From NCBI GenBank assembly GCA_016211085.1, contig JACQSY010000078.1, forward strand, positions 1 to 64,000: a DNA stretch of 64,000 nt. Reading direction: 5' to 3'. The notes beneath the pieces were generated by a model. That model was given only the letters and a program-made list of their open reading frames with translations, searched no databases and was not told the origin of the DNA. Position 1 is the first letter of the stretch. The number at the start of each line of letters is the position of its first letter. This stretch comes from Acidobacteriota bacterium. GTDB lineage: Bacteria > Acidobacteriota > UBA6911 > RPQK01 > JACQSY01. A program made the translations under genes and the position numbers. Positions 1 to 64,000 of this stretch are shown piece after piece.

Positions 1-149
1 CGCTGATCATGCGAACAGCCTCGATTTTAAATTCCCGGGAATGCTTCCTTCGTGAAGTTTTCATCGAACACCCCTTTTCTAGACTCTATGAGAGTCTTTT
101 CTGGGTGTCCACAAAATCGGGGGAGGAACATCTTGCCTCCATCAACACA

Positions 150-182
150 AGCGCTTACTGCGCTGCGCTTCGTGCGCGCCTC
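150..182 (-). repeat. Half copy of a short palindromic repeat (copy D)
   Basis: Read on the minus strand, this 33-base stretch matches the left half of the repeat at 35400-35439 except for one missing base. It begins with the same GAGGCGCGCACGAAGCG core and runs through AGTAAGCGCT. It lies downstream of the last gene of the polysaccharide locus, about 40 bases past its stop codon. No open reading frame is associated with it. I read it as one member of a REP- or MITE-like intergenic family; its mobility is an inference. Confidence 0.7.
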
Positions 183-220
183 CGATCTCCCTGCGAAAAA
201 GCAGACTGAATATCCGCCTA

Positions 221-1714
221 TCAGCGGCGTTTGGCCACCAGGCTGGGGACAAGCTTGCCGGATGGAGTTGCATACGGCTTCATGCGCCGCCGGGCCCACT
301 CCACGGAACCGTGGGATTCGCGTTCCAGCCCTTGCAGCTTCATCAAAAAACCGGCGAAAAGCCAAAAGTATACATTCAGAGGGTCGTAATCGAGGTAGGA
401 GCCCTTCGCCAGATAAGCCACCTGCATAATGAAGAAGGCCAACAGGGCAACTCCAAATGCCCGCAGGCGGGACTCGCGCAGACGGGCGACCGATTGATAG
501 CCTCGCATCAACAGCCATCCAAAGAAAACCAAGACCAAAACTAATCCTGGAATTCCCAGCTCCACGATTACTTTTGCATAAAAGCTTTCCACGGCCCCAA
601 AACTCCCTTTTACCGTGTACTCGTCAAAGGCGTAGCGCGCCGGGCCTGAACTCATTCCGGTACCCAATCCGATCCAGGTCAATCTGAAAGCCCTTACAAA
701 CTCATTGAACAACCCTTCCGGTGTCGTGACACTAGCGTATTTCCATAGGACGTCGAGTCCATAAGAAAATAGCGTGGTGGCAGATACGCCGACCAAAAAG
801 GCGGTTAACACGAAGCCCGTAATAGCAACTCCAATAATCTTTCGGTGGCGTCTCCATTTGCCATCAACGGCGACGACGAGAAAAAAATATAATGGGGTGA
901 GAATCAAGGCGCCCCTGGAACCCGAGGTTAACGCCGCCAACACTATGAGACAGAGCGCCAAAAGGTAAAATCTCCGGCGGCGCCGCTTCCCTTGCCCGGA
1001 TGTATGCCACAGGGCGTAACTGAGCGGGAGCATCCCCAAAAGAAACATCGAGTATTGGGCCGCAAAAGCAAAAGTGCTCGGGATACGAGCCAGACCGCGA
1101 TCCTCGCCCAAGCCTGGCATTGCGAATTTCTGGGTCACTGATGCAGCTGCATCCCCATACAGGCCATAGACGACGTCAGAGAATCCGGAATAAATTAAGA
1201 CAGCTTCTGTAATCCCCACCAGGGCGGGAATAATGGCTGAGACCAACATTAGCCGGGCTACCTTAAATAAGCGCTGCTCCGAATCCAGGAGCCGGTAGCC
1301 GAGAAAATAAAAAGGCACATAAAGCACCCAAAGCTTTAGCCCAATGACTCCAACCCATAAATTAGTGAGGCGAGGATTCAACAGGTGTACGAGCAACAAA
1401 GCCGCCATCAGTCCCAAGACAGCCAACGGAGCGGGTGTTGAGGACCCGGGACGTTTTCGCGCCCCTCGTCCAAAAAGCATCCACAGCATAAAGCTCGCGT
1501 AGACAGGAAGGACAAATAACAGGTCCTTCAACAATTTGGTCCAGGCGGGAGCCGGGTAGAGCAGAATGGTAGGCACTCCCGCAAAGGGCATGAAGATAAT
1601 CAACCCGTAGACACCAACGCGCCAGTCACGCAGGATGGCCGCGTAAAGGGAAATGATACCCATACCTCCGACCACAGAAACGGTCAAAAACCAGAATTCA
1701 TTTCCTGCAGGCAT
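221..1714 (-). CDS. O-antigen ligase/polymerase-like membrane protein (WaaL/Wzy type)
   Basis: This is a 497-residue polytopic inner-membrane protein with about ten to twelve hydrophobic segments. Residues 264-268 read SGSRG, the small-residue/arginine motif typical of the Wzy_C/O-antigen-ligase family. A large loop at about 349-390 contains a G-x-G segment and ends in ELGIPG, another family hallmark. Members either ligate undecaprenyl-linked glycan to lipid A-core or polymerise repeat units; sequence alone does not separate these. Because the locus carries a Wzm/Wzt exporter, which normally pairs with ligation and not with Wzy polymerisation, I favour ligase. It is the last gene of the locus and its C-terminal 35 residues are basic and probably cytoplasmic. 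Confidence 0.82.
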   Translation of the reverse strand: MPAGNEFWFLTVSVVGGMGIISLYAAILRDWRVGVYGLIIFMPFAGVPTILLYPAPAWTKLLKDLLFVLPVYASFMLWMLFGRGARKRPGSSTPAPLAVLGLMAALLLVHLLNPRLTNLWVGVIGLKLWVLYVPFYFLGYRLLDSEQRLFKVARLMLVSAIIPALVGITEAVLIYSGFSDVVYGLYGDAAASVTQKFAMPGLGEDRGLARIPSTFAFAAQYSMFLLGMLPLSYALWHTSGQGKRRRRRFYLLALCLIVLAALTSGSRGALILTPLYFFLVVAVDGKWRRHRKIIGVAITGFVLTAFLVGVSATTLFSYGLDVLWKYASVTTPEGLFNEFVRAFRLTWIGLGTGMSSGPARYAFDEYTVKGSFGAVESFYAKVIVELGIPGLVLVLVFFGWLLMRGYQSVARLRESRLRAFGVALLAFFIMQVAYLAKGSYLDYDPLNVYFWLFAGFLMKLQGLERESHGSVEWARRRMKPYATPSGKLVPSLVAKRR

Positions 1715-1941
1715 GAACGAATCTCAGCTAAGGCGAGGAGGGGATGCTTAGTTTTACGAGTGGATGTCAATGGCAGAGAAGGGAGCCGCGTCTTTCATAT
1801 CATGCTGCAACCGGTCAACGCACACCTTTTCGATTTTTATCTCACCGGATCTGTTGCAGGCTCCTTGAAAGCGCAACACGAAAGCCGAGCAGGGGAGTAA
1901 GACCCGCACATCACACAAATCACGAGCGTCTGAAATTGGGC

Positions 1942-3036
1942 CTACAATGGCTCTTGCTTTCGATCCACGCGCAGCAAGGCAGCACGCCTCAGCGCCGCCT
2001 TTTCTGTTTCTCCTGCGAGTCTCACACGCACCCTGGTGCGCTTCCGGGCGCAGACGTCAAAGGGCAAGTGGGAGGACCAATTAAATGAGTCGGTCCAGCC
2101 CCCGCGCCTGTTCAGAACCGCGCGCCTCGTGCTGAGCTCAATTTCAATTAAGGCTCGGATGTGAGTCGCGAAGTCAAGACACGCGATATATCTTCCCGGG
2201 CTGAGTAGGAAGTCCCGGGTCCGAAACATTGGCGGATTTTGTTCGCTCCATATCTCGGTGAGAACCACAGGCTTTCCATAAGGAGTCCCTGATATTTTCG
2301 TTTTGTGAACTGCCAGAAGATTTCTAAACAGCGCTGTCTTCGCGTACCTTTCGACATCTACCCTTCGATAAGCATCCAGGTCGATGACACAATATCCCCG
2401 GTTCTCGAGCCACTTCAAAGGTGTTTCCGACGGCGCAGATCCGTCACTGGAATACTCCAAAATAATGTGCGGCGATTTAGCGGCAATACATCGGACCGCG
2501 CCTCGCAGGGCCATAAGCTCAGCGCCCTCTATATCCATCTTGATCAAATCAGGCCAGCGATCGGTCGGGCTGCAATACTCATCCAGGGAGATGGCACCGA
2601 CGCGGCGTACCTCCTTCGTGTCCAGGGCCTTTCCTTCCGGAGTGAGTACGGTCGACGCCAGGCCGTGCATTTTTTCCCGGCAGTCGACATAAAAGTCGAG
2701 TGCATTTACCGAGGTATCCATTACAGCCTTGGGGATGATCCGGCAGTTCCCAAGCCGCAGATGTCTTGAGAGTTTAGGCAGGCAATCCGGATTAGGCTCA
2801 AAGCAATGGACTTCGCCCGAGGCCCCCACCAGACGACTCATGAGGCCGGTATGCTGGCCAATATTGGCGCCGACATCAAAAGCTATATCTCCCTTTTTCA
2901 GAAGGTCCTGGAGCGCCAGCCGCACATCGGTTTCATAGGGAGGTGGAGGTAGGATTTCGTTGATGATCTCAGAGCGCCTGAGAATCTCCTTGGCCTGTTT
3001 CGGAATGCACTTCTTTAAAAGTTGTAAAAGGTTCAA
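1942..3036 (-). CDS. FkbM-family SAM-dependent methyltransferase with a C-terminal extension
   Basis: The 364-residue protein has an N-terminal class I methyltransferase fold. The SAM-binding loop at about 52-60 reads FDVGANIGQ and is followed by the acidic FEPNP strand. The IKMDIEGAE motif near 165 is the FkbM signature. Family members usually O-methylate sugars or polyketides, so this protein probably caps or decorates the glycan. About 100 C-terminal residues beyond the usual FkbM length are unassigned; they may help bind the acceptor. The start is TTG, preceded by a purine-rich GAGAGAA; I see no in-frame ATG nearby. It is separated from both neighbours by short non-coding gaps of 138 and 227 bases. 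Confidence 0.8.
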   Translation of the reverse strand: MNLLQLLKKCIPKQAKEILRRSEIINEILPPPPYETDVRLALQDLLKKGDIAFDVGANIGQHTGLMSRLVGASGEVHCFEPNPDCLPKLSRHLRLGNCRIIPKAVMDTSVNALDFYVDCREKMHGLASTVLTPEGKALDTKEVRRVGAISLDEYCSPTDRWPDLIKMDIEGAELMALRGAVRCIAAKSPHIILEYSSDGSAPSETPLKWLENRGYCVIDLDAYRRVDVERYAKTALFRNLLAVHKTKISGTPYGKPVVLTEIWSEQNPPMFRTRDFLLSPGRYIACLDFATHIRALIEIELSTRRAVLNRRGGWTDSFNWSSHLPFDVCARKRTRVRVRLAGETEKAALRRAALLRVDRKQEPL

Positions 3037-3174
3037 AGGATTCTCTCACCTGCCTCGCCGACGCTCCAGAGCTGGAGTAGCTCGATTCATAGATACGGGT
3101 TGAGGCGTGGAAACCCCCATAAGGAGGGCAAAAGTGCTGGCCTGCAAAACCTGGTGAGTACAAAAAGGCAGGCG

Positions 3175-4704
3175 TTACTTCATCAGTGCGGTGATAAATT
3201 TAAGCAGAGCCACTTTTTCAATGGCCGAGCGGTTACCGACAATGGAAACTTTCAAAGCGCCTGCTGCGTTACCCAGCAGCCCTACTTGTTCCATAGGCAT
3301 GCCGCTAGCCACGCAAGGAGAGGTGATGGAATAAAATGCGTCCCCTGCGCCGACAGTATCAACCACATTGCGGTTCAAGGCAGGAATTTTAAAGAACCCC
3401 TCTCTTCGGGAGTAAACCAAACATCCATGATTACCCTGGGTGACCGCCATACATTGTGAATTCAACCTGTTAGTCAGTGTTCTGATGATCTCTTCGAGTG
3501 TACTCGTCCGGTCTTGCAGCGCCAGACGAGCTTCCGGCGCATCGATGCATATATAGTCCGCACGTGGATACTTGGTTATCAAATTATAGCCCGTGTTGGC
3601 GCTGTTCGTTTGCACGTTGATTGCCAGGAACTTCGCCTGCTGACATATGGAATTGATCAGATCAGGACCAAACAGACCGTGGCCGAAGTCGCCAACCAAC
3701 ACAGCATCATAATTCAGAACAATACGCTTCACGTATTCACAAAGCGGGTGATGAACCGGCAAGGGTGTTGCGTCCTCGTCCAGGAAGCTCACCTCAAAAA
3801 GTTTCCGCGTGTAATTAGGTTCCACGAATCTTCGCTTCACAACGGTAGGCGAATCCGGCCGAAAGAAAATTGCCGCATCCACATTCGGTTTTAAATGAGA
3901 TCGCACAAATTCCTCGCGACTGTCTCGCTCCCCCAGGCATGTGACCAAGTGCACCCGATTGCACAGGCTGGCCAGATGGTTGGCGGCTGCGAGGATCCCT
4001 CCTGCAAACACCTCTTCCGAAAGATACTTGGTGGCAATCACGTTTTCCTTGGGAGACTTGCCCATGGGAGAGCAGTAATGATACTCGTCGATGATGGTGT
4101 CACCGATCAGAAGGATTTTACAGTCGGACACTGAGTCGAGATTGGTACGGATATCCTCCTCTTTTATCCGGCGACGGAAATCTTTCAGGAATGCAGCAGC
4201 CTCAGCGGGGTACAAATTAAAAAAGTTGTTCGCCAGAGAAGAAGAGCTGAAAGTGATTTCATCGGTAAAAACAATTCGTCCGCCTATTTTTCGGATCGCT
4301 TCCTCTTCTTCGACGATCCTTCCTGTAATGTCCTTGGAGCTATCCTGATAGTCATTGCCCTTGACATAAATGTCAGGTTTAACAGCCTGTATCGTTTCCA
4401 CGGCTGTTGGCCATTGATTGATCGCTACAAAATCCACCTTGTTCAAAGACGCCAGGACCTCTGCGCGCAGATCCTCGGGAAAAACGGGGCGGCCTGGGCC
4501 CTTGTTTACGAAGCGGTCGGGAGTCACTGTGACGACCAGCACATCTCCATGCTGACGTGCGGCTGCCAAGTGCCGGATGTGCCCCGGATGGATCAAGTCG
4601 AAAACACCATGACACAAAACAACTTTCTTTTTGGCGAGCTTGAGGTCAGCAACAATGCCGCTCAGCTCGTTGATACTCTTAATCTTCTCTAAGCTCTCAC
4701 TCAT
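3175..4704 (-). CDS. HldE-like bifunctional protein with swapped order: nucleotidyltransferase then PfkB kinase
   Basis: Residues about 27-160 form a cytidylyltransferase-like domain with the nucleotide-binding HPGH motif at 39-42 and a serine-rich motif at 152-156. Residues about 195-509 form a PfkB (ribokinase-like) kinase ending in the GAGDAF catalytic motif at 452-457. In E. coli HldE (RfaE) the kinase comes first and the adenylyltransferase last, so the order here is reversed. The expected chemistry is phosphorylation of a heptose phosphate at C1 and transfer of a nucleotide to it, giving an NDP-heptose. The 509-residue length fits two complete domains. A GGAG sits upstream of the ATG. 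Because both motif sets are intact I expect both activities, but the substrate is unknown. Confidence 0.8.
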   Translation of the reverse strand: MSESLEKIKSINELSGIVADLKLAKKKVVLCHGVFDLIHPGHIRHLAAARQHGDVLVVTVTPDRFVNKGPGRPVFPEDLRAEVLASLNKVDFVAINQWPTAVETIQAVKPDIYVKGNDYQDSSKDITGRIVEEEEAIRKIGGRIVFTDEITFSSSSLANNFFNLYPAEAAAFLKDFRRRIKEEDIRTNLDSVSDCKILLIGDTIIDEYHYCSPMGKSPKENVIATKYLSEEVFAGGILAAANHLASLCNRVHLVTCLGERDSREEFVRSHLKPNVDAAIFFRPDSPTVVKRRFVEPNYTRKLFEVSFLDEDATPLPVHHPLCEYVKRIVLNYDAVLVGDFGHGLFGPDLINSICQQAKFLAINVQTNSANTGYNLITKYPRADYICIDAPEARLALQDRTSTLEEIIRTLTNRLNSQCMAVTQGNHGCLVYSRREGFFKIPALNRNVVDTVGAGDAFYSITSPCVASGMPMEQVGLLGNAAGALKVSIVGNRSAIEKVALLKFITALMK

Positions 4705-4826
4705 TCACCACACTCCTATTGATCAAGAAGAAGCATAGGACGCTTTCGAAGGGAATCTGTTTAGACGTGCGTGAAATTGAATTCTCCCTGGAAACACGGG
4801 TCTGACGAACGCCATTCCACTACGGT

Positions 4827-5828
4827 TCAACCCGTGCTTGTGCCAAGATAGTTGAACCAGTCGCGGGTTGCTTCTGAAATTGAGTCTGGATCCCAGACCG
4901 GTGCCGAGCGCCAATAGTCGATGTGCTGGAGCATAGCCTCAACACCTTCTTCGAAGGAATATTGCGGATGCCAGCCCAGTATTTTTCGCGCACGGCTCGC
5001 GTCCGCAAAGGTACAGTCAGGCTCACCAGGCCTTTTCGGAACGTAGACCACATCTCCACCCAGCAGCTCGACAAGGCGATTCACACTGTAAGTGGCTCCC
5101 GACCCGATGTTGAAGACCTCATGGCTGACCTCCGATTGTGCGGCCTTTACAAAAGCGTCCGCCACGTCGGTCACATAGGTAAAGTCGCGTGTCTGGGTTC
5201 CGTCCCCCACGACAGTAAAGGGTTTTCCGGCAATTTTCTGCGCGAGAAATACACCAAAGACTGCACCGTAGGTTCCGGAAGTTCGCGACCTGGGGCCGTA
5301 CACATTAAAAAGACGCAACGAGACCACGGGTAGTTTATAGACCTGGCCCCAGTGCATGACGATCTGCTCACCCAGAAACTTCGTCAAGGCATAGGGATAC
5401 TGTGGCCGGATGGCGGCGGTTTCAGGCGTGGGATACATGTCGGGAATGCCGTAACACGAAGAAGAAGCAGCGTAGATCAGGCGCTTTACTCCCCCCAGCC
5501 GGGCCGCCTCAACCACATTGACCGTGCCATCGACATTGCAACGATGGTAATTGAGCGGGTGCTGCATGGAAGGAACAATGTCGGCCAGAGCCGCCAGGTG
5601 AAAGATCCAATCTACTCCTTCAAAAAATCGCCGTACCGTGCTTTCATCTGTTACATCAGCTCTTACAAAGTTGAGCTTTCCGAGTCCGTCGAGACCTGCC
5701 AGATTCTCGATCCGCCCCGTTGACAAATTATCAATGGCTGTCACCTGGTGGCCTTCGCTCAAAAGTCGTTCCACCAAGTGGCTTCCTATAAATCCGGCAC
5801 CCCCAGTAACGATAACCCTACGTTCCAT
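4827..5828 (-). CDS. NAD-dependent sugar epimerase (UDP-glucose 4-epimerase/WbpP-like SDR)
   Basis: This is a 333-residue extended short-chain dehydrogenase. The N-terminal GGAGFIGSHL binds NAD, SSSCYG supplies the catalytic serine, and the tyrosine and lysine lie in YALTK. The GSGATYS stretch near 240 is typical of UDP-hexose(HexNAc) 4-epimerases of the WbpP/GalE group. It probably interconverts UDP-activated gluco and galacto sugars for the glycan. It lies 10 bases from the TIGR04372 glycosyltransferase gene upstream and so is likely co-transcribed with it. The exact sugar cannot be told from sequence. Confidence 0.83.
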   Translation of the reverse strand: MERRVIVTGGAGFIGSHLVERLLSEGHQVTAIDNLSTGRIENLAGLDGLGKLNFVRADVTDESTVRRFFEGVDWIFHLAALADIVPSMQHPLNYHRCNVDGTVNVVEAARLGGVKRLIYAASSSCYGIPDMYPTPETAAIRPQYPYALTKFLGEQIVMHWGQVYKLPVVSLRLFNVYGPRSRTSGTYGAVFGVFLAQKIAGKPFTVVGDGTQTRDFTYVTDVADAFVKAAQSEVSHEVFNIGSGATYSVNRLVELLGGDVVYVPKRPGEPDCTFADASRARKILGWHPQYSFEEGVEAMLQHIDYWRSAPVWDPDSISEATRDWFNYLGTSTG

Positions 5829-5838
5829 AACTTCTCAG

Positions 5839-7494
5839 TCAGCCGGCGATCCCAAGGCCGGCGTGCCAAGCGACCCCGCGTTGCAGCCTTTCAGGTCTCA
5901 AGCCAGTATTGTCAGAACGAGCTTTCGACGGCAGGAGGTACGCATAGCGCTGTAGAAACTCTCGACCGATGCGACTGGACACTCCGTAACTTTCGTAGAG
6001 TGCCGCCAGGCCATTGAACTCGCTTTGCAGAGCTTCGTCCTGCTCACTGTAATGCAGGGTCCCCTCCAAGCGGTCCAGCATCTCCACGACAACCTCACGA
6101 ATCTCCTCGGAACTGTTCGCTATTGCCTCGACTCCATTCACAATCAACACTCGATTGTTCGTGCACTGACGGAAAGGTGGAGCCATGGATTCTTCGAAGT
6201 TCAAATATCGATTTTCTCGGTGGGACCAGTAAAGCTTGGGAATAAACAAATCACGTCTACATACAGCACGCCAATCCATAGGACACACATTGGTCAAAAC
6301 GGAAGGGACGCCGAAGCTGATGGGCAAGCCATTCATTCCAGAAAGTGTGCCGATAAAAAAACGCGCTTGAGCGCAACAGAATACGTCCATCCAATCCGAC
6401 TTGAAGTCACTGCAAGCGTAATCGATGACGTGATCCATCGGGGGGAGCTTCTTCATGGAAGGGTCGCCCAGCCGCACCACCCAGCCTCCTCGGGCCACGA
6501 TCTCTTTGATCGCCGGCAGGTAGGTATTCACATCGGCGTTGCGATGAATACAACCTGAATTTTCTGAGTCTCTGTGAAAGCCTCCCTCTCTCACATGGAG
6601 ACTGACAAACCAGTCGTCTTCGGCCATTCCCAGCTCAGACAGACGGGTCCAACCTCTTTTGCAGTGTTCTTCAGTCAACCTCAATAAAGGCGGGCGCCCC
6701 TCGGATTCCCACTGTTTTTGGATCGCGATCATTCCATTCCAGCACAATTCAACTCTACCGTTGGGAAGGGCCAGCCAAAATGTGTTGAATTCAAGTTGTC
6801 TGGCCAGCCGTTGAAGCCGCTCTACAAGTGAGGGATCTGTGACGATGGTTATGTAGGGGCGCCAATAGTCAAGCAGACAGGGATTCACGACGTAGGGCGC
6901 CAGCAAAATACCCTGGTAGGGAGGTCGCCATCCCAGCATTCCCGTCTTGACAAAGAACTCGAGCTCATTGGCTAATTGGCCGATGGCATTGAGCGTGCCG
7001 GACCGGGTCTGGAGGAAGCGAATTCCCGCCCTCCCGAGAGGATGTGCTTGTGTCAGGGCTTCCTGTTTTGCCAGAGCTTGCCGGACCAGCTCAATCGTTT
7101 CTGAGAATCGGCCCTGGTACAAACGGACCTCGGCAGTTTTATAAAGTGTTTCGATAGTGTCTACATGATCCGGAAGAGCCACCAAGTTTTGAGCTACCCT
7201 CCACCAACAGATCGGCGCTTCGAGTTTTTCCAGCGACGGGCTGGAGTGATGCGATGGATGGTACTCACCCCATAAACGGTCACCGATGGCCATGCATAGA
7301 TTCGCGAGCCGCTGCACGGCATGCGGCAGGTAGGACCTGAGAAACCGGAGAGAACCTTTGCTGCTGATCCGAACCAGCAGATTGCGAACCCGCGTCTGAT
7401 CGGTCAGGAACACGATCAGTTTCAGCGCTAATGCCTTAACAGTCACAGGGTAGGGAGGGTCTTGACGCGATGTGCCGGTCGCCCTTTCCAGCAT
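5839..7494 (-). CDS. TIGR04372-family putative glycosyltransferase
   Basis: The 551-residue protein has no signal peptide. Its C-terminal half matches the TIGR04372 pattern: a strand reading SLHVREGGFHRD near 300 followed by an R-N-A-D-V-N-x-Y stretch, then RLGDPSMK and a segment reading FFIGTLSGMNGLP. The N-terminal half is helical with leucine-rich stretches that may be degenerate TPR helices. Proteins of this family occur in O-antigen loci and are thought to be glycosyltransferases; biochemical proof is sparse. It lies between a methyltransferase gene and an epimerase gene, which supports a role in assembling the same glycan. Confidence 0.72.
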   Translation of the reverse strand: MLERATGTSRQDPPYPVTVKALALKLIVFLTDQTRVRNLLVRISSKGSLRFLRSYLPHAVQRLANLCMAIGDRLWGEYHPSHHSSPSLEKLEAPICWWRVAQNLVALPDHVDTIETLYKTAEVRLYQGRFSETIELVRQALAKQEALTQAHPLGRAGIRFLQTRSGTLNAIGQLANELEFFVKTGMLGWRPPYQGILLAPYVVNPCLLDYWRPYITIVTDPSLVERLQRLARQLEFNTFWLALPNGRVELCWNGMIAIQKQWESEGRPPLLRLTEEHCKRGWTRLSELGMAEDDWFVSLHVREGGFHRDSENSGCIHRNADVNTYLPAIKEIVARGGWVVRLGDPSMKKLPPMDHVIDYACSDFKSDWMDVFCCAQARFFIGTLSGMNGLPISFGVPSVLTNVCPMDWRAVCRRDLFIPKLYWSHRENRYLNFEESMAPPFRQCTNNRVLIVNGVEAIANSSEEIREVVVEMLDRLEGTLHYSEQDEALQSEFNGLAALYESYGVSSRIGREFLQRYAYLLPSKARSDNTGLRPERLQRGVAWHAGLGIAG

Positions 7495-7528
7495 TTGGCG
7501 TTCCCTGACTGAGATCGATCCGTGGGAT

Positions 7529-8725
7529 TCAATGTTTATGCCTGCCGATCATCTTCCAGAAAGACTCGTCGGCGCTCAAGTGATCCTCGCTGCCGAGCAG
7601 AGCGGTGTAGAGAAGAAAAAGCTCTTCGATTCCAAACTGCTTTTCCACACTTCTGGCTTTTCGTCCTGCTGTTATCGATTGTGACAGCGAATTTTGCGCG
7701 GGCGTGAGAATCGGAGGCCGAAGGAACCGGTCGGTGCCCAGGGGCACTGCGCCGAGAACTCTCCGACCACTGTTCAGGATCAGACGTTTCAGCCGTTGCT
7801 TTGGGTCCAGTGAAAGAGGAAATCCGCCCTGCGCGCCTTCCGTGTCCGCCGGGGCAAATACCGTGACTTTGTCATCATTATGAACCAGCACAAACCCAAA
7901 GTCATAAAACCTTCGCAGTGCCCTACTGATGTCACCGGGTGTGGACCATCCCCAACCTTCGAATATGAATGCTTTCTTCGCCAAGCCTTCACGGCGCAAA
8001 AAATGTTGTGCCATCAGCAGAGTGAAGGAGAGGCTGTCCGGGTGCATCTCACAAAGCGCATGGTTACATGTGACGACGTCAAAAGGTATGGGATCGTCAG
8101 CTTTTAATTCAACAAAATCCCACCACGGCAGGTGTGCAATGACTCCGGTTTGAATGAATCGCAGTTGCTCCGCACCGATTCTCTGCTCAGCACCATCGAA
8201 AACGTGGCCCGCGCTCAAGAAATTCCACAAATGGTTCTGATAAAGGTAGAAGGCCTGAGAAATATCCGTGGCTGCGTACGGGTAGCCTTCCAGCAACAGC
8301 ATCGCACCCAGATATCCGCAGCCCGGGCCGATCTCAAATACCCGGGGCTTCTGCTCTCCAAACAAATAACGAATATGGCGAAAAACATTAAGAGCGCGCA
8401 GCACGCTGGCTCGTGCCACACAGTTTCCGTTGAATTCTTCCTTGCAAAATAAATGAATCTGCTCCGTGAGCGTCCTGAGAAGCTCCAACTCTTCTGTTGT
8501 GATGCTCTCCAGCAACTGACTGAAGGTTTCTTCAAAACGAAGCTCGTGCATCACATCCACGTATTTAAACAGTTCGGATTCTTCCCTGACCCGGAATGGA
8601 TATCCCAAAGATTGGAATACCACGGCCTGGAAAGCTTCAACAACTCTGTTGGGCAGGCGGATTAGAGCCTGCCGTTCCGCGTTTTCGTAAACCGCCAGCT
8701 TCAATCGATTGTGGTTCAAAGTCAT
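7529..8725 (-). CDS. Class I SAM-dependent methyltransferase, polysaccharide-locus type
   Basis: The protein is about 398 residues. Its SAM-binding glycine loop reads EIGPGCGYLG near 140 and is followed by an acidic strand at ATDISQ. About 135 N-terminal residues precede this fold, and about 150 residues after it may bind the acceptor. I cannot place it in a named sugar methyltransferase family. The start is either GTG at 8728 or the ATG directly after it; I chose the ATG. It lies between the UDP-galactopyranose-mutase-like gene and the glycosyltransferase, in the same direction with gaps under 50 bases. A role in methylating a sugar or a non-sugar substituent is inferred. Confidence 0.65.
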   Translation of the reverse strand: MTLNHNRLKLAVYENAERQALIRLPNRVVEAFQAVVFQSLGYPFRVREESELFKYVDVMHELRFEETFSQLLESITTEELELLRTLTEQIHLFCKEEFNGNCVARASVLRALNVFRHIRYLFGEQKPRVFEIGPGCGYLGAMLLLEGYPYAATDISQAFYLYQNHLWNFLSAGHVFDGAEQRIGAEQLRFIQTGVIAHLPWWDFVELKADDPIPFDVVTCNHALCEMHPDSLSFTLLMAQHFLRREGLAKKAFIFEGWGWSTPGDISRALRRFYDFGFVLVHNDDKVTVFAPADTEGAQGGFPLSLDPKQRLKRLILNSGRRVLGAVPLGTDRFLRPPILTPAQNSLSQSITAGRKARSVEKQFGIEELFLLYTALLGSEDHLSADESFWKMIGRHKH

Positions 8726-8772
8726 CACTATCTCGGGATCCAGGTCGAATCAACCCAGGAATCCTCGCTATC

Positions 8773-9903
8773 TCATACTGGTGCCGGCGAAGGTGAGGCG
8801 ATGGCTTCAGCAATTTCTATCGCCTGTCGTATACAGTCGTCAATATCAATGGAATAATCGTAACTTCCGGCCCGTCCAATTGAAAAAACTCCATCAGGCA
8901 TTTCGGCAAAATATCGGCGCGCTTTGGCTTGCTCCGACTGAATGGGAACCGGGTAGTGTTTGCCGTTCATTGAGGGAATTTCCATACCGATCAACGTGCT
9001 GGGAGCCTTGTGGTGGGTAAATTTCTTGTACTCAACCAGTCGGGTAAAGGGCTCAGAGTTCGCGTAGTAGAGAAAATAGACGTTTTCAGGGAAACAGTGC
9101 TCGATGGGTAATACGATCCTGTGAAGGTCCCTTCCAATATAAGGAAGCTCTCCATACACGCAATCGAACAAAATATCCGGGGAGATGGTGTTAATGATCA
9201 CGTCGAAGCGACGTCGCTCGCCTTTGAACACGATCGTCTTATGCGCGATGTCATAATGCTCGATCCTGGTGGATAAGTGAACGGTAGCCTCTGCGGTTGC
9301 AATGTCAAAATATGAATTGTAACCCTCGGAGGCATAAGGGTAGGCAGATAGCGCCGTGTCCCAGGCGGCCCGAGGGCCTTCCTTAAGTGCCACTCCCTTC
9401 GGAGACCAGTGAAAAGTGTCGATCCGCCGATTGTCATCAACCATCCACATTTTCTTTGAGTATCCGTTGATGAATTTTTCATACAGTATGCGGCCGACGG
9501 ATCCAATCCAGTACTCTTCAAGATTGCGGGCCTCGGCGACACCGATAACGCATTGGAGTTCCGTGGTGATCTGGTCGCGGTCAGGCATTCGCAAGATGTC
9601 GTCCTTGTGAATCGGGAAATTATAAAACTGTTGATCTCGTTCTATGTAAGTGAGGAATTGGTGATCGGGACAAGGACGAAGCGGCAGGTACTTATTCAAA
9701 AACTCATAGATCCTTCGATCCTGGGTTAGAAAATGACGGGGCCCGAAGGTATGAGGGTGACCTCCGTACCATGTGGTCCGCACGCCCGCACCCAAAAAAG
9801 GCGCAGCCTCAACCAGTGTGATATCCCACCCTCCCCGCAGCGCCAGTTGATGGCTGGCCGCACATCCGGCCATCCCACCACCGATGATCAGTGCTCTCTT
9901 CAA
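8773..9903 (-). CDS. UDP-galactopyranose mutase-like flavoprotein
   Basis: The 376-residue protein opens with an FAD-binding Rossmann motif (IIGGGMAGC). A FGPRHF segment near 50 corresponds to the GPHxF stretch of UDP-galactopyranose mutase, which contacts flavin. The C-terminal IGRAGSYDYS and the following DIDDCI resemble the GR-x-x-x-Y-x-Y-x-D-M-D tail of the family. Such enzymes contract pyranose to furanose rings on UDP-sugars using reduced flavin. The fit is clear but divergent, so the substrate may not be UDP-galactose. The start is TTG, supported by a GGAGG nine bases upstream; I see no better ATG. The next gene upstream encodes a radical SAM protein. Confidence 0.7.
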   Translation of the reverse strand: MKRALIIGGGMAGCAASHQLALRGGWDITLVEAAPFLGAGVRTTWYGGHPHTFGPRHFLTQDRRIYEFLNKYLPLRPCPDHQFLTYIERDQQFYNFPIHKDDILRMPDRDQITTELQCVIGVAEARNLEEYWIGSVGRILYEKFINGYSKKMWMVDDNRRIDTFHWSPKGVALKEGPRAAWDTALSAYPYASEGYNSYFDIATAEATVHLSTRIEHYDIAHKTIVFKGERRRFDVIINTISPDILFDCVYGELPYIGRDLHRIVLPIEHCFPENVYFLYYANSEPFTRLVEYKKFTHHKAPSTLIGMEIPSMNGKHYPVPIQSEQAKARRYFAEMPDGVFSIGRAGSYDYSIDIDDCIRQAIEIAEAIASPSPAPV

Positions 9904-9958
9904 GATACTAAGCCTCCAAAAAGAAACTGCGTTTCATATTCCTGATATAAGGACGGCT

Positions 9959-11107
9959 CTATGGGCTGTCCTTATCGTCGTGTTCCCAAGCCTTCTCGCT
10001 GTAATAACATCCACGGCATACTTTAGGAATTTCCCCTCTAAGATGTGCCTGCCGGAAGTCCTTATATTCCGCGCTGGTCCATGCCTGGCTGAAACTCTGG
10101 CCCACTGCCAACTCGTAAGCATCGGGGTTACCTATCGTGCAACAGGGAACGGTGCGCAGATCTGAGGAGATGTAAGCCCGCTCAAAGGGCCAGGGACAGA
10201 TCTTTTGTGGAGACACGGTGCTGTACTTCTCAGTGATATTCCAGAACCAGACTTTGACTCCGAGCGCCGCTCCCAAGTCGACCAGCGCCATCAGTCTGGT
10301 ACGATTCAGTTCGTCTTCCACGTCGACCGCCGCGTTTCTCTCAGTCCAGTGATCCATCCCCCAGTTGGTCAACTCCAGCGAGAATACCTGGTTGTTGAAG
10401 CCGGTTTCAGCAGCCAGGCGCACCAAATCTTCGAGTTGATGAGCATTGCCTCGCTGTACCACTGTCCACATTTTAGTGCGCACCACATTGCGCTCTCGGC
10501 AATATCCGTTGATCAATTTGCAGTTTTCAATCACCTGTTCAAATCTCGAGTTGCGTCTAATCGTCTCGAAGGTCACCTTGTCGGCGCCGTCAATTGAAAT
10601 CTGAATTTCATTGACGTCCGTCTCCGCCAATTGCCTGTAATTGTTTTTGAGATGCAGCAGTGAGGCGTTGGTAGTCGTCCGGACCCAGATGTGCTGAGCT
10701 CGAGCGTAACGAATCATTTCAAAAAAAACCTCGCCCTGCATTAAAGGCTCACCAATTCCCTGAAGCTTGATCTCCACCAGCCCATACTGCTCGTCGATCA
10801 ACCGCTTAAAATCGTCAAGCGTCATATCTGCTCCGCGTTTTCCTTTGGGCCAGTCACTCACGACGCACATCGTGCAGCGGAAATTGCAGCGGCTCACATT
10901 TTCTATGTCGAGCTTAATGGGGAGGTAGTCGACCTCCGGGCTACGACGGCAGGAACGCATGTACCGCTCGTAATTTTCCCTTCGCCTCTCCGAACATGAC
11001 AGCGCGAGCTCCAACTCCCTACGGTAGGCTTCTTTGCCGGCGGCGGGTTCGGGCTCTGGCAGATCGCGTAGCTGGCGCCGGGCCTGCCAGGTGTCACTCA
11101 CTACCAT
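9959..11107 (-). CDS. Radical SAM protein with SPASM-like C-terminal domain
   Basis: Residues about 74-81 hold the CxxxCxxC motif that binds the SAM-cleaving [4Fe-4S] cluster (CNFRCTMC). The KLQGIGEPLM stretch is the usual GGEP-like SAM-binding strand. The C-terminal part has a further cysteine set: C-P-W-P, then V-P-C-C, and finally V-C-R-G-C-Y. This fits a SPASM or twitch domain carrying one or two auxiliary clusters. Such enzymes often modify peptides or carry out sugar dehydrogenation or epimerisation. The gene overlaps the upstream epimerase gene by 7 bases and so is probably translated with it. The substrate is unknown; the setting suggests a glycan precursor. Confidence 0.82.
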   Translation of the reverse strand: MVVSDTWQARRQLRDLPEPEPAAGKEAYRRELELALSCSERRRENYERYMRSCRRSPEVDYLPIKLDIENVSRCNFRCTMCVVSDWPKGKRGADMTLDDFKRLIDEQYGLVEIKLQGIGEPLMQGEVFFEMIRYARAQHIWVRTTTNASLLHLKNNYRQLAETDVNEIQISIDGADKVTFETIRRNSRFEQVIENCKLINGYCRERNVVRTKMWTVVQRGNAHQLEDLVRLAAETGFNNQVFSLELTNWGMDHWTERNAAVDVEDELNRTRLMALVDLGAALGVKVWFWNITEKYSTVSPQKICPWPFERAYISSDLRTVPCCTIGNPDAYELAVGQSFSQAWTSAEYKDFRQAHLRGEIPKVCRGCYYSEKAWEHDDKDSP

Positions 11108-12096
11108 TTTGTCTCACTTCCTCTCTCGAGCGCGGCAGATTCATGGGAAGGGCGCCGAGTACCAGCCGTGGCTGCGCTCTCGCCACCCTGCGGTCCCGAG
11201 TTGAACCTCTGCTGGGCATCAAGAGCCTCGACGGTGTTTTCCAAAACGTAGCGTCGGACAATGTCCCGCGTGGCTTGCGGTTCAAAATTGCAGACGCGTC
11301 GCAGCTTTTCAATACTGATCAAAAAGGATTTTCGTGGGGCGTCGGATTCCTGTATTGCCGAACGCGAGCCGGCAAGCGTCACCACAGTTTCGACTAACTC
11401 ACGGATTGTGACGGGTTCGGATGAAGCAAAATTTACAACCTCGGAACCGTGAAACGATTTCTGGATAAGATGGGAAACCCAGCGGTGTATCTCCGCCAGA
11501 TCCACTATATTGTTAAAAAGCGACTCGGGATTGTAAATGACGATCGGCTGGTTGTGGAGAGCCCGCTTCAGCACGGTTCCCACCCACGGAGTAAAGTATC
11601 CTTTACCCACAACCCCCGGAAGCCGGGCCGAGATGGCCGAAAAACACCATTGCTGCTCGTGCAGGATTTCCTCTGCCAGCCGCTTACTTGCACCGTACAA
11701 TCCCGGTGCGACGGGAGGCGTTGTTTCGGTCAACTCCGCGACCGCGATCTCGCCGTAAACTGAAAGTGTCGACAGGTTAATAAAGAAGGTCGCTCCAACT
11801 TTCCTTGCATACTCCACAAGGTTGAGCATGGCAATCACATTGGAGTTCACGTATTGCTCTGCAGTAGAGTTCGGAATTAAGTGAGTATGCGCTGCGGTAT
11901 GGACGACTACTTCGGCGGCGGGAAGTCGATCGATGGGCTGACTGAGGTCTAGCTGATGGACCTCTATTCCGGGCACATTAAGAGAAGCCTTCGGGTTACA
12001 CCGGTACGTGGCAAGAACGGAGTGACCTTCTGAAGCAAGTGCGGCAGCCAGGTACCCGCCGATCAGGCCGCTGCCACCGGTTACCAGGATTCTCAT
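11101..12096 (-). CDS. NAD-dependent epimerase/dehydratase (extended SDR)
   Basis: The 331-residue protein has the NAD-binding GGSGLIGG motif at the N-terminus, a STLSVYG strand with the catalytic serine, and a Y-G-A-S-K catalytic pair, all intact. It resembles NDP-sugar epimerases, dehydratases or reductases, but no feature fixes the substrate. Its ATG overlaps the stop of the cupin gene upstream (ATGA), and its own end overlaps the radical SAM gene. The C-terminal 40 residues are polar, rich in G, S, A and E, and look disordered. It probably acts in the same sugar-modifying step series as its coupled neighbours. Confidence 0.78.
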   Translation of the reverse strand: MRILVTGGSGLIGGYLAAALASEGHSVLATYRCNPKASLNVPGIEVHQLDLSQPIDRLPAAEVVVHTAAHTHLIPNSTAEQYVNSNVIAMLNLVEYARKVGATFFINLSTLSVYGEIAVAELTETTPPVAPGLYGASKRLAEEILHEQQWCFSAISARLPGVVGKGYFTPWVGTVLKRALHNQPIVIYNPESLFNNIVDLAEIHRWVSHLIQKSFHGSEVVNFASSEPVTIRELVETVVTLAGSRSAIQESDAPRKSFLISIEKLRRVCNFEPQATRDIVRRYVLENTVEALDAQQRFNSGPQGGESAATAGTRRPSHESAALERGSETKW

Positions 12097-12653
12097 CGGG
12101 TTAGCTTCCAGCAGGCGGCCTTCCGGACCAAGTTTTCTATGTAGGTTCGAGCCTCTTCCTTATCCGAACCGTCCGGGCACCAGTCGGGATAAATACTGTC
12201 TCTTTCCCCGAGAAAAGGCCCTGGTTTTGCTTCGTGGTAGATAACGTATTCACTGATCGGAATCACGGTATGCCACTGGTTTGCACCCACTCTGCAAATC
12301 AAATCGCGCCCTTCTCCCAGCAAGGATACGTGTAGGACCTCACCAGCGTCGTCGAAGGCAAACATCGCTATTTCCCCCTGCATGAGATGGCACGATTCTC
12401 CCTTGGAGAGATGCTTGTGCGGGCGATAATAGTGGTGGTCCCTGTACTCGAGAATAACCATTTCATGAAAGCTGGCTTCGGGCGTCGTATGTAGGCATAT
12501 GCGGGCATTGCAGTTCCCGTTATCCCGCGACAGCCGGATGAGCTGCTGCACGACTTCCCGGTTTATCCACGAAACATCGCCGGTCCAGTAAAATGAGAGT
12601 GATTTTGCGTTCAGGTCCCGTCTCACTTGACTGCCGGCAAAGAAATCGCTCAT
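12093..12653 (-). CDS. WbuC-family cupin-fold metalloprotein
   Basis: This 186-residue protein matches the WbuC (TIGR04366) pattern. It has a short N-terminal segment with a conserved R-x-C-L-H strand, and then a cupin core with Y-R-P-H-K-H as metal-binding histidines and W-H-T-V on the second cupin strand. WbuC occurs in many O-antigen loci, but its reaction is not established; a role in sugar modification or binding is inferred. A longer reading frame begins 60 bases upstream. I chose the ATG at 12653 because it overlaps the stop of the RmlD-like gene as ATGA and starts with the family's typical N-terminus. Confidence 0.75.
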   Translation of the reverse strand: MSDFFAGSQVRRDLNAKSLSFYWTGDVSWINREVVQQLIRLSRDNGNCNARICLHTTPEASFHEMVILEYRDHHYYRPHKHLSKGESCHLMQGEIAMFAFDDAGEVLHVSLLGEGRDLICRVGANQWHTVIPISEYVIYHEAKPGPFLGERDSIYPDWCPDGSDKEEARTYIENLVRKAACWKLTR

Positions 12654-13555
12654 ATTATGACTACGCCCTTCGCGCGCAACCCCCCGAAAGTCTCTGAAAA
12701 CTCGGTACAGCAATCAAGAACACTCCTGAAACTCAGACCGGTGGCTCCCCGTATTTTTTCTGAACTCATGGAGAGGTCCAGGGGACGATTATCGAGGAAC
12801 TCGAAGTCTCCAATGCTGCATTCAATCACAGGGGTTCTCATTCCCAGCTGGTCCAAAAACACTTTTAACATGCCCAGCCGGCTCCAAGCCTCATGACCGC
12901 TGACATGAAACACGCCATTGAGGCCCAGGTTGATTACAGCTTGGACACACTGAACGACGTTGGTCACACAAATGGGGGAAAAAATCTGATCATAAGCGCA
13001 TCTGATTTCCTCGCCTTTTAAAATCTGTCTGAACCAGCTCGCAAGGATGGTGTCATCGTTGGCATCGGCACTAAATACCTTGGCCAATCTCAGAATCGCG
13101 AACCGCTCACAGCGCCTCCCTATGTACTCTTCCATTTCCAGCTTCTGTCTTCCGTAAACCGTATTGGGGAGGGGCTTATCTTCCTCGGTGTAATTTCCCC
13201 GGCAGCCATCAAAAACGTACTCTGATGACATGAACACCGGTTTAATTTCGTGATGTGTCAATTCGTCAATCAGAATCTTTACACTTTCCACATTGACGAC
13301 CTGCGATCTTTTTACATCAGCCTTACAGTCATCGATCCTTGTTATTGCATAACAAATCACGGCATGGCTAAAGCCTGCATCCAAGTGAAGCACTTCGGAA
13401 AGTCGCATCCGGGTCGCATCAAAAAAAATACAGTTCGAAGCTGGACGTGAATTGAACGTTCCCACGGCACGATCGCCCAAAGCCTGCAGCAAGCGTGAGC
13501 CGAGATAGCTCGACGCGCCAATGACCAGTACCTTTTGGCTGGAACTTCCCTTCAT
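12650..13555 (-). CDS. RmlD-like NDP-4-keto-sugar reductase (SDR)
   Basis: The 301-residue protein has a divergent nucleotide-binding loop, GASSYLGSRL, a SSEYVFDG strand and a Y-G-R-Q-K catalytic pair. The SSEYVFDG-x-x-G-x-Y pattern is typical of dTDP-4-dehydrorhamnose reductase (RmlD). I infer that it reduces a 4-keto-deoxysugar. No RmlA, RmlB or RmlC is in the window, so a classic dTDP-rhamnose operon is absent. It appears to be the first gene of a coupled set: a 164-base non-coding gap precedes it, and the next three genes overlap in series. Confidence 0.78.
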   Translation of the reverse strand: MKGSSSQKVLVIGASSYLGSRLLQALGDRAVGTFNSRPASNCIFFDATRMRLSEVLHLDAGFSHAVICYAITRIDDCKADVKRSQVVNVESVKILIDELTHHEIKPVFMSSEYVFDGCRGNYTEEDKPLPNTVYGRQKLEMEEYIGRRCERFAILRLAKVFSADANDDTILASWFRQILKGEEIRCAYDQIFSPICVTNVVQCVQAVINLGLNGVFHVSGHEAWSRLGMLKVFLDQLGMRTPVIECSIGDFEFLDNRPLDLSMSSEKIRGATGLSFRSVLDCCTEFSETFGGLRAKGVVII

Positions 13556-13634
13556 CAGCGTCGCAACACTTTATCCTGGTCAGAGCAAGCCACAGGTGAA
13601 TGAGCGAAGCAGAGACTGAGCCGATCGTAACCGG

Positions 13635-13663
13635 ATACTATGGGATGTTTGGGAGTGTCGCAA
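13635..13663 (-). promoter_or_regulatory. Candidate promoter for the RmlD-like gene set
   Basis: On the minus strand a TTGCGA (13658-13663) and a TAGTAT (13635-13640) are spaced by 17 bases. Each matches four of six sigma-70-type consensus positions. They lie in the 164-base gap ahead of the RmlD-like gene, about 80 bases before its start. The match is only moderate and could be chance. Confidence 0.3.
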
Positions 13664-13719
13664 GCTTGAAACAAAAACACCTGCGGCTTATCTAACCGCG
13701 CTATTAAAGCAAGCCCATT

Positions 13720-14769
13720 TTATGTTGCCGCCTGGGGTCCGATGGCCAACACCACTCTTCCCGCTTCTCCGGCACGAATCAAGTCAATCGCCTGGTTGAT
13801 CCGCTCCAAGGGAAACTCATGCGTAATAATCCCATCCAGATTCAGCTTGCCCTGTTGAAAAAGCCGCACATAGCGAGGAATATCCAAGTGTGGCTCACAA
13901 CCTCCTCCGTGTGAACCTTTCAAGATTTTCTTAAAATGCAGAGGAAGTGAATAAATAGAAATATTATCTCCTTTGCGCGGTACCCCTACCAGGATGGTCT
14001 TGCCATCTGCATGGGTAAGCTCGTATGCCTGCTCGATAACACTGGAATTCCCCGTAGTGTCGATCACCACATCAGCGCCAGCGCTGCCCACGATTTTTCT
14101 GATCTCCTCAGCCCACGATGGCGTACTTCGCGAGTTAATGCGGTGAGTGGCGCCAAAACGTCTCGCTGTTTCCAGTTTCGAATCGTACAGGTCCACACAT
14201 ACAATGGGATACGCGGAAACCATCTGGGCTGCCTGAGTGATATTCAGGCCTACCCCGCCGATCCCAAGAATCACCACGGATTGCCCGATTTTCAAGTGGG
14301 CGTCGTTGTTTATCACCCCTATGGCAGTGGTAATTGCACAGCCGAACAGCACTGCGAGCCTCAAATCGAAATCCATGGGAATCCGGGTCAACCGATTTTC
14401 AGAAACGACGGCATATTCGTTAAAGGTGGTCACCCATCCGGCGTTAACCTTGCGGCCATTCCAGCGGTATACAGGTGTTTCCGATTGCAACCCGTCACTG
14501 GGTCGCCAGTGCATGACGACCCGGTCGTCAGGCTTAACCGTCTTCACGCCCGGCCCGGTGCGCAGGACAGTTGCCGATCCCTCATGTCCCAGCAAATGAG
14601 GCAGAAAGTGATCCGGGCCTTTTGCCCCGTCGATCTCGTTGAGCTGGGCTCCACAGATTCCGCTGTAGTGGACCTTTACCAGTACCTGGCCAAATGACAG
14701 GTCGGGGGGAAGCTCGATCTCTTCAACTACCAGTGGACGATTTTGTTCAACCAGAATTGCCGCCTTCAT
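13720..14769 (-). CDS. Zinc-type medium-chain alcohol/sugar dehydrogenase lacking the structural-zinc loop
   Basis: The roughly 349-residue protein is a medium-chain dehydrogenase. The catalytic zinc ligands are visible as SGICGAQ (Cys near 40) and GHE, and the NAD-binding loop reads GIGGVGLN near 170. The four-cysteine structural-zinc lobe usually found around residues 90-110 is missing: that stretch reads VMHWRPSDG with no cysteine cluster. It should oxidise or reduce a polyol or sugar-derived alcohol. The start may be the ATG at 14775 or the one two codons later; the family usually begins MKAA, so I chose the latter. It follows a methyltransferase and the split transketolase. Confidence 0.78.
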   Translation of the reverse strand: MKAAILVEQNRPLVVEEIELPPDLSFGQVLVKVHYSGICGAQLNEIDGAKGPDHFLPHLLGHEGSATVLRTGPGVKTVKPDDRVVMHWRPSDGLQSETPVYRWNGRKVNAGWVTTFNEYAVVSENRLTRIPMDFDLRLAVLFGCAITTAIGVINNDAHLKIGQSVVILGIGGVGLNITQAAQMVSAYPIVCVDLYDSKLETARRFGATHRINSRSTPSWAEEIRKIVGSAGADVVIDTTGNSSVIEQAYELTHADGKTILVGVPRKGDNISIYSLPLHFKKILKGSHGGGCEPHLDIPRYVRLFQQGKLNLDGIITHEFPLERINQAIDLIRAGEAGRVVLAIGPQAAT

Positions 14770-14808
14770 ATACATCCAGTCATCTGACGGTTCTCGCCCC
14801 GCTGAAGG

Positions 14809-15471
14809 TCATTCAAAATAGATGAACTCAAAATCTCCGGTATAGCCAAAATGGTTGTAAAGCCAAATCCACTCAGCGGTGTCAAAGAATGACTCCGCCG
14901 TGAGCGCCCAGCACTGCAGATTGAAGAGTTCTCTCTCATTGCGATAACTCTCAACCATAATGTACTTGTTCTTACCTACCCGTTCGATTTCGCTGATTGC
15001 GGACTTTAACTCAAAGACGCGGAGATTGTGCAAGCATCCGAGTGAGATCACCAGGTCAAAATACTGGTCCCCCCATGGCAAAGGGTTCTGGGCACGATAT
15101 CTAAACAAGCAGGGCCGGATCAGGTCAGGAGCATCCTGAAGACCGTGTCTTGAAACATCAAAACCGTGCACCTCCGCTTCAGGCAGGAGCTGCTTCAGCT
15201 CATAAAGCAGGTGAGCTTTGCCACAACCTACGTCCAGGATCCGGGAAACCCCTGTCAATCTGTATTTATCGATCAATGCTTGAGCAACCGCTTTCCATCG
15301 ACCGTCGTAGCGGTATCCCCCATAACCATAACGCCGGTCTCCATCCCAGTAATCGGTCTCATACTCTTTAGCCTTCAACATGCAGTGGACCTTGTCGTCG
15401 ATCATTCTTGCGAGATAATCCCGCGAAGTCCGCTTGTGAAGAGGCGTGACAATGTTCAGCAAATTACCCAC
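14809..15471 (-). CDS. Class I SAM-dependent methyltransferase
   Basis: This is a compact 220-residue methyltransferase. The SAM-binding motif RILDVGCGKAHLL lies near 75, the acidic strand reads VHGFDVS, and motif IV reads FDLVISLGCLHN. It is a stand-alone catalytic domain without an obvious partner domain. The GTG start is preceded by GGAGGGAGG. It lies between the transketolase C-half and the dehydrogenase and is probably in one transcript with them. It may methylate the sugar made by this module; the acceptor atom is unknown. Confidence 0.72.
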   Translation of the reverse strand: MGNLLNIVTPLHKRTSRDYLARMIDDKVHCMLKAKEYETDYWDGDRRYGYGGYRYDGRWKAVAQALIDKYRLTGVSRILDVGCGKAHLLYELKQLLPEAEVHGFDVSRHGLQDAPDLIRPCLFRYRAQNPLPWGDQYFDLVISLGCLHNLRVFELKSAISEIERVGKNKYIMVESYRNERELFNLQCWALTAESFFDTAEWIWLYNHFGYTGDFEFIYFE

Positions 15472-15485
15472 TTGAGTCCTCCCTC

Positions 15486-16454
15486 CTAGTCAGTATGGGA
15501 TCTATGAGTGGCAGCTACAGATCTGCGTGGCTTTGACAGCAGTTCTTGAACGACACAAACAACCCCTTCCGCGGTGATTTTGCACCGCGTCATCAGACTG
15601 TCCTGTGAACCATACTCATCCGGAAAGATATCGGGGATCCCCACTCTCTTAAAGCCTCTGTGGCCTGCAAGATCCGCCTCCGCGATCAGTTCCGCCACCG
15701 CGCTTCCCAGCCCGCCCACAATGGTGTGCTCTTCGACCGTGACGACCGCGTCGACCTTGGAGACTCGCTGCAAAATAGCCTCCGTATCCAGGGGCTTTAT
15801 GGTTGGCAGGTGCAACACCGCAGCCTGGATCCCTTGGCGATTTAGATTCTCCGCCGCCTCCAAGCCAATTTTTAGCGTGACCCCCGTCGTGAGGATCAGG
15901 GCATGCGATCCTTCCACCATCGGCACCGCTTTCCCAATCTGCACCGAAAAATCGCCACGGCTCACGATGGGATCTCCACCTTTCGCAAGCCGAATATACA
16001 GAGGACCATCGTGATCGACAGTCAAGGGCATCAGGCGGCGCATTTCGTTGGCGTCAGCGGGGGCAATAATCGTCATGTTCGGAAGGGAGCGAAGAATGGC
16101 GACGTCCTCTATTGCCAGGTGGGTCGGGCCCAGAGGCGCGTATACCAGCCCTCCTCCATTGCCGATCAACCTCACCTTGACGTGATGCAAACATAAATCG
16201 AGGACAATTTGCTCGAAGCACCTTCGGGTTAGAAAAGTGGCTATGGTATTGACATAAACAATCTTGCCTTCGATTGCAAGGCCGGCCGCCATACCGATGA
16301 TATTCGCCTCACAAACTCCCTCCATGAAGAATCTTCCCGGCATTTCCTGCTTGAACTGCTTGAGAGTGCCGTACCCCAAATCAGATCCGACAAAGAAAAT
16401 TCGCGGATCCTGCTTTGCTAGTTCATAAACGAGATCAAGGCAGGTCTGGCGCAT
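15486..16454 (-). CDS. Transketolase-like C-terminal subunit (pyrimidine-binding and C-terminal domains)
   Basis: The 322-residue protein matches the second half of transketolase/DXS. A FMEGVCEANIIGMAAGLA segment holds the glutamate that activates thiamine diphosphate. A THLAIEDVAILRS stretch follows, and the C-terminal domain contains TVEEHTIVGGLGS. It abuts the N-terminal subunit, whose stop ends one base before this start, so the two should form one heteromeric enzyme. Split transketolases in secondary-metabolite and glycan loci transfer two-carbon units from a ketose. Here it might build or trim a branched or higher-carbon sugar; this is an inference. Confidence 0.85.
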   Translation of the reverse strand: MRQTCLDLVYELAKQDPRIFFVGSDLGYGTLKQFKQEMPGRFFMEGVCEANIIGMAAGLAIEGKIVYVNTIATFLTRRCFEQIVLDLCLHHVKVRLIGNGGGLVYAPLGPTHLAIEDVAILRSLPNMTIIAPADANEMRRLMPLTVDHDGPLYIRLAKGGDPIVSRGDFSVQIGKAVPMVEGSHALILTTGVTLKIGLEAAENLNRQGIQAAVLHLPTIKPLDTEAILQRVSKVDAVVTVEEHTIVGGLGSAVAELIAEADLAGHRGFKRVGIPDIFPDEYGSQDSLMTRCKITAEGVVCVVQELLSKPRRSVAATHRSHTD

Positions 16455-17318
16455 TTAAAACACCGCATCCAAAGCTTCGAGCATCGCGCGAATTTCTTCG
16501 TCGCTCACGCGACTCTTGTGATGCCACTTTAAGTTGTTTTCGACAAATTCGATCCCTTTGCCTTTTACAGTGTGGCAAATGATTGCGCTTGGCTTACCTC
16601 TGTCAAGCGGCAAGGAACGAAAGCTGCTCCGCAATTCATCCACGTCATGTCCGTTGACTTCCGCTACCGCAAATCCGAAACTTCGCCATTTGTCACCAAA
16701 AGGCTCCAGGTCCTGAATTTCAAAAGTGGAGCCACAGGACTGTTGCTTGTTGTAGTCAACAATAACGGTTAGATTGCTCAAGCGGTGCTTGCCGGCACAC
16801 AGAGCGCCTTCCCAGATTGAGCCCTCGTTGGACTCACCATCTCCAACCGCAACGAACGTACGGTAGTCTGCCTTTTCATATCTTGCATTCAGAGCAAAGC
16901 CAATTCCAATGGACAGTCCATGGCCCAAACTCCCGGTAGACGCCTCAACCCCGGGTATCTTGTGCTCAGGATGCCCCCCGAGAATCCCGTCGCGATGGCA
17001 AAACTTCCACAGCTCTTCTTCAGGAAAGAACCCTTTTTCCGCCAGCATCACGTACAGGGCCAGACAGCCGTGGCCCTTGCTGAGAATGAAACGATCTCGC
17101 TCTCGCCAATGCGGGTTTCGCGGATCGAAACGAAGCACGTCGTCATAAAGGACTCTGAGGATTTCCACAAGTGAGAAAGCGGAAGCAATGTGACCGCGCC
17201 CCCCGGCTTGCAACATCCTAATAATCGTCTTTCGCAGCAAACGGGATCTTTCGTCAAGCACAGTCAAGTCGCGCCGCAGAGGAGAGACGTTCTTATCGCT
17301 TGCAGATGAAGGTTTCAC
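16455..17318 (-). CDS. Transketolase-like N-terminal (thiamine diphosphate-binding) subunit
   Basis: The 287-residue protein is the first half of a transketolase. It has a GGRGHIASAFSLVEIL start, GHGCLALYV, a TGSLGHGLS loop and the GDG-x(n)-N thiamine diphosphate motif, from GDGESNEG to VDYNKQ. It has no pyrimidine domain, which is supplied by the adjacent subunit. The GTG start lies within the end of the kinase gene (26-base overlap). This overlap ties the kinase, the transketolase and probably the HAD phosphatase into one biosynthetic module, distinct from the central pentose pathway. Confidence 0.86.
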   Translation of the reverse strand: MKPSSASDKNVSPLRRDLTVLDERSRLLRKTIIRMLQAGGRGHIASAFSLVEILRVLYDDVLRFDPRNPHWRERDRFILSKGHGCLALYVMLAEKGFFPEEELWKFCHRDGILGGHPEHKIPGVEASTGSLGHGLSIGIGFALNARYEKADYRTFVAVGDGESNEGSIWEGALCAGKHRLSNLTVIVDYNKQQSCGSTFEIQDLEPFGDKWRSFGFAVAEVNGHDVDELRSSFRSLPLDRGKPSAIICHTVKGKGIEFVENNLKWHHKSRVSDEEIRAMLEALDAVF

Positions 17319-18330
17319 ATTCTCCCTGGACTCTCTCCAGCATCCGCCTTGCCTTCTCCAGCTGGAGAAGCTGCCATGTCGATTCGTCCGCAGGAACGAT
17401 ACTCGAGAATCGCCGCCGACTCAAATCTGACGGTACAAATTCGTTGAGCAGAATCAAACACCATTTCAAGACGAACAGAGGATAGACAGCTTCGACCCTA
17501 GGGCGAAGCCACGGAGTATCAAAAAAACCGTCGATCATTTCGACCAGGAATCGTTCCCGGAGGTGGTCCTCCAAGTTCATGGCCGGATGCAGCAAAAAAT
17601 CACAGATCATCTTGGCAGGATCATCCCAGCCGAAATATTCGAAATCCAGAAAAACAATTCCATCAGGCTCACGTCTCAAAGCATTGTGAAAGCCAAAATC
17701 AGATGGACTGAGCGTCCGATCCTCCCAGGCCAAGTCTGCCGTAAAGGAAAGCACTGCCCGGTTCAAGGCACTTTGAGACCAGGGGACGAGCCGCCGCAAA
17801 GCCGGCCTGAAATGCTGTTCTAAAAAAATGGTCAAGGCCGCATAACCAGGCCCACTTTGTCTGATCATTTCCAATCTCTGCAGGCGGGAAAGAAGGTTAT
17901 TTACCAATTGCTCAACAGAAAAGCACGCTTCGGAAGCGGCAGGCAACTCGCGGGCTTCCTGAGTACGGCTTAGCTGGCGGAGCCTGAGAAGAAACTGGAC
18001 GGCTTGACCCACTTCTGAACCGCCCACATTTTCTGAAAGGATCCTGCTCCCATTCACAAATTCAAAAACGGCACAGGGAATTGCCGGATCGCTGCTAACT
18101 GGAGCAGGAATGCATCGGATTCCCTTTTCCCAAAGAAAATGCAAGGCTCTAAATTCCGTCGCCATCCGGTCTCGCCGGTCGTGCGGATTCTGAAAGTAAA
18201 CTTTCGCGGCGTAAGTTTCTCCAGTCTCCAAGGTCACCTTATAGACCCGGCTATTTCGGCCGCCGCCGATGCATTCACAATCCAAAAGACGTTTGCCCAG
18301 ACTTGCGCTCAAACGGGAGACGATTTCCAT
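17293..18330 (-). CDS. Aminoglycoside/choline-kinase-like phosphotransferase (APH family)
   Basis: The 345-residue protein has the protein-kinase-like APH fold. An N-terminal strand reads CIGGGRNSRVYKV with the ATP-binding lysine in TYAAKVYF. The catalytic loop is S-D-F-G-F-H-N, a variant of HGDxxxxN, and the metal-binding aspartate lies in FLDFEYFGWDDP. Relatives phosphorylate small hydroxyl compounds such as choline, methylthioribose or sugars. The reading frame extends 63 bases upstream, but the ATG at 18330 comes just after the HAD stop and gives a normal N-terminus. Its neighbours suggest it phosphorylates a sugar or polyol for the locus. Confidence 0.75.
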   Translation of the reverse strand: MEIVSRLSASLGKRLLDCECIGGGRNSRVYKVTLETGETYAAKVYFQNPHDRRDRMATEFRALHFLWEKGIRCIPAPVSSDPAIPCAVFEFVNGSRILSENVGGSEVGQAVQFLLRLRQLSRTQEARELPAASEACFSVEQLVNNLLSRLQRLEMIRQSGPGYAALTIFLEQHFRPALRRLVPWSQSALNRAVLSFTADLAWEDRTLSPSDFGFHNALRREPDGIVFLDFEYFGWDDPAKMICDFLLHPAMNLEDHLRERFLVEMIDGFFDTPWLRPRVEAVYPLFVLKWCLILLNEFVPSDLSRRRFSSIVPADESTWQLLQLEKARRMLERVQGECETFICKR

Positions 18331-18334
18331 TGGG

Positions 18335-18979
18335 TTAACGCCGCTCTTGGCTTCGGAAAATATAATTGGAGATCTCCTTCCAATTGCTAGCAACGAACAG
18401 CCCCGAGTCGGAGCTCTTCACGCTCTGGTGCGGCGTATAGAGAATACACTTTACCTCCGCCGGGAAGGACTCCTCCGCGAAGGTTTCTTCCAGATCATCG
18501 ATGAAATAGGCGCATCCCAAACTTTTAATCCTTTCAATCTTTGCCAGCCGGGTCCCTTCAAAGTAGACGTCTTCTTCTGACACACCGAGCCCCTCCGGAT
18601 CAAAAAACCGCTGGTTGCGCATCCACCCTAACGCAGCCAGACGCAAATTGGTTCCGCTGTCGTCAAAATTACCTTTTTCTGTTTTGTGGCTGACGATGCA
18701 TACCTTGAGCCCGTGAGCGTGGCAGGTGTGTAAGAATGGCTTTACCCCTTCCGTCAAACGGGCCTCCGCAATTCCGCGTCCATAGACGAATCCCTGCAGC
18801 TTCTGCCATTGCAATTCGCCTTCGGGGTTTTGACGGATGCGATCCCGAATCCATTTTTTTGTGGGTGAAGAAATCGTACTGCCATTGATCAAACCCCACT
18901 CAGACGCAACTCTAAACATCACCTCATCATATGAAATGATCGTGTTGTCAAAATCGATGCCGATACTCTGTTTAAGCAT
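18335..18979 (-). CDS. HAD-superfamily hydrolase
   Basis: The 214-residue protein starts with the nucleophile motif GIDFDNTI. Motif II is IVSH near 97, followed by a lysine, and motif IV is YFIDDLEETF near 170. It is therefore probably an active magnesium-dependent phosphatase. It is not GmhB-like at motif level, so I do not call it heptose-bisphosphate phosphatase. It overlaps the Gfo/Idh gene upstream by 8 bases and ends five bases before the kinase start, so a kinase and a phosphatase are produced together. The likely substrate is a phosphorylated sugar intermediate. Confidence 0.75.
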   Translation of the reverse strand: MLKQSIGIDFDNTIISYDEVMFRVASEWGLINGSTISSPTKKWIRDRIRQNPEGELQWQKLQGFVYGRGIAEARLTEGVKPFLHTCHAHGLKVCIVSHKTEKGNFDDSGTNLRLAALGWMRNQRFFDPEGLGVSEEDVYFEGTRLAKIERIKSLGCAYFIDDLEETFAEESFPAEVKCILYTPHQSVKSSDSGLFVASNWKEISNYIFRSQERR

Positions 18980-19964
18980 GAGCTTGACAGGCCGTTTTCA
19001 CCGAGGGACAACCAAACTCCCCTTCAACCGTCCCATTCGTCTCGGCCGAAGTGTAAAGTGCGTGCAGCAGCTTCATGCTGTCGTACACCACAGAAAGATC
19101 GGGATGGCTGCCCTCTCGCACATGCTGCAGGAAATCTTCGATCATGGCGGAAAAACCATCGCTCTTTTCTCCATCGTAATCCTGGTTAGACGCACTTCCT
19201 TCAGAACCGAAGACCTCCAGCCGCACCCGGCTTTTCGCACTCATCTTCATGTCCCAACCCAGCTTTAGCACTATCTCAACCGAGTCATTGATCGAGATCG
19301 TTGCCGTCGCGGTATCGTCAAGAACCGACCCTGTCAGGTTGTGGCTCTTGATCCGGCAATAAGCTCGGTAGCACAGGCGCTGGGGAATAAGGCTCAGCCC
19401 CAAATGGATCAGATGGCATCCGAGATCCATCAAAACGCCTCCTCCTGAAAGCTCTCGATCGTACAGCCAGAGTTTTTCGCGATAGCGCCGGGTCCGATAC
19501 CATTCAAAGTCAAGTAATTCCAGGATGCCAAGCTCCCCAGGCAAAACTCGACTCATCAACCAGCGGTTTTCCTCCCGGAAGGCATTGTTGAACGCGGTAT
19601 AAAAAGTTCCGGAATGACGTGCCGCAAGATCGAGGAGTTCGCAAGCCTCGGGATAACTGGTGCACAATGGTTTTTCGACCAGCACGTTTTTACCGGCGGC
19701 CACGGCGTCTGTCGCCATCAGCCGGTGCGTGTGTGTGGGCGTACAAATGAATACGGTGTCCACATTCTTGGAGAGAAGATCCTGATGGTCGGCACAAATA
19801 TGAGGAATGGACCACCGCTCTGCCAGCCGCACAGCCGAGCGACCCGTGCGGCTGCAGATTGCAATCACATTACAATCTGCTCGCCGCAAGAGAATGGGCA
19901 GATATGCCTTCTCGACGACATCACCCGCTCCAATGAGACCAATTTGATGCACGGTCGGAGTCAT
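18972..19964 (-). CDS. Gfo/Idh/MocA-family NAD(P)-dependent oxidoreductase
   Basis: The roughly 330-residue protein has the N-terminal dinucleotide fold (IGLIGAGDVVEKAYLP) and the EKPL motif, in which the lysine acts in catalysis. A DLGCHLIHLG segment holds the histidine that usually completes the active site. Such enzymes oxidise or reduce hydroxyls of sugars, inositols or UDP-sugars. I chose the ATG at 19964 over the TTG two codons upstream because it gives a standard start. It lies 12 bases after the end of the epimerase gene, which suggests successive steps on one sugar. Confidence 0.82.
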   Translation of the reverse strand: MTPTVHQIGLIGAGDVVEKAYLPILLRRADCNVIAICSRTGRSAVRLAERWSIPHICADHQDLLSKNVDTVFICTPTHTHRLMATDAVAAGKNVLVEKPLCTSYPEACELLDLAARHSGTFYTAFNNAFREENRWLMSRVLPGELGILELLDFEWYRTRRYREKLWLYDRELSGGGVLMDLGCHLIHLGLSLIPQRLCYRAYCRIKSHNLTGSVLDDTATATISINDSVEIVLKLGWDMKMSAKSRVRLEVFGSEGSASNQDYDGEKSDGFSAMIEDFLQHVREGSHPDLSVVYDSMKLLHALYTSAETNGTVEGEFGCPSVKTACQAHA

Positions 19965-19976
19965 CGGCAATCGCTC

Positions 19977-20966
19977 TCAACGAAGGCCCAAGGCCTGCAT
20001 CGTTTTGATGTTGTAATAACGGATGTTGGTCATTGCATCCGGAATCATGCTTCTATTGAATGCGTCCACAAGGTCAGTGATCGCATCCTCAATCGTCCGC
20101 CGTGGGACAAACCCCAATTCCCTCTGGATCTTCTCTGAGGAGATGTGATACGACCTCTTGTCATCGGTCGGAACGTTCACGATTTCCACTGTATCGCCGA
20201 CGATCGACTGAACCATCCGGGCAATCTCAATCACCCGGTGGTTTTGGTAACCTGCGTTAAAGACCTTGCCATCGATTAAGGCTTCCGGCCACCCCAGCGC
20301 CTGAAGGTACAAATCAGTGACGTCATCTATGTGAATATTAGGCCTCATTTGCTCACCACCGAAAACAGTGATGCGTCCGTTGTTGACAGCATGGTTGGTC
20401 AAAATGTTAACGGTGAGATCCAGTCTCAATCGGGGCGAATATCCACACACCGTGGCCGGACGCAGAATCAATGTCGTGAACCCTGGTTGGCGTGCCTTGT
20501 TCAGAATGTCCTCGCACAGGGCTTTATATTTTGAGTAGTCCGTTAAGGGCCGCAATGGCAATTCTTCTGTTACATTTTCCTCCTCACTGACGCCATAGAC
20601 GCTGGAGGACGAAGCGTAAATGAACCGGCTCACGGCCGCATTCTTTGCCACGTCCACCAGATCGATAAATGCGTCGTAATTGATGGAGCGGCCCAAATCC
20701 GGATCCAACTCAAAACTGGGGTCGTTGGAAATGCAGGCTAGATGAATCACGGCGTCGCTACCAGGAACGACTCGTTCCAACAGCTTTCGGTCTCGAATAT
20801 CGCCTTTGATCTGTTGCAAGTTCGGATGCTCCCGGACTGCTGCGAGCACCTCTTCTCCGTAGATATACAGATCCAGGACTTTGACGCGATAACCGCGCGC
20901 CAGGAGCTTTGGAACGAGTACCGAGCCGACATAACCCGCACCACCTGTAACTAAAACCGTCTTCAT
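19977..20966 (-). CDS. NAD-dependent epimerase/dehydratase (extended SDR)
   Basis: The 329-residue protein has GGAGYVGSVL at its N-terminus, an SSSSVYG strand and an intact Y-S-K-Y-K catalytic pair. The R-P-N-I-H-I-D-D-V and F-N-A-G-Y-Q-N segments are typical of NDP-sugar 4-epimerases or 4,6-dehydratases. It is closest in pattern to the 29593-30528 protein of this locus: both have GGAGYIGS/GGAGYVGS and an R-P-A-T/R-L-A-T strand after the catalytic pair. An AGGAAG lies just before the ATG. The specific sugar is not determined. Confidence 0.8.
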   Translation of the reverse strand: MKTVLVTGGAGYVGSVLVPKLLARGYRVKVLDLYIYGEEVLAAVREHPNLQQIKGDIRDRKLLERVVPGSDAVIHLACISNDPSFELDPDLGRSINYDAFIDLVDVAKNAAVSRFIYASSSSVYGVSEEENVTEELPLRPLTDYSKYKALCEDILNKARQPGFTTLILRPATVCGYSPRLRLDLTVNILTNHAVNNGRITVFGGEQMRPNIHIDDVTDLYLQALGWPEALIDGKVFNAGYQNHRVIEIARMVQSIVGDTVEIVNVPTDDKRSYHISSEKIQRELGFVPRRTIEDAITDLVDAFNRSMIPDAMTNIRYYNIKTMQALGLR

Positions 20967-20992
20967 GTCTTCCTCACTTGATTAACTTGCAT

Positions 20993-22324
20993 TTAGCCGG
21001 CATCGGCGCCTCCATTGTTGGCCACGCTCTGGTAAAACCGGAGAAGCCTGCTGATCTGACATTGTATTGAGTAATGCGTGCGAGCCTTCCGGATCTGCTG
21101 TTTGACCTCAGGCGTTAAAAACTGTTGGAGTCGCTCCCTGGCATTCTGCAGCATTACCGGCGTTGCTTCTATGGCAACACCATAGCGCGCCAACATTGCA
21201 TACTGAAAAGCCAGATCTTTCGTCAGGATAACCGGCAACCCGGCGTCCAGATAATCCATGTTTCGCCCTGAACCGCAATAACGGTGGTGCGCTGATGTGT
21301 AATTCGACAAACCCGCACCGTATATCGTCGCCCGGATTACATTGATTCCGAAGTCGTAGTTGCGGATCTCGTTGACGACCTGATCCATTCGCACGCACGG
21401 ATGGAGGTGAATCAAACCCGTCTTTCGCTGCAATTCGAGGTAGTCGCAAAAAACTTCCTCGAAACGCCATCTGGGTGCCGCATACCAGGACCAATGGGGA
21501 TATATGTGAAAATGTACTCCTGCAGCCGAAAACTCTCTGGCGATATCCAGGTAGCCCCATTCCTGCCCGCCCAGTCTCTCGATCCCGAAGTTGCCACACA
21601 GCACAACGTGCAACTCCCCATTTTTTCGCTCGACCTGACGTGCATTCTGAGAATCCTGTCCGCCTTGCGCGTCCCAGCAATATTCTGCAAAAAGGATCAG
21701 CTTTTCCGGCAATCTGTATCCCCACTTACGCTTCACGTGCTGCAACTGGAGATCCCGACTCGAAACACCGTCGGCATTTTCGAGACAATATCGCTGCCAT
21801 TGTGGAGTTTCCCCAAGGTCTGCAGTCAAGGTTTGAGTGATATCGTTTCCTTCAAAGATGACCCTCCCAGGTCTGTGCTTAACAAAGGCGACGGCAGTCT
21901 TGTCCGCCATCAAGGAAAAGACATGATATATAAGAGGCGAGTATTCGCCGGCCAGCGAGAGTGCCTGCCACTCGTTCCCATAGGTTTTAATCTCGTCAAA
22001 AAACTCGAAGAGATCAAAGTTAGGCTGTTCCTTATGCAGGAGAACCACCCGCCAGCCCATGGACTTGAGGCCATATGCCACCTTTGCCTCTCGCGCCCGC
22101 GGAGTGTTCGATACGAACACAACCAGTTGCGGATCGCGCCAGATTTGCCGGCGGGCGCGCTTCGCCTTCGCCACCGCGCCAGGTTTGTGTGACAATGCGA
22201 CAATCGCCTTTTCCGCCTGGCGGGTCCTTAACAACAGCCTTTTGAGCCTCGCAGGAGCAACGCGGCGCAAGCCACGATAGATCCCTTCGCAAACGACGCT
22301 CAGGAACTTTTCTCGGTCTGCCAT
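20993..22324 (-). CDS. Putative glycosyltransferase (GT-B/GT4-like)
   Basis: The 443-residue protein has a basic N-terminus followed by a Rossmann-like half and a second half that reads LHVVLCGNFG, the strand that starts the donor-binding domain of GT-B enzymes. Near 370 it has DYLDAGLPVILT, matching the E-x(n)-G-x-P-x-x donor site of GT4 enzymes, with aspartate in the glutamate position. The gene overlaps the end of the Wzt gene by 25 bases, so it is produced with the exporter. It may add a chain-terminating or adaptor sugar, but this is an inference. Confidence 0.65.
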   Translation of the reverse strand: MADREKFLSVVCEGIYRGLRRVAPARLKRLLLRTRQAEKAIVALSHKPGAVAKAKRARRQIWRDPQLVVFVSNTPRAREAKVAYGLKSMGWRVVLLHKEQPNFDLFEFFDEIKTYGNEWQALSLAGEYSPLIYHVFSLMADKTAVAFVKHRPGRVIFEGNDITQTLTADLGETPQWQRYCLENADGVSSRDLQLQHVKRKWGYRLPEKLILFAEYCWDAQGGQDSQNARQVERKNGELHVVLCGNFGIERLGGQEWGYLDIAREFSAAGVHFHIYPHWSWYAAPRWRFEEVFCDYLELQRKTGLIHLHPCVRMDQVVNEIRNYDFGINVIRATIYGAGLSNYTSAHHRYCGSGRNMDYLDAGLPVILTKDLAFQYAMLARYGVAIEATPVMLQNARERLQQFLTPEVKQQIRKARTHYSIQCQISRLLRFYQSVANNGGADAG

Positions 22325-23550
22325 TCAATCAACGGCGCCACGATAGGCTTGCGAGAATCCAGCGACTCTAAAGAGCCCGCCCGTGATACTTCAAAACGGA
22401 CTTGCTCCGGCACGTCGTCATAGGTCGTCTGCAACGGCAGGTGTGCAGTAAAGCTGGCTACGTACAGTCCGGCCGCGAGAAAATGCGCGGGGATCGAGAG
22501 CTGCGTGGAAAAATTACCAGGATTTCTCTGAAGAGAAGATACGTTTTCAGCATCCGAGTCCGCGGAGGAAAGAACATGAAGACCTCCCGAGGTAGCCAGA
22601 AACATAGCAACCTGACAGCCGGGAAGCGGACGCCGCACTGAATAGTCAATTCGGACAAAAATGGGCTCATCCCCGCGAAAAAGAAAACAGGGCCGGCCTT
22701 CGCTATCTTCAACGCAAATGCGAACGAACTCAAAACCTTGAGAATTCCAGCCGGCCGGTCGTTTCCACTCCGCGCAAGCGGCGAGGTGCTTGGCTTCGTA
22801 ATGCTTGACCACATCGGAAGCGGGACCGCTCATCACCAGCTTTCCCTGATCCAGGAGAATGGCGCTGCCACACAAGCGCGTTACCGCACCCAAATTATGG
22901 CTTACAAAGAAAATGGTTCGGCCCCCTCTTGCCACCTCATCCATCTTCCCCAGACACTTCTTTTGAAATGCCAAATCTCCCACCGCCAGAACCTCGTCCA
23001 CCAACAGGATCTCTGGCTCAAGATGTGCTGCAACGGAAAATGCCAGACGCATGTGCATGCCGGTGGAATAGCGTTTTACCGGTGTATCAATAAATTTCTC
23101 TATTTCAGCAAAAGAGACGATTTCATCAAACTTGCATCGGATCTCCGACCGCCGCATGCCCAAGATAGCCCCGTTTAAGAAAACGTTTTCCCTCCCAGTC
23201 AATTCGGGATGAAAACCGGTACCGACTTCCAAAAGAGATCCCACACGCCCAAAAATATCTGCATGCCCCGCAGTCGGTTCTGTAATCCGACACAGGATTT
23301 TTAAAAAAGTCGTCTTTCCCGCCCCGTTACGACCGACGATTCCCAGAAGCTCTCCCCGCCTGATCTCACAGTAGATATCATCAAGTGCCCAGATCGTCTC
23401 CTGATCGTTGCGTGAGTTCCTGAGCCGAAACGGACTACGAAGAAGACTCAATACTTCTTCTTGAAGGGTGCGGTAGCCATACTGTCCACGCGAAGCGCGA
23501 ATCCGGTAGGCCTTACTCAGCCCTTCCACGCGAACAGCAATATCACTCAT
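22300..23550 (-). CDS. wzt: Wzt-type ABC transporter ATPase with C-terminal glycan-binding domain
   Basis: Residues 1 to about 250 form the ATPase. The Walker A reads GRNGAGKT, the signature motif is the degenerate YSTGM, and the Walker B is ILLVDEVLAVGD. The remaining 165 residues are beta-rich and fit the Wzt C-terminal domain, which recognises the modified end of the O-polysaccharide before export. The reading frame extends upstream, but the ATG at 23550 shares its A with the permease stop (TGATG), giving a 416-residue protein. It pairs with the permease to move undecaprenyl-linked glycan across the inner membrane. The extra domain predicts export of a chain whose end is capped, perhaps by a methyltransferase in this locus. 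Confidence 0.88.
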   Translation of the reverse strand: MSDIAVRVEGLSKAYRIRASRGQYGYRTLQEEVLSLLRSPFRLRNSRNDQETIWALDDIYCEIRRGELLGIVGRNGAGKTTFLKILCRITEPTAGHADIFGRVGSLLEVGTGFHPELTGRENVFLNGAILGMRRSEIRCKFDEIVSFAEIEKFIDTPVKRYSTGMHMRLAFSVAAHLEPEILLVDEVLAVGDLAFQKKCLGKMDEVARGGRTIFFVSHNLGAVTRLCGSAILLDQGKLVMSGPASDVVKHYEAKHLAACAEWKRPAGWNSQGFEFVRICVEDSEGRPCFLFRGDEPIFVRIDYSVRRPLPGCQVAMFLATSGGLHVLSSADSDAENVSSLQRNPGNFSTQLSIPAHFLAAGLYVASFTAHLPLQTTYDDVPEQVRFEVSRAGSLESLDSRKPIVAPLIEWQTEKSS

Positions 23551-24524
23551 CAGATGACATCCGCAAAGTAACGCTCCACGCGACGAAAGACCATCGCCCC
23601 GGCGAAAAAAAACCAGCATCCCAAAACTCCAGCCATACCCATCGGCACTATGGGAACGGCTTGTCCCCCAAGTACCGCCCAGCGAAAGCCTTCAATGACT
23701 CCGACCATCGGATTGAGCGCATAAAGAAGTCTCCACTCCTCGGGAATAATCGTGACCGAATACACCAGCGGTGAGCCATACATCCAAACTTGCAGGATAA
23801 AAGGGAGCGCATACATGAAGTCGCGATAATAAACGTTCAGAGCAGACAAAAACAGACTCACCCCCGTAGTGGTCAATAGCATGACTGGAATAAGCGCTGC
23901 CAGGGCCAATAGGTTCCACGTAGGCTGAACACGATACGCCAGCATTAGAACCACCATGACCGTTAACGACACGGCAAAATCGACCAATACGGCGGCAGAA
24001 CTTGAAATAGGCATGATCATACGAGGGAAATACACTTTCGAAATAAGTCGGGATTCGCCGATCAGACTGTTGCCGGCACGTTGCAAGGAGGCGGCAAAAA
24101 AGTTCCATGGAAGCATGGCGGAATACACAAACAGCAGATAGGGCTTCCCATCAGAGGGCAACTTAGCCAGGTAACCAAAAATGACTGCGAAAATACCGGA
24201 AGCTAAAAGTGGCTGTAGGATGACCCAGATCACTCCCAGGGCCGTTTGCTTAAAGCGCAGCCTCACGTCTCTACCGGCGAGTATCAACAGCAAATCACGG
24301 AACTCCCATAGCTCATACAAGTTGATTGCCGCCCAGCCTTGTGTGGGCTGCAGTCGAATGTGACGCACCTCCACCGGCTTAGTCCGCGGGAACGCTCCAG
24401 CCGGCGCTTGACCGAGGGAGACATTCGCGGTCATAGCCGCCCCAGCCGCCTCCCTTGAATTCGGTTCATGCACATCCGCTAACTGGTCCACTCCGTTTTC
24501 CTCCAAGAAATTGTTGCGCTTCAC
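23550..24524 (-). CDS. wzm: Wzm-type ABC transporter permease
   Basis: The 324-residue protein has an N-terminal cytosolic stretch of about 75 residues, then a WEFRDLLLILAGRDVRLRFK amphipathic segment and six hydrophobic helices typical of the ABC-2 polysaccharide-export permeases. The cytosolic LGVIWVILQPLL stretch is a family hallmark. The start is GTG, joined to the stop of the GHMP kinase as TAGTG. The N-terminal 55 residues are polar and low in pattern; an alternative start at an internal ATG would remove about 30 of them. It forms the channel for the Wzt ATPase encoded next to it. Confidence 0.88.
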   Translation of the reverse strand: MKRNNFLEENGVDQLADVHEPNSREAAGAAMTANVSLGQAPAGAFPRTKPVEVRHIRLQPTQGWAAINLYELWEFRDLLLILAGRDVRLRFKQTALGVIWVILQPLLASGIFAVIFGYLAKLPSDGKPYLLFVYSAMLPWNFFAASLQRAGNSLIGESRLISKVYFPRMIMPISSSAAVLVDFAVSLTVMVVLMLAYRVQPTWNLLALAALIPVMLLTTTGVSLFLSALNVYYRDFMYALPFILQVWMYGSPLVYSVTIIPEEWRLLYALNPMVGVIEGFRWAVLGGQAVPIVPMGMAGVLGCWFFFAGAMVFRRVERYFADVI

Positions 24525-25519
24525 TATGCCGAATAGTAAATGACCCTGCTGCCCTGCGGTTCAAATCCAAACCTGACTTCGCGAAGTTCCGGCAGGGCCC
24601 GGCACAAGTCTTCTCGCCGACCCGGCTCCACAAACAGCAGTAGAAAACCGCCGCCGCCAGCCCCCAGAAGCTTGCCCCCAATGGCACCTGCTCCGCGGGC
24701 ACGGGTGTAAATCTGGTCAAGCCAGGGGCTGCTGACATTCTTCGAGAGAGTGCGCTTTAGCTCCCAAGCTTCGTGCAGCAACTCGCCGAATTGCCGGATG
24801 GGCCCGGTTCCAGAAAGTATGTCGATGGCTCTGGACACCTGGTCCTTCATGATTCCGAGTTGTCGGTCCAGTTGACCGTCGTGAGTGCTGTGCAATTGAT
24901 CAAGGAGAATTTCATGCGCATTTCGCTGCACGCCGGTGTACATCATCATGAGCCGCTGACTCAAGTCGGACAGTCGCGCCTGACTGAACGGCAAGCATTC
25001 GACCCGTATCTCGCCATCGAGCGCAAACTGCAAGTGCCGGAACCCCCCATGCGCGCAAATATTCTGGTCCTGGCTTCCTACACGTTCCCCAATCATCTCC
25101 TGCTCCACCCGAATTGCCTTCCGTGCCACCTCAAAGTGACTGATCAGCTCGCCCCGGTGCCCATGCAGCGCCTTGAGCAAGCCCACTGTGGTCGCGCTGG
25201 AGGTCCCCAGCCCTGTTCGTGCCGGCAGGTCGGCCACCAGATGAATTTCCACACCCTCCGTAATGTTCAGCAAGCGCAGCGCCTCGCGCACGTTCGGAAT
25301 TTGAATCTCATCAAGCGTGCGCACCGACTCGACTCTTGAATAGTGGACTTGGATCTTGTGATCAAAGTATTCAGTCAGATGCTGTACGGTGACGTAAACA
25401 TACTTGTCCACAGCAGTGGCCAGCGTGGCACCGCCGTGCCGCAGATAGTAGGCGGGATAGTCCGTCCCTCCCCCAAAAAAACTAATCCGCACTGGAGTCC
25501 GGGTGATGATCATTGCCAT
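24524..25519 (-). CDS. GHMP kinase, HddA (heptose 7-phosphate kinase)-like
   Basis: The 331-residue protein has the GHMP kinase motifs: RTPVRISFFGGGTDYP at the N-terminus, the phosphate-binding loop LPARTGLGTSSA near 100, and the C-terminal LGAGGGGFLL. The GGGTD start is typical of HddA, which phosphorylates D-glycero-D-manno-heptose 7-phosphate at C1, and of related L-fucose and glucuronate kinases. A second member is at 31690-32784, and the two are clearly diverged. Sugar-1-phosphates from this kinase would feed the nucleotidyltransferases of the locus. No GmhA isomerase or GmhB phosphatase is visible, so they must be encoded elsewhere if heptose is the substrate. Confidence 0.82.
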   Translation of the reverse strand: MAMIITRTPVRISFFGGGTDYPAYYLRHGGATLATAVDKYVYVTVQHLTEYFDHKIQVHYSRVESVRTLDEIQIPNVREALRLLNITEGVEIHLVADLPARTGLGTSSATTVGLLKALHGHRGELISHFEVARKAIRVEQEMIGERVGSQDQNICAHGGFRHLQFALDGEIRVECLPFSQARLSDLSQRLMMMYTGVQRNAHEILLDQLHSTHDGQLDRQLGIMKDQVSRAIDILSGTGPIRQFGELLHEAWELKRTLSKNVSSPWLDQIYTRARGAGAIGGKLLGAGGGGFLLLFVEPGRREDLCRALPELREVRFGFEPQGSRVIYYSA

Positions 25520-25583
25520 TTAAGTCCGATTTTCGATTTGTGATTTCATCAGAGAAGCGTACGCGGCGCAGCGGAGTCAGCGG

Positions 25584-26591
25584 TCAGGGTCTTAATGCAT
25601 CAGGACCGCTCTTTTCAGTCGCGGCTCTGATGGCGGCGTACCACCGCAGGGTGGCGCGCAGGCCTTCTTCCAACGTGAATTGAGGACGAAAACCCAACGA
25701 CTTCATCCTGGATATATCGACCACCTTGACCGGGGAGGCGGGAGGCGCAGTTTGAGTATAGCGGACCCGGGCGCCCTCGTGACCGGCGAGCTTCAGAATC
25801 AACTCGACCAGCTCGCGAATTCTAACGGCCGATCCGCTGGCGACGTTTACAGGAAAACAGCTCCCTTCAACCGCCCTCTCCAGAAGGAACAACCCCCCCC
25901 GCGCAATATCACGGCTGTAAATGAAATCACGAACCGTCATTCCATCCCCCCATACCTCGAACGGGTCCTGCTTCTCCGCCGCTTTGCGAAGGAGCGCCGG
26001 CATCACATGCGAGGTCTCGAGATTAAAATCATCCCAGGGTCCGTAGGCATTCCCGGCACGCATGATGGCAATGCGCATGGGAGTAAATTTGGAATATAGA
26101 CCACACTGAGTTTCCCCCGCCCGCTTGACCATGCCGGTCTCATTTTCAGGAATGCTCAACGACGTTTCACCCCAGGCGTCCTCTTCGCGCAACGGAGCCT
26201 CAGACCTGGCGTATACCGAACTATTGCTGATAAAAAGATACCGCTCCACTGCCTGCAGGCGAGACGCTTCCAGCATCTGCGTGTTCATGAGCAGGTTGTC
26301 CGTAAACATCGGGATGGCCTGCACCGTGACTTTCTTGGACCCGCCGCTGACGCCGGCGGCATGAATCACCACGTCCACACTCTGGGCCGCCTTCAGGCAC
26401 GTGTTAAAGTCGCGTAAGTCGCCGTCGATACCTTCCACACCTTGAAAGGGGAGCGGACGCACATGACGAACTGTCCGGACGCACGCGCCAAGCTCCAGCA
26501 GCTCTTCCACAAATGCGGATCCCACTAAACCAGCCGCGCCCGTCACCAGTACTTTTTTGCCGTAAAAAAATCGATTCGCATCCATCCGCAT
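25584..26591 (-). CDS. Extended SDR (GDP-fucose-synthase-like), catalytic tyrosine replaced
   Basis: The reading frame continues upstream, but the ATG at 26591 shares its A with the stop of the next gene (TGATG), giving 335 residues. The NAD loop reads GAAGLVGSAF. The catalytic position normally read as Y-x-x-x-K is T-G-M-V-K here (T152, K156), so the proton-relay tyrosine is absent. The serine-rich SNSSVYA strand is intact, and the tail resembles GDP-fucose synthase/GDP-mannose-epimerase relatives. It is a paralogue of the adjacent 26591-27571 protein. Activity without the tyrosine is uncertain: it could be a structural partner or use another residue. Confidence 0.72.
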   Translation of the reverse strand: MRMDANRFFYGKKVLVTGAAGLVGSAFVEELLELGACVRTVRHVRPLPFQGVEGIDGDLRDFNTCLKAAQSVDVVIHAAGVSGGSKKVTVQAIPMFTDNLLMNTQMLEASRLQAVERYLFISNSSVYARSEAPLREEDAWGETSLSIPENETGMVKRAGETQCGLYSKFTPMRIAIMRAGNAYGPWDDFNLETSHVMPALLRKAAEKQDPFEVWGDGMTVRDFIYSRDIARGGLFLLERAVEGSCFPVNVASGSAVRIRELVELILKLAGHEGARVRYTQTAPPASPVKVVDISRMKSLGFRPQFTLEEGLRATLRWYAAIRAATEKSGPDALRP

Positions 26592-27571
26592 CACCGTCCT
26601 GGTTCCTGCAGCACCTGGTGGCGCTCCGCGTACCATGCAATGGTCTCCTTCAACCCTTCACGCAGCGGTATATATTCCACTAATCCCAACTTCTCCGCCG
26701 CCCTGCGGACACTGGGCACCTTTCGCGGATGGCCGTCCGGCTTGGTGCTGTCAAACTGAAGCTGAGCATCGCCATAACCTGCAAGCTCCACCACCAGCTT
26801 CACCAATTCAGCAATGGTCGTGGTCTCGCTGGATGCAAGATTGACGGGTTCGCACACTGCATATTTTTCAAGCGCCAGAAGCATTCCGCGGGCCGCGTCA
26901 CGAGCATGGATAAAGCTCCGTACCGGAGAGCCCGTGCCCCATACGGTAAAAGGGTGCTCACGTTCCATGGCGCGGCGTATCAGCGCTGGAATTACGTGCG
27001 ATTTTTTAGGATCAAAATTGTCACCAGGCCCGTAAGGGTTGGCAGGACGCACAATGGCAATCGGCATCCCGTAGTGGCGGTAGTAAACGCGGGCCTGAAT
27101 TTCTCCCACGCGCTTTGCCCAACCAAAGGCCAGTTCAGAGTCATGCGGAGGCTGATCCCACGGAGAGTCCTCCTCCAGATCCTGCAAATAAGCCGGGTAG
27201 ACAGCAGAACTGCTGGTGTACAAATAGCGCCGCACTCCCGCGCGGTAGGCAGCGTCCAGCAGGGTGGTGTTGAGCAGGAGGTTGTCGCTCAGCAACTGCG
27301 GCTGGCGCTTCATATTTTCATGCAGTCCCCAGCCCACCGCCGCCAGGTGGAAAACGTAATCCACCCCACGTAAAGCCTGCTGGCAAGCCGCAGGCTGCCG
27401 CAGATCCGCGCAAAGATATTCGACCCCCTGCGGAAGGTTTTCAGGCTCCGTACGAACGTCCACCGCGCGGACTATGGCTCCTTGTAAACCCAGGGCCTCG
27501 ATCAGGTGTGAGGCCAGGAATCCCAGACCGCCGGTAACCAGTACCCGCCTATTTTTGTACAAACTCATCAT
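26591..27571 (-). CDS. Extended SDR (GDP-fucose-synthase-like), catalytic tyrosine replaced by phenylalanine
   Basis: The 326-residue protein has the NAD loop GGLGFLASHL and the SSSAVYP strand. The catalytic pair is F-G-W-A-K (F149, K153), so tyrosine is replaced by phenylalanine. It is paralogous to the protein encoded immediately downstream, which has threonine in this place. The two genes share a TGATG junction and probably produce equimolar partners. The surrounding pattern (G-W-A-K, then R-P-A-N-P-Y-G-P) resembles the GDP-mannose 3,5-epimerase-like gene at 30643, where the tyrosine is kept. Function is unresolved: a heterodimer, a dehydratase-like lyase or a non-catalytic scaffold are possible. 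Confidence 0.72.
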   Translation of the reverse strand: MMSLYKNRRVLVTGGLGFLASHLIEALGLQGAIVRAVDVRTEPENLPQGVEYLCADLRQPAACQQALRGVDYVFHLAAVGWGLHENMKRQPQLLSDNLLLNTTLLDAAYRAGVRRYLYTSSSAVYPAYLQDLEEDSPWDQPPHDSELAFGWAKRVGEIQARVYYRHYGMPIAIVRPANPYGPGDNFDPKKSHVIPALIRRAMEREHPFTVWGTGSPVRSFIHARDAARGMLLALEKYAVCEPVNLASSETTTIAELVKLVVELAGYGDAQLQFDSTKPDGHPRKVPSVRRAAEKLGLVEYIPLREGLKETIAWYAERHQVLQEPGR

Positions 27572-27629
27572 GCCTCATGATCGGAGATGCAGCGTCTACA
27601 GGGGCCACCGACGCGTCAATCAGTTCGGA

Positions 27630-29600
27630 TCAAACAATGTGGGGTGTGGGAATGGGGATAATAAATTTACCACCACGTTCCCGGTACAGCTTATTTTTTT
27701 GCAGTAGCTCGTTTTTGAAATTCCACGGAAGCAACAGAAAACAATCCGGAGGATTCTTCATCGCCTCCTCTTCATCAATGACCGGGATGTGCATGCCCGG
27801 GGTGTATAGCCCTATCTTGAGGGGATTCTTTTCAGCGGCATAAGTGAGGATACTCGTGCCGATCTTGCAGTAATTCAACAGGGTGTTCCCTTTTGCCGGA
27901 GCACCGTAAGCAGCAATTCTCTTCCCCTTTGAACGCAGGTCCTCCAATAGCTCAATCAGGTCCCGTCGCAATTTTTCCACACGGCGGGCGAACTCCTGAT
28001 AAGGGACAAGCGAGTCCCACCCCCATTCGTGCTCTTCAGCCAGGAGCTTTGCCACGGAATTCTGAATGGGGTGGCCCCCCCGTCGGCAAACATAGAGCAG
28101 AAGCGAACCCCCATGGATCTCCGAATGCGCAACGTGAAAGACACTCATGTCGAAACGCTCAAAAAGGTGCACCAACGGCCGCAGCGTGTAGTAGGAAACG
28201 TGCTCATGGTAAATGTTGTCGAAGCTGGTTTGCTCCAGCATGCGACCCAGATAAATCGCCTGAACATGAAACACACCTCGATTATCCAAAAGATGCGAAA
28301 CACCGGCACAAACATCATCCATATCGTCGATGTGAAAAAACACACCCGCTGCCGTGACGATCTGGGCGGGGCCTTTTTCTTGCCGGATCTCTTGTGCGAC
28401 TCGCAAACCAAAGTAATCGTTGATGGTTTCAATGCCGCTCTCATTGGCAATTTTCGCGACGTTGGTTGCAGGATCGACTCCGACCGTGCGCATCCCCAAA
28501 TTCTGGAAAGCTCGAAGAAACGTGCCGTCATTACTCCCGATATCCACGACCAGTGAACCGGTAGCTACCTGAAACCGCTCCACCAAGTCCGCCGCGGAGT
28601 GCTGGAAATGAGCAGTCAGAGTCCTGGTGGTTCCTGAGACGTACACATAATTGCGAAACATGATTTGCGGATCAACGACGCAACTCAACTGCACCAGGTG
28701 GCAGTTACCGCAGTACAGCAAGTCGAGAGGCCAGCAAGGTTCCGGCTCCTTCAATTGCTCTGCACGCAGGAAACTATTGCAATGCGGCTGTTCTCCCAAG
28801 GAGAGGAATTTTGTCAGCCGCGGTTGCTTGCAGATGCGGCACCGCTCAACGGTTTTTACGCCGTCGCTCAAAAAAAACGCGCGCGCGCGCGCATATGACT
28901 CAGGAGTTCCGATATCCAGAAAACGCCTGCCGCTATGGTAACCAAACAGTCGCTTTCCAGCCCATTTGGGGAATACCTCGAATTCCAAGGAAACGGGCCT
29001 TCCCTCGGGAATGGAAGAAACCAGCCGCTGCGAGAGGAGGTATACCCCCGCGTTGATCCAGCCGGGACCCACTGCTTCCCCCTTTTCGTCAAAGCGCTCA
29101 ATCCGTCCCTCTCCATTCACCTGGACTCGCCCATACCGGCTGGTGTCTTCTACATACGTGAGAGCCAGTGAAGCTTCAGCTCCATGTGATTGGTGCCATG
29201 CTAGAAAAGAAGCCAGGTCTACTTCGCAATAAGAGTCGCCATTCAGCACCAGCACCGGATCCGCGTCGATCAGATCGAGCGCGTTGCGGATGGCTCCGGC
29301 CGTCCCCAGCGGTTCACGGTCCTCTGAATATTTAATCTCCAGCCCCGGCTTCGCGTTCTCATCGAAATACTCGCGAATGGAATGACTCATATGGCTGACG
29401 CACAGCACCACCTCGCGAACACCCTGCTGCTGAATACCGGACGTCAGCCACTCCAGAAAAGGACGCCCCCCCACCTCGGCCATCGGTTTTGGCCGGTCGT
29501 TCACTTTGGGCAGGAGCCGGGTTCCCCGGCCTCCCGCCAAGATGATGGCCTGGCTCGGCACCTGCAATTTACGGGTTTCCCTCACCGCCTCACTAGACAT
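27630..29600 (-). CDS. Fusion: sugar-1-phosphate nucleotidyltransferase + NDP-sugar C-methyltransferase
   Basis: Residues about 16-245 form an HddC/RmlA-type nucleotidyltransferase with the ILAGGRGTRL motif, the DRPKPM lysine and the LNGDSY metal site. Residues about 250-656 form a C-methyltransferase. It begins with a zinc-binding C-R-I-C ... C-x-x-C segment, then the SAM loop VVDIGSNDGTF, then NIYHEHVSYY holding the catalytic histidine/tyrosine, and a C-terminal AAYGAPAKGNT domain. Such methyltransferases (TylC3, NovU, TcaB9 types) methylate the carbon next to the keto group of NDP-4-keto-sugars. The two enzymes are usually separate. The junction is an alternating CG run plus a run of eight T. 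Its end overlaps the downstream region by only short spacing, and its start overlaps the upstream epimerase by 8 bases. Confidence 0.85.
   Translation of the reverse strand: MSSEAVRETRKLQVPSQAIILAGGRGTRLLPKVNDRPKPMAEVGGRPFLEWLTSGIQQQGVREVVLCVSHMSHSIREYFDENAKPGLEIKYSEDREPLGTAGAIRNALDLIDADPVLVLNGDSYCEVDLASFLAWHQSHGAEASLALTYVEDTSRYGRVQVNGEGRIERFDEKGEAVGPGWINAGVYLLSQRLVSSIPEGRPVSLEFEVFPKWAGKRLFGYHSGRRFLDIGTPESYARARAFFLSDGVKTVERCRICKQPRLTKFLSLGEQPHCNSFLRAEQLKEPEPCWPLDLLYCGNCHLVQLSCVVDPQIMFRNYVYVSGTTRTLTAHFQHSAADLVERFQVATGSLVVDIGSNDGTFLRAFQNLGMRTVGVDPATNVAKIANESGIETINDYFGLRVAQEIRQEKGPAQIVTAAGVFFHIDDMDDVCAGVSHLLDNRGVFHVQAIYLGRMLEQTSFDNIYHEHVSYYTLRPLVHLFERFDMSVFHVAHSEIHGGSLLLYVCRRGGHPIQNSVAKLLAEEHEWGWDSLVPYQEFARRVEKLRRDLIELLEDLRSKGKRIAAYGAPAKGNTLLNYCKIGTSILTYAAEKNPLKIGLYTPGMHIPVIDEEEAMKNPPDCFLLLPWNFKNELLQKNKLYRERGGKFIIPIPTPHIV
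28870..28892 (-). repeat. Low-complexity tract at the fusion junction (T8 and alternating CG)
   Basis: Read on the coding strand, a 15-base alternating GC run is followed at once by eight T. It codes the ARARAFF linker at residues 236-243 between the nucleotidyltransferase and the methyltransferase. Both kinds of run are prone to slippage in replication and sequencing. A one-base change would separate the two domains, and a TTG immediately follows in the methyltransferase frame. Confidence 0.85.
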
Positions 29601-30528
29601 TGGAATACTTGCTGTTGCGAAGGATGGTGAAACCCTTGATCAGTTCTCTAATTCCCATGTCCAGTGAATGACAAGGCCGGAACCCTGTGGCGTAAATCTT
29701 TTGGTTGGAAACGATGTAATCGCGCTTATCGGGATCCTCTCCCACGGGAGCTTCCAGAAACACAAATGACGGGATGTGTTCCTTAATCCGCCGGCACAGT
29801 TCCAGCTTGGAAAGGTTCGCATCATCCAGTCCCACGTTATAGGGCTGTTCTTTCATTGGCTCAAAATGTTCAAGGCCCCACAGAAAAACGCGCGCCACAT
29901 CGCGCACGTGGATATAGTTGCGTTTAAAATGCCCCTCGAAAACAGTCACTGCGCGATCGCGCACTGCCCGATGAACGAAGTCGTTGACCAGCAGGTCAAG
30001 ACGCATCCGAGGAGACATTCCAAAAACCGTAGCCAGGCGGAAGGTAATGGCGTTTCCCGAGTCCAGAATGGCCTTTTCCGCATCCACCTTGGTGCGGCCA
30101 TACAGACTAATGGGATTCAGCGGCGTTTTCTCGGTGCAGTGCTGATTATTCTGTCCGACGCCATAGCCGCTGTTGGTGGTGGGGAAAAGGATCCTTTGCT
30201 GAGGTGTGCGCAGGTGAAGCAGTAATTTGATTGCCTCGAGATTCGTGGACCTCGCGCCTGTCTGATCGGCCTGGCACATCGGTGCGCCTACCAGGGCCGC
30301 CAGGGGAATAATTACGTCCTGATGCTTTAGAACCTTTTGCAAGGTCTCTTTGTCGCGGCAGTCACCACGGACGATGGTCAGCCGCTCGTCAAAACAGCAA
30401 TCCAACAAGCTGCTTTGGCCGAACAGGAAGTTGTCCAGGACAGTGACTTCATATCCTGCTGAAAGCAGCGACGGGGTCAGGATGGAGCCGATATAGCCTG
30501 CTCCTCCGGTGACCAGAATTTTTGTCAT
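29593..30528 (-). CDS. NAD-dependent epimerase/dehydratase (extended SDR)
   Basis: The protein is 311 residues from the ATG at 30528, where the frame's upstream extension only adds eight residues. It has GGAGYIGSIL, a TTNSGYG strand (an unusual version of the serine strand) and an intact Y-G-R-T-K catalytic pair. The C-terminal part reads R-N-Y-I-H-V-R-D-V-A-R-V, common in NDP-sugar epimerases. It resembles the 19977-20966 protein. It overlaps the start of the fusion gene by 8 bases. A short palindromic repeat fills the gap upstream of it. Confidence 0.78.
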   Translation of the reverse strand: MTKILVTGGAGYIGSILTPSLLSAGYEVTVLDNFLFGQSSLLDCCFDERLTIVRGDCRDKETLQKVLKHQDVIIPLAALVGAPMCQADQTGARSTNLEAIKLLLHLRTPQQRILFPTTNSGYGVGQNNQHCTEKTPLNPISLYGRTKVDAEKAILDSGNAITFRLATVFGMSPRMRLDLLVNDFVHRAVRDRAVTVFEGHFKRNYIHVRDVARVFLWGLEHFEPMKEQPYNVGLDDANLSKLELCRRIKEHIPSFVFLEAPVGEDPDKRDYIVSNQKIYATGFRPCHSLDMGIRELIKGFTILRNSKYSNV

Positions 30529-30540
30529 ATGCGTGGAATC

Positions 30541-30619
30541 AGAGGCGCGCACGAAGCGTGAGCGGAGTAAGCGCTCGCGTTTGTTGCTGCAAAAAGCGCT
30601 CGCTCACGCTCGCGCCTCT
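30541..30619 (-). repeat. Full-length palindromic repeat (copy A)
   Basis: This 79-base element begins AGAGGCGCGCACGAAGCG and ends TCGCGCCTCT, so its ends are inverted copies of each other. The arms also share AGCGCT near the centre. It fills most of the 113-base gap between two epimerase genes. Copies with the same outline are at 35278-35353, 35400-35439 and, inverted, 150-182. Strand is arbitrary for a palindrome. It may fold into a hairpin in the transcript. Confidence 0.75.
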
Positions 30620-30642
30620 GAAAGCTGCGCCTCTGGCAAGGA

Positions 30643-31659
30643 TCACACGTTTCGGGCGAGCGCGCCGCTGACGGCGCGCCTGGCTGGACCGGCTGTCATC
30701 TGGTCGTAAATCCAGCGATAGGTCTTTTCCATGCCGTCTTCCAGCCGAATGGAGGGTTGCCAGCCGAGCAACTTCTGTATCAGCGTATTGTCGCTGTTGC
30801 GCCCGTTTACCCCTTTGGGCGCAGCCAGATTGTAGCGGCGACGCAGCTTGATTCCGGCGATCTTCTCGACAATGTCCACCAGTTGATTGATGGTCACCAG
30901 CTGATTACTCCCGAGATTTATCGGCTCGGTAATGTTGCTTTCCATGATGCACTGCGTCCCTTTAATGCAGTCATCAATGTACATAAAGCTGCGCGTTTGA
31001 TTCCCGCTGCCCCAGATCTCAATCTCGTGGTTTTCCGACAGCTTGGCCTGAATCACCTTCCGGCAAATTGCAGCAGGAGCCTTTTCGCGGCCTCCGTCCC
31101 AGGTCCCATGCGGTCCATAAACGTTGTGATAACGGGCGACCCTTGTCTCCAGACCAAAATCTTCGCGAAAATGCCGGCACATTCGCTCGCTGAACAACTT
31201 CTCCCACCCGTACCCATCCTCCGGCATCGCCGGATAAGCGTCACTTTCCTTCAACGGAATCACGTTTTCAGAAGTCTGTTTGTCAGCTGCGTACACGCAA
31301 GCCGAAGATGAGTAGAAGTACCTTTTCACTTCATGATGGCGCGCCGCCATCAGCAAGTGGGTGTTGATGAGAACGGTGAGCATGCAAAGCACTTTGTTGT
31401 TTTCAATGAACCCCATGCCCCCCATGTCCGCGGCCAGGTTGTAGACTTCGTCAGCGCCTTGCAACGCCTCGAAACATGCTTCTTTCCCGCTGAGATCCAG
31501 TTTCCTGTTGTCGACCTGCTCAAAAAACTGGTACCACTCATCAAACGGCTTGCAATCGACCGCACAAATATTGCCGCATCCTCTCCTCAGCAAATCAGCC
31601 ACCAGATGACCGCCAATGAATCCACCCGCGCCCGTAACCACTATGCGCTTATTGTCCAT
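30643..31659 (-). CDS. GDP-mannose 3,5-epimerase-like SDR
   Basis: The 338-residue protein has the NAD loop TGAGGFIGGHL and the LAADMGGMGFI signature of GDP-mannose 3',5'-epimerase. The residues known to act in the plant enzyme are all present: a cysteine in the SSACVY strand (C121), the Y-G-W-E-K pair (Y150, K154), and the second lysine in REKAPAA (K193). The plant enzyme makes GDP-L-galactose and GDP-L-gulose from GDP-mannose. The bacterial homologue could act on GDP-mannose or on a GDP-heptose, as the neighbouring HddA/HddC-like genes would suggest. The gene sits between a GHMP kinase and a repeat element. Confidence 0.83.
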   Translation of the reverse strand: MDNKRIVVTGAGGFIGGHLVADLLRRGCGNICAVDCKPFDEWYQFFEQVDNRKLDLSGKEACFEALQGADEVYNLAADMGGMGFIENNKVLCMLTVLINTHLLMAARHHEVKRYFYSSSACVYAADKQTSENVIPLKESDAYPAMPEDGYGWEKLFSERMCRHFREDFGLETRVARYHNVYGPHGTWDGGREKAPAAICRKVIQAKLSENHEIEIWGSGNQTRSFMYIDDCIKGTQCIMESNITEPINLGSNQLVTINQLVDIVEKIAGIKLRRRYNLAAPKGVNGRNSDNTLIQKLLGWQPSIRLEDGMEKTYRWIYDQMTAGPARRAVSGALARNV

Positions 31660-31689
31660 AATCGCGTTCGTCTTTAGATTCTACGCCCG

Positions 31690-32784
31690 TCAAATACCGC
31701 CTGCCTTCGTGGCATGCGTAGCCTCAAACTTGCGCCCAGGGCCGGCACCGAGGGAATGATTCACATTGATGCTTCCCAGGTTGAAATGGTTGGCCACCAC
31801 TTTCGACCCTTCAAAGTCCACACTATACCAGAGTCGCATCAGGCCCTGGCTTTCCATGAACTTGCTCAGCTTCTCCTGGTTTCCGGGACAATACAGCATC
31901 AGGAAGCCGCCTCCACCCGCTCCAATGATTTTGCCACCCAGCACTTTGAATTCGTGTTTTACCGTTTCGTAAAGCTGATCAATGAAAGACGTGGAAATTT
32001 TCGAGGACATCCTCTTCTTATAATTCCAATGATCGTCCAGCAATTGCCCGAAGGTGTCAAAATTGCACCTACGGATTGCTTCCAGGATCTTGTAGCCGAG
32101 GTCCTTGATGTGATGAAGGCTTTCACTCACCACCTGGTGGGCCTCTTCTTTACGATCGACGAGAGATCGATTCTGTTCCGACAGAATATCAATGGTGTTG
32201 CGTTTCACGCCGGTATAGTAGATATGAGTGTTTGCGATCAGCTGGGCGAGGTCGGCCGGTGACAGGCTCACATGGTCGACCTCCACCACTCCCTCGGGAT
32301 TTATGTGCAGCACTGTCAGACCGCCAAAAGCGGCCATGTACTGATCCTGCTTTCCAATGGGTTTTTTCAAAACATTGAGCTCAAGGTGACAGGCTTCTTC
32401 GGCAACCTCTTTAGGCGTGCAAGGTATGCGCCGATAGGCCCGCACTGAGTTCAGCAGACCGACCAAATAGCAACTGCTGGAACCCACTCCTGTGCCTGCC
32501 GGAAGGTCGGCCAGCGAAGCCACTTCAATGGCGGTTTCAATGCCGTGCAGAAGCAGGCCTTCCCGAGCCAGCTCGTGTTCCAGTTCGCGCACGTCGTCAA
32601 CCATTTCACTCTTGGTATACAAGAGTCTCACCTTGCGGTCGATGGGACGCGGGTTCAGGAAGACATACATATACTTGTCCAGCCCCATGGCAAAAATGAA
32701 CCCGCCATGATCCTGGTAATAGCTAGGCAGGTCGGTTCCTCCGCCGCCGAGGGTGACGCGAAATGGTGTACGAGTTACGATCAT
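31690..32784 (-). CDS. GHMP kinase, HddA-like (second copy)
   Basis: The 364-residue protein has RTPFRVTLGGGGTDLP at the N-terminus, the phosphate-binding loop LPAGTGVGSSSCYL near 95 and the C-terminal GAGGGGFLML. It is the second HddA-type kinase in the locus and is about 30 residues longer than the one at 24524. Its ATG overlaps the stop of the nucleotidyltransferase gene as ATGA. Kinase plus nucleotidyltransferase is the HddA-HddC pairing for making GDP-heptose, so these two likely act in sequence on one sugar. Confidence 0.82.
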   Translation of the reverse strand: MIVTRTPFRVTLGGGGTDLPSYYQDHGGFIFAMGLDKYMYVFLNPRPIDRKVRLLYTKSEMVDDVRELEHELAREGLLLHGIETAIEVASLADLPAGTGVGSSSCYLVGLLNSVRAYRRIPCTPKEVAEEACHLELNVLKKPIGKQDQYMAAFGGLTVLHINPEGVVEVDHVSLSPADLAQLIANTHIYYTGVKRNTIDILSEQNRSLVDRKEEAHQVVSESLHHIKDLGYKILEAIRRCNFDTFGQLLDDHWNYKKRMSSKISTSFIDQLYETVKHEFKVLGGKIIGAGGGGFLMLYCPGNQEKLSKFMESQGLMRLWYSVDFEGSKVVANHFNLGSINVNHSLGAGPGRKFEATHATKAGGI

Positions 32785-33509
32785 AGGGGAACGATTTCTC
32801 CGAGCTCGATCAGTTCATTAGCACGTTGCAAAGCATGCGGCGTATCAATCCCCAAACAATACCCGTCTATCAGGTGTCCTCCAATAGGAATTTCAAGTTC
32901 CAGCAATAATGGAAAGAGTTGATGCCCAAAGTCAAAAAACTCACCTTCCGGAACCCAATCGAGGACACCGGGGGAAACCAGGTAGACTCCGGCGTTCACA
33001 TAGGGGGAGATTTCATGGCCCTGTTCCACAAAGTTTGTGATGCGCCCATTATCGTCCAGCAGGACTCTTCCTCCTGCAATTCCGGTATGGGAGTGCTGCC
33101 TGGTGTCGAACAACGCCACAGTCAGGGCGAATTGTCCCAAGCTATGATGCCGTTCCATTCGCTCCAGCAAGAAACTCACAAGGTTATCCCCATAGACCAC
33201 CCAAAAGGGCGCCGTCCAATGTTCACGCAGCTTTCGTACACCGCCGGCAGTTCCGAGGATTTCCTCCTCATGCGAATAGCGAACTGAAACACCCCAGGCT
33301 GATCCGTCTCCCACCACCTGAACAATGTCGTCGCCGCGATAGTGAAGATTAATCCAGATGTCTCGTATCCCCTGGGAAGCCAGCCACCGGATGTTGCGAA
33401 TCAAGATGGGCTCTCCAGCCAGCTCTATCAACGGCTTGGGCAGGTCACCGCATACTTCGGCAATACGGGTACTCTTACCCGCAGCAAGCACCATCGCATC
33501 TTTCAACAT
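32781..33509 (-). CDS. Sugar-1-phosphate nucleotidyltransferase, HddC-like
   Basis: The 242-residue protein has the nucleotidyltransferase motif LAAGKSTRI (a variant of LAGGxGTRL), the lysine of DLPKPLIEL and the YGDNLV metal site. Length and pattern fit HddC-type D-glycero-alpha-D-manno-heptose 1-phosphate guanylyltransferase or a mannose-1-phosphate guanylyltransferase of the short class. It is the first gene of the minus-strand locus. A weak purine-rich site precedes the ATG. The 516-base gap upstream presumably holds the locus promoter, although I could not identify one. Confidence 0.8.
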   Translation of the reverse strand: MLKDAMVLAAGKSTRIAEVCGDLPKPLIELAGEPILIRNIRWLASQGIRDIWINLHYRGDDIVQVVGDGSAWGVSVRYSHEEEILGTAGGVRKLREHWTAPFWVVYGDNLVSFLLERMERHHSLGQFALTVALFDTRQHSHTGIAGGRVLLDDNGRITNFVEQGHEISPYVNAGVYLVSPGVLDWVPEGEFFDFGHQLFPLLLELEIPIGGHLIDGYCLGIDTPHALQRANELIELGEIVPL

Positions 33510-34025
33510 GTCGTTGCGATCGCCCTCGGCTACCCCGCCAAAAAATAGCGGCCTCCTATTGCATCCTGCACAAGTAATGTCCTCAGCGGTGCCTGATAGA
33601 GACAGGCACTTTCAGGACTGAGTGCTGAGCGAGCATCGTTGCTCAGTCCTCAGCACTCAGTGGCCGCTTGCTCACGCGCGCGGCTCCGATGTCAGACAGC
33701 GCTGAGCTTGCCTGGCGCGGGCATTTCTTCTGCAGGTGTCAATAAGTGCCCTGAAGATCGTGCTCTGCTCTGTTATTTTTTACTTTCACTGGATAAATGA
33801 ACCCCTACCGATTATCATTTCCAGCGATTGCTGAAGCATGACTCAAGCGGGCCTGAACCCGCTCAACCAATCAAGCGCGAGAGCGCCACGAGTACGTAAG
33901 AAACTGTGATTTGCGAAATTCCGAATTCACTACGAACTTGGTAGTCCGAAATTATTAACTATGGGCCGCCGGGCGCCCGCATGAGCGCCCTGTTTGCTCG
34001 TATGACTCTTTATGGAGAGAAAGTC
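33510..34025. other. Intergenic region between divergent genes
   Basis: This 516-base gap separates the polysaccharide locus (minus strand) from the dipeptidase-like gene (plus strand). It contains a 13-base inverted repeat (33617-33661) and a GC-rich stretch at 33661-33720 that faintly resembles the right arm of the palindromic repeat family. A TTGACA is present on the minus strand at 33737-33742, but no matching -10 box is at the right distance. I see no convincing gene, promoter or riboswitch. Confidence 0.6.
33617..33661. repeat. Perfect 13-base inverted repeat with 19-base spacer
   Basis: ACTGAGTGCTGAG (33617-33629) is exactly reversed at 33649-33661. A second overlapping inverted pair, GGACTGAG with CTCAGTCC, uses the same bases, so alternative foldings exist. 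It lies about 110 bases upstream of the first gene of the polysaccharide locus. It might be a protein-binding site, a hairpin in the leader, or the remains of a simple repeat; no T run marks it as a terminator. Confidence 0.65.
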
Positions 34026-35231
34026 ATGAACCGCAGGAGATTCCTTTCGTCATTACCCTGGGCCGGCGCTGTTTTTGCATCCGGCGCCTCTGCTTCCGCT
34101 TTCTTAAAGCCTGTGTCCTCCTCCGGCCAGACCGCCGGCGACCGTCTCCAAAACCTTTTCGAGAATTCCCCTTTCGTCAACGCCAGCGACACCACCACCA
34201 CCGCTCCACTGACCGGCATTATCTCGGGACCAAAGTTCAATCAGGAGTACATCGACAAGTTGAAGCAGGGACGCGTCACGGTTGTGCATGCGTCAATCGT
34301 GTTCTGGCTATACGATGATTTCTACCATGCAACGTATCGACTCTACGACTTCTACAAGTTCCTGGAAGGTCATCAAAATGATCTGAGGATGGTCTGGAAT
34401 TTTTCTGATATTGAAACCGCCCAGCGCGAGGGCAAGATTGCCATAGTTTTGCACGCTCACAGCCCCAGCGTCACCGACGGCGACGTGCGCAGGCTGCACA
34501 TCCTGCAGAAGCTTGGACTGCGCGTGATGATTTTCTCACACCAACAGCGCAGCCCTCTTGCCGAAGGCGCCGGAGAGCACCGGGACGGAGGACTCAGCCA
34601 ACTGGGGAAGTACATGCTGCGCGAAATGAACAAGCTGCACATGATTGCTGATTTTGCACACACCAGTGATCAAACTCTACTGGATGCAGTAGAGATTTCC
34701 ACCGATCCCATCATCGTCTCGCACACCTGTTGCCGCGCCCTTACTCCGCACAAGAGCAAGGCCCTGCTCCATCGCAACATCTCCGATGAAGGTATCAAGG
34801 CGGTTGCACAGAACGGCGGAGTGGTGGGCATCATGGCTCTCACCCCACATTTGCTGCCTGAGGGTTACGGCAAGTCCGCCCCTCTCTCCTTGTATGTGGA
34901 CCACATCGAACACGTGGTCCAGACCGCAGGCGTTGATCACGCCGGCATCGGGACCGAGATTTCTTACCTCGGCATTCTGCAGGACTTTCAGAGTGTCATT
35001 AACGACACGACAGCCCGACTGGGAGACAACACTCCGGTCATGGACACTTATCGGGGCTTTGAAAATCAGGAAAAGGGGACCGAGCCCGTTGCACGCGGCA
35101 TGGATGACATGGCGCTGGCAAAACGGAATCTCATCGAGGAGCTCGCCAGGCGCAAGTATTCAGATGAGGACATCCGAAAGATCCTGGGAGCCAATTTTCT
35201 GCGGGTATATGAGCGCGTCCTGGGCCGCTGA
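34026..35231 (+). CDS. Tat-exported M19-family (membrane dipeptidase-like) protein
   Basis: The protein is 401 residues from the ATG at 34026, which follows a GGAGAG. The N-terminus is a twin-arginine signal (NRRRFLSS) with a hydrophobic stretch ending near an A-S-A site. The rest matches peptidase M19: IADFAHTSD, IVSHTCCRAL, the R-N-I-S-D-E segment and VDHAGIGTE. The canonical HxD metal site near the start and the E of the G-x-E-G segment are not visible; those places read VVHAS and LHAHSPS. A subgroup of M19 proteins looks like this, so it may be a distinct hydrolase and not a classical dipeptidase. It lies alone between repeats. Confidence 0.78.
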   Translation: MNRRRFLSSLPWAGAVFASGASASAFLKPVSSSGQTAGDRLQNLFENSPFVNASDTTTTAPLTGIISGPKFNQEYIDKLKQGRVTVVHASIVFWLYDDFYHATYRLYDFYKFLEGHQNDLRMVWNFSDIETAQREGKIAIVLHAHSPSVTDGDVRRLHILQKLGLRVMIFSHQQRSPLAEGAGEHRDGGLSQLGKYMLREMNKLHMIADFAHTSDQTLLDAVEISTDPIIVSHTCCRALTPHKSKALLHRNISDEGIKAVAQNGGVVGIMALTPHLLPEGYGKSAPLSLYVDHIEHVVQTAGVDHAGIGTEISYLGILQDFQSVINDTTARLGDNTPVMDTYRGFENQEKGTEPVARGMDDMALAKRNLIEELARRKYSDEDIRKILGANFLRVYERVLGR

Positions 35232-35277
35232 CCGCGCCCCGGCTCTTTCAACCGCAAAGCGGCTCTACTAAAGGTAG

Positions 35278-35353
35278 AGAGGCGCACGAAGCGCCAGCGC
35301 AGTAAGCGCTTGCGTTTATTGCTTCGGGAGCGCTCATTGACATTCGCGCCTCT
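35278..35353 (+). repeat. Full-length palindromic repeat (copy B)
   Basis: This 76-base element opens AGAGGCGCACGAAGCG and closes TTCGCGCCTCTGAAAG, matching copy A at both ends. The left half is nearly identical to the half copy at 35400-35439. It follows the dipeptidase-like gene by 46 bases, so its hairpin could also help end transcription. Confidence 0.75.
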
Positions 35354-35399
35354 GAAAGAGGGTGCCTATGGCTCCCTACCTTGAATCGCCGCTGCAATC

Positions 35400-35439
35400 A
35401 GAGGCGCGCACGAAGCGCCAGCGCAGTAAGCGCTTGCGT
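35400..35439 (+). repeat. Half palindromic repeat (copy C)
   Basis: These 40 bases repeat the left half of copy B, sharing CGCACGAAGCGCCAGCGCAG and the following AGTAAGCGCTTGCGT. The right half is missing. It lies 60 bases before the end of the inositol-3-phosphate synthase gene on the opposite strand. Two copies this close suggest insertion or duplication at the edge of the locus. Confidence 0.75.
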
Positions 35440-35498
35440 GAATCGGCACGGAAATGCATGTTCCTGTAATGAACCGCAGGGGCGCTTCGGATTGGCCT

Positions 35499-36815
35499 TT
35501 ATTGATAGTAGTCCAGGCCCAGGTGAGTAATCTGTTCTTCGCCGCGAAGGTAGCGCAAGGTATTTTTCAGCTTCATCAGCTGAATAAACAGATCGTGCTC
35601 CGGATAAAGCTCGGGCAGGGTCATCGGGCTCTTAAAGTAAAAGGACAGCCACTCTTGTATTCCGTACATGTCGGCCCTCCTGGCGAGGTCTAGGAAAAGA
35701 GCCAGGTCCAGCACCAGCGGAGCTGCCAGAATGCTGTCGCGGCACAGGAAATCAATCTTGATCTCCATGGGGTATCCCAGCCATCCGAAAATGTCGAGAT
35801 TGTCCCAACCTTCCTTGTTGTCCCCACGCGGCGGATAGTAGTTGATGCGTACCAAGTGATGAAAGTTCTGGTATAGATCCGGATAAATATGGGGCTGCAG
35901 AATGTGATGCAGGACAGAGAGTTTGCTTTCTTCCTTGGTTTTAAAGGAATCCGGATCATTCAGCACCTCCCCGTCCCGATTTCCCAGAATGTTGGTGGAA
36001 AACCATCCGGAAAGACCCAGCAGCCGAGCCTTGAGCCCTGGAGCTATGATGGTTTTGAGGAGCGTCTGACCGGTCTTGAAATCCTTTCCGCACACCGGCA
36101 CGCGGTTCTCCCTGGCCAGTTCGAGTAACGCCGGAATTTCCAGCGTCAGGTTGGGCGCCCCGTTTGCAAAGGGTATCCCCTCTTTGAGTGCCGCGTACGC
36201 ATACAGCATGCTCGACGGAATGTTTTCATCGTTGCGCCTTAATCCCTCCTCGAAGCTCTTTAGGGACTCATGTACCGGTTGTGGTCGAATAAAGATTTCA
36301 GTGCTTCCACACCAGATAACCACCAGACGAGCCACGCGGCTCTTCTTTTGGAATTCTCGGATGTCCTCACGCAGCTGCTCGACCTGTTGCCATTTACTCG
36401 CCGCCTGCTTGACGTGAGTTCCTTGAAGCTTCTTAACGTACCGGCTGTCGAAAACCGCCTTCATGGGTCGGATCGCTTCCAGTTCCGGCTTAAGCTGGTT
36501 TAAAAGCTCTTTTTGTAAGACGCCGGCTGTTATGGCGGCCTCGAAGGCGTTCTCATCAAAGATGTCCCAGGCGCCGAAGCGGAGCTGGCCCAGCTCTGCC
36601 AACGGAACCAGCTCCTTGATCTTTGGAACCCGTCCCTCGGTACGTTTCCCAAGCCGGATTGTTCCCATTTGAGTGAGCGAGCCAATGGGCTTGCCCAATC
36701 CTTTGCGAACCGCCTCCACCCCCGCAATGAAAGTGGTGCTGACCGCGCCCAGCCCGATTAGCAGCACCCCCAGGCCTCCCTCGGCCGGTTGGATGTTCAC
36801 TCCCTTACTGCTCAT
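35499..36815 (-). CDS. ino1: Inositol-3-phosphate synthase
   Basis: This protein of about 438 residues converts glucose 6-phosphate to myo-inositol 3-phosphate with NAD. It has the N-terminal GVLLIGLGAVSTTF dinucleotide loop, a central GKDFKTGQT segment with the active-site lysines, and FSTNILGNRDG followed by SFKTKEESK, all hallmarks of the family. The GTG at 36827 is an alternative start; I chose the ATG four codons later. It follows glyS by about 15 bases and should share its transcript. Inositol could go to a phospholipid or osmolyte, but no phosphatidylinositol synthase is separately recognisable here. Confidence 0.88.
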   Translation of the reverse strand: MSSKGVNIQPAEGGLGVLLIGLGAVSTTFIAGVEAVRKGLGKPIGSLTQMGTIRLGKRTEGRVPKIKELVPLAELGQLRFGAWDIFDENAFEAAITAGVLQKELLNQLKPELEAIRPMKAVFDSRYVKKLQGTHVKQAASKWQQVEQLREDIREFQKKSRVARLVVIWCGSTEIFIRPQPVHESLKSFEEGLRRNDENIPSSMLYAYAALKEGIPFANGAPNLTLEIPALLELARENRVPVCGKDFKTGQTLLKTIIAPGLKARLLGLSGWFSTNILGNRDGEVLNDPDSFKTKEESKLSVLHHILQPHIYPDLYQNFHHLVRINYYPPRGDNKEGWDNLDIFGWLGYPMEIKIDFLCRDSILAAPLVLDLALFLDLARRADMYGIQEWLSFYFKSPMTLPELYPEHDLFIQLMKLKNTLRYLRGEEQITHLGLDYYQ

Positions 36816-36830
36816 TTTTCTTGTCACCCC

Positions 36831-38882
36831 TTAACTTTCAGTCACAATTTCTGAAAGTTCACCCATGCGCAGGAACATCTTCGAGATGTCTCTCAGCAGG
36901 CGTAAGCGATTGGCTCGAAGCTGCGCGTCTTCCGTCATCACCAACACTTTGTCAAAAAAATGATCCACCGTGCTTCTTAGTCCCGCGATCAGTTGAAGCG
37001 CCTGGATATATTCCCCTTTTTCGAGGCAGTTTTCTACTTTGGGTTGAATCTTTTGGAAAGAGCGATGCAAATCCAACTCTTCCGATTCGCGAAGAGCGTG
37101 TGGATCCAGAGGCTGCTCCCCCAGCTCCTGATTGTCCAGAATGTTCTTGATCCTTTTGTAAGCCGCACAGACTGCTAGAAAGTCGGCGTGCTTGCGCATT
37201 GCCGTCAAAGCCTCAGCCTTTTCAAACGTCTGGTAAACGGCATCGTCGCCGCCTGATTTCACCACGGCATTAATCACGTCATAGGGGATACCACGTTCCT
37301 GCAAAATAAAACGAAGACGGCGCTCCATGAACTGCAGGACCTCCGGGCACGTTCCGGATTTGCGCGATCCTGAAAGTCCCTGGAAGGCGAGGTTTACCAG
37401 GGACTGCAAAGGCCATTGGAAACGGTACTCGCGAAGGATTTTGACCAGGCCTTGCCCCTGGCGGCGAAGAGCAAAGGGATCGCTGGAGCCTGAGGGGATA
37501 ATACCCACTGAAAAGCATCCCACGATGGTGTCAATCTTGTCAGCCAGGGAAAGCAGGGCACCGGTGCGTGTCCCGGGAACTGCATCAGCCAAGGAAAGAG
37601 GGCGATAGTGGGAGTAAATGGCGCGCCAGACCTCTTCGGGATACCCTTCCTCGCATGCGTAAAGCCCACCCATTATGCCCTGCAATTCGGTTAGCTCTCG
37701 CACCATTTCAGTTGTGAGGTCCGCCTTGCACAGAAGTGCGGCGGTATCCAGGTCCTCACTTTTCTCAAGCTGGCTGCAGAGCTCTCGCAGTCTCTCCGTC
37801 TTCTCTCGATAGCTTCCCAACTGTTCCTGGAACATTACGTGCTCCAGGCGTCTTACGCGTTCTTGAAGCGTTATTTTCCGGTCAGCTTCCCAAAAGAATT
37901 CCGCATCTTCCAACCGGGCGCGCAAGACTTTTTCGTGTCCGCGCTTGATCACTTGTCCTTGGCGCGGCACCGTGTTCAAAACGGTTAGAAAAAAAGGCAA
38001 CAACTCCTGCTTTTTATCCATCACGGCAAAATATTTCTGATGGTGTCGCATCACCGTGATGAGCACCTCTTTGGGTATGGCCAGAAATCTCTCGGGAAAC
38101 TCTCCACGCAAAACAGCAGGATATTCGTTCAGATTCACCACCAGCTCAATCAGTTCCGGATCCGGAACCAGGTGAGTACCGGCAGGACAGCTCGCCTCCA
38201 GCTCTTTCTCAATTTTCTCTCGTCGCTCATTTAAGTCGACCAGGACGTAATTTTTGCGCAGCTGCTCGACGTAGCTGGAGGCGCTTTGCAGTTCGATTCG
38301 AGCGTTACCCAGGAACCGATGCCCGCGTGTAACTCGTCCTGCCCGGACATTCTCAAATTCAAAGGAAAGAACCTCTTCGTTCCAAAGCACCACAATCCAA
38401 CGCAAAGGCCGGATGAACCGAAAGCGGCTTTCGCGCCAGTACATGGTTTTCGGCCAGGAAATTTCACTGAAAATTTCCGGAAGGCTTTCTGCCAGGATTT
38501 CGGGGACCGTCCTGCCGGCAGTCTTTCTGCGGAAACCCAGATACACACCCTTTTCGCTCTGTACGGTTTCCAGCGCCTCCATTGGAATACCCAGTTTCCT
38601 CGAAAAACCAAGCGCTGCGCTGGTGGGCCGGTTTGCGGCATCAAATCCTACGGAACGCGCCGGCCCCAGCACGAGCTCTTCCCGATCCGGCTGCCGATCG
38701 GCAATGCCGTCACTGAAAAGCGCCAGGCGCCGCGGTGAACTGAAGGAGTGAACCGAACCGTAACCAATCTGATTGCGCTCAAAAACCTGCACCAGCTTCT
38801 GTCGCATCTCCTCCAGGGCAGGCAAAATCATATCGGCAGGAATCTCTTCAGTTCCCAGCTCAAATAGAAATTCATTTTTCAT
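36831..38882 (-). CDS. glyS: Glycyl-tRNA synthetase beta subunit
   Basis: The 683-residue protein begins FLFELGTEEIP, the hallmark start of GlyS, and carries the SADPFALRR-type motif (here GSSDPFALRRQG) and the C-terminal anticodon-binding region. It works with the alpha subunit encoded 45 bases upstream to form the alpha2beta2 enzyme that charges tRNA-Gly. Length and motif order are normal. The gene order glyQ-glyS is the common bacterial one. Confidence 0.96.
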   Translation of the reverse strand: MKNEFLFELGTEEIPADMILPALEEMRQKLVQVFERNQIGYGSVHSFSSPRRLALFSDGIADRQPDREELVLGPARSVGFDAANRPTSAALGFSRKLGIPMEALETVQSEKGVYLGFRRKTAGRTVPEILAESLPEIFSEISWPKTMYWRESRFRFIRPLRWIVVLWNEEVLSFEFENVRAGRVTRGHRFLGNARIELQSASSYVEQLRKNYVLVDLNERREKIEKELEASCPAGTHLVPDPELIELVVNLNEYPAVLRGEFPERFLAIPKEVLITVMRHHQKYFAVMDKKQELLPFFLTVLNTVPRQGQVIKRGHEKVLRARLEDAEFFWEADRKITLQERVRRLEHVMFQEQLGSYREKTERLRELCSQLEKSEDLDTAALLCKADLTTEMVRELTELQGIMGGLYACEEGYPEEVWRAIYSHYRPLSLADAVPGTRTGALLSLADKIDTIVGCFSVGIIPSGSSDPFALRRQGQGLVKILREYRFQWPLQSLVNLAFQGLSGSRKSGTCPEVLQFMERRLRFILQERGIPYDVINAVVKSGGDDAVYQTFEKAEALTAMRKHADFLAVCAAYKRIKNILDNQELGEQPLDPHALRESEELDLHRSFQKIQPKVENCLEKGEYIQALQLIAGLRSTVDHFFDKVLVMTEDAQLRANRLRLLRDISKMFLRMGELSEIVTES

Positions 38883-38927
38883 GATTGATTCTTCAGGAGC
38901 GTCCGCCCTCGGCAGTCTTGCGCAGTC

Positions 38928-39797
38928 TCATCCAACCTCGCTCGGTTGTTGTTCAGTGCCCACATACTGCTCGGCGGTATCCACCGCCAGTGCCCGTACC
39001 CGGCCAATCAATCCCACCCTTTCAGTGACGCTGATGGCACCGCGGCTGTCAAGAAGGTTAAAGACATGAGAACACTTTAGGCAATAATCGTATGCAGGCA
39101 GCACCAGGGCGGCGTCCAGGCAGCGGCGGCATTCCTTCTCATAGAGTGAAAACAGATGGAATAACAGCTCCGTGTCTGCGGTTTCAAAACTGTACTTTGA
39201 GAATTCGTATTCTTCACGCCGGCGCACATCTCCATAAGAGAAAGCTTCACTCCACTTCAAATCGTAAACGCTGTCCACACCGGTGATAAAAGTCGCAATA
39301 CGCTCCAGACCATAGGTCAGCTCTGCAGACACCGGCATGAGATCCTGGCCGCCGGCCTGTTGAAAATAAGTAAACTGCGTGATTTCCAATCCATCCAGCA
39401 TCACTTGCCATCCGATGCCCCAGGCTCCCAGGGTTGGGCTCTCCCAGTTATCCTCCTCGAAACGAAGATCGTGCGCCTCCAGGTCTATTCCAATGTGCCG
39501 CAAGCTCTCCAGATAGACCTCCTGCACATCATCCGGCGAAGGTTTAAGGATCACTTGCAGCTGGTAATGCTTGTAAAGCCGGTTGGGGTTGGCGCCGTAG
39601 CGCCCGTCCGCAGGACGGCGGGACGGTTGCACGTAGGCCACGCGAAAGGGCTTAGTTCCAAGTACACGTAGGAAAGTGTCCGGGTGCATGGTTCCCGCGC
39701 CAACTTCCAGGTCGTAAGGCTCCTGAATGACACAGCCCTGCCCTATCCAGAACTCCAGCAGCGAGTGAGTAATCTCCTGAAAGGTCGGCGCCCTCAT
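38928..39797 (-). CDS. glyQ: Glycyl-tRNA synthetase alpha subunit
   Basis: The 289-residue protein has the GlyQ signature: an [12 protein letters not shown] start, [14 protein letters not shown], the [14 protein letters not shown] stretch and WEVMLDG-like [18 protein letters not shown]. It makes glycyl-adenylate for the alpha2beta2 synthetase. Its ATG overlaps the recO stop by the ATGA pattern. Nothing is odd in length. Confidence 0.96.
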
Positions 39798-40435
39798 AAC
39801 AGCTCCTTCAACATTTTCCGCGTCCTAAGCGGTTTTTCGAGGTGGTATTCTATCAATTCAGCTGAAAATGTTTCTAACCTCCCGAGTTCCTGAGGCTGGA
39901 AAAGATCCGCGCCGAGTTCTGCCGGGGGGTGTCGCATGAAAGCGGCGATCCTTGCCGCCAGCTCAGGCGTCCATTTTTGATCAAGCTGCGGCAGAACCCC
40001 TTCCAGCTTCAGCAGCCACAACTCAAAGTATCTTGCCAGAATTCGCGGATCACCTTCTTGCATCGAATCCAGCACGGCCAAAGTGAGCCTGAAAATATTC
40101 TCGCTTTCCGCCTGGTCTTTTCCAAACTCGAGCAAGAGTTCGGCAAAATAACTGAAATGGAGATTGGCTTCCCACGACAACTGATATCCCGGGAAGGCAC
40201 GGAGGATCTCACAGCTGTGGAGGGTTCCCAATTCCTGATGCTCCTTGCAGTAATAGGCGGCGCGTACATAGGTAAGCAACTCCAGGCTGCTGCCGAACCG
40301 GCTTCGAGAACCTTTCGCGCGGTGGGCAACCGTACGGATGATCCCGGCGTCGCGGGTGAGCAGCACCACGATTTTGTCTGCCTCGGCATACGGGTAGGTC
40401 CTCAGAATCAAGGCTTCGGAGTGATGAAGATTCAT
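39794..40435 (-). CDS. recO: DNA repair protein RecO
   Basis: The 213-residue protein starts with the RecO OB-fold: [25 protein letters not shown], then [10 protein letters not shown] and LELLT. RecO loads RecA at gaps with RecR. It is shorter than the roughly 240-residue E. coli protein, and I see no zinc-binding cysteine set in the C-terminal domain, which some bacterial RecO lack. It is coupled to mgtE (ATGA upstream) and to glyQ downstream. recO next to glyQ-glyS is common in several phyla. Confidence 0.9.
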
Positions 40436-41796
40436 GCGGCAGGCAAATACTGCAGTAAAAGGTGTGCGAGCCCGAGAAACGAGAGAAAGCCCACAACGTC
40501 GGTAAAGGTGGTGAGAAATATTCCGGAAGCGATGGCAGGATCAATATTGAGTTTTTTCAAGGCAAGCGGAATCAGGCTCCCCATCAGTCCTGCAACAAAC
40601 ATATTAATGATCATGGCGGTACTTAAGACCACCCCCAGCAAATAGTTTCCTTTCCACAGAAATGCCACCAGGCCGGCAATCAATCCGGTGATAAGGCCGT
40701 TTGCCGTACCCACCAGAATCTCTTTTAATATGGTGGCCTTAGTATTCTCCCAGCTCACTTCTCCCAAAGCCAGCCCCCGCACCATCACTGTTAAGGTCTG
40801 GGTCCCGCAATTCCCGCCCATCCCCGCCACCACAGGGAGGAAAACGGCCAGATAAGCAAACCTGGCGATAGTGGGTTCATAGAAGGCGACCACAGTGGCG
40901 GCAATCAAGGCCGTGGCCAGATTGATAACCAGCCAGGGCAACCTGCGGCGAATGGACACTGCCGGAGGCGTCTGCACATGGTCATCGGTAACACCGGCCA
41001 GGTAGTAAATATCCTCCGTCGCCTCTTCCTTGATAACGTCGATCACGTCATCCACGGTGATCACACCAACCAGTTTGTTCTCCTGATCCACCACCGGTAT
41101 AGCCAACAGGTCGTATAGCGCCACCTGCCGCGCTACTTCCTCCTGATCCGTGTCAGTGGTCACCGAGATAACGTCACCCGTCATGACCTTCTTTAACGGT
41201 GTACTGGGCGGGACCATCAAGAGCTGGCGCAAAGAAACCACCCCCACTAGATGGTTCCGATCATCAACCACGTAGAGATAAAAAACCATTTCCAGATCCT
41301 GTGCGGTCTGAATGCTGTGGATCGCTTCACCAACCGAAAGATCTTCATGAAGCGCAAAGACATTGGGCGTCATGATGCGGCCGGCGGTTTCTTCCGAGTA
41401 CCGCAATAACTCCTGCACCTCGGTCGACTCCTCCACCCGCATCCGCTGCAACACCTCCTGCGCCAGCTCTTCAGGGAGGGCCGAGATGAAAACCGCCGCG
41501 TCATCCGTTTCCAATTCCTGCAGCACGTTGGTGATTTCTTGGCTGGGAAGCAGTTTGAGAATCTCCAGTCCGACCTCGAGACCGAGATTATTCAAGGTTT
41601 CCGCGGCCAGGGACCGGTCGCGGCTCATGAGCACGGAGAAAAGACTCACCTGATCGCGCTCATTAAGATCCCGCATCAGATGGGAAATGTCGCCTGGACG
41701 CAACTTCAGAAGAAGATTGGCGATGTGACCGTACGCCTTGCGCCTGAGCAGTTTGCGAACTGACCCGGCGAGTACGTGTGCTTTGGGTGTCTGCAT
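40432..41796 (-). CDS. mgtE: Magnesium transporter MgtE
   Basis: The 454-residue protein has the MgtE N domain, rich in helices (DISHLMRDLNERDQV, ITNVLQELETDDA), a CBS-domain pair (about 130-255, including VSLRQLL and ITVDDVIDVI), a connecting plug helix and five membrane helices. The GNCGTQTLTVMVRG segment holds the pore motif. It gates Mg2+ entry through the cytosolic domain, which senses Mg2+. The protein is intact and of normal length. It is coupled to recO by ATGA overlap. Confidence 0.94.
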   Translation of the reverse strand: MQTPKAHVLAGSVRKLLRRKAYGHIANLLLKLRPGDISHLMRDLNERDQVSLFSVLMSRDRSLAAETLNNLGLEVGLEILKLLPSQEITNVLQELETDDAAVFISALPEELAQEVLQRMRVEESTEVQELLRYSEETAGRIMTPNVFALHEDLSVGEAIHSIQTAQDLEMVFYLYVVDDRNHLVGVVSLRQLLMVPPSTPLKKVMTGDVISVTTDTDQEEVARQVALYDLLAIPVVDQENKLVGVITVDDVIDVIKEEATEDIYYLAGVTDDHVQTPPAVSIRRRLPWLVINLATALIAATVVAFYEPTIARFAYLAVFLPVVAGMGGNCGTQTLTVMVRGLALGEVSWENTKATILKEILVGTANGLITGLIAGLVAFLWKGNYLLGVVLSTAMIINMFVAGLMGSLIPLALKKLNIDPAIASGIFLTTFTDVVGFLSFLGLAHLLLQYLPAA

Positions 41797-41805
41797 TGTC
41801 CGGGT

Positions 41806-42606
41806 TTAGTCGGTCCGCAAGCCTTCGGCCGGAAGCTTCTCAGGCCCGCGCAGGCGATACCTTACAAACTGATAAATGCGGTGCAGCACTCCGCTTGAGA
41901 CGTAAACCAGGGCAATACCCATGAGTGCGACTCGGGAATACCAGATGATTCCAGCGATGATCAATGCCAACATTAAGATGTTGAGGTGCGACTTTCCCTT
42001 GCCCAGATTCAACTGCTTGAGGGAGGGATAACGGATCGTACTGATCATCAAAAAAGCGATGAAGTACGTGACAGCGACCAGATACAGCTTGAAGAAGAGA
42101 TGCTCCGGCGGATTGCCGAAGAAGTGAACTGTGGCAGCGATAAAGCCTGCCCCAGCAGGAATGGGCAGGCCGGCAAAATGCTTTAAATCCTTGAGCTGGA
42201 TATTAAACCGCGCCAGGCGCATGGCCCCACAGATCAGAAACAAAAACGCAGAAAACTTGGCGAAGTCTCCAAATTCGGCGAGTCCCCAGTCGTAAATCAA
42301 CACCGCTGGAGCAATCCCGAAACTAATGACATCGGAAAGCGAATCCAATTGCAAACCAAAGTCACTGGTCGCGTTCGCCAGCCGCGCCACTCGGCCGTCC
42401 AAACCATCCAGGACCACTGCAATCCCAATGGCAACGGCCGCCTGCTCGTGTTCCCCCCTTACCACCGCCAGGAGGGCGTAAAATCCTGCAAATATATTTC
42501 CGACCGTGAAAAGCGAGGGGAGCAGATACACACTGCGGCGCAGCTTTTTAGCGGGTTTAAAAATGTGTTTCGCTTCCTGGACCGTCCCTTTTTTCTTGCC
42601 CTTCAC
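41806..42606 (-). CDS. pssA: CDP-diacylglycerol-serine O-phosphatidyltransferase
   Basis: The 266-residue membrane protein has the CDP-alcohol phosphotransferase motif as DGLDGRVAR with the later D-S-L-S-D. Its seven or so hydrophobic helices and NLFAGFYAL-like start fit the type II (Bacillus-like) serine synthase. It adds serine to CDP-diacylglycerol to give phosphatidylserine, the substrate of the decarboxylase encoded next to it. The start is GTG, overlapping the psd stop (GTGA). The basic N-terminus KGKKKG is cytosolic. Confidence 0.92.
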   Translation of the reverse strand: MKGKKKGTVQEAKHIFKPAKKLRRSVYLLPSLFTVGNIFAGFYALLAVVRGEHEQAAVAIGIAVVLDGLDGRVARLANATSDFGLQLDSLSDVISFGIAPAVLIYDWGLAEFGDFAKFSAFLFLICGAMRLARFNIQLKDLKHFAGLPIPAGAGFIAATVHFFGNPPEHLFFKLYLVAVTYFIAFLMISTIRYPSLKQLNLGKGKSHLNILMLALIIAGIIWYSRVALMGIALVYVSSGVLHRIYQFVRYRLRGPEKLPAEGLRTD

Positions 42607-43214
42607 AGTAGCCTCCAGCGAGCAATAATGCTGCTTCCTCCTTTTACTTGGTCTCCCGGCTTCACCAACACTTCACAGCCGGAGGGCAGGAAAACATCGA
42701 CACGACTGCCAAATCTTATCAGCGCTATTTTATCACCTTTACGCACGGCCTCCCCGGGCTTTTTCCAGGGAACAATGCGTCGCGCCAGAACCCCTGCAAT
42801 CAGCGCAAAGGTCAGTTGCCGTCCACCCTCCTTCGAACCGATGGTGATAATCAAGCGCTCATTTTCCACAGAAGCCCGGTGATCGTAGGCCGCGAGGAAA
42901 CGTCCCTTGCGGTACTCTTGACTCAGGATGGTTCCGCTGATCGGCGCCCGGTTAACGTGAACGTCGAAAGGCGATAAGAAAATGCTCAGTGCCAGGCTGT
43001 CGCCCACCGGTTCCAACTTCACGATCCGGCCGTCTGCCGGACTTACGATTACCCCCGGGTCGACGGGAATCTCGCGAAAAGGATCGCGGAAGAAATAAGC
43101 AAAGAACAATGCCACCAAAAGAGCCGCCATCGCGCTCCACTTCCATCCAGCCGCTAACAGAACCAAAGCGGCAACCAGGGTGGGAATCAGGAAATAAAAA
43201 GCGTCTCGAACCAT
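42603..43214 (-). CDS. psd: Phosphatidylserine decarboxylase, short type
   Basis: The protein is 203 residues from the ATG at 43214. The frame continues upstream, but through a strong terminator hairpin, so I reject the longer start. It has a membrane anchor at about residues 5-42, the VSPADGRI segment, FLSPFDVHVNR, and the C-terminal IRFGSRVDV, where the serine after glycine becomes the pyruvoyl group upon self-cleavage. It produces phosphatidylethanolamine. A good ribosome site is not evident before the chosen ATG. The pair psd-pssA completes PE synthesis from CDP-diacylglycerol. Confidence 0.9.
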   Translation of the reverse strand: MVRDAFYFLIPTLVAALVLLAAGWKWSAMAALLVALFFAYFFRDPFREIPVDPGVIVSPADGRIVKLEPVGDSLALSIFLSPFDVHVNRAPISGTILSQEYRKGRFLAAYDHRASVENERLIITIGSKEGGRQLTFALIAGVLARRIVPWKKPGEAVRKGDKIALIRFGSRVDVFLPSGCEVLVKPGDQVKGGSSIIARWRLL

Positions 43215-43223
43215 GATTTCAAC

Positions 43224-43267
43224 AAAAAAGCCCACTGGGCGGCGTCTGTAGCGCCTCCCAGTGGGCT
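43224..43267 (-). terminator. Rho-independent terminator after the DUF465 gene
   Basis: On the minus strand a stem of about 16 pairs with one mismatch (arms 43229-43244 and 43252-43267) encloses a short loop and is followed by six T. It lies 48 bases past the stop of the DUF465 gene and 10 bases before the psd start. It thus separates the ddl group from the lipid/GlyRS group, or acts as a partial attenuator for the latter. Confidence 0.85.
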
Positions 43268-43314
43268 GGTTACTAATCCTTCGCACGGCCTTGGGAAGGC
43301 CGTTGGTCAACAGT

Positions 43315-43545
43315 CTACTGGACTGATTCCTGCGATCGGTAGCGCTGAATGAGGAGCTGCATCTGGTCTTTTAAAGCCAGCTTTTTCTTCTTGATTACCG
43401 TCTCCTGCAGCTGCTCTTGCTCACTCAGGTACGGTTTGCTCAGCAACTCCTGTAGCTGGCGTTCGTATTCCTGATGCTTTTCCGCCAGAGCGCGAAATTC
43501 CTGGTCGGTCCTGGCAAGGTAGTCCTTGACTTCAGCGATATCCAT
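43315..43545 (-). CDS. DUF465/YdcH-family small coiled-coil protein
   Basis: The 76-residue protein, from the ATG at 43545, is highly charged and helical. The KKKKLALKDQM segment near the C-terminus, and the E-x-E-Q-L-Q-E before it, match DUF465 (YdcH). Function is unknown. A GGAGG lies seven bases before the ATG, which supports this start over the reading frame that runs 31 codons further upstream. It follows ddl by about 110 bases and ends before a strong terminator. Confidence 0.85.
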   Translation of the reverse strand: MDIAEVKDYLARTDQEFRALAEKHQEYERQLQELLSKPYLSEQEQLQETVIKKKKLALKDQMQLLIQRYRSQESVQ

Positions 43546-43653
43546 TGGACGTCCTCCTGATGGTAGGCTTTTTAAAGGTGTGGGCTGTTTCCCCGCAAAC
43601 ATTGCCTGCCCCAAATTTAACAAATGACCGAAAGCCAATCAAGCTTTTGCATC

Positions 43654-44709
43654 TCATCGCCGGCTGGAGAGGTGACGCCGCCTCTGATGTCGCCCTAAAC
43701 CCAATGAAATCAACTCGTCCAGCAGGTCAGGGTACGCTAATCCTGAGGCTTCCCAAAGCTTGGGATACATGCTGATTTGAGTAAAACCTGGAATCGTGTT
43801 CGGTTCGTTGATCCAAAACTCGCTGGTGTGGCGGTCCATCAGGAAATCCACCCGCGCCATTCCTTCCAATTGCAGCACCTCATAGGTTCGAAGCGCCAGG
43901 TCGCGTATACGTTCCATTTCCGTGTCCGTGAGCGGTGCGGGGATCAAGAGCCTGCTCGATTGATCAACATACTTGGCTTCGTAGCTATAAAATTCTCGAG
44001 AAGGGATGATTTCGCCCGCAATTGAGACACGGGGAGTTTCATTTCCCAAAACTGAGGCCTCGATTTCCCGAGCATCAATCCCTTGCTCCACGATCACAAA
44101 ATCGTCGTAGTGAAAAGCAACCGAGACGTGTTCCTGAAGGTCCTCACGATTTTTACTTTTGTTGATCCCCACTGAGGACCCGAGGTTGGACGGTTTCACA
44201 AACATGGGGTAGTCAAGACGGCTCTCAATCTCTGAAAGCAATTCAGGCTGCGAGCCCCATTGACTGCGATTCACCGTTGCGAAAGGAAGGACTGGCAGCC
44301 CAGCAGCGAGCAACAGCCTCTTGCTCTGAATCTTGTCCATTCCAAGCGCTGAAGCGCAAACACCCGCTCCCACGTAAGCCACATCTATGATTTCAAAAAG
44401 ACCTTGGATGGTGCCGTCTTCACCATAAGGGCCATGAAGTACCGGGAACACAATATCGGTGACGGGCTTCAGCCGGGCCAGAATACAGGCCAGATGATCT
44501 CCTTCCGGAAATGTTAAATCCTCAACGTCCTCGAGCCCCAGCCGCTGCCTCAGCAGTTCCGGAACGTAAAGAGAGCCGTCGCGCTCAATACCAATGACTG
44601 CAATCCGGTATTTGGTACGGTCCAGCTGGTTGAGTACAGAGGCGGCGGACAGCAATGAAATTTCGTGCTCTGCAGACCTGCCGCCACAAAGCACCACGAC
44701 GTTTTTCAT
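43654..44709 (-). CDS. ddl: D-alanine-D-alanine ligase
   Basis: The 351-residue ATP-grasp enzyme joins two D-alanines for peptidoglycan. It has VVLCGGRSAEHEISL at the N-terminus, FPVLHGPYGEDGTIQG, MFVKPSNLGSSVGI and INEPNTIPGFT. The omega-loop reads SYEAKY, with the tyrosine of D-Ala-D-Ala ligases and not the residue pattern of D-Ala-D-lactate (vancomycin-resistance) ligases. It follows arginase by 7 bases. Confidence 0.95.
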   Translation of the reverse strand: MKNVVVLCGGRSAEHEISLLSAASVLNQLDRTKYRIAVIGIERDGSLYVPELLRQRLGLEDVEDLTFPEGDHLACILARLKPVTDIVFPVLHGPYGEDGTIQGLFEIIDVAYVGAGVCASALGMDKIQSKRLLLAAGLPVLPFATVNRSQWGSQPELLSEIESRLDYPMFVKPSNLGSSVGINKSKNREDLQEHVSVAFHYDDFVIVEQGIDAREIEASVLGNETPRVSIAGEIIPSREFYSYEAKYVDQSSRLLIPAPLTDTEMERIRDLALRTYEVLQLEGMARVDFLMDRHTSEFWINEPNTIPGFTQISMYPKLWEASGLAYPDLLDELISLGLGRHQRRRHLSSRR

Positions 44710-44716
44710 CCGACAC

Positions 44717-45634
44717 CTAAAGAATTTTCTTGCCGAGGGCTGAACAAATGAGTTCTACGGCAAGGATGCCGGTGCTGTTTCCGGCATCCAAAACGGGGTT
44801 GACTTCGACAACCTCCAACGAGAGGAGTCGGCTGCTGTCAGAAATCATCTCCATCGCCAAATGGCTTTCGCGATAAGTCATACCCCCGCGGACTGGAGTT
44901 CCCACTCCAGGAGCCACCTGGGGATCTACAACGTCGAGGTCGACGCTGCAGTGAAATCCCTCAGTTCCGTCGGTGGCACGCTCCAGGGCTTCCTCCATTA
45001 CGGATTTCAACCCGCGCATATCCAGTTCCTTCATCGTCACCACCCGGAGATGGCTCTTTTTGATGTTGTCGCGTTCTCGACGGTCAATGCTCCGCGCGCC
45101 GATCATGATGACGTTGGCTACGTCGACTTTTGGCGAAAACCCGCGGATGTTGCACAGTTCCGGTGGACCCAGGCCCAAAACGGCCGCCAGAGGCATACCG
45201 TGTACGTTTCCGGAGGGACTGGTTTCCGGGGTGTTCATGTCGGTATGCGCATCGATCCAGATCAATCCAATTTTTTTGCCCCCATCGCGATAATGAACGG
45301 CTGTTCCAGCGATGCTGCCGGCTGCAAGGGAATGGTCTCCGCCCAGAATTACCGGCAGTTTCTCCGCACCGTGAGCCAGCGCCACCCTCTGTGCCAATTG
45401 CTCGCAGACCTGGGAGATCTCATTGAGATACATCTTCTTCTTCTCACCGTAGTGCTGTTCCTCCGGCAAGCGTACCTCTATGTTTCCTCCGTCCTCGACC
45501 TCGAATCCCATTTCGCGAAGCTTCTGGTGAAGTCCGCCGATTCGAATGGCGGAAGGGCCCATGTCGACCCCACGCCGTCCGGCTCCAAGATCCATGGGAA
45601 CGCCAATAATTCGGACCGCCTTTTTAGTTTTCAC
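44717..45634 (-). CDS. rocF: Arginase
   Basis: The 305-residue protein has the manganese-binding motifs GGDHSLAAG, DAHTDMNTPETSPSGN and SVDLDVVDPQVAPGVGTP. The SGNVHGMP segment distinguishes arginase from agmatinase. It splits arginine into ornithine and urea. The start is GTG, overlapping the phoH stop (GTGA). A 1-pyrroline-5-carboxylate dehydrogenase at the right edge of the window could finish arginine breakdown to glutamate, though the genes are not adjacent. Confidence 0.92.
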   Translation of the reverse strand: MKTKKAVRIIGVPMDLGAGRRGVDMGPSAIRIGGLHQKLREMGFEVEDGGNIEVRLPEEQHYGEKKKMYLNEISQVCEQLAQRVALAHGAEKLPVILGGDHSLAAGSIAGTAVHYRDGGKKIGLIWIDAHTDMNTPETSPSGNVHGMPLAAVLGLGPPELCNIRGFSPKVDVANVIMIGARSIDRRERDNIKKSHLRVVTMKELDMRGLKSVMEEALERATDGTEGFHCSVDLDVVDPQVAPGVGTPVRGGMTYRESHLAMEMISDSSRLLSLEVVEVNPVLDAGNSTGILAVELICSALGKKIL

Positions 45635-46578
45635 TGGGGGTTGGTTTTTCCCCGGTAGGCCTGAATGATCAACCGGACCAGCCGGTGGCGAACAACGTCT
45701 TTTTCGTTGAAATCACAAAAAGAAATCCCCTTCACACCGGACAACAACTCCCGCGCCTGCACCAGTCCTGAGACCTGACCTTTTGGAAGATCAATCTGAG
45801 TGATATCGCCGGTGACGACGGTCTTGGAGTTCCATCCCATACGCGTAAGAAACATTTTCATCTGTTCCGAAGTGGTGTTCTGAGCTTCATCGAGGATGAT
45901 AAAAGCATCATTTAAAGTACGACCCCGCATAAAAGCCAATGGGGCGATTTCAATCGTGCCGCGCTCGATGAGCTTTTCCACCTTTTCAACGTCCATCATG
46001 TGAAAAAGTGCGTCGTAGAGGGGTCTCAGGTAAGGATTGATTTTTTCCTGCATGTCACCCGGCAGAAAGCCCAGCTTTTCACCGGCCTCCACAGCAGGAC
46101 GCGCCAGCACAATGCGCTGGATGCTCTTCTGCTGAAGGCAGGAGACGGCAGTCGCCACCGCCAGATAGGTCTTTCCGGTCCCGGCCGGACCGATGCTGAA
46201 TGTCAGATCGTTCTGTTCAATGGCGGCAAGATAAAGGGCTTGATTGAGGCTACGGGGAGTAACCTCTCTCAAAGGGGTCTTCACGACCGGGCGTTTGGGG
46301 AAGAAATCGTGGAGGCTCAAGGCCGCGTTACCGGAGATTTCCTCAAAGGCTGATCTCAATTCGCCATTTGAGAACTCCTGGCCTTGATTGACCAGATCGG
46401 CAAATTCTTTGAGAACTTTCTCGAGAGCAGAAACCGACTTCTCTTCGCCTGCTACATAGAGCTCCGGTCCCCGCCCGCTGATGTGTACCCCAAAGAACGT
46501 TTCCAAATCATGAATATTTTGGCCCCGAAGAGCAAAAAGAATTTCTGCGCCTCGATGAGGCAAAAGGATCCGCTTCAA
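45631..46578 (-). CDS. phoH: PhoH-family ATPase (YbeZ type)
   Basis: The 315-residue protein has an N-terminal KH-like region of about 100 residues, the P-loop GPAGTGKTYL, the VEAGEKLGFLPG segment and the Walker B FIILDEAQN. PhoH-like proteins are predicted RNA-linked ATPases working with YbeY in ribosome quality control. The start is TTG, overlapping the rpsT stop (TTGA), so expression depends on the rpsT promoter. No YbeY is beside it. Confidence 0.9.
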   Translation of the reverse strand: MKRILLPHRGAEILFALRGQNIHDLETFFGVHISGRGPELYVAGEEKSVSALEKVLKEFADLVNQGQEFSNGELRSAFEEISGNAALSLHDFFPKRPVVKTPLREVTPRSLNQALYLAAIEQNDLTFSIGPAGTGKTYLAVATAVSCLQQKSIQRIVLARPAVEAGEKLGFLPGDMQEKINPYLRPLYDALFHMMDVEKVEKLIERGTIEIAPLAFMRGRTLNDAFIILDEAQNTTSEQMKMFLTRMGWNSKTVVTGDITQIDLPKGQVSGLVQARELLSGVKGISFCDFNEKDVVRHRLVRLIIQAYRGKTNPQ

Positions 46579-46859
46579 GCGGCTGCTTCAGGCACTCCTT
46601 TCAACTGGTTCAAACGCTTCGTCAGTCGTGACTTGTACCGTGCTGCAGTATTGGAATGTATGACTCTCTTGCGAGCGGACCTGTCAATGACCTGATAGAC
46701 TTGGGGCAACGCGCTCTGGGCCTCTTCCAGCTTGCGTTCGTCAAGCAGGCGACGCAGTTTCTTTATGCTGTTCCGTAAACGGCTGAGCGTGCGCCGGTTC
46801 ATCTGGCGACGCCTCTCGCTTTGCCGTACCTGTTTTTCAGCCGATCGCGTGTTCGGCAT
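46575..46859 (-). CDS. rpsT: 30S ribosomal protein S20
   Basis: The 94-residue basic protein has the S20 pattern: K-Q-V-R-Q-S-E-R-R-R-Q-M-N at the start, then R-L-R-N-S-I-K-K-L and the helical IHSNTAARYKSRL end. It binds 16S rRNA. An AAGGAGA lies 11 bases before the ATG. A strong promoter sits directly upstream. S20 genes are usually alone; here phoH is coupled behind it. Confidence 0.93.
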   Translation of the reverse strand: MPNTRSAEKQVRQSERRRQMNRRTLSRLRNSIKKLRRLLDERKLEEAQSALPQVYQVIDRSARKRVIHSNTAARYKSRLTKRLNQLKGVPEAAA

Positions 46860-46895
46860 AAATTCAATTTCTCCTTATCATTGTAGAAACAATAA

Positions 46896-46925
46896 ATTAT
46901 AGTGACCCGCCCGCGCAGCTGTCAA
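46896..46925 (-). promoter_or_regulatory. Consensus sigma-70-type promoter for rpsT
   Basis: On the minus strand a perfect TTGACA (46920-46925) and a perfect TATAAT (46896-46901) are separated by 18 bases. Transcription would start about 30 bases before the rpsT ATG. The boxes overlap the last codons and stop of holA. Two perfect hexamers at a near-ideal distance are unlikely by chance. Confidence 0.85.
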
Positions 46926-47841
46926 TGATCAGCCGCTCCAGGTGGATCTGCGGATCGGTGCTGGTGGTTTTTATGAGCTGGTCTGCCTCCGCTAGTTTCA
47001 GAAGAAAACCGCGCAAACGGTCCAGGCGGTATCCCCGCACCTGTCTTTCACGGTCTTTATACGACCACAGATTGGTTTCCTTGATGGCGGCTGCAAAGGT
47101 CACACCCTGGTTTAAAAGTTCCCGGACCACAAGCAAGCGACGAAAGTGTGCGTAGAGGAGGGAGAGGACTTGGGGAGCGCTGGTACCTGCGTCCTGAAGG
47201 TGGTTGAACACCACCAAAGCACGAGCGCAATCGCCTGTTGCTACACACTCGGTCAGTGTAAAAATCTCCAATTCCCGGCTATGAAAGACCGTCTGAACCA
47301 CGCTCTCGCGAGTTATTTTTCGATCATCGATGTGAAGCAGGAACAGCCGCTCCAGCTCCCCTTGCAGCCGGTGGCGGTCATCTCCACATAATTCGATCAG
47401 GGCTTCCAGGGCCTCCTTTTCCAGCTCATATCCTGCACTTCTCGATCTTCGAAGAACCCAGGTGGCCGGTTCAACGTCCGCACTTTCTATTATGCTGATC
47501 CCTTTCCATGAAGCAGGTATCCTGGTCGCTTCCAGGATGAGCACCGTGCTCATACAAGGAGCTCTAAGATACGAGCCCAACTCCTCGGGCTGGTCATCAG
47601 CTCGCCTCACATATACAAAACGGCGGGAGGCGAGCCAGGGGAGTGTTCGCGCAGCCTGGATCACGTCCGCCGCAGAGTCAGTATCCAGATCAAACACCGA
47701 CCAGTTGAAAGCACGGACTTCAGGTTCTACTTGGCCCAGGCAAGCCTCATACACTTGTTTTTTCAGGAATTGATCCGAACCCTTGATGGCGTAAACCGGC
47801 CGCGGCGATTGAAGAGAAAAGGAAAATTCCTCAAAATCCAT
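46897..47841 (-). CDS. holA: DNA polymerase III delta subunit
   Basis: The protein is 314 residues from the ATG at 47841; the reading frame extends 78 bases upstream across the end of lptE, which I discount. It follows the HolA pattern: VYAIKGSDQFL at the N-terminus, LEALIELCGDDRHRLQGELERL in the middle and the clamp-loader lid and collar domains, including LLYAHFRRLLVVREL. The delta subunit opens the beta clamp. The order leuS-lptE-holA is the same as in E. coli, which supports the calls for all three. Confidence 0.88.
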   Translation of the reverse strand: MDFEEFSFSLQSPRPVYAIKGSDQFLKKQVYEACLGQVEPEVRAFNWSVFDLDTDSAADVIQAARTLPWLASRRFVYVRRADDQPEELGSYLRAPCMSTVLILEATRIPASWKGISIIESADVEPATWVLRRSRSAGYELEKEALEALIELCGDDRHRLQGELERLFLLHIDDRKITRESVVQTVFHSRELEIFTLTECVATGDCARALVVFNHLQDAGTSAPQVLSLLYAHFRRLLVVRELLNQGVTFAAAIKETNLWSYKDRERQVRGYRLDRLRGFLLKLAEADQLIKTTSTDPQIHLERLIIDSCAGGSL

Positions 47842-47866
47842 TGGCGAATGAGAAACGCTGCCGCGC

Positions 47867-48418
47867 TTAAAAGCTCTCGATAACGCTTGCAACCACGCTG
47901 GTTGAAAAATCGCGCGCAATTCTTTCCAGGGCCGGGTTTAACTCCGAGAAGAAATTCTTTAAGTCGACATTGATGACATACTGTTCGCGAAAAATGTACC
48001 CATTGTTTTCGAAGATGACACGGCCGCTCCGCTGATCCAGCACCTGCACGCGGGCACTGAGAGTAACCAGAAATGCTGTTCCAAAAGTCTCCTGGCCAAA
48101 AATAACCGGCGTTGCGCTCACACCGGAAACCACACCTTTCAACACTGCATCGGCTTTCTTCGGATCATTCACGATCTTTAGGCCGGAACCTTCCACAAAT
48201 GCGTGAACCAAAGACCGTGTCAAAATTTGTTCTACTTCAAACGTGGTGGTCTCGTTCTTCAAAGGCTCAATGGAAAGTGTCCGCACTCCCAGGGGTAGAC
48301 GGTTTCTTACAGCAGGCCGGTATCCACAGCTCACCAGCTGCCAGGTGGTAACGAGTAACAGAAGCAGCTGATGTGTGCTGATTGGGGTTTGGGGGCGACG
48401 AAGGATCCTCATCCTCAC
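47867..48418 (-). CDS. lptE: LPS-assembly lipoprotein LptE
   Basis: The 183-residue protein has a hydrophobic leader and a lipobox reading LVSC, after which the mature protein begins CGYRP. LptE proteins commonly start CGYxL/R like this. The following KNETTTFEVEQILTRSLVHAF and GYIFREQYV match the family fold, which plugs LptD in the outer membrane. The frame begins with GTG directly after leuS; an ATG two codons on may be the real start. It confirms an LPS-bearing outer membrane. Confidence 0.85.
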   Translation of the reverse strand: MRMRILRRPQTPISTHQLLLLLVTTWQLVSCGYRPAVRNRLPLGVRTLSIEPLKNETTTFEVEQILTRSLVHAFVEGSGLKIVNDPKKADAVLKGVVSGVSATPVIFGQETFGTAFLVTLSARVQVLDQRSGRVIFENNGYIFREQYVINVDLKNFFSELNPALERIARDFSTSVVASVIESF

Positions 48419-50881
48419 TTAACGCACGACGATGTTGACCAGTTTTTTGGGGACGGTGATCACTTTTTGCACGCGACGATCCGTAAGATAACTTTTCACC
48501 TTTTCATCGGAAAGGGCCGCCGTTTCCATTTCGCTTTCGGTAATGCCTGCAGGAGCTGAGAATTTCGAACGTATTTTCCCGTTGACCTGAATCACTATTT
48601 CTATTTCTTCTTCCCTGGCCAACTCAGGATCGTAAGAAGGCCAGCCGGCCGAGTCTAGCGATTCCGTATGTCCGAGAATCTCCCCGATCTCCTCCGCCAC
48701 GTGCGGTGCGAAGGGGGAGATCAACAGGGTCATTTTTCCAAGCACTTCTTTTACCAGTCGCGGCTCCGCATCCCCCTCTGTATAAGGGTACAGCTCATTA
48801 AGCAGTTCCATAATTGCGGCAATGGCTGTGTTCTGATGAAACCTCTCGAGGTCATCGGTCACTTTCCGGATGGTCTGATGCAGCTTTCTTTCCAGCGCAC
48901 GTGACTCCGGACCCTTCCTGATCCCGTTCGCGTTGACATCAGTACCCCAGCGGCCATGGAAGCGATAGACGAGCCTCCAGAGTCGGTTCACAAAGCGATA
49001 GCAGCCTTCCAGCCCCTGCTCATTCCAGTCAAGGTCCCTTTCGGGTGGAGCGGCGAACTGAATAAAGAGCCTGAGCGCGTCAGCACCATACGCTCGCACC
49101 ATTTCATCGGGAGCAACCACGTTGCCTCGGGACTTGCTCATTTTGCCGCCTTCGCGAATTACCATCCCTTGTGTGAACAGATTGGTAACCGGTTCATTGA
49201 AATCGACCAGGCCCATGTCACGCATTACTTTGGTGAAAAACCTCATATAGATCAGGTGCAGAATGGCGTGTTCGATACCCCCGATGTATTGGTCTACTGG
49301 AAACCAATAGCACACTGCCGCCCGATCAACCGCAGCCGCGTCCAACCTGGGAGCCGTGTAACGATAAAAATACCAGGAACTATCCACGAAAGTGTCCATG
49401 GTATCGGTCTCTCGAGTGGCATTCCCGCCGCACTGGTGGCACGTCGTATTCACAAACTCCGGCACAGTAGCCAGCGGCGAACCACCCAATCGGATTTGGT
49501 CCGTTTTCGGCAGGACGACCGGCAGGTCCTTCTCCCGGACGGGTACTGTTCCACAGCGGGGACAATAAAGAATGGGGATGGGTGTCCCCCAGTATCTCTG
49601 ACGGCTGATTCCCCAATCCTTCAGCCGGTAAGACACCGCAGGGCTGCCGAAGCCTCGCTCGCCGGCGAATGCTGCCATCTTTTCCTGGGCGAACTCCGAG
49701 GTTAGGCCAGAAAAAGGTCCGCTTTGAACGAGTTGTCCGTAATCGGAAAAAGCAGTCTCAAGAGGCTGCGATAGCTCTCCCGAAACCGGACAAATCACCA
49801 CACGCACCGGCAATTGATACTTGCGGGCAAATTCGAAATCTCTTTGATCATGAGCGGGAACGGCCATGATGGCGCCCGTTCCATATTCCATAAGGACAAA
49901 GTTAGCAACCCATATGGGAACTTTTTCATTGCTGAACGGATTTATGGCAAAGTGGCCTGTGAATACACCCAGCTTTTCACCTTCTTCAGCGGTACGCGCG
50001 GCGCGATCCTGCCACTTCATCGCCTCTGCGAACTTCGTCAGAGCAGGCCCGTGCTGTGGATCGTCCACCCAACGTCGTACCAGGCTGTGCTCCGGGGCTA
50101 GAAGCACGAAGGTGGCGCCGTAGATCGTATCTACACGAGTGGTAAAAATCTCGATGGCCTCTTGTTCTCCCTCAATCTCAAAACGGACTCGAGTGCCGCT
50201 GGATTTACCAATCCAGTTCTGCTGCATGCTTCGAACTTTCTCGGGCCATCCGCCCAGCTTGTCGAGGTCTTGTAACAGTTCTTCGGCATATTGGGTGATC
50301 CGCCAGTACCACTGCTCCAGTTCGGTCTGAAGCACCACGCTGTCATCTCGCCAGCAACGTCCGTTTACGACCTGTTCGTTTGCGAGCACCGTCTGGCACT
50401 TCTCACACCAGTTCACCTGACCGCTCCTGCGGTAAGCGAGGCCTTTCTTGTACATCTGCAAGAAAAACCATTGGTTCCACTTGTAGTAGTCGGGTAAGCA
50501 GGTGGTGATTTCCCGGTCCCAATCGTAGGACCATCCCATCTCCTTGGCCTGTTTCTTCATGATCCTGATGTTGTCGAGCGTCCAGCGTTCCGGAGGTACG
50601 CCGTGGCGTATCGCCGCATTTTCAGCCGGGAGGCCAAACGCATCCCAACCCAACGGGTGCAGAACGTTGTATCCTTGCATTCTCTTGAAGCGAGCCAGCG
50701 AGTCTCCGAGTGAGTAATTGCGAACGTGACCCATATGCAGGGCTCCGGAAGGGTAGGGAAGCATCTCCAGAACGTAAAACTTGCGTTTGGAGGGGTCCTC
50801 ACTCACTGAGTAGCGTTGCTCGCGCTCCCAGTGTTCCTGCCATTTTTTTTCGATGGCTCGAAAGTCGTATTGCTCTTGCAT
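48419..50881 (-). CDS. leuS: Leucyl-tRNA synthetase
   Basis: The protein is 820 residues from the ATG at 50881, which gives the standard MQEQYDFRAIEKKWQ start; a longer frame lacks this logic. It has the class I motifs HMGH near 50 and KMSKS near 580, the editing domain with TGAIMAVPAHDQRDFEF and the C-terminal KINGKIR-like IQVNGKIRSK tail. It charges tRNA-Leu. All domains are present at normal length. Confidence 0.97.
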   Translation of the reverse strand: MQEQYDFRAIEKKWQEHWEREQRYSVSEDPSKRKFYVLEMLPYPSGALHMGHVRNYSLGDSLARFKRMQGYNVLHPLGWDAFGLPAENAAIRHGVPPERWTLDNIRIMKKQAKEMGWSYDWDREITTCLPDYYKWNQWFFLQMYKKGLAYRRSGQVNWCEKCQTVLANEQVVNGRCWRDDSVVLQTELEQWYWRITQYAEELLQDLDKLGGWPEKVRSMQQNWIGKSSGTRVRFEIEGEQEAIEIFTTRVDTIYGATFVLLAPEHSLVRRWVDDPQHGPALTKFAEAMKWQDRAARTAEEGEKLGVFTGHFAINPFSNEKVPIWVANFVLMEYGTGAIMAVPAHDQRDFEFARKYQLPVRVVICPVSGELSQPLETAFSDYGQLVQSGPFSGLTSEFAQEKMAAFAGERGFGSPAVSYRLKDWGISRQRYWGTPIPILYCPRCGTVPVREKDLPVVLPKTDQIRLGGSPLATVPEFVNTTCHQCGGNATRETDTMDTFVDSSWYFYRYTAPRLDAAAVDRAAVCYWFPVDQYIGGIEHAILHLIYMRFFTKVMRDMGLVDFNEPVTNLFTQGMVIREGGKMSKSRGNVVAPDEMVRAYGADALRLFIQFAAPPERDLDWNEQGLEGCYRFVNRLWRLVYRFHGRWGTDVNANGIRKGPESRALERKLHQTIRKVTDDLERFHQNTAIAAIMELLNELYPYTEGDAEPRLVKEVLGKMTLLISPFAPHVAEEIGEILGHTESLDSAGWPSYDPELAREEEIEIVIQVNGKIRSKFSAPAGITESEMETAALSDEKVKSYLTDRRVQKVITVPKKLVNIVVR

Positions 50882-50910
50882 AGAGTGATTTCGAAGCAAC
50901 AGGCCCGGCC

Positions 50911-51474
50911 TTAACTCTTGTCCTGCTTGGACAGGACGATCCCTTGCTGCGACTGGTACTTGCCTTTGCGGTCCCGATAAGAGACCCGGCAAATTTCGCT
51001 TGCTTCCAGGAACAACAATTGAGCAATCCCCTCGCCGGAATAAATTTTAACCGGAGTCGGACCGCTGTTGCAGATCGACATCGTTACATGGCCTTCCCAT
51101 TCCGGCTCAAATGGGGTGACGTTCACAATGATGCCACAGCGAGCATAGGTGGATTTGCCGGCGCAGATGGTGAGCACGTCACGAGGAATTCGAAAATACT
51201 CCAGCGACCGCGCCAGCAGGAAGGAATGCGGCGCAACCAGGCAGTGTGGACCTTCGAAGTCTTCAAAAAGATCAGCCTGAGGATCTTTCGGATCCAATCG
51301 GTCGCTCGAACCGCCCCGAAATAGCTTGTAGCTGTTGCTCAGGCGGAAATCATAACCATAGGAAGAGACCCCAAAGGAAATAGCTCCGGCGCTGACCAGC
51401 TTTTCCTCGAAAGGATCGATCATGCGATGCTCACGCGCCATTCGGACAATCCAATGATCGGGTTTGATCGCCAT
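50911..51474 (-). CDS. dcd: dCTP deaminase
   Basis: The 187-residue trimeric enzyme has [11 protein letters not shown], the [14 protein letters not shown] strand, [10 protein letters not shown] and the catalytic glutamate region [12 protein letters not shown]. It deaminates dCTP to dUTP for thymidylate synthesis. The sequence resembles the mono-functional type. It lies 29 bases ahead of leuS and begins the minus-strand group from a 286-base gap shared with HU. Confidence 0.95.
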
Positions 51475-51495
51475 AAATCCTTTTGCCTGAAGTAG

Positions 51496-51549
51496 CTAGT
51501 ATCCCGTCTCGTCGCAACAAAATACAACGTACTCCGAGACGAGAACTAG
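51496..51549. repeat. Imperfect inverted repeat upstream of dcd
   Basis: CTAGT-x-CCC-GTCTCG at 51496-51511 is repeated inverted at 51535-51549 with a few mismatches, around a spacer of about 23 bases. It begins 21 bases before the dcd start and so would lie in its leader if transcription begins upstream. No T run follows, so I do not call it a terminator. Confidence 0.6.
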
Positions 51550-51564
51550 CTTAGCTTAGCTGAC

Positions 51565-51609
51565 CCTCAGCGGCAGCATCAAGCCTTGATGCTGCTTGTG
51601 TCTCTGAGG
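51565..51609. repeat. Palindrome with 11-base arms and outer pairing
   Basis: GCAGCATCAAG at 51573-51583 is exactly inverted at 51585-51595 around a single base. CCTCAG at 51565-51570 pairs with CTGAGG at 51604-51609 outside it. It lies in the gap between divergent dcd and HU, about 65 bases before the HU -10 box. It may be an operator or a hairpin in a leader. Confidence 0.65.
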
Positions 51610-51671
51610 CGTCGTTTGGGGTATTCATCAGCCACAAAGGTAGTAGCCTGCTCCGGACACTTCCGGCAAGA

Positions 51672-51701
51672 GATGACGCCGAACGTAAAATGTCCTATAA
51701 T
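51672..51701 (+). promoter_or_regulatory. Likely promoter for the HU gene
   Basis: A perfect TATAAT lies at 51696-51701. The -35 region at about 51672-51678 (GATGACG) is only a partial match at 17-18 bases. Transcription would start near 51708, about 50 bases before the GTG, in front of an AGGAGG at 51744-51749. The -10 match is good and the -35 weak. Confidence 0.55.
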
Positions 51702-51760
51702 GCAAATAGTGTGATATTAACAGCTTACCGAAAGATTTATCACAGGAGGCATCAGAGCCA

Positions 51761-52030
51761 GTGATTAAACAGGACATAGTCACGCGAGTCGCCGATTCCC
51801 TGAAGTTGACAAAAGTGAAAGCAGAGATTGCTGTCGATTCGGTTTTTGAGGCCTTGAAGGTCGCGATGAAAAAAGGCGAAAGGATTGAGTTGCGCGGATT
51901 CGGAGTCTTTGTTGTAAAACCGAGAAAAAGCGGGATCGGCCGCAATCCACGCACTGGCGCTGAGGTGCCTATCCCACCTGGCAAGACCGTTCGCTTCAAG
52001 CCCGGAAAAGAAATACGATTTAACGAGTAG
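51761..52030 (+). CDS. HU-family DNA-binding protein
   Basis: The 89-residue protein has the HU fold: an N-terminal helical part with VTRVADSL, the GFGVFVV strand and the RNPRTG arm motif that inserts into the minor groove (here GIGRNPRTGAEVPIP). HU bends and compacts DNA. The start is GTG, with AGGAGG eleven bases upstream. The neighbouring site-2 protease starts 11 bases after its stop, which suggests one transcript. Confidence 0.94.
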   Translation: MIKQDIVTRVADSLKLTKVKAEIAVDSVFEALKVAMKKGERIELRGFGVFVVKPRKSGIGRNPRTGAEVPIPPGKTVRFKPGKEIRFNE

Positions 52031-52041
52031 CCCACCTTACG

Positions 52042-53025
52042 TTGAGCGAAGAGGTCCAATTCACCCAGGCGGAAGTGTCCACCAGTTCTCTGCCACCAGA
52101 ACCCTTGTACGAGGAGAAGAGCCGCCTCGTCGTTCCTGCGCTGTTGTTCTTGCTCACGATCTTGACCACTATGGCGGCCGGCTTCCTTCTGCACGTCGGA
52201 TTTCTCAGCAGCCGCGGCGAAGCCGCCGGGGATCCTTTGATCAGGGTCCTCACCCATCCCATGCAGTTGCTATATGGACTTCCCTTCTGCTTTACCATCC
52301 TTTCCATTCTGCTGGGCCACGAGATGGGCCACTACCTGATGTGTCGCCGCTATGGAATCCGGTCCACGCTCCCCTATGTCATTCCGGCGCCACCCCCGTT
52401 TAATCCCTTTGGAACTTTTGGTGCGGTCATCCGGATCCGCTCGAATTTTCGCGATCGCCGGCAACTCTTTGATGTCGGCATCGCTGGCCCCCTAGCTGGT
52501 TTTGTCCTGATCATACCGGCGTTAATCGTGGGGCTGAGCAATTCAGCTGAGTTTGTAATGACCGACTCACTCCAGGATGCACTGGAGTTTGGAGAGCCTC
52601 TGCTCTTTAAATTAGCCGGCTCACTTTTTTACACGGCCGGTGACGGCAGCCACATCAGCCTCCATCCCGTGGGTTGGGCCGCTTGGTTCGGAATGCTCGC
52701 GACCGGCATCAACCTGCTTCCCATTGGCCAACTCGACGGCGGCCATGTCGTATACGCGTTGTTTGGTCCTCGAGGACACCGCATCGCTTCAATCCTGACC
52801 TTTTTCACGCTGGTGGGCCTCAGTTTTTATTCGTGGCCAATGATGGGCTATCTGTTGTTTGCGCTGGTCCTGGTCTTCCTCGGTTTTCGCCACCCCAGTG
52901 TTTCTGTAGAACCTATTCCTCTTGACCGGAAACGCATCATCATCGCCCTGCTGGGCCTGGTAATTTTCGTTATTACCTTCATTCCCATTCCGGTACGCCT
53001 CATCGAACATTTCGGGCGGCTTTAG
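52042..53025 (+). CDS. Site-2 protease (M50) family membrane metalloprotease
   Basis: The 327-residue membrane protein has the zinc site GHEMGHY (HExxH) near residue 90 and the second motif LLPIGQLDGGHV near 235, with at least six hydrophobic helices. A PAPPPFNPFGTFGAVI loop lies between the two. Such intramembrane proteases cut membrane-bound regulators. The start appears to be TTG; the next ATG lies inside the first helix. It is likely expressed with HU. I see no anti-sigma or sigma factor nearby to suggest a substrate. Confidence 0.85.
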   Translation: MSEEVQFTQAEVSTSSLPPEPLYEEKSRLVVPALLFLLTILTTMAAGFLLHVGFLSSRGEAAGDPLIRVLTHPMQLLYGLPFCFTILSILLGHEMGHYLMCRRYGIRSTLPYVIPAPPPFNPFGTFGAVIRIRSNFRDRRQLFDVGIAGPLAGFVLIIPALIVGLSNSAEFVMTDSLQDALEFGEPLLFKLAGSLFYTAGDGSHISLHPVGWAAWFGMLATGINLLPIGQLDGGHVVYALFGPRGHRIASILTFFTLVGLSFYSWPMMGYLLFALVLVFLGFRHPSVSVEPIPLDRKRIIIALLGLVIFVITFIPIPVRLIEHFGRL

Positions 53026-53254
53026 TGTCTTGCCTGCGACACGCGTTGAATCTCGTTGCGCAGTCGGCGCGATTTCGGTAAGTCACGAAGACGCGATGCG
53101 CACACAATGGTGGAGGCGCAACAAAGAATGCAGCGCCGTATCGCCGCAACCTCCGGCGGGCAGGTTGCAGCCGGCCCACTTGTCGCTCTTCGTCACCGAT
53201 GCCTCCCCAACTGACCCCTTGTCGCTCCGCCATTTCGGCGTGCAAGCCTCGAGC

Positions 53255-53668
53255 TTAAGGATTTTTTCGTTTGCCCCGACGTGGTGGCAGTTGTGCTTGA
53301 CCACGCCTGTTGCAGTAGGGACAGCGAAATTCCAGAATTCTGTCGCTGTATTCAATGTAGGCAATATAGCAATCGTCCACAGGACAACGCAGGACGTCGC
53401 CCATTCTGTGGCGTTCAATGAAGTATTCCAGATGAAGCGGTTTCCAGGACTGCTCGGGTTTCAGCTGTCTCCAGACAAAACCAGAGCGGCATTCCGGGCA
53501 GGAGACCACTAGAAGAAAATCCTCCTTGGATCGGCTCCGCTTGAACTTCAACACTTCCCCACAACGCGGACAGAGAGGACTTTCCGTCGCACCCGCCGGG
53601 CCGAAATACTCTCGGACAATCTGGTCTTTTTCCTCAACCGTGTATGCGCCTGAGCCTTTAGCTTCCAT
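53255..53668 (-). CDS. Unknown protein with two zinc-ribbon-like cysteine sets
   Basis: The 137-residue soluble protein has four cysteine clusters: C-P-R-C near 33, C-P-E-C near 56, C-P-V-D-D-C near 95 and C-P-Y-C near 117. These would make two zinc ribbons. Between them is WKPLHLEYF. The C-terminus is very basic (PPRRGKRKNP), which suggests nucleic-acid binding. I recognise no named family. Its start lies inside the end of the endonuclease IV gene (11-base overlap), so it is probably expressed with that repair enzyme. A 229-base gap follows with no clear gene. Confidence 0.65.
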   Translation of the reverse strand: MEAKGSGAYTVEEKDQIVREYFGPAGATESPLCPRCGEVLKFKRSRSKEDFLLVVSCPECRSGFVWRQLKPEQSWKPLHLEYFIERHRMGDVLRCPVDDCYIAYIEYSDRILEFRCPYCNRRGQAQLPPRRGKRKNP

Positions 53669-54527
53669 GGACCTTTGCCAGAGATCTCAAAACCGCAAGG
53701 TTCATACGGTCAAGCCGCAAGGTCTTCCCTTTGGGAGTCTCAAGAATCTTGGGGACCTTCGCGAACCTTGGATCTTCCAGAAACCATCGGAACGCTGCGG
53801 TCCCCATCTTTCCTTTGCCGATGTGCTCATGCCGGTCGACCCGTGCTCCCAAATCCTTCTTGCTATCGTTGAAGTGGAGCACCTCGACCTTAACCATTCC
53901 GACCGTGCGTTCCAAACGCTCCATCGTCGCCAGATACCCTTCCCTGGTGCGCAACTCATAGCCGGCTGCAAATACATGGCAGGTGTCGAGACAGATTGCC
54001 AAGCGTTCCGGTTCATGACAACCGGACATGATGTCCCTTAACTGTTCGAAACGATAGCCGACGCTGGTTCCCTGGCCCGCTGTGGTTTCCAGGGCCAGCT
54101 TTACCCGGTAGCCTGCCGCTTTCTCAAGCACTTCGTTGATCGCACGGCTCACCGCCTCAACCCCCGCCATCTCACCTTGGCCCACATGCGAGCCGGGATG
54201 CATCACCAAATGACTCAATTCCAGTCTTTCGCAACGCTCCACCTCGTCAAGCAATGATTCAATGGAGAGCCTCCTGAGCGAGCCGTCCGGAGCGGCCAGG
54301 TTAATCAAATAGCAGTCGTGCGCCACAATCGAACATAAACGAGAATTTTTCCAGGCGCGTGCGAAGACGCGAACTTCCTCCTCTACAAGAGGCTTGCCCT
54401 TCCACCGGTTGTTGTTCTTGACGAAAATCTGAAGAACAGAGCACCCGGCCCTGACGGCGCGCTCGATGGCCATGGGAGTACCGCCTGCTATTGACATGTG
54501 CGCGCCCAGCAGAAGCGTTTCTGGCAT
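53658..54527 (-). CDS. nfo: Endonuclease IV (AP endonuclease)
   Basis: The roughly 289-residue protein has the Nfo TIM-barrel motifs: LLLGAHMSIAGG at the start, IFVKNNNRW, HDCYLINLAAPD, LVMHPGSHVGQGE, CLDTCHVFAAGY and LHFNDSKKDLGARVDRHEHIGKG. It cleaves abasic sites using three zinc ions. I chose the ATG at 54527, which gives the usual M-P-E-T-L-L-L-G-A-H start, over two upstream in-frame starts. It is divergent from the TPR gene, with about 165 bases between. Confidence 0.93.
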   Translation of the reverse strand: MPETLLLGAHMSIAGGTPMAIERAVRAGCSVLQIFVKNNNRWKGKPLVEEEVRVFARAWKNSRLCSIVAHDCYLINLAAPDGSLRRLSIESLLDEVERCERLELSHLVMHPGSHVGQGEMAGVEAVSRAINEVLEKAAGYRVKLALETTAGQGTSVGYRFEQLRDIMSGCHEPERLAICLDTCHVFAAGYELRTREGYLATMERLERTVGMVKVEVLHFNDSKKDLGARVDRHEHIGKGKMGTAAFRWFLEDPRFAKVPKILETPKGKTLRLDRMNLAVLRSLAKVHGS

Positions 54528-54692
54528 CTTTTGCTTGTCGTTTCCCCTCGCCATAGCGTCAGGCGTCATCATAGCGAAAACTTTCGGACACATGATCCAA
54601 GACTGGAATGTTGTAAACTACTTTTGTTCAGCATCGCTTACAGTCAAGCAAGGCGCATGGGTTTGCCTTGCCAGGTTCTTTGGAGGGACTCA

Positions 54693-55937
54693 ATGATCAG
54701 GAAACCAAGTTTCATTCTGGTGTTTCTTTTCTGTTTTTCTCCCGCTTTTCCCGCCTCCTCCCGGTCCGCTGCGGTCCAGAGCCGCGACGAGGTTGAGCTT
54801 CGTGCAATTGTGCACTTTTTTCGAGGTGCTAGTTTCCAAAAGCGCGGCGACCTTGCTACCGCCAGCGAAGAATACAAGCTGGCGCTTTCTCTGAACAAGA
54901 ACTTTGCAGAAGCTTACAACAATCTGGGAACTGTTTATTTCACGCAGCAGGAATACACGAAGGCCGAGAGGGAGTATCTGAAAGCGTTGGAACTGCGCCA
55001 GAACTTTGCACAAGCCTATTGCAACCTGGGTACCCTTTACGGGCGTCAGGGTTATCGCATGCGAGAACGACAGCTCTACAATCGAGCAGAATCGCACCTT
55101 CAAAAGGCAATAGAATTGGATCCCTCGATTCCGCAGGCATATAACACACTCGGCATCCTTTATACGCGCCAGGGACAGTATCATCGCGCCTCGGAATATT
55201 TTCAAAAAGCCAAACAAATCCGGCCGAACTATGTCGATTCCTACATTAATCTTGGGTATGTTCTTCGCCGTGTGGGGCAGTTGGACCTGGCCGTCCAGCA
55301 GCTCGAGGAGGCTCTAAGGCTCGACCAGGCGTCGGCCATCGCTCATCACAACCTTGCGGTTATCCATCAGGACCGTGGAGAGCTGGATCGTTCACTGAAA
55401 CAGCTGGAAATGGCCGTGAAGGCCGAACCCGACTTTGCTCCCAGCTATGTGGAAATGGCAGCGCTCCACCTCCGGAAGCGTGCTCCTAGGAAAGCTATCG
55501 AATGGGCCAAAGAAGCAATTGAGGTCGACCCCAATTCCGCCGCAAGCTACAACATGCTGGCTTTGTCTCTTTTGCAACTGGGAGAACGCCGGGAGGCGCT
55601 GGCGTCGCTGGAGCGGGCGATTTCGCTGGACGCCTATTTCTCTGAAGCGCACAGCAATCTGGGTATTGTCCTCGCAAGTGAGGGACAGCTTGATCGTGCC
55701 TTACGCGAGTTGGACCGCGCCACAGAGCTCGACCCCGAGCTCGCTGCCCCGTACAAATACCGTGGGGACATTTCGTTTCGAATGGGCAATACTAGAAACG
55801 CCATCGAAAACTATTCTGAATACCTCGTGAAAGCCCCCGCTGCTGAAGATGCCGAAGAAATCCGTACACAACTTTCTCTGTTGAAGCTGCTCGAAGAACA
55901 GGAGCGCAAGGCTACTTCGCCTGCCAAAAATCCGTAA
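54693..55937 (+). CDS. Secreted or lipid-free periplasmic TPR-repeat protein
   Basis: The protein is 414 residues from the ATG at 54693, preceded by TGGAGGGA. It has a signal peptide (hydrophobic core to about residue 20, ending P-A-S-S) and then about ten tetratricopeptide repeats with AxAYNNLG-like helices. The tail is charged. TPR solenoids bind proteins; a role in envelope assembly is a guess. The reading frame extends far upstream without a ribosome site. The acyl-CoA synthetase begins nine bases after its stop. Confidence 0.82.
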   Translation: MIRKPSFILVFLFCFSPAFPASSRSAAVQSRDEVELRAIVHFFRGASFQKRGDLATASEEYKLALSLNKNFAEAYNNLGTVYFTQQEYTKAEREYLKALELRQNFAQAYCNLGTLYGRQGYRMRERQLYNRAESHLQKAIELDPSIPQAYNTLGILYTRQGQYHRASEYFQKAKQIRPNYVDSYINLGYVLRRVGQLDLAVQQLEEALRLDQASAIAHHNLAVIHQDRGELDRSLKQLEMAVKAEPDFAPSYVEMAALHLRKRAPRKAIEWAKEAIEVDPNSAASYNMLALSLLQLGERREALASLERAISLDAYFSEAHSNLGIVLASEGQLDRALRELDRATELDPELAAPYKYRGDISFRMGNTRNAIENYSEYLVKAPAAEDAEEIRTQLSLLKLLEEQERKATSPAKNP

Positions 55938-55946
55938 CAGAAGCTC

Positions 55947-57383
55947 GTGAACTATTTTCCTCGTGGCCTTAGCAGGCGGCCAGCGCTCAAGTTCTTGGAC
56001 ATCACCGCAGGAACCAGACAGGAATTCTCCGTTGCTGATCTAAAGTACTGGATCGAGCGTTATGCCGGCTTCATTTATCAGGCGGGAATTTCGCCGGGTG
56101 ACCGGGTGGGCATCCTGCTTGAAAACTCGCCGGAATTAATTATCTCTCTGTTCGGAAATCACCTTTTGGGTGCGATCACCGTTCCTATTAATCCTCTGAC
56201 TACCCCTGTAGAATTCGATTACCTCGTCAAAAAAGCTGAGATAACCGGTCTGGTTTCAAACCGGCAGGAGGATTGTCCACTCCGATTTCACCTGCACCAG
56301 AATGATTTTTGGCGATCCATCGACCAACATGGTGCCCGCTTTCCGAGAAATACCGATCGTGCTTCCGCCGCCCTGCTTTGCTTTACCTCCGGGACAACGG
56401 CCCGCCCCAAGGGAGTCCTCCTGACCCATCACAACATCATCAGTAACATCCAGGACCTGCTCCAGGTCTGGGAGTGGAGCTCCAGTGACCGCTTGGCGCT
56501 GTCGCTGCCGCTTTTTCACGTCCACGGCCTGGTGGTGGGGCTACACGGATGGGCGCTCAGCGGTTGTACCGCTCTGGTGCTCTCCAAGTTCAAGGCTGCG
56601 CATGTTCTCGATCTGCTTTCCCATGGCGAGGCCACGCTCTTCATGGGTGTGCCTGCCATGTATCACCAGATGGTGGATGCATTCGATTCGCGTCAACACG
56701 ACCTTTCGAAAATCCGTCTGGCCATCACCGGTTCGGCTCCCATGCCCCTGGACCTTCACGAACGATGCCGAAAAATCTTTCACCAGACCATCCTGGAACG
56801 CTACGGAATGACCGAGACCATTATGAACCTGTCCAACCCGGCCAATGGTGTTCGCAAACCGGGCTCCGTCGGACTTCCCTTACCTTCTGTTCGTGTGCGC
56901 TTGATGGATGAGCAGACCGAGATCACGGAGTGCGAGAGGATGGGCGAACTTTGGATTCAAGGTCCTAATGTTTTCTCCGGCTACTGGTCCGAACCTGAAG
57001 CCACAGCAAAAGCTTTTAGCGACGGCTGGTTCCGTACCGGAGATGTGGCCTACAAAGACCCCGATGGCTACTACTATTTGCAGGGAAGACTGGTGCAGGA
57101 TTTTGTTAAGTCGGGCGGAAATCGTGTGGGCACGCGTGAAGTCGAGGAGGTGTTGCAGCACCATCCTGCGGTGAAGGAAGTAGCAGTCATAGGTTTACCG
57201 GATGCTGAGCTAGGCCAAAGGGTGGCTGCTTTTGTGGTAGCCCAATATAACGTGGGCGCCGAGGACCTCATTCATCACTGTCAGAAATCTCTAGCTCGCT
57301 ACAAATGTCCCCGGGAAATTCGCTTTGTCAACCAGCTTCCCCGAAACGCTATGGGAAAAATTACCAAGTCGTCCTTGGGGTGA
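55947..57383 (+). CDS. MatB/ACSF3-like malonyl-CoA (acyl-CoA) synthetase
   Basis: The 478-residue adenylate-forming enzyme has the P-loop LLCFTSGTTARPKGV, the LFHVHGL core and the adenylation motif ERYGMTETIMNLSNP, which closely matches malonyl-CoA ligases. The C-terminal PRNAMGKITKSSL holds the acylating lysine. It is expected to activate malonate or a similar dicarboxylate with CoA and ATP. The start is GTG. The P-loop has alanine where glycine is usual, which is tolerated in some relatives. Coupled to the TPR gene by short spacing. Confidence 0.78.
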   Translation: MNYFPRGLSRRPALKFLDITAGTRQEFSVADLKYWIERYAGFIYQAGISPGDRVGILLENSPELIISLFGNHLLGAITVPINPLTTPVEFDYLVKKAEITGLVSNRQEDCPLRFHLHQNDFWRSIDQHGARFPRNTDRASAALLCFTSGTTARPKGVLLTHHNIISNIQDLLQVWEWSSSDRLALSLPLFHVHGLVVGLHGWALSGCTALVLSKFKAAHVLDLLSHGEATLFMGVPAMYHQMVDAFDSRQHDLSKIRLAITGSAPMPLDLHERCRKIFHQTILERYGMTETIMNLSNPANGVRKPGSVGLPLPSVRVRLMDEQTEITECERMGELWIQGPNVFSGYWSEPEATAKAFSDGWFRTGDVAYKDPDGYYYLQGRLVQDFVKSGGNRVGTREVEEVLQHHPAVKEVAVIGLPDAELGQRVAAFVVAQYNVGAEDLIHHCQKSLARYKCPREIRFVNQLPRNAMGKITKSSLG

Positions 57384-57545
57384 CACGCTCGCAATTCGCC
57401 CTGACACTGAACCTGAAAAAAACCTGACCTTTGCCGAGCTTGCAGTAGATACGGAGCACCCCATAGCGGGGTCCTCACTCTCTTAGACGGACGATGGCCC
57501 CCTTTGTCATCGCGGTGGTCTAAAATAAGATGGTTTTGTTTACGC

Positions 57546-58634
57546 ATGCGTACGGGTTTTGCTGAGCTTCCTCTCCATTACGGCCGGGCTCCCGCCTGGC
57601 TCTTTCAGCAGATGGTTCGCTTGGCCCGCGAGGTTCTGGCCCATATCGTCACCGAGTACGGTTCGAACGAAGTCCTGTCCCGTCTTTCGGACCCTTTTTG
57701 GTTTCAAGCCTTCGGATGTGTGCTGGGCTTCGACTGGCACTCCAGCGGTCTTACCACCACGACGTGCGGGGCCGTCAAGGAAGCAGTCCGGGGTATCGAA
57801 AAGGACCTCGGTTTCCGGGCAGCGGGGGGCAAGGGGAGCGTCTCGCGTAAGACCCCGGTGGAGATTGTTTCAGCATGCGAGCACCTCAGCCTGAATCCAG
57901 AACCCCTGGTTTACGCAAGTCGTCTCTCCGCCAAGGTGGACAGCGCAGCACTCCAGGACGGTTACCAGATTTACCATCATAGTTTTTTCTTTACTGCCCA
58001 GGGCCAGTGGGCTGTGGTTCAGCAGGGGATGTCTGAACGCACCGGAAGAGCTCGCCGTTACCACTGGCTGGGCAGCAAACTGGGAAGCTTTGTCTCCGAG
58101 CCTCACCAAGCCGTTTGCTGCGACCACCGTGGAAAAGTGCTGAACCTCGTGGCTACGGAAAGCGCCTCAACTCAAGATGCTTCCGTAGAATTGGCCACCC
58201 GCTATCCGGAGCGGGTAATGTCATCACTTCAAAGAATTCCCAACTTGATAATGCCGACCCGCCATGACGTCCTGCTTTCGGATGTTAATCGCCAACACCT
58301 TCGCAAGGTGCTCGAGAAAACTTACGCCTCGCCTCCTGCTTCTTATGAAGAATTATTGGGATTGCGAGGAGTAGGTGCCCGGACACTGCGCGCTTTGGCT
58401 TTGGTGGCCGAGTTGATCTATGGAACGCGGGCCAGTACTCGTGATCCGGCTCGTTTTGCCTTTGCTCACGGAGGAAAGGATGGAACACCTTTTCCTGTTG
58501 ATCGCGTAGTCTACGAACACACAATCTGTACCTTGCATCGCGCGCTGGATCGCGCCCGCCTCGACCGGCACGACAAGATCGGTGCGCTCAAAAGGCTTAC
58601 AGCTTTTGCCGCTCCGCCCCATGGATGGCAATAA
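57546..58634 (+). CDS. DUF763-family protein with a helix-hairpin-helix-like motif
   Basis: The 362-residue protein starts at the ATG at 57546 and shows the DUF763 pattern: R-T-G-x-A-x-L-P-L-H-Y-G-R-A-P at the start and FGCVLGFDWHSSGLTTT. Near residue 275 a G-L-R-G-V-G-A-R-T-L segment matches a helix-hairpin-helix, which often contacts DNA backbone. Function is unknown. The gene overlaps the NUDIX gene downstream by 14 bases. Its neighbours nfo and NUDIX deal with DNA or nucleotide damage, so a repair role is conceivable but unproved. Confidence 0.82.
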   Translation: MRTGFAELPLHYGRAPAWLFQQMVRLAREVLAHIVTEYGSNEVLSRLSDPFWFQAFGCVLGFDWHSSGLTTTTCGAVKEAVRGIEKDLGFRAAGGKGSVSRKTPVEIVSACEHLSLNPEPLVYASRLSAKVDSAALQDGYQIYHHSFFFTAQGQWAVVQQGMSERTGRARRYHWLGSKLGSFVSEPHQAVCCDHRGKVLNLVATESASTQDASVELATRYPERVMSSLQRIPNLIMPTRHDVLLSDVNRQHLRKVLEKTYASPPASYEELLGLRGVGARTLRALALVAELIYGTRASTRDPARFAFAHGGKDGTPFPVDRVVYEHTICTLHRALDRARLDRHDKIGALKRLTAFAAPPHGWQ

Positions 58635-59067
58635 GCTGCACCCTCAAATACTGGCCTTCAAAGTTGTGGTCGCCATCTTGGTCCGCCCTGGACCCGAGGT
58701 CTGGATACAACAGAGGGAAGGCAGCGGTCACCTGGACGGTTTCTGGGAATTTCCAGGCGGGAAAATAAGATTGGGCGAGAAGCCGCTAAAGGCCTTGCTT
58801 CGCGAGGTCAGGGAAGAAACCGGTCTGGTTCTGGAGCGGCATTTGTGCAACCTTATTTGTGTCGAGAACTTTCGCTACCCGGATCGATTTCTACGTTTAT
58901 ATTTCTACTTCTGTCTCGTCAGTGGATCCCCGAGCAGCGAGAAAATCAAAGGACAATGGGCGCTTGTAAGTGAACTCGACCGCTTCTTGTTTCCCCCCGC
59001 CAACCAGAAGATTTTGTCATCACTTAGGACCCTGGTTCGTAAATACGGAAACTTTTGTATGGGGTAG
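58621..59067 (+). CDS. NUDIX hydrolase (MutT-like)
   Basis: The protein is 148 residues from the ATG at 58621. It carries the NUDIX box G-x5-E-x7-REVREETGL near residue 50-70 with all metal-binding glutamates. The VWIQQREGSGHLDGFWEFPGG segment resembles MutT-type 8-oxo-dGTP cleansing enzymes. The start lies within the DUF763 gene (14-base overlap). Its last 48 bases overlap the convergent zinc-ribbon membrane protein gene on the other strand. Confidence 0.88.
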   Translation: MDGNKLHPQILAFKVVVAILVRPGPEVWIQQREGSGHLDGFWEFPGGKIRLGEKPLKALLREVREETGLVLERHLCNLICVENFRYPDRFLRLYFYFCLVSGSPSSEKIKGQWALVSELDRFLFPPANQKILSSLRTLVRKYGNFCMG

Positions 59068-59505
59068 GACACTGGCCGCGCTTGCCGAAACGTAGCGAAT
59101 ACCCGCAATCAGCAGAATCAGGAGGATCACCGCTATCAAGACCGTCACAAGCGGAAGGCCTTCTTTCTTACCAGGCGGTTTTTCAAGCTGCAGTTCTCTT
59201 TCGTTTCCTTCGTCCACGAGCTCCAGGTCTGCAGGGGCCCTCTGCAGATTCACATAACGGGGAAGAAAGCGGTAAAAAAGGAACAAGCTGAAGCCGAGAA
59301 TGATCGGGAGGAGCAAATCAAAGCCTGAAACAGTCGAAGCCAATACCAGCAACAGGAGGATGGCGACAATGAGAACAGCTTTAAAATAGGTCAGCGAAAC
59401 TGTAGATCTTAGCTGCGCACCACAGCGCGGACACTGCAAGTTGGCTGCTCCAAAAAGCGGATCTGTCCAAAGACGTGTTTTACACACCGGACATCTTTGT
59501 GCCAT
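59020..59505 (-). CDS. Zinc-ribbon membrane protein of unknown function
   Basis: The 161-residue protein has an N-terminal zinc ribbon (CPVC near 5 and CPRC near 25), followed by two close hydrophobic helices (about 42-77), a charged loop and a third helix (about 118-136). This places the ribbon in the cytosol. I do not recognise a named family. It starts one base after the serine hydrolase stop and so is likely in one transcript with it. The C-terminus overlaps the NUDIX gene on the opposite strand. Confidence 0.72.
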   Translation of the reverse strand: MAQRCPVCKTRLWTDPLFGAANLQCPRCGAQLRSTVSLTYFKAVLIVAILLLLVLASTVSGFDLLLPIILGFSLFLFYRFLPRYVNLQRAPADLELVDEGNERELQLEKPPGKKEGLPLVTVLIAVILLILLIAGIRYVSASAASVLPHTKVSVFTNQGPK

Positions 59506-60753
59506 TCAGCGTGGCGCCGGCTGCTCTCTCAGCGGCAGCATCTCGATTAAAGAGGAGGCCACCACGGATGCGACCTTCTTGCGCAGAGAAACCACATCCC
59601 CCTTTCCTTCTGGATGAAGCCTGCTGGTAAAAAGTATCACAAAAGTCTCTGTGAAAGGGTCAATCCACAGCGAAGTTCCGGTAAAGCCCGTGTGCCCGAA
59701 TGAGCCGGGCGGAAACAGGTCTCCAGCAACCGTGCTGAACCGAGTGCGTACATCAAAACCGATGGCACGTAAGTCATTTTGCCCCGGCGGCGATTGCTGC
59801 GTGGTCATCTTGTAGGCCCCCAAGGGAGAAAGTATGCGCACCTTGTCATATACTCCCCCGTTCAATAACATCTGCGCAAAAATCGCAACGTCATCCACTG
59901 TCGAGAACAGTCCGGCATGTCCCGCAACCCCTCCCATCCTGAAGGCCGTGGGATCGTGCACTTCTCCTCTTAACAACTTTCCGTCGCGACCCTCGGTGGG
60001 AGCAACACGGGGCAGCTTTTCCGACCTAGGCAAAAAGCCGGTTTCTTTCATACCCAGCGGTGCAAAGATTCTTTTCTCTGCAAATTCATCCACGCGCTGG
60101 CCGCTGACCACGCGGATGATTTCTGCCAGAAGCATAAAATTGATGTCGCTGTAGATAAATCGTTCGCCGGGGCGGGTTTCAAGTTTTTCATTGAGAGCCA
60201 GGTTGATGGCTGTCTCATAACCGCTCCAGGGCGTGTCAAGGTCGAGGTCAGGTCTGAGGCCGGAGAAATGTGTCAACAATTGGAGAAGAGTAATCTCCAC
60301 CTTGTCATTTACCCCAAAGCCGGACAGGTAACGAACCACCGGATCTGTCAGAGATAGTTTTCCCTCCTCTACCAGAATCATGATGGAGGTTGCCGTTGCG
60401 ATGACCTTGGTCAGAGAGGCAAGGTCGAAGATTGTGTCCAAGGTCATCGGCTCTGCCGATGGAGAGACCGCGCGCATGCCGTAGGCCTTCTGGTAAACCT
60501 TTTTACCCTTGCGCGCCACCAGGAGTACGGCACCCGGTGCTTCTCCTGCAGCGATCGCCTGCTCCACAACCTGATCCAGCCTTTGCAAACGCTCCGCGGA
60601 CATCCCAAGCGACTTGGGCTTACCTTGACGGAGCGGACGCGCCAGCAACGAAAAAGAGAGATAAAACCCGCCGGTCAGAAGTAAAGAAAGGGAGAGAATT
60701 AGAAAGCCGACGCAGCGAAAAATAGTGTTTCCGCCGCTTGGCTGAAATCTCAT
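59506..60753 (-). CDS. Serine beta-lactamase-fold hydrolase (class C/EstB-like)
   Basis: The 415-residue protein has an N-terminal membrane anchor or signal (about 13-37), then the SxxK motif in DLASLTKVIA near 113, the second motif YSDIN, and the third motif FGHTGFTG. Family members include penicillin-binding esterases and beta-lactamase-like amidases. It probably acts in the periplasm on peptidoglycan or small esters. Length is normal. It begins 18 bases before a hairpin that ends the korA-korB group upstream. Confidence 0.88.
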   Translation of the reverse strand: MRFQPSGGNTIFRCVGFLILSLSLLLTGGFYLSFSLLARPLRQGKPKSLGMSAERLQRLDQVVEQAIAAGEAPGAVLLVARKGKKVYQKAYGMRAVSPSAEPMTLDTIFDLASLTKVIATATSIMILVEEGKLSLTDPVVRYLSGFGVNDKVEITLLQLLTHFSGLRPDLDLDTPWSGYETAINLALNEKLETRPGERFIYSDINFMLLAEIIRVVSGQRVDEFAEKRIFAPLGMKETGFLPRSEKLPRVAPTEGRDGKLLRGEVHDPTAFRMGGVAGHAGLFSTVDDVAIFAQMLLNGGVYDKVRILSPLGAYKMTTQQSPPGQNDLRAIGFDVRTRFSTVAGDLFPPGSFGHTGFTGTSLWIDPFTETFVILFTSRLHPEGKGDVVSLRKKVASVVASSLIEMLPLREQPAPR

Positions 60754-60760
60754 GAACGCA

Positions 60761-60792
60761 GAAAAGTGAAGGGCGCCGCCGTGGCGGCGCCC
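60761..60792 (-). terminator. Likely rho-independent terminator after korB
   Basis: GGGCGCCGCC and its exact inverse GGCGGCGCCC enclose two bases (60771-60792). On the minus strand the stem is followed by TTCACTTTTC, a moderately T-rich stretch. It lies 10 bases past the korB stop. The stem is very strong; the T tract is imperfect. Confidence 0.6.
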
Positions 60793-60801
60793 GCGAACCT
60801 G

Positions 60802-61845
60802 TTACATCAGCTCCCGCATGACTTGTTTCAACGCCTCTGGACCAGGACGAACCTGGTTTTGAGGAAGCAGGCAAAGAGGCTCTTCAATCACATTCAAAAC
60901 ATCGACAAAGTTTTCGCTGACTGGATTGACGTAGATCAGACCGGTCAGGAACTGCCCGGCATCGCGCGACTCTTGAAGGAGGCGTATCGCACCATTCTTG
61001 TTCATGGGATCGTAGTCACGGTCCACTTTGCGTAATGTCAAGTGCGATCCATCATTCATCGGAATGTCCTTGATCTCGCCTTCGCCATAATCCACGGTCT
61101 CCACCTGCTCGAAATACGGAATGAAGTCAATCTCGTGCAGCAGCTCTTCATGCTCTTTTGCCCATTTGTAGCTCTTGGTGGATCCCTCGTGATTGTTAAA
61201 GGTCACACAGGGGCTAATCACATCCAGAAGAGCAGTGCCGCGATGGCTGATAGCTCCTTGCAGCAAGGCCACCACTTGCTTGGGATCGCCTGCGAATGAG
61301 CGCGCCACGTAGGAACACCCCATCTCAATGGCCAGGGCGCAACAGTCGATGGGAGGGAGGTCGTTGACCACCCCGGTTTTCAAGCGCGAACCCCTATCGG
61401 CTGTTGCCGAAAATTGACCTTTGGTTAAACCGTAAACACCGTTGTTTTCGATCACATAGATCATGGGCACGTTGCGTCGTAGCAAGTGGCAAAACTGACC
61501 GATTCCAATGGATACCGTGTCACCATCGCCGCTAACTCCGATACAGATCAGGTTGCGATTGGCCAAGACCGCGCCTGTAGCAACCGCCGGCATGCGGCCG
61601 TGAACTCCGTTGAAACCATGAGAGGCGTTCATAAAGTAAGCAGTCGACTTGCTGGAGCACCCAATCCCGCTCATCTTCACTACCTGATAAGGCTGAACAC
61701 CCATCTCAAAGAAAGCCTTGACGATCTGGCTGGTAATGGCATCGTGCCCGCAACCGGAACAGAGAGTCGAGGGCAATCCTTTGTAATCAGCCGTGGTCAG
61801 GCCGATGATGTTTTGGTTTTTAGGACGTTCGGATGTAACTGACAT
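60802..61845 (-). CDS. korB: 2-oxoacid:ferredoxin oxidoreductase beta subunit
   Basis: The roughly 347-residue protein has the C-S-G-C-G-H segment, the thiamine diphosphate motif GDGDTVSIG and IENNGVYGLTKGQFS. It works with the alpha subunit to decarboxylate a 2-oxoacid (probably 2-oxoglutarate, by family pattern) and pass electrons to ferredoxin. The ATG at 61845 lies ten bases from an AGGAG; the TTG at 61854 overlaps the korA stop but sits too close to that site, so I chose the ATG. No separate delta (ferredoxin) subunit is present. Confidence 0.9.
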   Translation of the reverse strand: MSVTSERPKNQNIIGLTTADYKGLPSTLCSGCGHDAITSQIVKAFFEMGVQPYQVVKMSGIGCSSKSTAYFMNASHGFNGVHGRMPAVATGAVLANRNLICIGVSGDGDTVSIGIGQFCHLLRRNVPMIYVIENNGVYGLTKGQFSATADRGSRLKTGVVNDLPPIDCCALAIEMGCSYVARSFAGDPKQVVALLQGAISHRGTALLDVISPCVTFNNHEGSTKSYKWAKEHEELLHEIDFIPYFEQVETVDYGEGEIKDIPMNDGSHLTLRKVDRDYDPMNKNGAIRLLQESRDAGQFLTGLIYVNPVSENFVDVLNVIEEPLCLLPQNQVRPGPEALKQVMRELM

Positions 61846-61850
61846 TACCG

Positions 61851-63695
61851 TCAAGCTCCTTTCTCCTGCGCCAAAATCTGGTCCGTAATGAACCGCGCGT
61901 CAATCGGTATACCGGTACAATGCAAAACTTTTCGAATCTTCTGGGGGCAACTCACATCCAGCTTGATAATGTCGGCAAGCTGACCATCCCGGTTTTGCTC
62001 GACCACATAAACGCGATCACAACGATCGACGAATTTCTGGACATGAGCTGTGAAAGGAAGAGCGCGAGGCCTGAAGTAATTGGTGTCGATCGCATGCTCG
62101 GTGCGAAGCTGATCCTGACACTCCTCGATTGCAGCGTCGGTCGATCCATAGGCCACAACCCCGATGCGCGCGCCTTCGGTCGAGTAACGAATCTCAGGCT
62201 CCGGCACCCAGAGACGAGCAGTCTCATATTTCCTGGCCAAACGTTCCACCAGCTGTAGATAATCGCCCGGTTTTTCCGAGTATTTCGCCGCCTCATTGTG
62301 CCCGCTGCCGCGTGTAAAATAAGGTGCCAGCGGATGCCGGGTGCCGGGGAGTGTACGGTAGGTAATGCCATCGCCATCCACATCCCGGTATCGGGCAAAC
62401 TCCCCGATCCGCTCTAGATCTTCAGCCGAGAGAACCTTGCCTCGGTCAATGGGCAGGTCAGGATAGCGAAATTCATCCGACATCCAGGTGTTCATTCCGA
62501 GGTCCAGGTCCGTTGCGACGAACACCGGCTGTTGAAACCGTTCAGCCAAGTCAAAGGCCCTAATGGACAGATCGAAGCATTCCTGCATGTTGGCCGGAAA
62601 CAGCACAAGGTGCCGTGTGTCGCCATGGGAGAGATAGTAAAGCGAGAGAATGTCCCCTTGTGCCGTACGCGTCGGGAGTCCGGTGCTGGGACCGACTCGC
62701 TGCACGTCATAAATCACACAGGGAATCTCCGTGAAATAAGCCAGGCCTGTGAATTCCGCCATGAGCGAAATCCCCGGTCCTGATGTGGAGGTCATGGCGC
62801 GCGCGCCTGCCCAGCCGGCGCCGATGGCGATGCCCAGCGCTGCCAACTCATCTTCCGCCTGAACAATCGCGAAAGTTGCTTTTCCCGTCTGGCGGTCGAT
62901 TCGATAACGCCTCATATACTCGATCAGCGATTCGCAAAGGCTACTGGCTGGAGTGATCGGATACCACGCCACCACGGTCACGCCGGCAAAGAGGCTTCCC
63001 AGGGCGCACGCTGAATTGCCGTCTATAATGATCTTCCCTCGGGTCTCGTCCATGCGTTCGATCCGATAGGGGTCTTTCTTGAGCAGGTTCTCCCGAACGT
63101 ATTTGGCTCCCAGCTGGGCGGCTCTGACGTTCAAATCCACCGCCTTCTTTTTGCTCTTAAACCACTTGCCGATGGCGATTTCAACCTCGGGCATCTCAAT
63201 CCCGAACAGCTCGGCAGCGCTGCCCACATAGACCATATTGGCTACCAGCTTACGCATCTTGGCGTCTTCGGCAATTTCTGCGGCCAGTTTGGAAAATGGG
63301 ACGGGATAAAAAGTAAGGTCATTTCTTAACTTGGAAAGATTGAGCTTCTCTTCGTAAAGGACCACGCGTCCCGGCTCCAGAGCCTCGACATCGTCCTTGG
63401 CCGTCTCCGGGTTCAGTGCAATTAAGACGTCGATTTCCCTCTTCCGTCCCACATAACCCTTCTTGGATGCCCGGATGGTAAACCATGTGGGAAGACCGGC
63501 AATATTAGAGGGGAAAAGATTCTTGCCACTGACAGGAACCCCCATCTGAAAAATTGCTCTCATGAGCACATTGTTGGATGACTGGCTTCCTGAACCGTTT
63601 ACCGTTGCTACCTGGATGCTGAAGTCGTTGACGACCTGCCTTTGCGGGCTGTCGGGCACAGGCTCCGCTTGCGGTTCTACCTGGATAGTACTCAC
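61851..63695 (-). CDS. korA: 2-oxoacid:ferredoxin oxidoreductase gamma-alpha fusion subunit
   Basis: The 614-residue protein has the gamma domain at about 20-200 (SSNNVLMRAIFQMG) joined to the alpha domain with the YPITPASSLCE motif near 245. TSTSGPGISLMAEFTG near 305 is also typical. This fusion is widespread in 2-oxoglutarate (Kor) oxidoreductases. The GTG start follows an AAGGAG and a second GGAG. The pair korA-korB would support a reductive or oxygen-sensitive TCA step. Confidence 0.92.
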   Translation of the reverse strand: MSTIQVEPQAEPVPDSPQRQVVNDFSIQVATVNGSGSQSSNNVLMRAIFQMGVPVSGKNLFPSNIAGLPTWFTIRASKKGYVGRKREIDVLIALNPETAKDDVEALEPGRVVLYEEKLNLSKLRNDLTFYPVPFSKLAAEIAEDAKMRKLVANMVYVGSAAELFGIEMPEVEIAIGKWFKSKKKAVDLNVRAAQLGAKYVRENLLKKDPYRIERMDETRGKIIIDGNSACALGSLFAGVTVVAWYPITPASSLCESLIEYMRRYRIDRQTGKATFAIVQAEDELAALGIAIGAGWAGARAMTSTSGPGISLMAEFTGLAYFTEIPCVIYDVQRVGPSTGLPTRTAQGDILSLYYLSHGDTRHLVLFPANMQECFDLSIRAFDLAERFQQPVFVATDLDLGMNTWMSDEFRYPDLPIDRGKVLSAEDLERIGEFARYRDVDGDGITYRTLPGTRHPLAPYFTRGSGHNEAAKYSEKPGDYLQLVERLARKYETARLWVPEPEIRYSTEGARIGVVAYGSTDAAIEECQDQLRTEHAIDTNYFRPRALPFTAHVQKFVDRCDRVYVVEQNRDGQLADIIKLDVSCPQKIRKVLHCTGIPIDARFITDQILAQEKGA

Positions 63696-63858
63696 TCCTT
63701 TTTCTCCTTCGTTTGAGGGGGACTCTTTACAAGTTTGTACACCCCCCCGCCTTTTGAATGATAACAGATCCTGCCCCTTTTTTTCACTCAGGATAACCGT
63801 TTTTCAGGCCGTGTTTCATGGGTAATCAGGTTCACGACGAGTGAAGAATTGGGGAGTA

Positions 63859-64000
63859 TTAAGTTAAGGTAACCACCTTCTTTGAGACCACCTTGGCCTG
63901 AGTAAACAAAAGCAGGTAGTCGCGACCGCCTGCTTTGGAGTCCGTGCCGCTCATGTTGAACCCTCCGAAAGGATGAACTCCTACCAGAGCACCCGTGCAT
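63859..64000 (-). CDS. rocA: 1-pyrroline-5-carboxylate dehydrogenase, C-terminal end only (cut by window edge)
   Basis: The last 46 codons of a gene that begins beyond the right edge. They read [20 protein letters not shown] and a short tail ending in K-V-V-T-L-T. This is the conserved C-terminus of delta-1-pyrroline-5-carboxylate dehydrogenase (RocA/PutA type), where it forms part of the aldehyde and NAD site. The enzyme oxidises glutamate semialdehyde to glutamate. A 163-base gap separates it from korA; I see no clear terminator in it. Confidence 0.85.

Follow-up and report, generated by a model that had tools for sequence, protein, structure and literature searches.

We find that the gene for a radical SAM protein and the gene for a flavoprotein resembling UDP-galactopyranose mutase (UGM) are genuinely associated across genomes, and that their pairing is not due to chance. 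As distant bacteria and a viral contig also carry both genes, the pair probably helps to build an unusual sugar, and we put a probability of roughly 0.4 on its being a sugar-tailoring module in which radical dehydrogenation or epimerisation and flavin-dependent ring isomerisation would act on an NDP-sugar of a surface glycan. In the window, by which we mean the whole 64,000-nucleotide stretch of DNA analysed, both genes are intact and lie exactly where the initial annotation had placed them (8773-11107), separated by a gap of 55 bases. The coupling to an SDR claimed there is likewise present, as the 3′ end of the SDR reading frame overlaps the radical SAM start by 7 bases. The two genes sit in a bacterial surface-sugar cluster, with two HddA-like kinases and several SDRs among the many other sugar genes of the window, and the following features bear on the argument.

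3175..4704, minus strand: HldE-like fusion in reversed order (PF01467 at residues 31-130, then PfkB PF00294 at 197-495)
4827..5828, minus strand: type c3 SDR from the shared cassette (PF01370, 5e-65; homologues in other loci)
5839..7494, minus strand: glycosyltransferase of the TIGR04372 family (229.4 bits, cut-off 45)
7529..8728, minus strand: putative sugar O-methyltransferase, NanM-like (TIGR04371, 37.1 bits, under the cut-off of 44)
8773..9903, minus strand: UGM-like flavoprotein branching separately within the UGM superfamily (376 aa; starts at TTG, preceded by GGAGG; PF03275)
9959..11107, minus strand: radical SAM protein with a C-terminal twitch-type domain at about residues 304-368 (382 aa; ATG start; PF04055, PF13186)
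11101..12096, minus strand: SDR of the epimerase/dehydratase family (Epimerase PF01370, 97.1 bits, cut-off 20.9; 1.4e-27)
12093..12713, minus strand: WbuC-family cupin (TIGR04366, 91.8 bits, cut-off 42)
12650..13555, minus strand: RmlD-like SDR (PF04321, 2.4e-35)
14809..15471, minus strand: methyltransferase repeatedly found near the split transketolase in the neighbourhood tally (PF13847, 3.7e-16)
15486..16454, minus strand: C-terminal half of a split transketolase (PF02779 and PF02780)
16455..17318, minus strand: N-terminal half of the split transketolase (PF00456)
19977..20966, minus strand: type c1 SDR from the shared cassette (PF01370, 1.8e-39; homologues in other loci)

The co-occurrence analysis that the initial annotation had envisaged speaks for the pairing. 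Among 385 alphaproteobacterial genomes, drawn evenly, the UGM-like gene was found in 11 and the radical SAM gene (E ≤ 1e-40) in five, all of them among those 11 (Fisher p = 6.7e-9, a value that ignores relatedness). The two genes share a contig in 12 of the 14 radical SAM loci, at distances from 25 bases to about 13.7 kb, and an SDR homologue lies immediately next to the radical SAM gene in seven of the 14, the window counted. The radical SAM gene is absent from six of the 11 UGM-like alphaproteobacterial genomes, so the radical step would be optional; it is also absent from 5 of 13 genomes in a further search. Those six genomes, the abundance of other sugar genes in the window (the HddA-like kinases and SDRs included) and the distance of about 13 kb between the two genes in four Bradyrhizobium-type genomes (G061-G064) would suit an alternative in which the enzymes act on different sugars of one polysaccharide and are co-inherited since its repeat unit needs both. 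We consider this possible, if unlikely, given that the genes directly adjoin each other in G065 (25 bases), G068 (39 bases) and the window, that all radical SAM genomes are nested within the UGM-like genomes, and that one viral contig carries both genes 5.8 kb apart.

The description of the flavoprotein as divergent UGM-like was borne out. It is a member of the UGM superfamily in Pfam (GLF PF03275, 108.5 bits against a gathering cut-off of 26.3, 4.9e-31) with an FAD Rossmann domain (NAD_binding_8, 3.2e-11), and the word divergent is apt because its score against TIGR00031, the UDP-galactopyranose mutase equivalog, is below the cut-off (81.9 against 303.75 bits). A fold search with its structure model (pLDDT 65.5, modest confidence; many matches with rmsd above 10 Å) placed UGMs in all of the top 21 positions, led by E. 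coli UGM (Z 20.9; 3.3 Å over 212 residues), with the first non-UGM flavoprotein at Z 16.5. For the active site, we compared 25 family rows, representing 23 distinct genes, with ten canonical rows in DrUGM numbering. Besides fold and FAD domain, the family shares with UGM and its relatives Y179, W184, R305, E308, Y335, R364 and Y370, identical in 25/25 rows, R305 also being kept in 10/10 canonical rows; a table in PMC3624792 gives roles for these residues except E308. Unlike UGM and its relatives, the family stands on a separate branch in the tree and often has a radical SAM partner, and its residues differ at several positions: the FAD-loop histidine H85 is Arg in 25/25 rows (His in 10/10 canonical rows), the diphosphate arginine R198 is Lys in 24/25 and Ser in 1/25 (Arg in 9/10 canonical rows), T180 is Asn or Ser in 25/25, and Y209 lacks an equivalent. 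At the uracil-contact residue N296, ten of the 12 printed family rows have Tyr, L025 has Ser and L054 has His. The paired arginines with a FAD-loop histidine that characterise UDP-galactopyranose mutase proper are not found together in the family. At H109, a script alignment places Asp or Glu with a near-invariant His one column further, while phmmer aligns H109 with this His.

In fungal UGM, as described in PMC3893270, an R-to-K change at the R198 equivalent reduces activity to about 0.10 and H63N compromises in vivo function, R327 (the R305 equivalent) being the more critical arginine. Mutase activity of the UGM-like family could therefore be weak or replaced. Judged from these residues, the substrate has most likely changed from UDP-galactose and is probably not UDP-linked. 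A flavin oxidoreductase or other flavin-adduct enzyme working on an NDP-sugar, its mutase role lost, would likewise accommodate the changes at H85, R198, T180 and Y209 as well as the low TIGR00031 score, but we regard it as distinctly unlikely, with R305 and the six other residues retained in every row and UGMs the closest folds to the model.

The initial annotation had called the radical SAM protein a SPASM enzyme with auxiliary-cluster cysteines; the auxiliary domain is there, although it is of the twitch rather than the SPASM type. Pfam recognises Radical_SAM (PF04055, 61.1 bits, cut-off 29.5) and SPASM (PF13186, 27.5 bits, cut-off 21.5), about 70 residues lie upstream of the CX3CX2C core motif, and this motif together with C304, C322, C323, C364 and C367 is invariant in 14/14 aligned sequences, the window counted. 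As defined in PMC6231123, SPASM is a seven-cysteine motif with two auxiliary clusters, and twitch has a cysteine before and after a β-hairpin and two after helix α2′. Because the five invariant C-terminal cysteines are fewer than the seven of SPASM, we assign the domain to the twitch type even though PF13186 exceeds its cut-off, and it probably carries one auxiliary cluster. Searched against the PDB, the twitch domain matched BtrN best, albeit weakly (E 0.019), with C304, C322, C364 and C367 aligned to four cysteines of the BtrN twitch stretch, presumably the cluster ligands there. With the whole profile, PqqE came first, BtrN was matched only at profile positions 302-372 (E 2.8e-4), and MoaA matched the radical SAM core. 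The structure model is of modest confidence (pLDDT 58.2). BtrN, the radical SAM dehydrogenase of 2-deoxy-scyllo-inosamine in butirosin (PMC9012708), has in common with our protein the radical SAM core, a twitch domain and the four aligned cysteines, and its action on a cyclic amino-polyol fits radical dehydrogenation. It differs in that only the twitch part is matched, in the stretch of about 70 residues ahead of the core motif in our protein, and in that the window protein has NDP-sugar genes as neighbours. Sequence clustering is reported not to reveal function in SPASM/twitch enzymes (PMC6231123).

That the radical SAM protein instead matures a partner protein (such as a metalloenzyme or the neighbouring UGM-like flavoprotein) or a peptide is improbable. 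Maturases do rank second and third among its NCBIfam matches (TIGR04317, 94.1 bits; TIGR04311, 90.2 bits) and PqqE is its top PDB match; yet all maturase matches remain under their curated cut-offs, none of the best 25 of 57 NCBIfam models reaches its own (top 94.2 bits against 170), and UGM-like genes exist without the radical SAM gene. Among open reading frames of at least 25 aa overlapping 8600-12200, we found no precursor peptide, and we rejected one for this stretch because the coding-strand gaps, of 44 and 55 bases, leave no room, the remaining junction being an overlap. On these grounds the protein does not qualify as a RiPP maturase, and the known peptide-modifying family with a nearby precursor, named beforehand as the result that would speak against sugar chemistry, was not encountered, the search for a precursor covering 8600-12200. 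Viperin (pVip) was also considered and rejected (NF038283, 54.4 bits against 180; PADLOC pVip, 60.9 bits over residues 72-230 only). A redox-neutral radical reaction on the sugar (dehydration, rearrangement or C-C bond formation) in place of dehydrogenation is improbable too. In its favour, MoaA, a twitch enzyme as well, matches the core and reacts without net electron loss; against it, the auxiliary cluster of MoaA has three cysteines and an open iron site, whereas four cysteines of our protein align with BtrN, whose cluster has four cysteine ligands (PMC9012708).

For the proposed sugar-tailoring module we infer every reaction, the reaction order, the substrate and the product, and the shared sugar substrate and ring contraction in the unusual glycan chemistry of the initial annotation belong here as well; that proposal is partly borne out, by the gene association and the weak BtrN-like twitch match. 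The cassette would make and tailor an activated sugar destined for the surface glycan. In the UGM-like step, N5 of reduced FAD would attack C1 of the NDP-sugar, whose ring would be opened and reclosed in the other size (pyranose/furanose). In the radical SAM step, a 5′-deoxyadenosyl radical would take a hydrogen atom off a sugar carbon and the second electron would pass to the single twitch cluster, as in a BtrN-like dehydrogenation, and the resulting ketone would be reduced by the coupled SDR, the outcome being a net epimerisation or a sugar tailored by redox chemistry.

Genes for a transketolase or a transaldolase lie nearby, as do HldE-, GmhA- and GmhB-like genes, which suggests a heptose or other higher-carbon NDP-sugar. 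A TIGR02134 transaldolase above cut-off is present in 8/11 UGM-like genomes against 28/374 others (p = 3.7e-7), in five of those eight no more than 10 kb from the UGM-like gene. Both G193 and G297 carry a consecutive run of GmhA-like, GmhB-like, transaldolase, two SDR, HldE-like, GFO, NDP-sugar dehydrogenase, SDR and UGM-like genes. By the criteria of the neighbourhood tally, no GmhA-like or transaldolase gene was found in the window, and in 12 of the 27 loci sets the stretch covered lacks a transaldolase as well as a complete pair of transketolase halves, some stretches stopping at contig ends. GmhA, GmhB and HldE have distant homologues in the cassettes of relatives, HldE also in the window, but these fall below the equivalog cut-offs; the window fusion scores 115.8 against 345 for TIGR02198 and 114.8 against 181.5 for TIGR02199, and its domain order (cytidylyltransferase-like, then PfkB) is the reverse of E. 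coli HldE (model PRK11316). GDP-heptose pyranose/furanose mutases are on record (PMC10680097), and Campylobacter offers precedent in its GDP-6-deoxy-heptopyranose and CDP-fucopyranose mutases (PMC10680097, PMC12369002); these we liken by description, and the Campylobacter UDP-GalNAc mutase 4mo2 was compared by sequence. The bradyrhizose operon of Bradyrhizobium is described as eleven genes around a dTDP-glucose 4,6-dehydratase (PMC4743980).

Bradyrhizobium, Azospirillum and SAR11-type genomes hold relatives with 52-69% identity, the SAR11-type genomes the UGM-like part alone. In a sample of the window's phylum (n = 297), the UGM-like and radical SAM genes were each found in one genome, the window's own, and transfer into that genome is therefore likely. 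The contig itself looks native: mis-binning was rejected, as the 12 best matches of glyS-beta outside its own genome all come from same-order genomes (51-58% identity), with two further same-order genomes ranking lower (55% over part of the gene; 48%). Searches with both proteins against plasmids, and with the UGM-like protein against phage records, returned nothing at 1e-30. On viral contigs, a homologue of the O-methyltransferase (7529..8728) adjoins the UGM-like gene in G457 and G459, as it does in G067, and WbuC-type cupin homologues lie near it in 3/4 viral contigs, but in 5/27 loci sets overall. Both of the viral-contig UGM-like proteins that were scanned align along most of their sequence with phrog_9677, a phage protein family without recorded function (98.0 and 98.5 bits).

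Taken further, the module could be a mobile one of several bacterial phyla and phages. Its twitch-type radical SAM dehydrogenase and its UGM-like mutase, the latter re-tuned, would convert a single higher-carbon NDP-sugar, which is probably not UDP-linked, into an undescribed furanose, and phages would employ this furanose in remodelling the host glycan or in decorating products of their own. We offer this tentatively, as the less likely outcome.

In the open-licence literature, no title among the matches listed linked UGM-type and radical SAM enzymes, and nothing was found on radical SAM/SPASM enzymes with polysaccharide and nucleotide sugar. A Lactococcus genome comparison came up as the one match for galactopyranose mutase and radical SAM together.

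If true, the sugar-tailoring reading would connect radical chemistry with the pyranose/furanose isomerisation of nucleotide sugars; the organisms concerned include Bradyrhizobium and Azospirillum, and the pair provides a short list of assayable enzymes with clear controls. The presence of these genes on viral contigs suggests, in addition, a role of the sugar in phage-host contact.

The interval singled out by the initial annotation comprises two complete, Pfam-supported genes on the minus strand, one for a UGM-like flavoprotein (UGM, UDP-galactopyranose mutase) and one for a radical SAM protein (rSAM) with a C-terminal twitch-type auxiliary-cluster domain, and the SDR gene described there as coupled to rSAM does overlap its start, by 7 bases. 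By-eye reading also places ribosome-binding-like motifs upstream of the starts. The surrounding region is a surface-polysaccharide cluster, as indicated by its ABC exporter genes (PF01061, and PF00005 accompanied by a sub-cut-off hit to Wzt_C), a TIGR04372 glycosyltransferase, two HddA-like kinases and several SDRs; the kinases and the nucleotidyltransferases encoded nearby possibly constitute a second heptose-type pathway.

3175-4704, HldE-like fusion with reversed domain order
8773-9903, minus strand, UGM-like flavoprotein
9959-11107, minus strand, radical SAM protein
11101-12096, SDR (epimerase/dehydratase family; Pfam), upstream of rSAM
15486-17318, split transketolase, within the polysaccharide cluster
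24524-25519, HddA-like GHMP kinase
31690-32784, HddA-like GHMP kinase
35499-36827, myo-inositol-1-phosphate synthase, at the cluster edge

The flavoprotein had been called divergent, and its family assignment bears this out: it passed PF03275 clearly and failed the UDP-galactopyranose mutase equivalog (81.9 vs a cut-off of 303.75 bits). In a midpoint-rooted tree of 39 rows, the nine canonical UGMs besides L035, itself a very long branch, cluster at 99/99, apart from 29 family rows (support 94/81, an open fork). Within the latter, the UGM-like gene of L017, which bears the title Frankia sp. RB7, nests among Bradyrhizobium sequences; this record is probably mislabelled or contaminated. The AlphaFold model is of modest quality (pLDDT 65.5), and its first 21 structural matches are all UGMs (Z 20.9 to 16.7, several with rmsd >10 Å), led by E. 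coli UGM (Z 20.9, 3.3 Å across 212 residues); the first non-UGM flavoprotein follows at Z 16.5, and fungal UGMs are interleaved with others lower down.

For residue comparison, an alignment of the window protein with 13 relatives that share 52-69% identity with it was extended by 11 rows from 385 sampled genomes, giving 25 family rows, or 23 distinct genes as two rows are duplicates, with Bradyrhizobium rows near-identical among themselves. These were set against 10 canonical UGMs, two of them PDB chains and one of the other eight the very divergent L035. In the numbering of the reference enzyme DrUGM, Y179, W184, R305, E308, Y335, R364 and Y370 are identical in 25/25 family rows. H85 is replaced by Arg and T180 by Asn or Ser throughout the family (His and Thr in 10/10 canonical rows), R198 by Lys in 24/25 (Arg in 9/10 canonical) and H88 by Leu in 24/25 (His in 7/10 canonical), while Y209 has a counterpart in none of the 25. 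N296, which contacts uracil in DrUGM (residue roles other than that of E308 are from PMC3624792), is Asn in 9/10 canonical rows and Tyr in L035; of the 12 family rows compared here, four viral ones included, 10 have Tyr, while L025 carries Ser and L054 His. Aspergillus UGM retains about 0.10 of its activity as R182K and 0.015 as R327K (PMC3893270), so that, by analogy, Lys in place of R198 would be compatible with some mutase activity.

None of the best 25 of 57 NCBIfam models reached its cut-off on rSAM. Across 14 aligned sequences (39-65% identity to the window protein), CX3CX2C and C304, C322, C323, C364 and C367 are invariant. A profile of the whole protein matched PqqE best in the PDB (1.3e-11) and BtrN, in the twitch part only, at 2.8e-4; a profile of the last ~80 residues matched BtrN best (E 0.019), with four Cys aligned. 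BtrN catalyses two-electron oxidation of 2-deoxy-scyllo-inosamine and has an auxiliary cluster ligated by four Cys (PMC9012708), which we infer to be the four aligned. On the strength of this match, the aligned Cys and BtrN chemistry, we weakly prefer dehydrogenation by rSAM to MoaA-type chemistry. The structure model was too poor for use (pLDDT 58.2).

A search of genome contigs gave 14 UGM-like loci, and 13 genomes (L026 left out) were then searched for rSAM at 1e-20; it was found in eight and absent from five, namely four SAR11-type genomes and one Bradyrhizobium. Because this set was chosen by its UGM-like genes, an even sample of 385 Alphaproteobacteria is the fairer test: UGM-like genes occur in 11 and rSAM in five, all within those 11 (Fisher 6.7e-9, a p value that is too small since some genomes are close kin), in line with the initial pairing of the two. 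In the window's own phylum, each was found in 1/297 genomes, that of the window itself. Twelve of 14 rSAM loci carry a UGM-like gene on the same contig. The spacing is shortest at 25 (G065), 39 (G068) and 55 bases (window), rises through 1.7 (G066), 2.0 (G115), 3.8 (G353) and 5.8 kb (viral record G456), and reaches about 13 kb (G061-G064) and 13.7 kb (G067); the fragmented assemblies G364 and G442 have the two genes on separate contigs. An SDR homologue immediately adjoins rSAM in 7/14 loci (window, G061-G064, G066, G364), convergently rather than in tandem in G061-G064.

Across 27 sets of loci (the window, 22 further genomes and four viral records, with unequal flanks, many ending at contig ends), neighbours included an SDR homologue (16), rSAM (14), a TylF-type methyltransferase (12), an HldE-like fusion (11), both transketolase halves (11, window included), transaldolase (9), a cupin (5) and a NanM-like methyltransferase (5). 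The HldE-like relative in L074, close to a UGM-like gene, shares the window's reversed domain order. The fullest run, in G193 and G297, comprises GmhA-like, GmhB-like, transaldolase (TIGR02134, above cut-off), two SDRs, HldE-like, GFO/IDH, NDP-sugar dehydrogenase, SDR, UGM-like and methyltransferases; both genomes are without rSAM. TIGR02134 exceeded its cut-off in 36/385 genomes, among them eight of the 11 with UGM-like genes (five within 10 kb, two on the same contig at 23 and 35 kb, one on another contig), and in a ninth, G070, transaldolase fell slightly under the cut-off. The transaldolase and GmhA/GmhB/HldE-like genes point to a higher-carbon sugar, a reading independent of rSAM. In the window, the cassette takes its transketolase form; GmhA-like and transaldolase genes were not found in it by the same neighbourhood criteria.

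Genes, families, residues and linkage are what we observed. From these, we would put at roughly 0.4 the probability of a mechanism in which UGM-like ring isomerisation, rSAM dehydrogenation and SDR reduction would act on one higher-carbon NDP-sugar. Its weakest steps are the action of rSAM on the same sugar as the UGM-like protein and a sugar of seven or more carbons.

Parts of the cassette also occur on viral contigs. Scanning IMG/VR with the rSAM alignment gave 23 loci with one close relative (57%), in the 128.8-kb record G456, which also has a UGM-like gene; the UGM-like alignment added three more viral records, in which rSAM of the window family was not found.

L109:12209-13309, viral record G456 (with a UGM-like gene and rSAM)
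L110:49-1167, viral record G456 (with a UGM-like gene and rSAM)
L111:171-1340, viral UGM-like gene
L112:10375-11550, viral UGM-like gene
L113:4417-5583, viral UGM-like gene

Downstream of rSAM, G456 encodes a portal protein and a protein that weakly matches a terminase. The record also encodes two B12-binding radical SAM proteins and a DegT aminotransferase; two of its proteins are related (26-27% identity) to the B12-binding radical SAM protein of G353, whose gene (L065:8141-9724) overlaps a UGM-like gene by 4 bases. G458 has a primase, helicase and family A DNA polymerase near its UGM-like gene, and G459 a weakly matched virion structural protein. G457 has many proteins in common with G459, mostly 74-97% identical, and both carry SDR, WbuC cupin, NanM-like methyltransferase and UGM-like genes, the four kinds seen in the window. 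Viral UGM-like genes occupy three positions in the tree, with modest support, which may reflect more than one acquisition. Finally, the 63% identity between a G456 SDR (L109:9398-10333) and the window SDR at 29593-30552 suggests that genes pass between phages and clusters of this kind.
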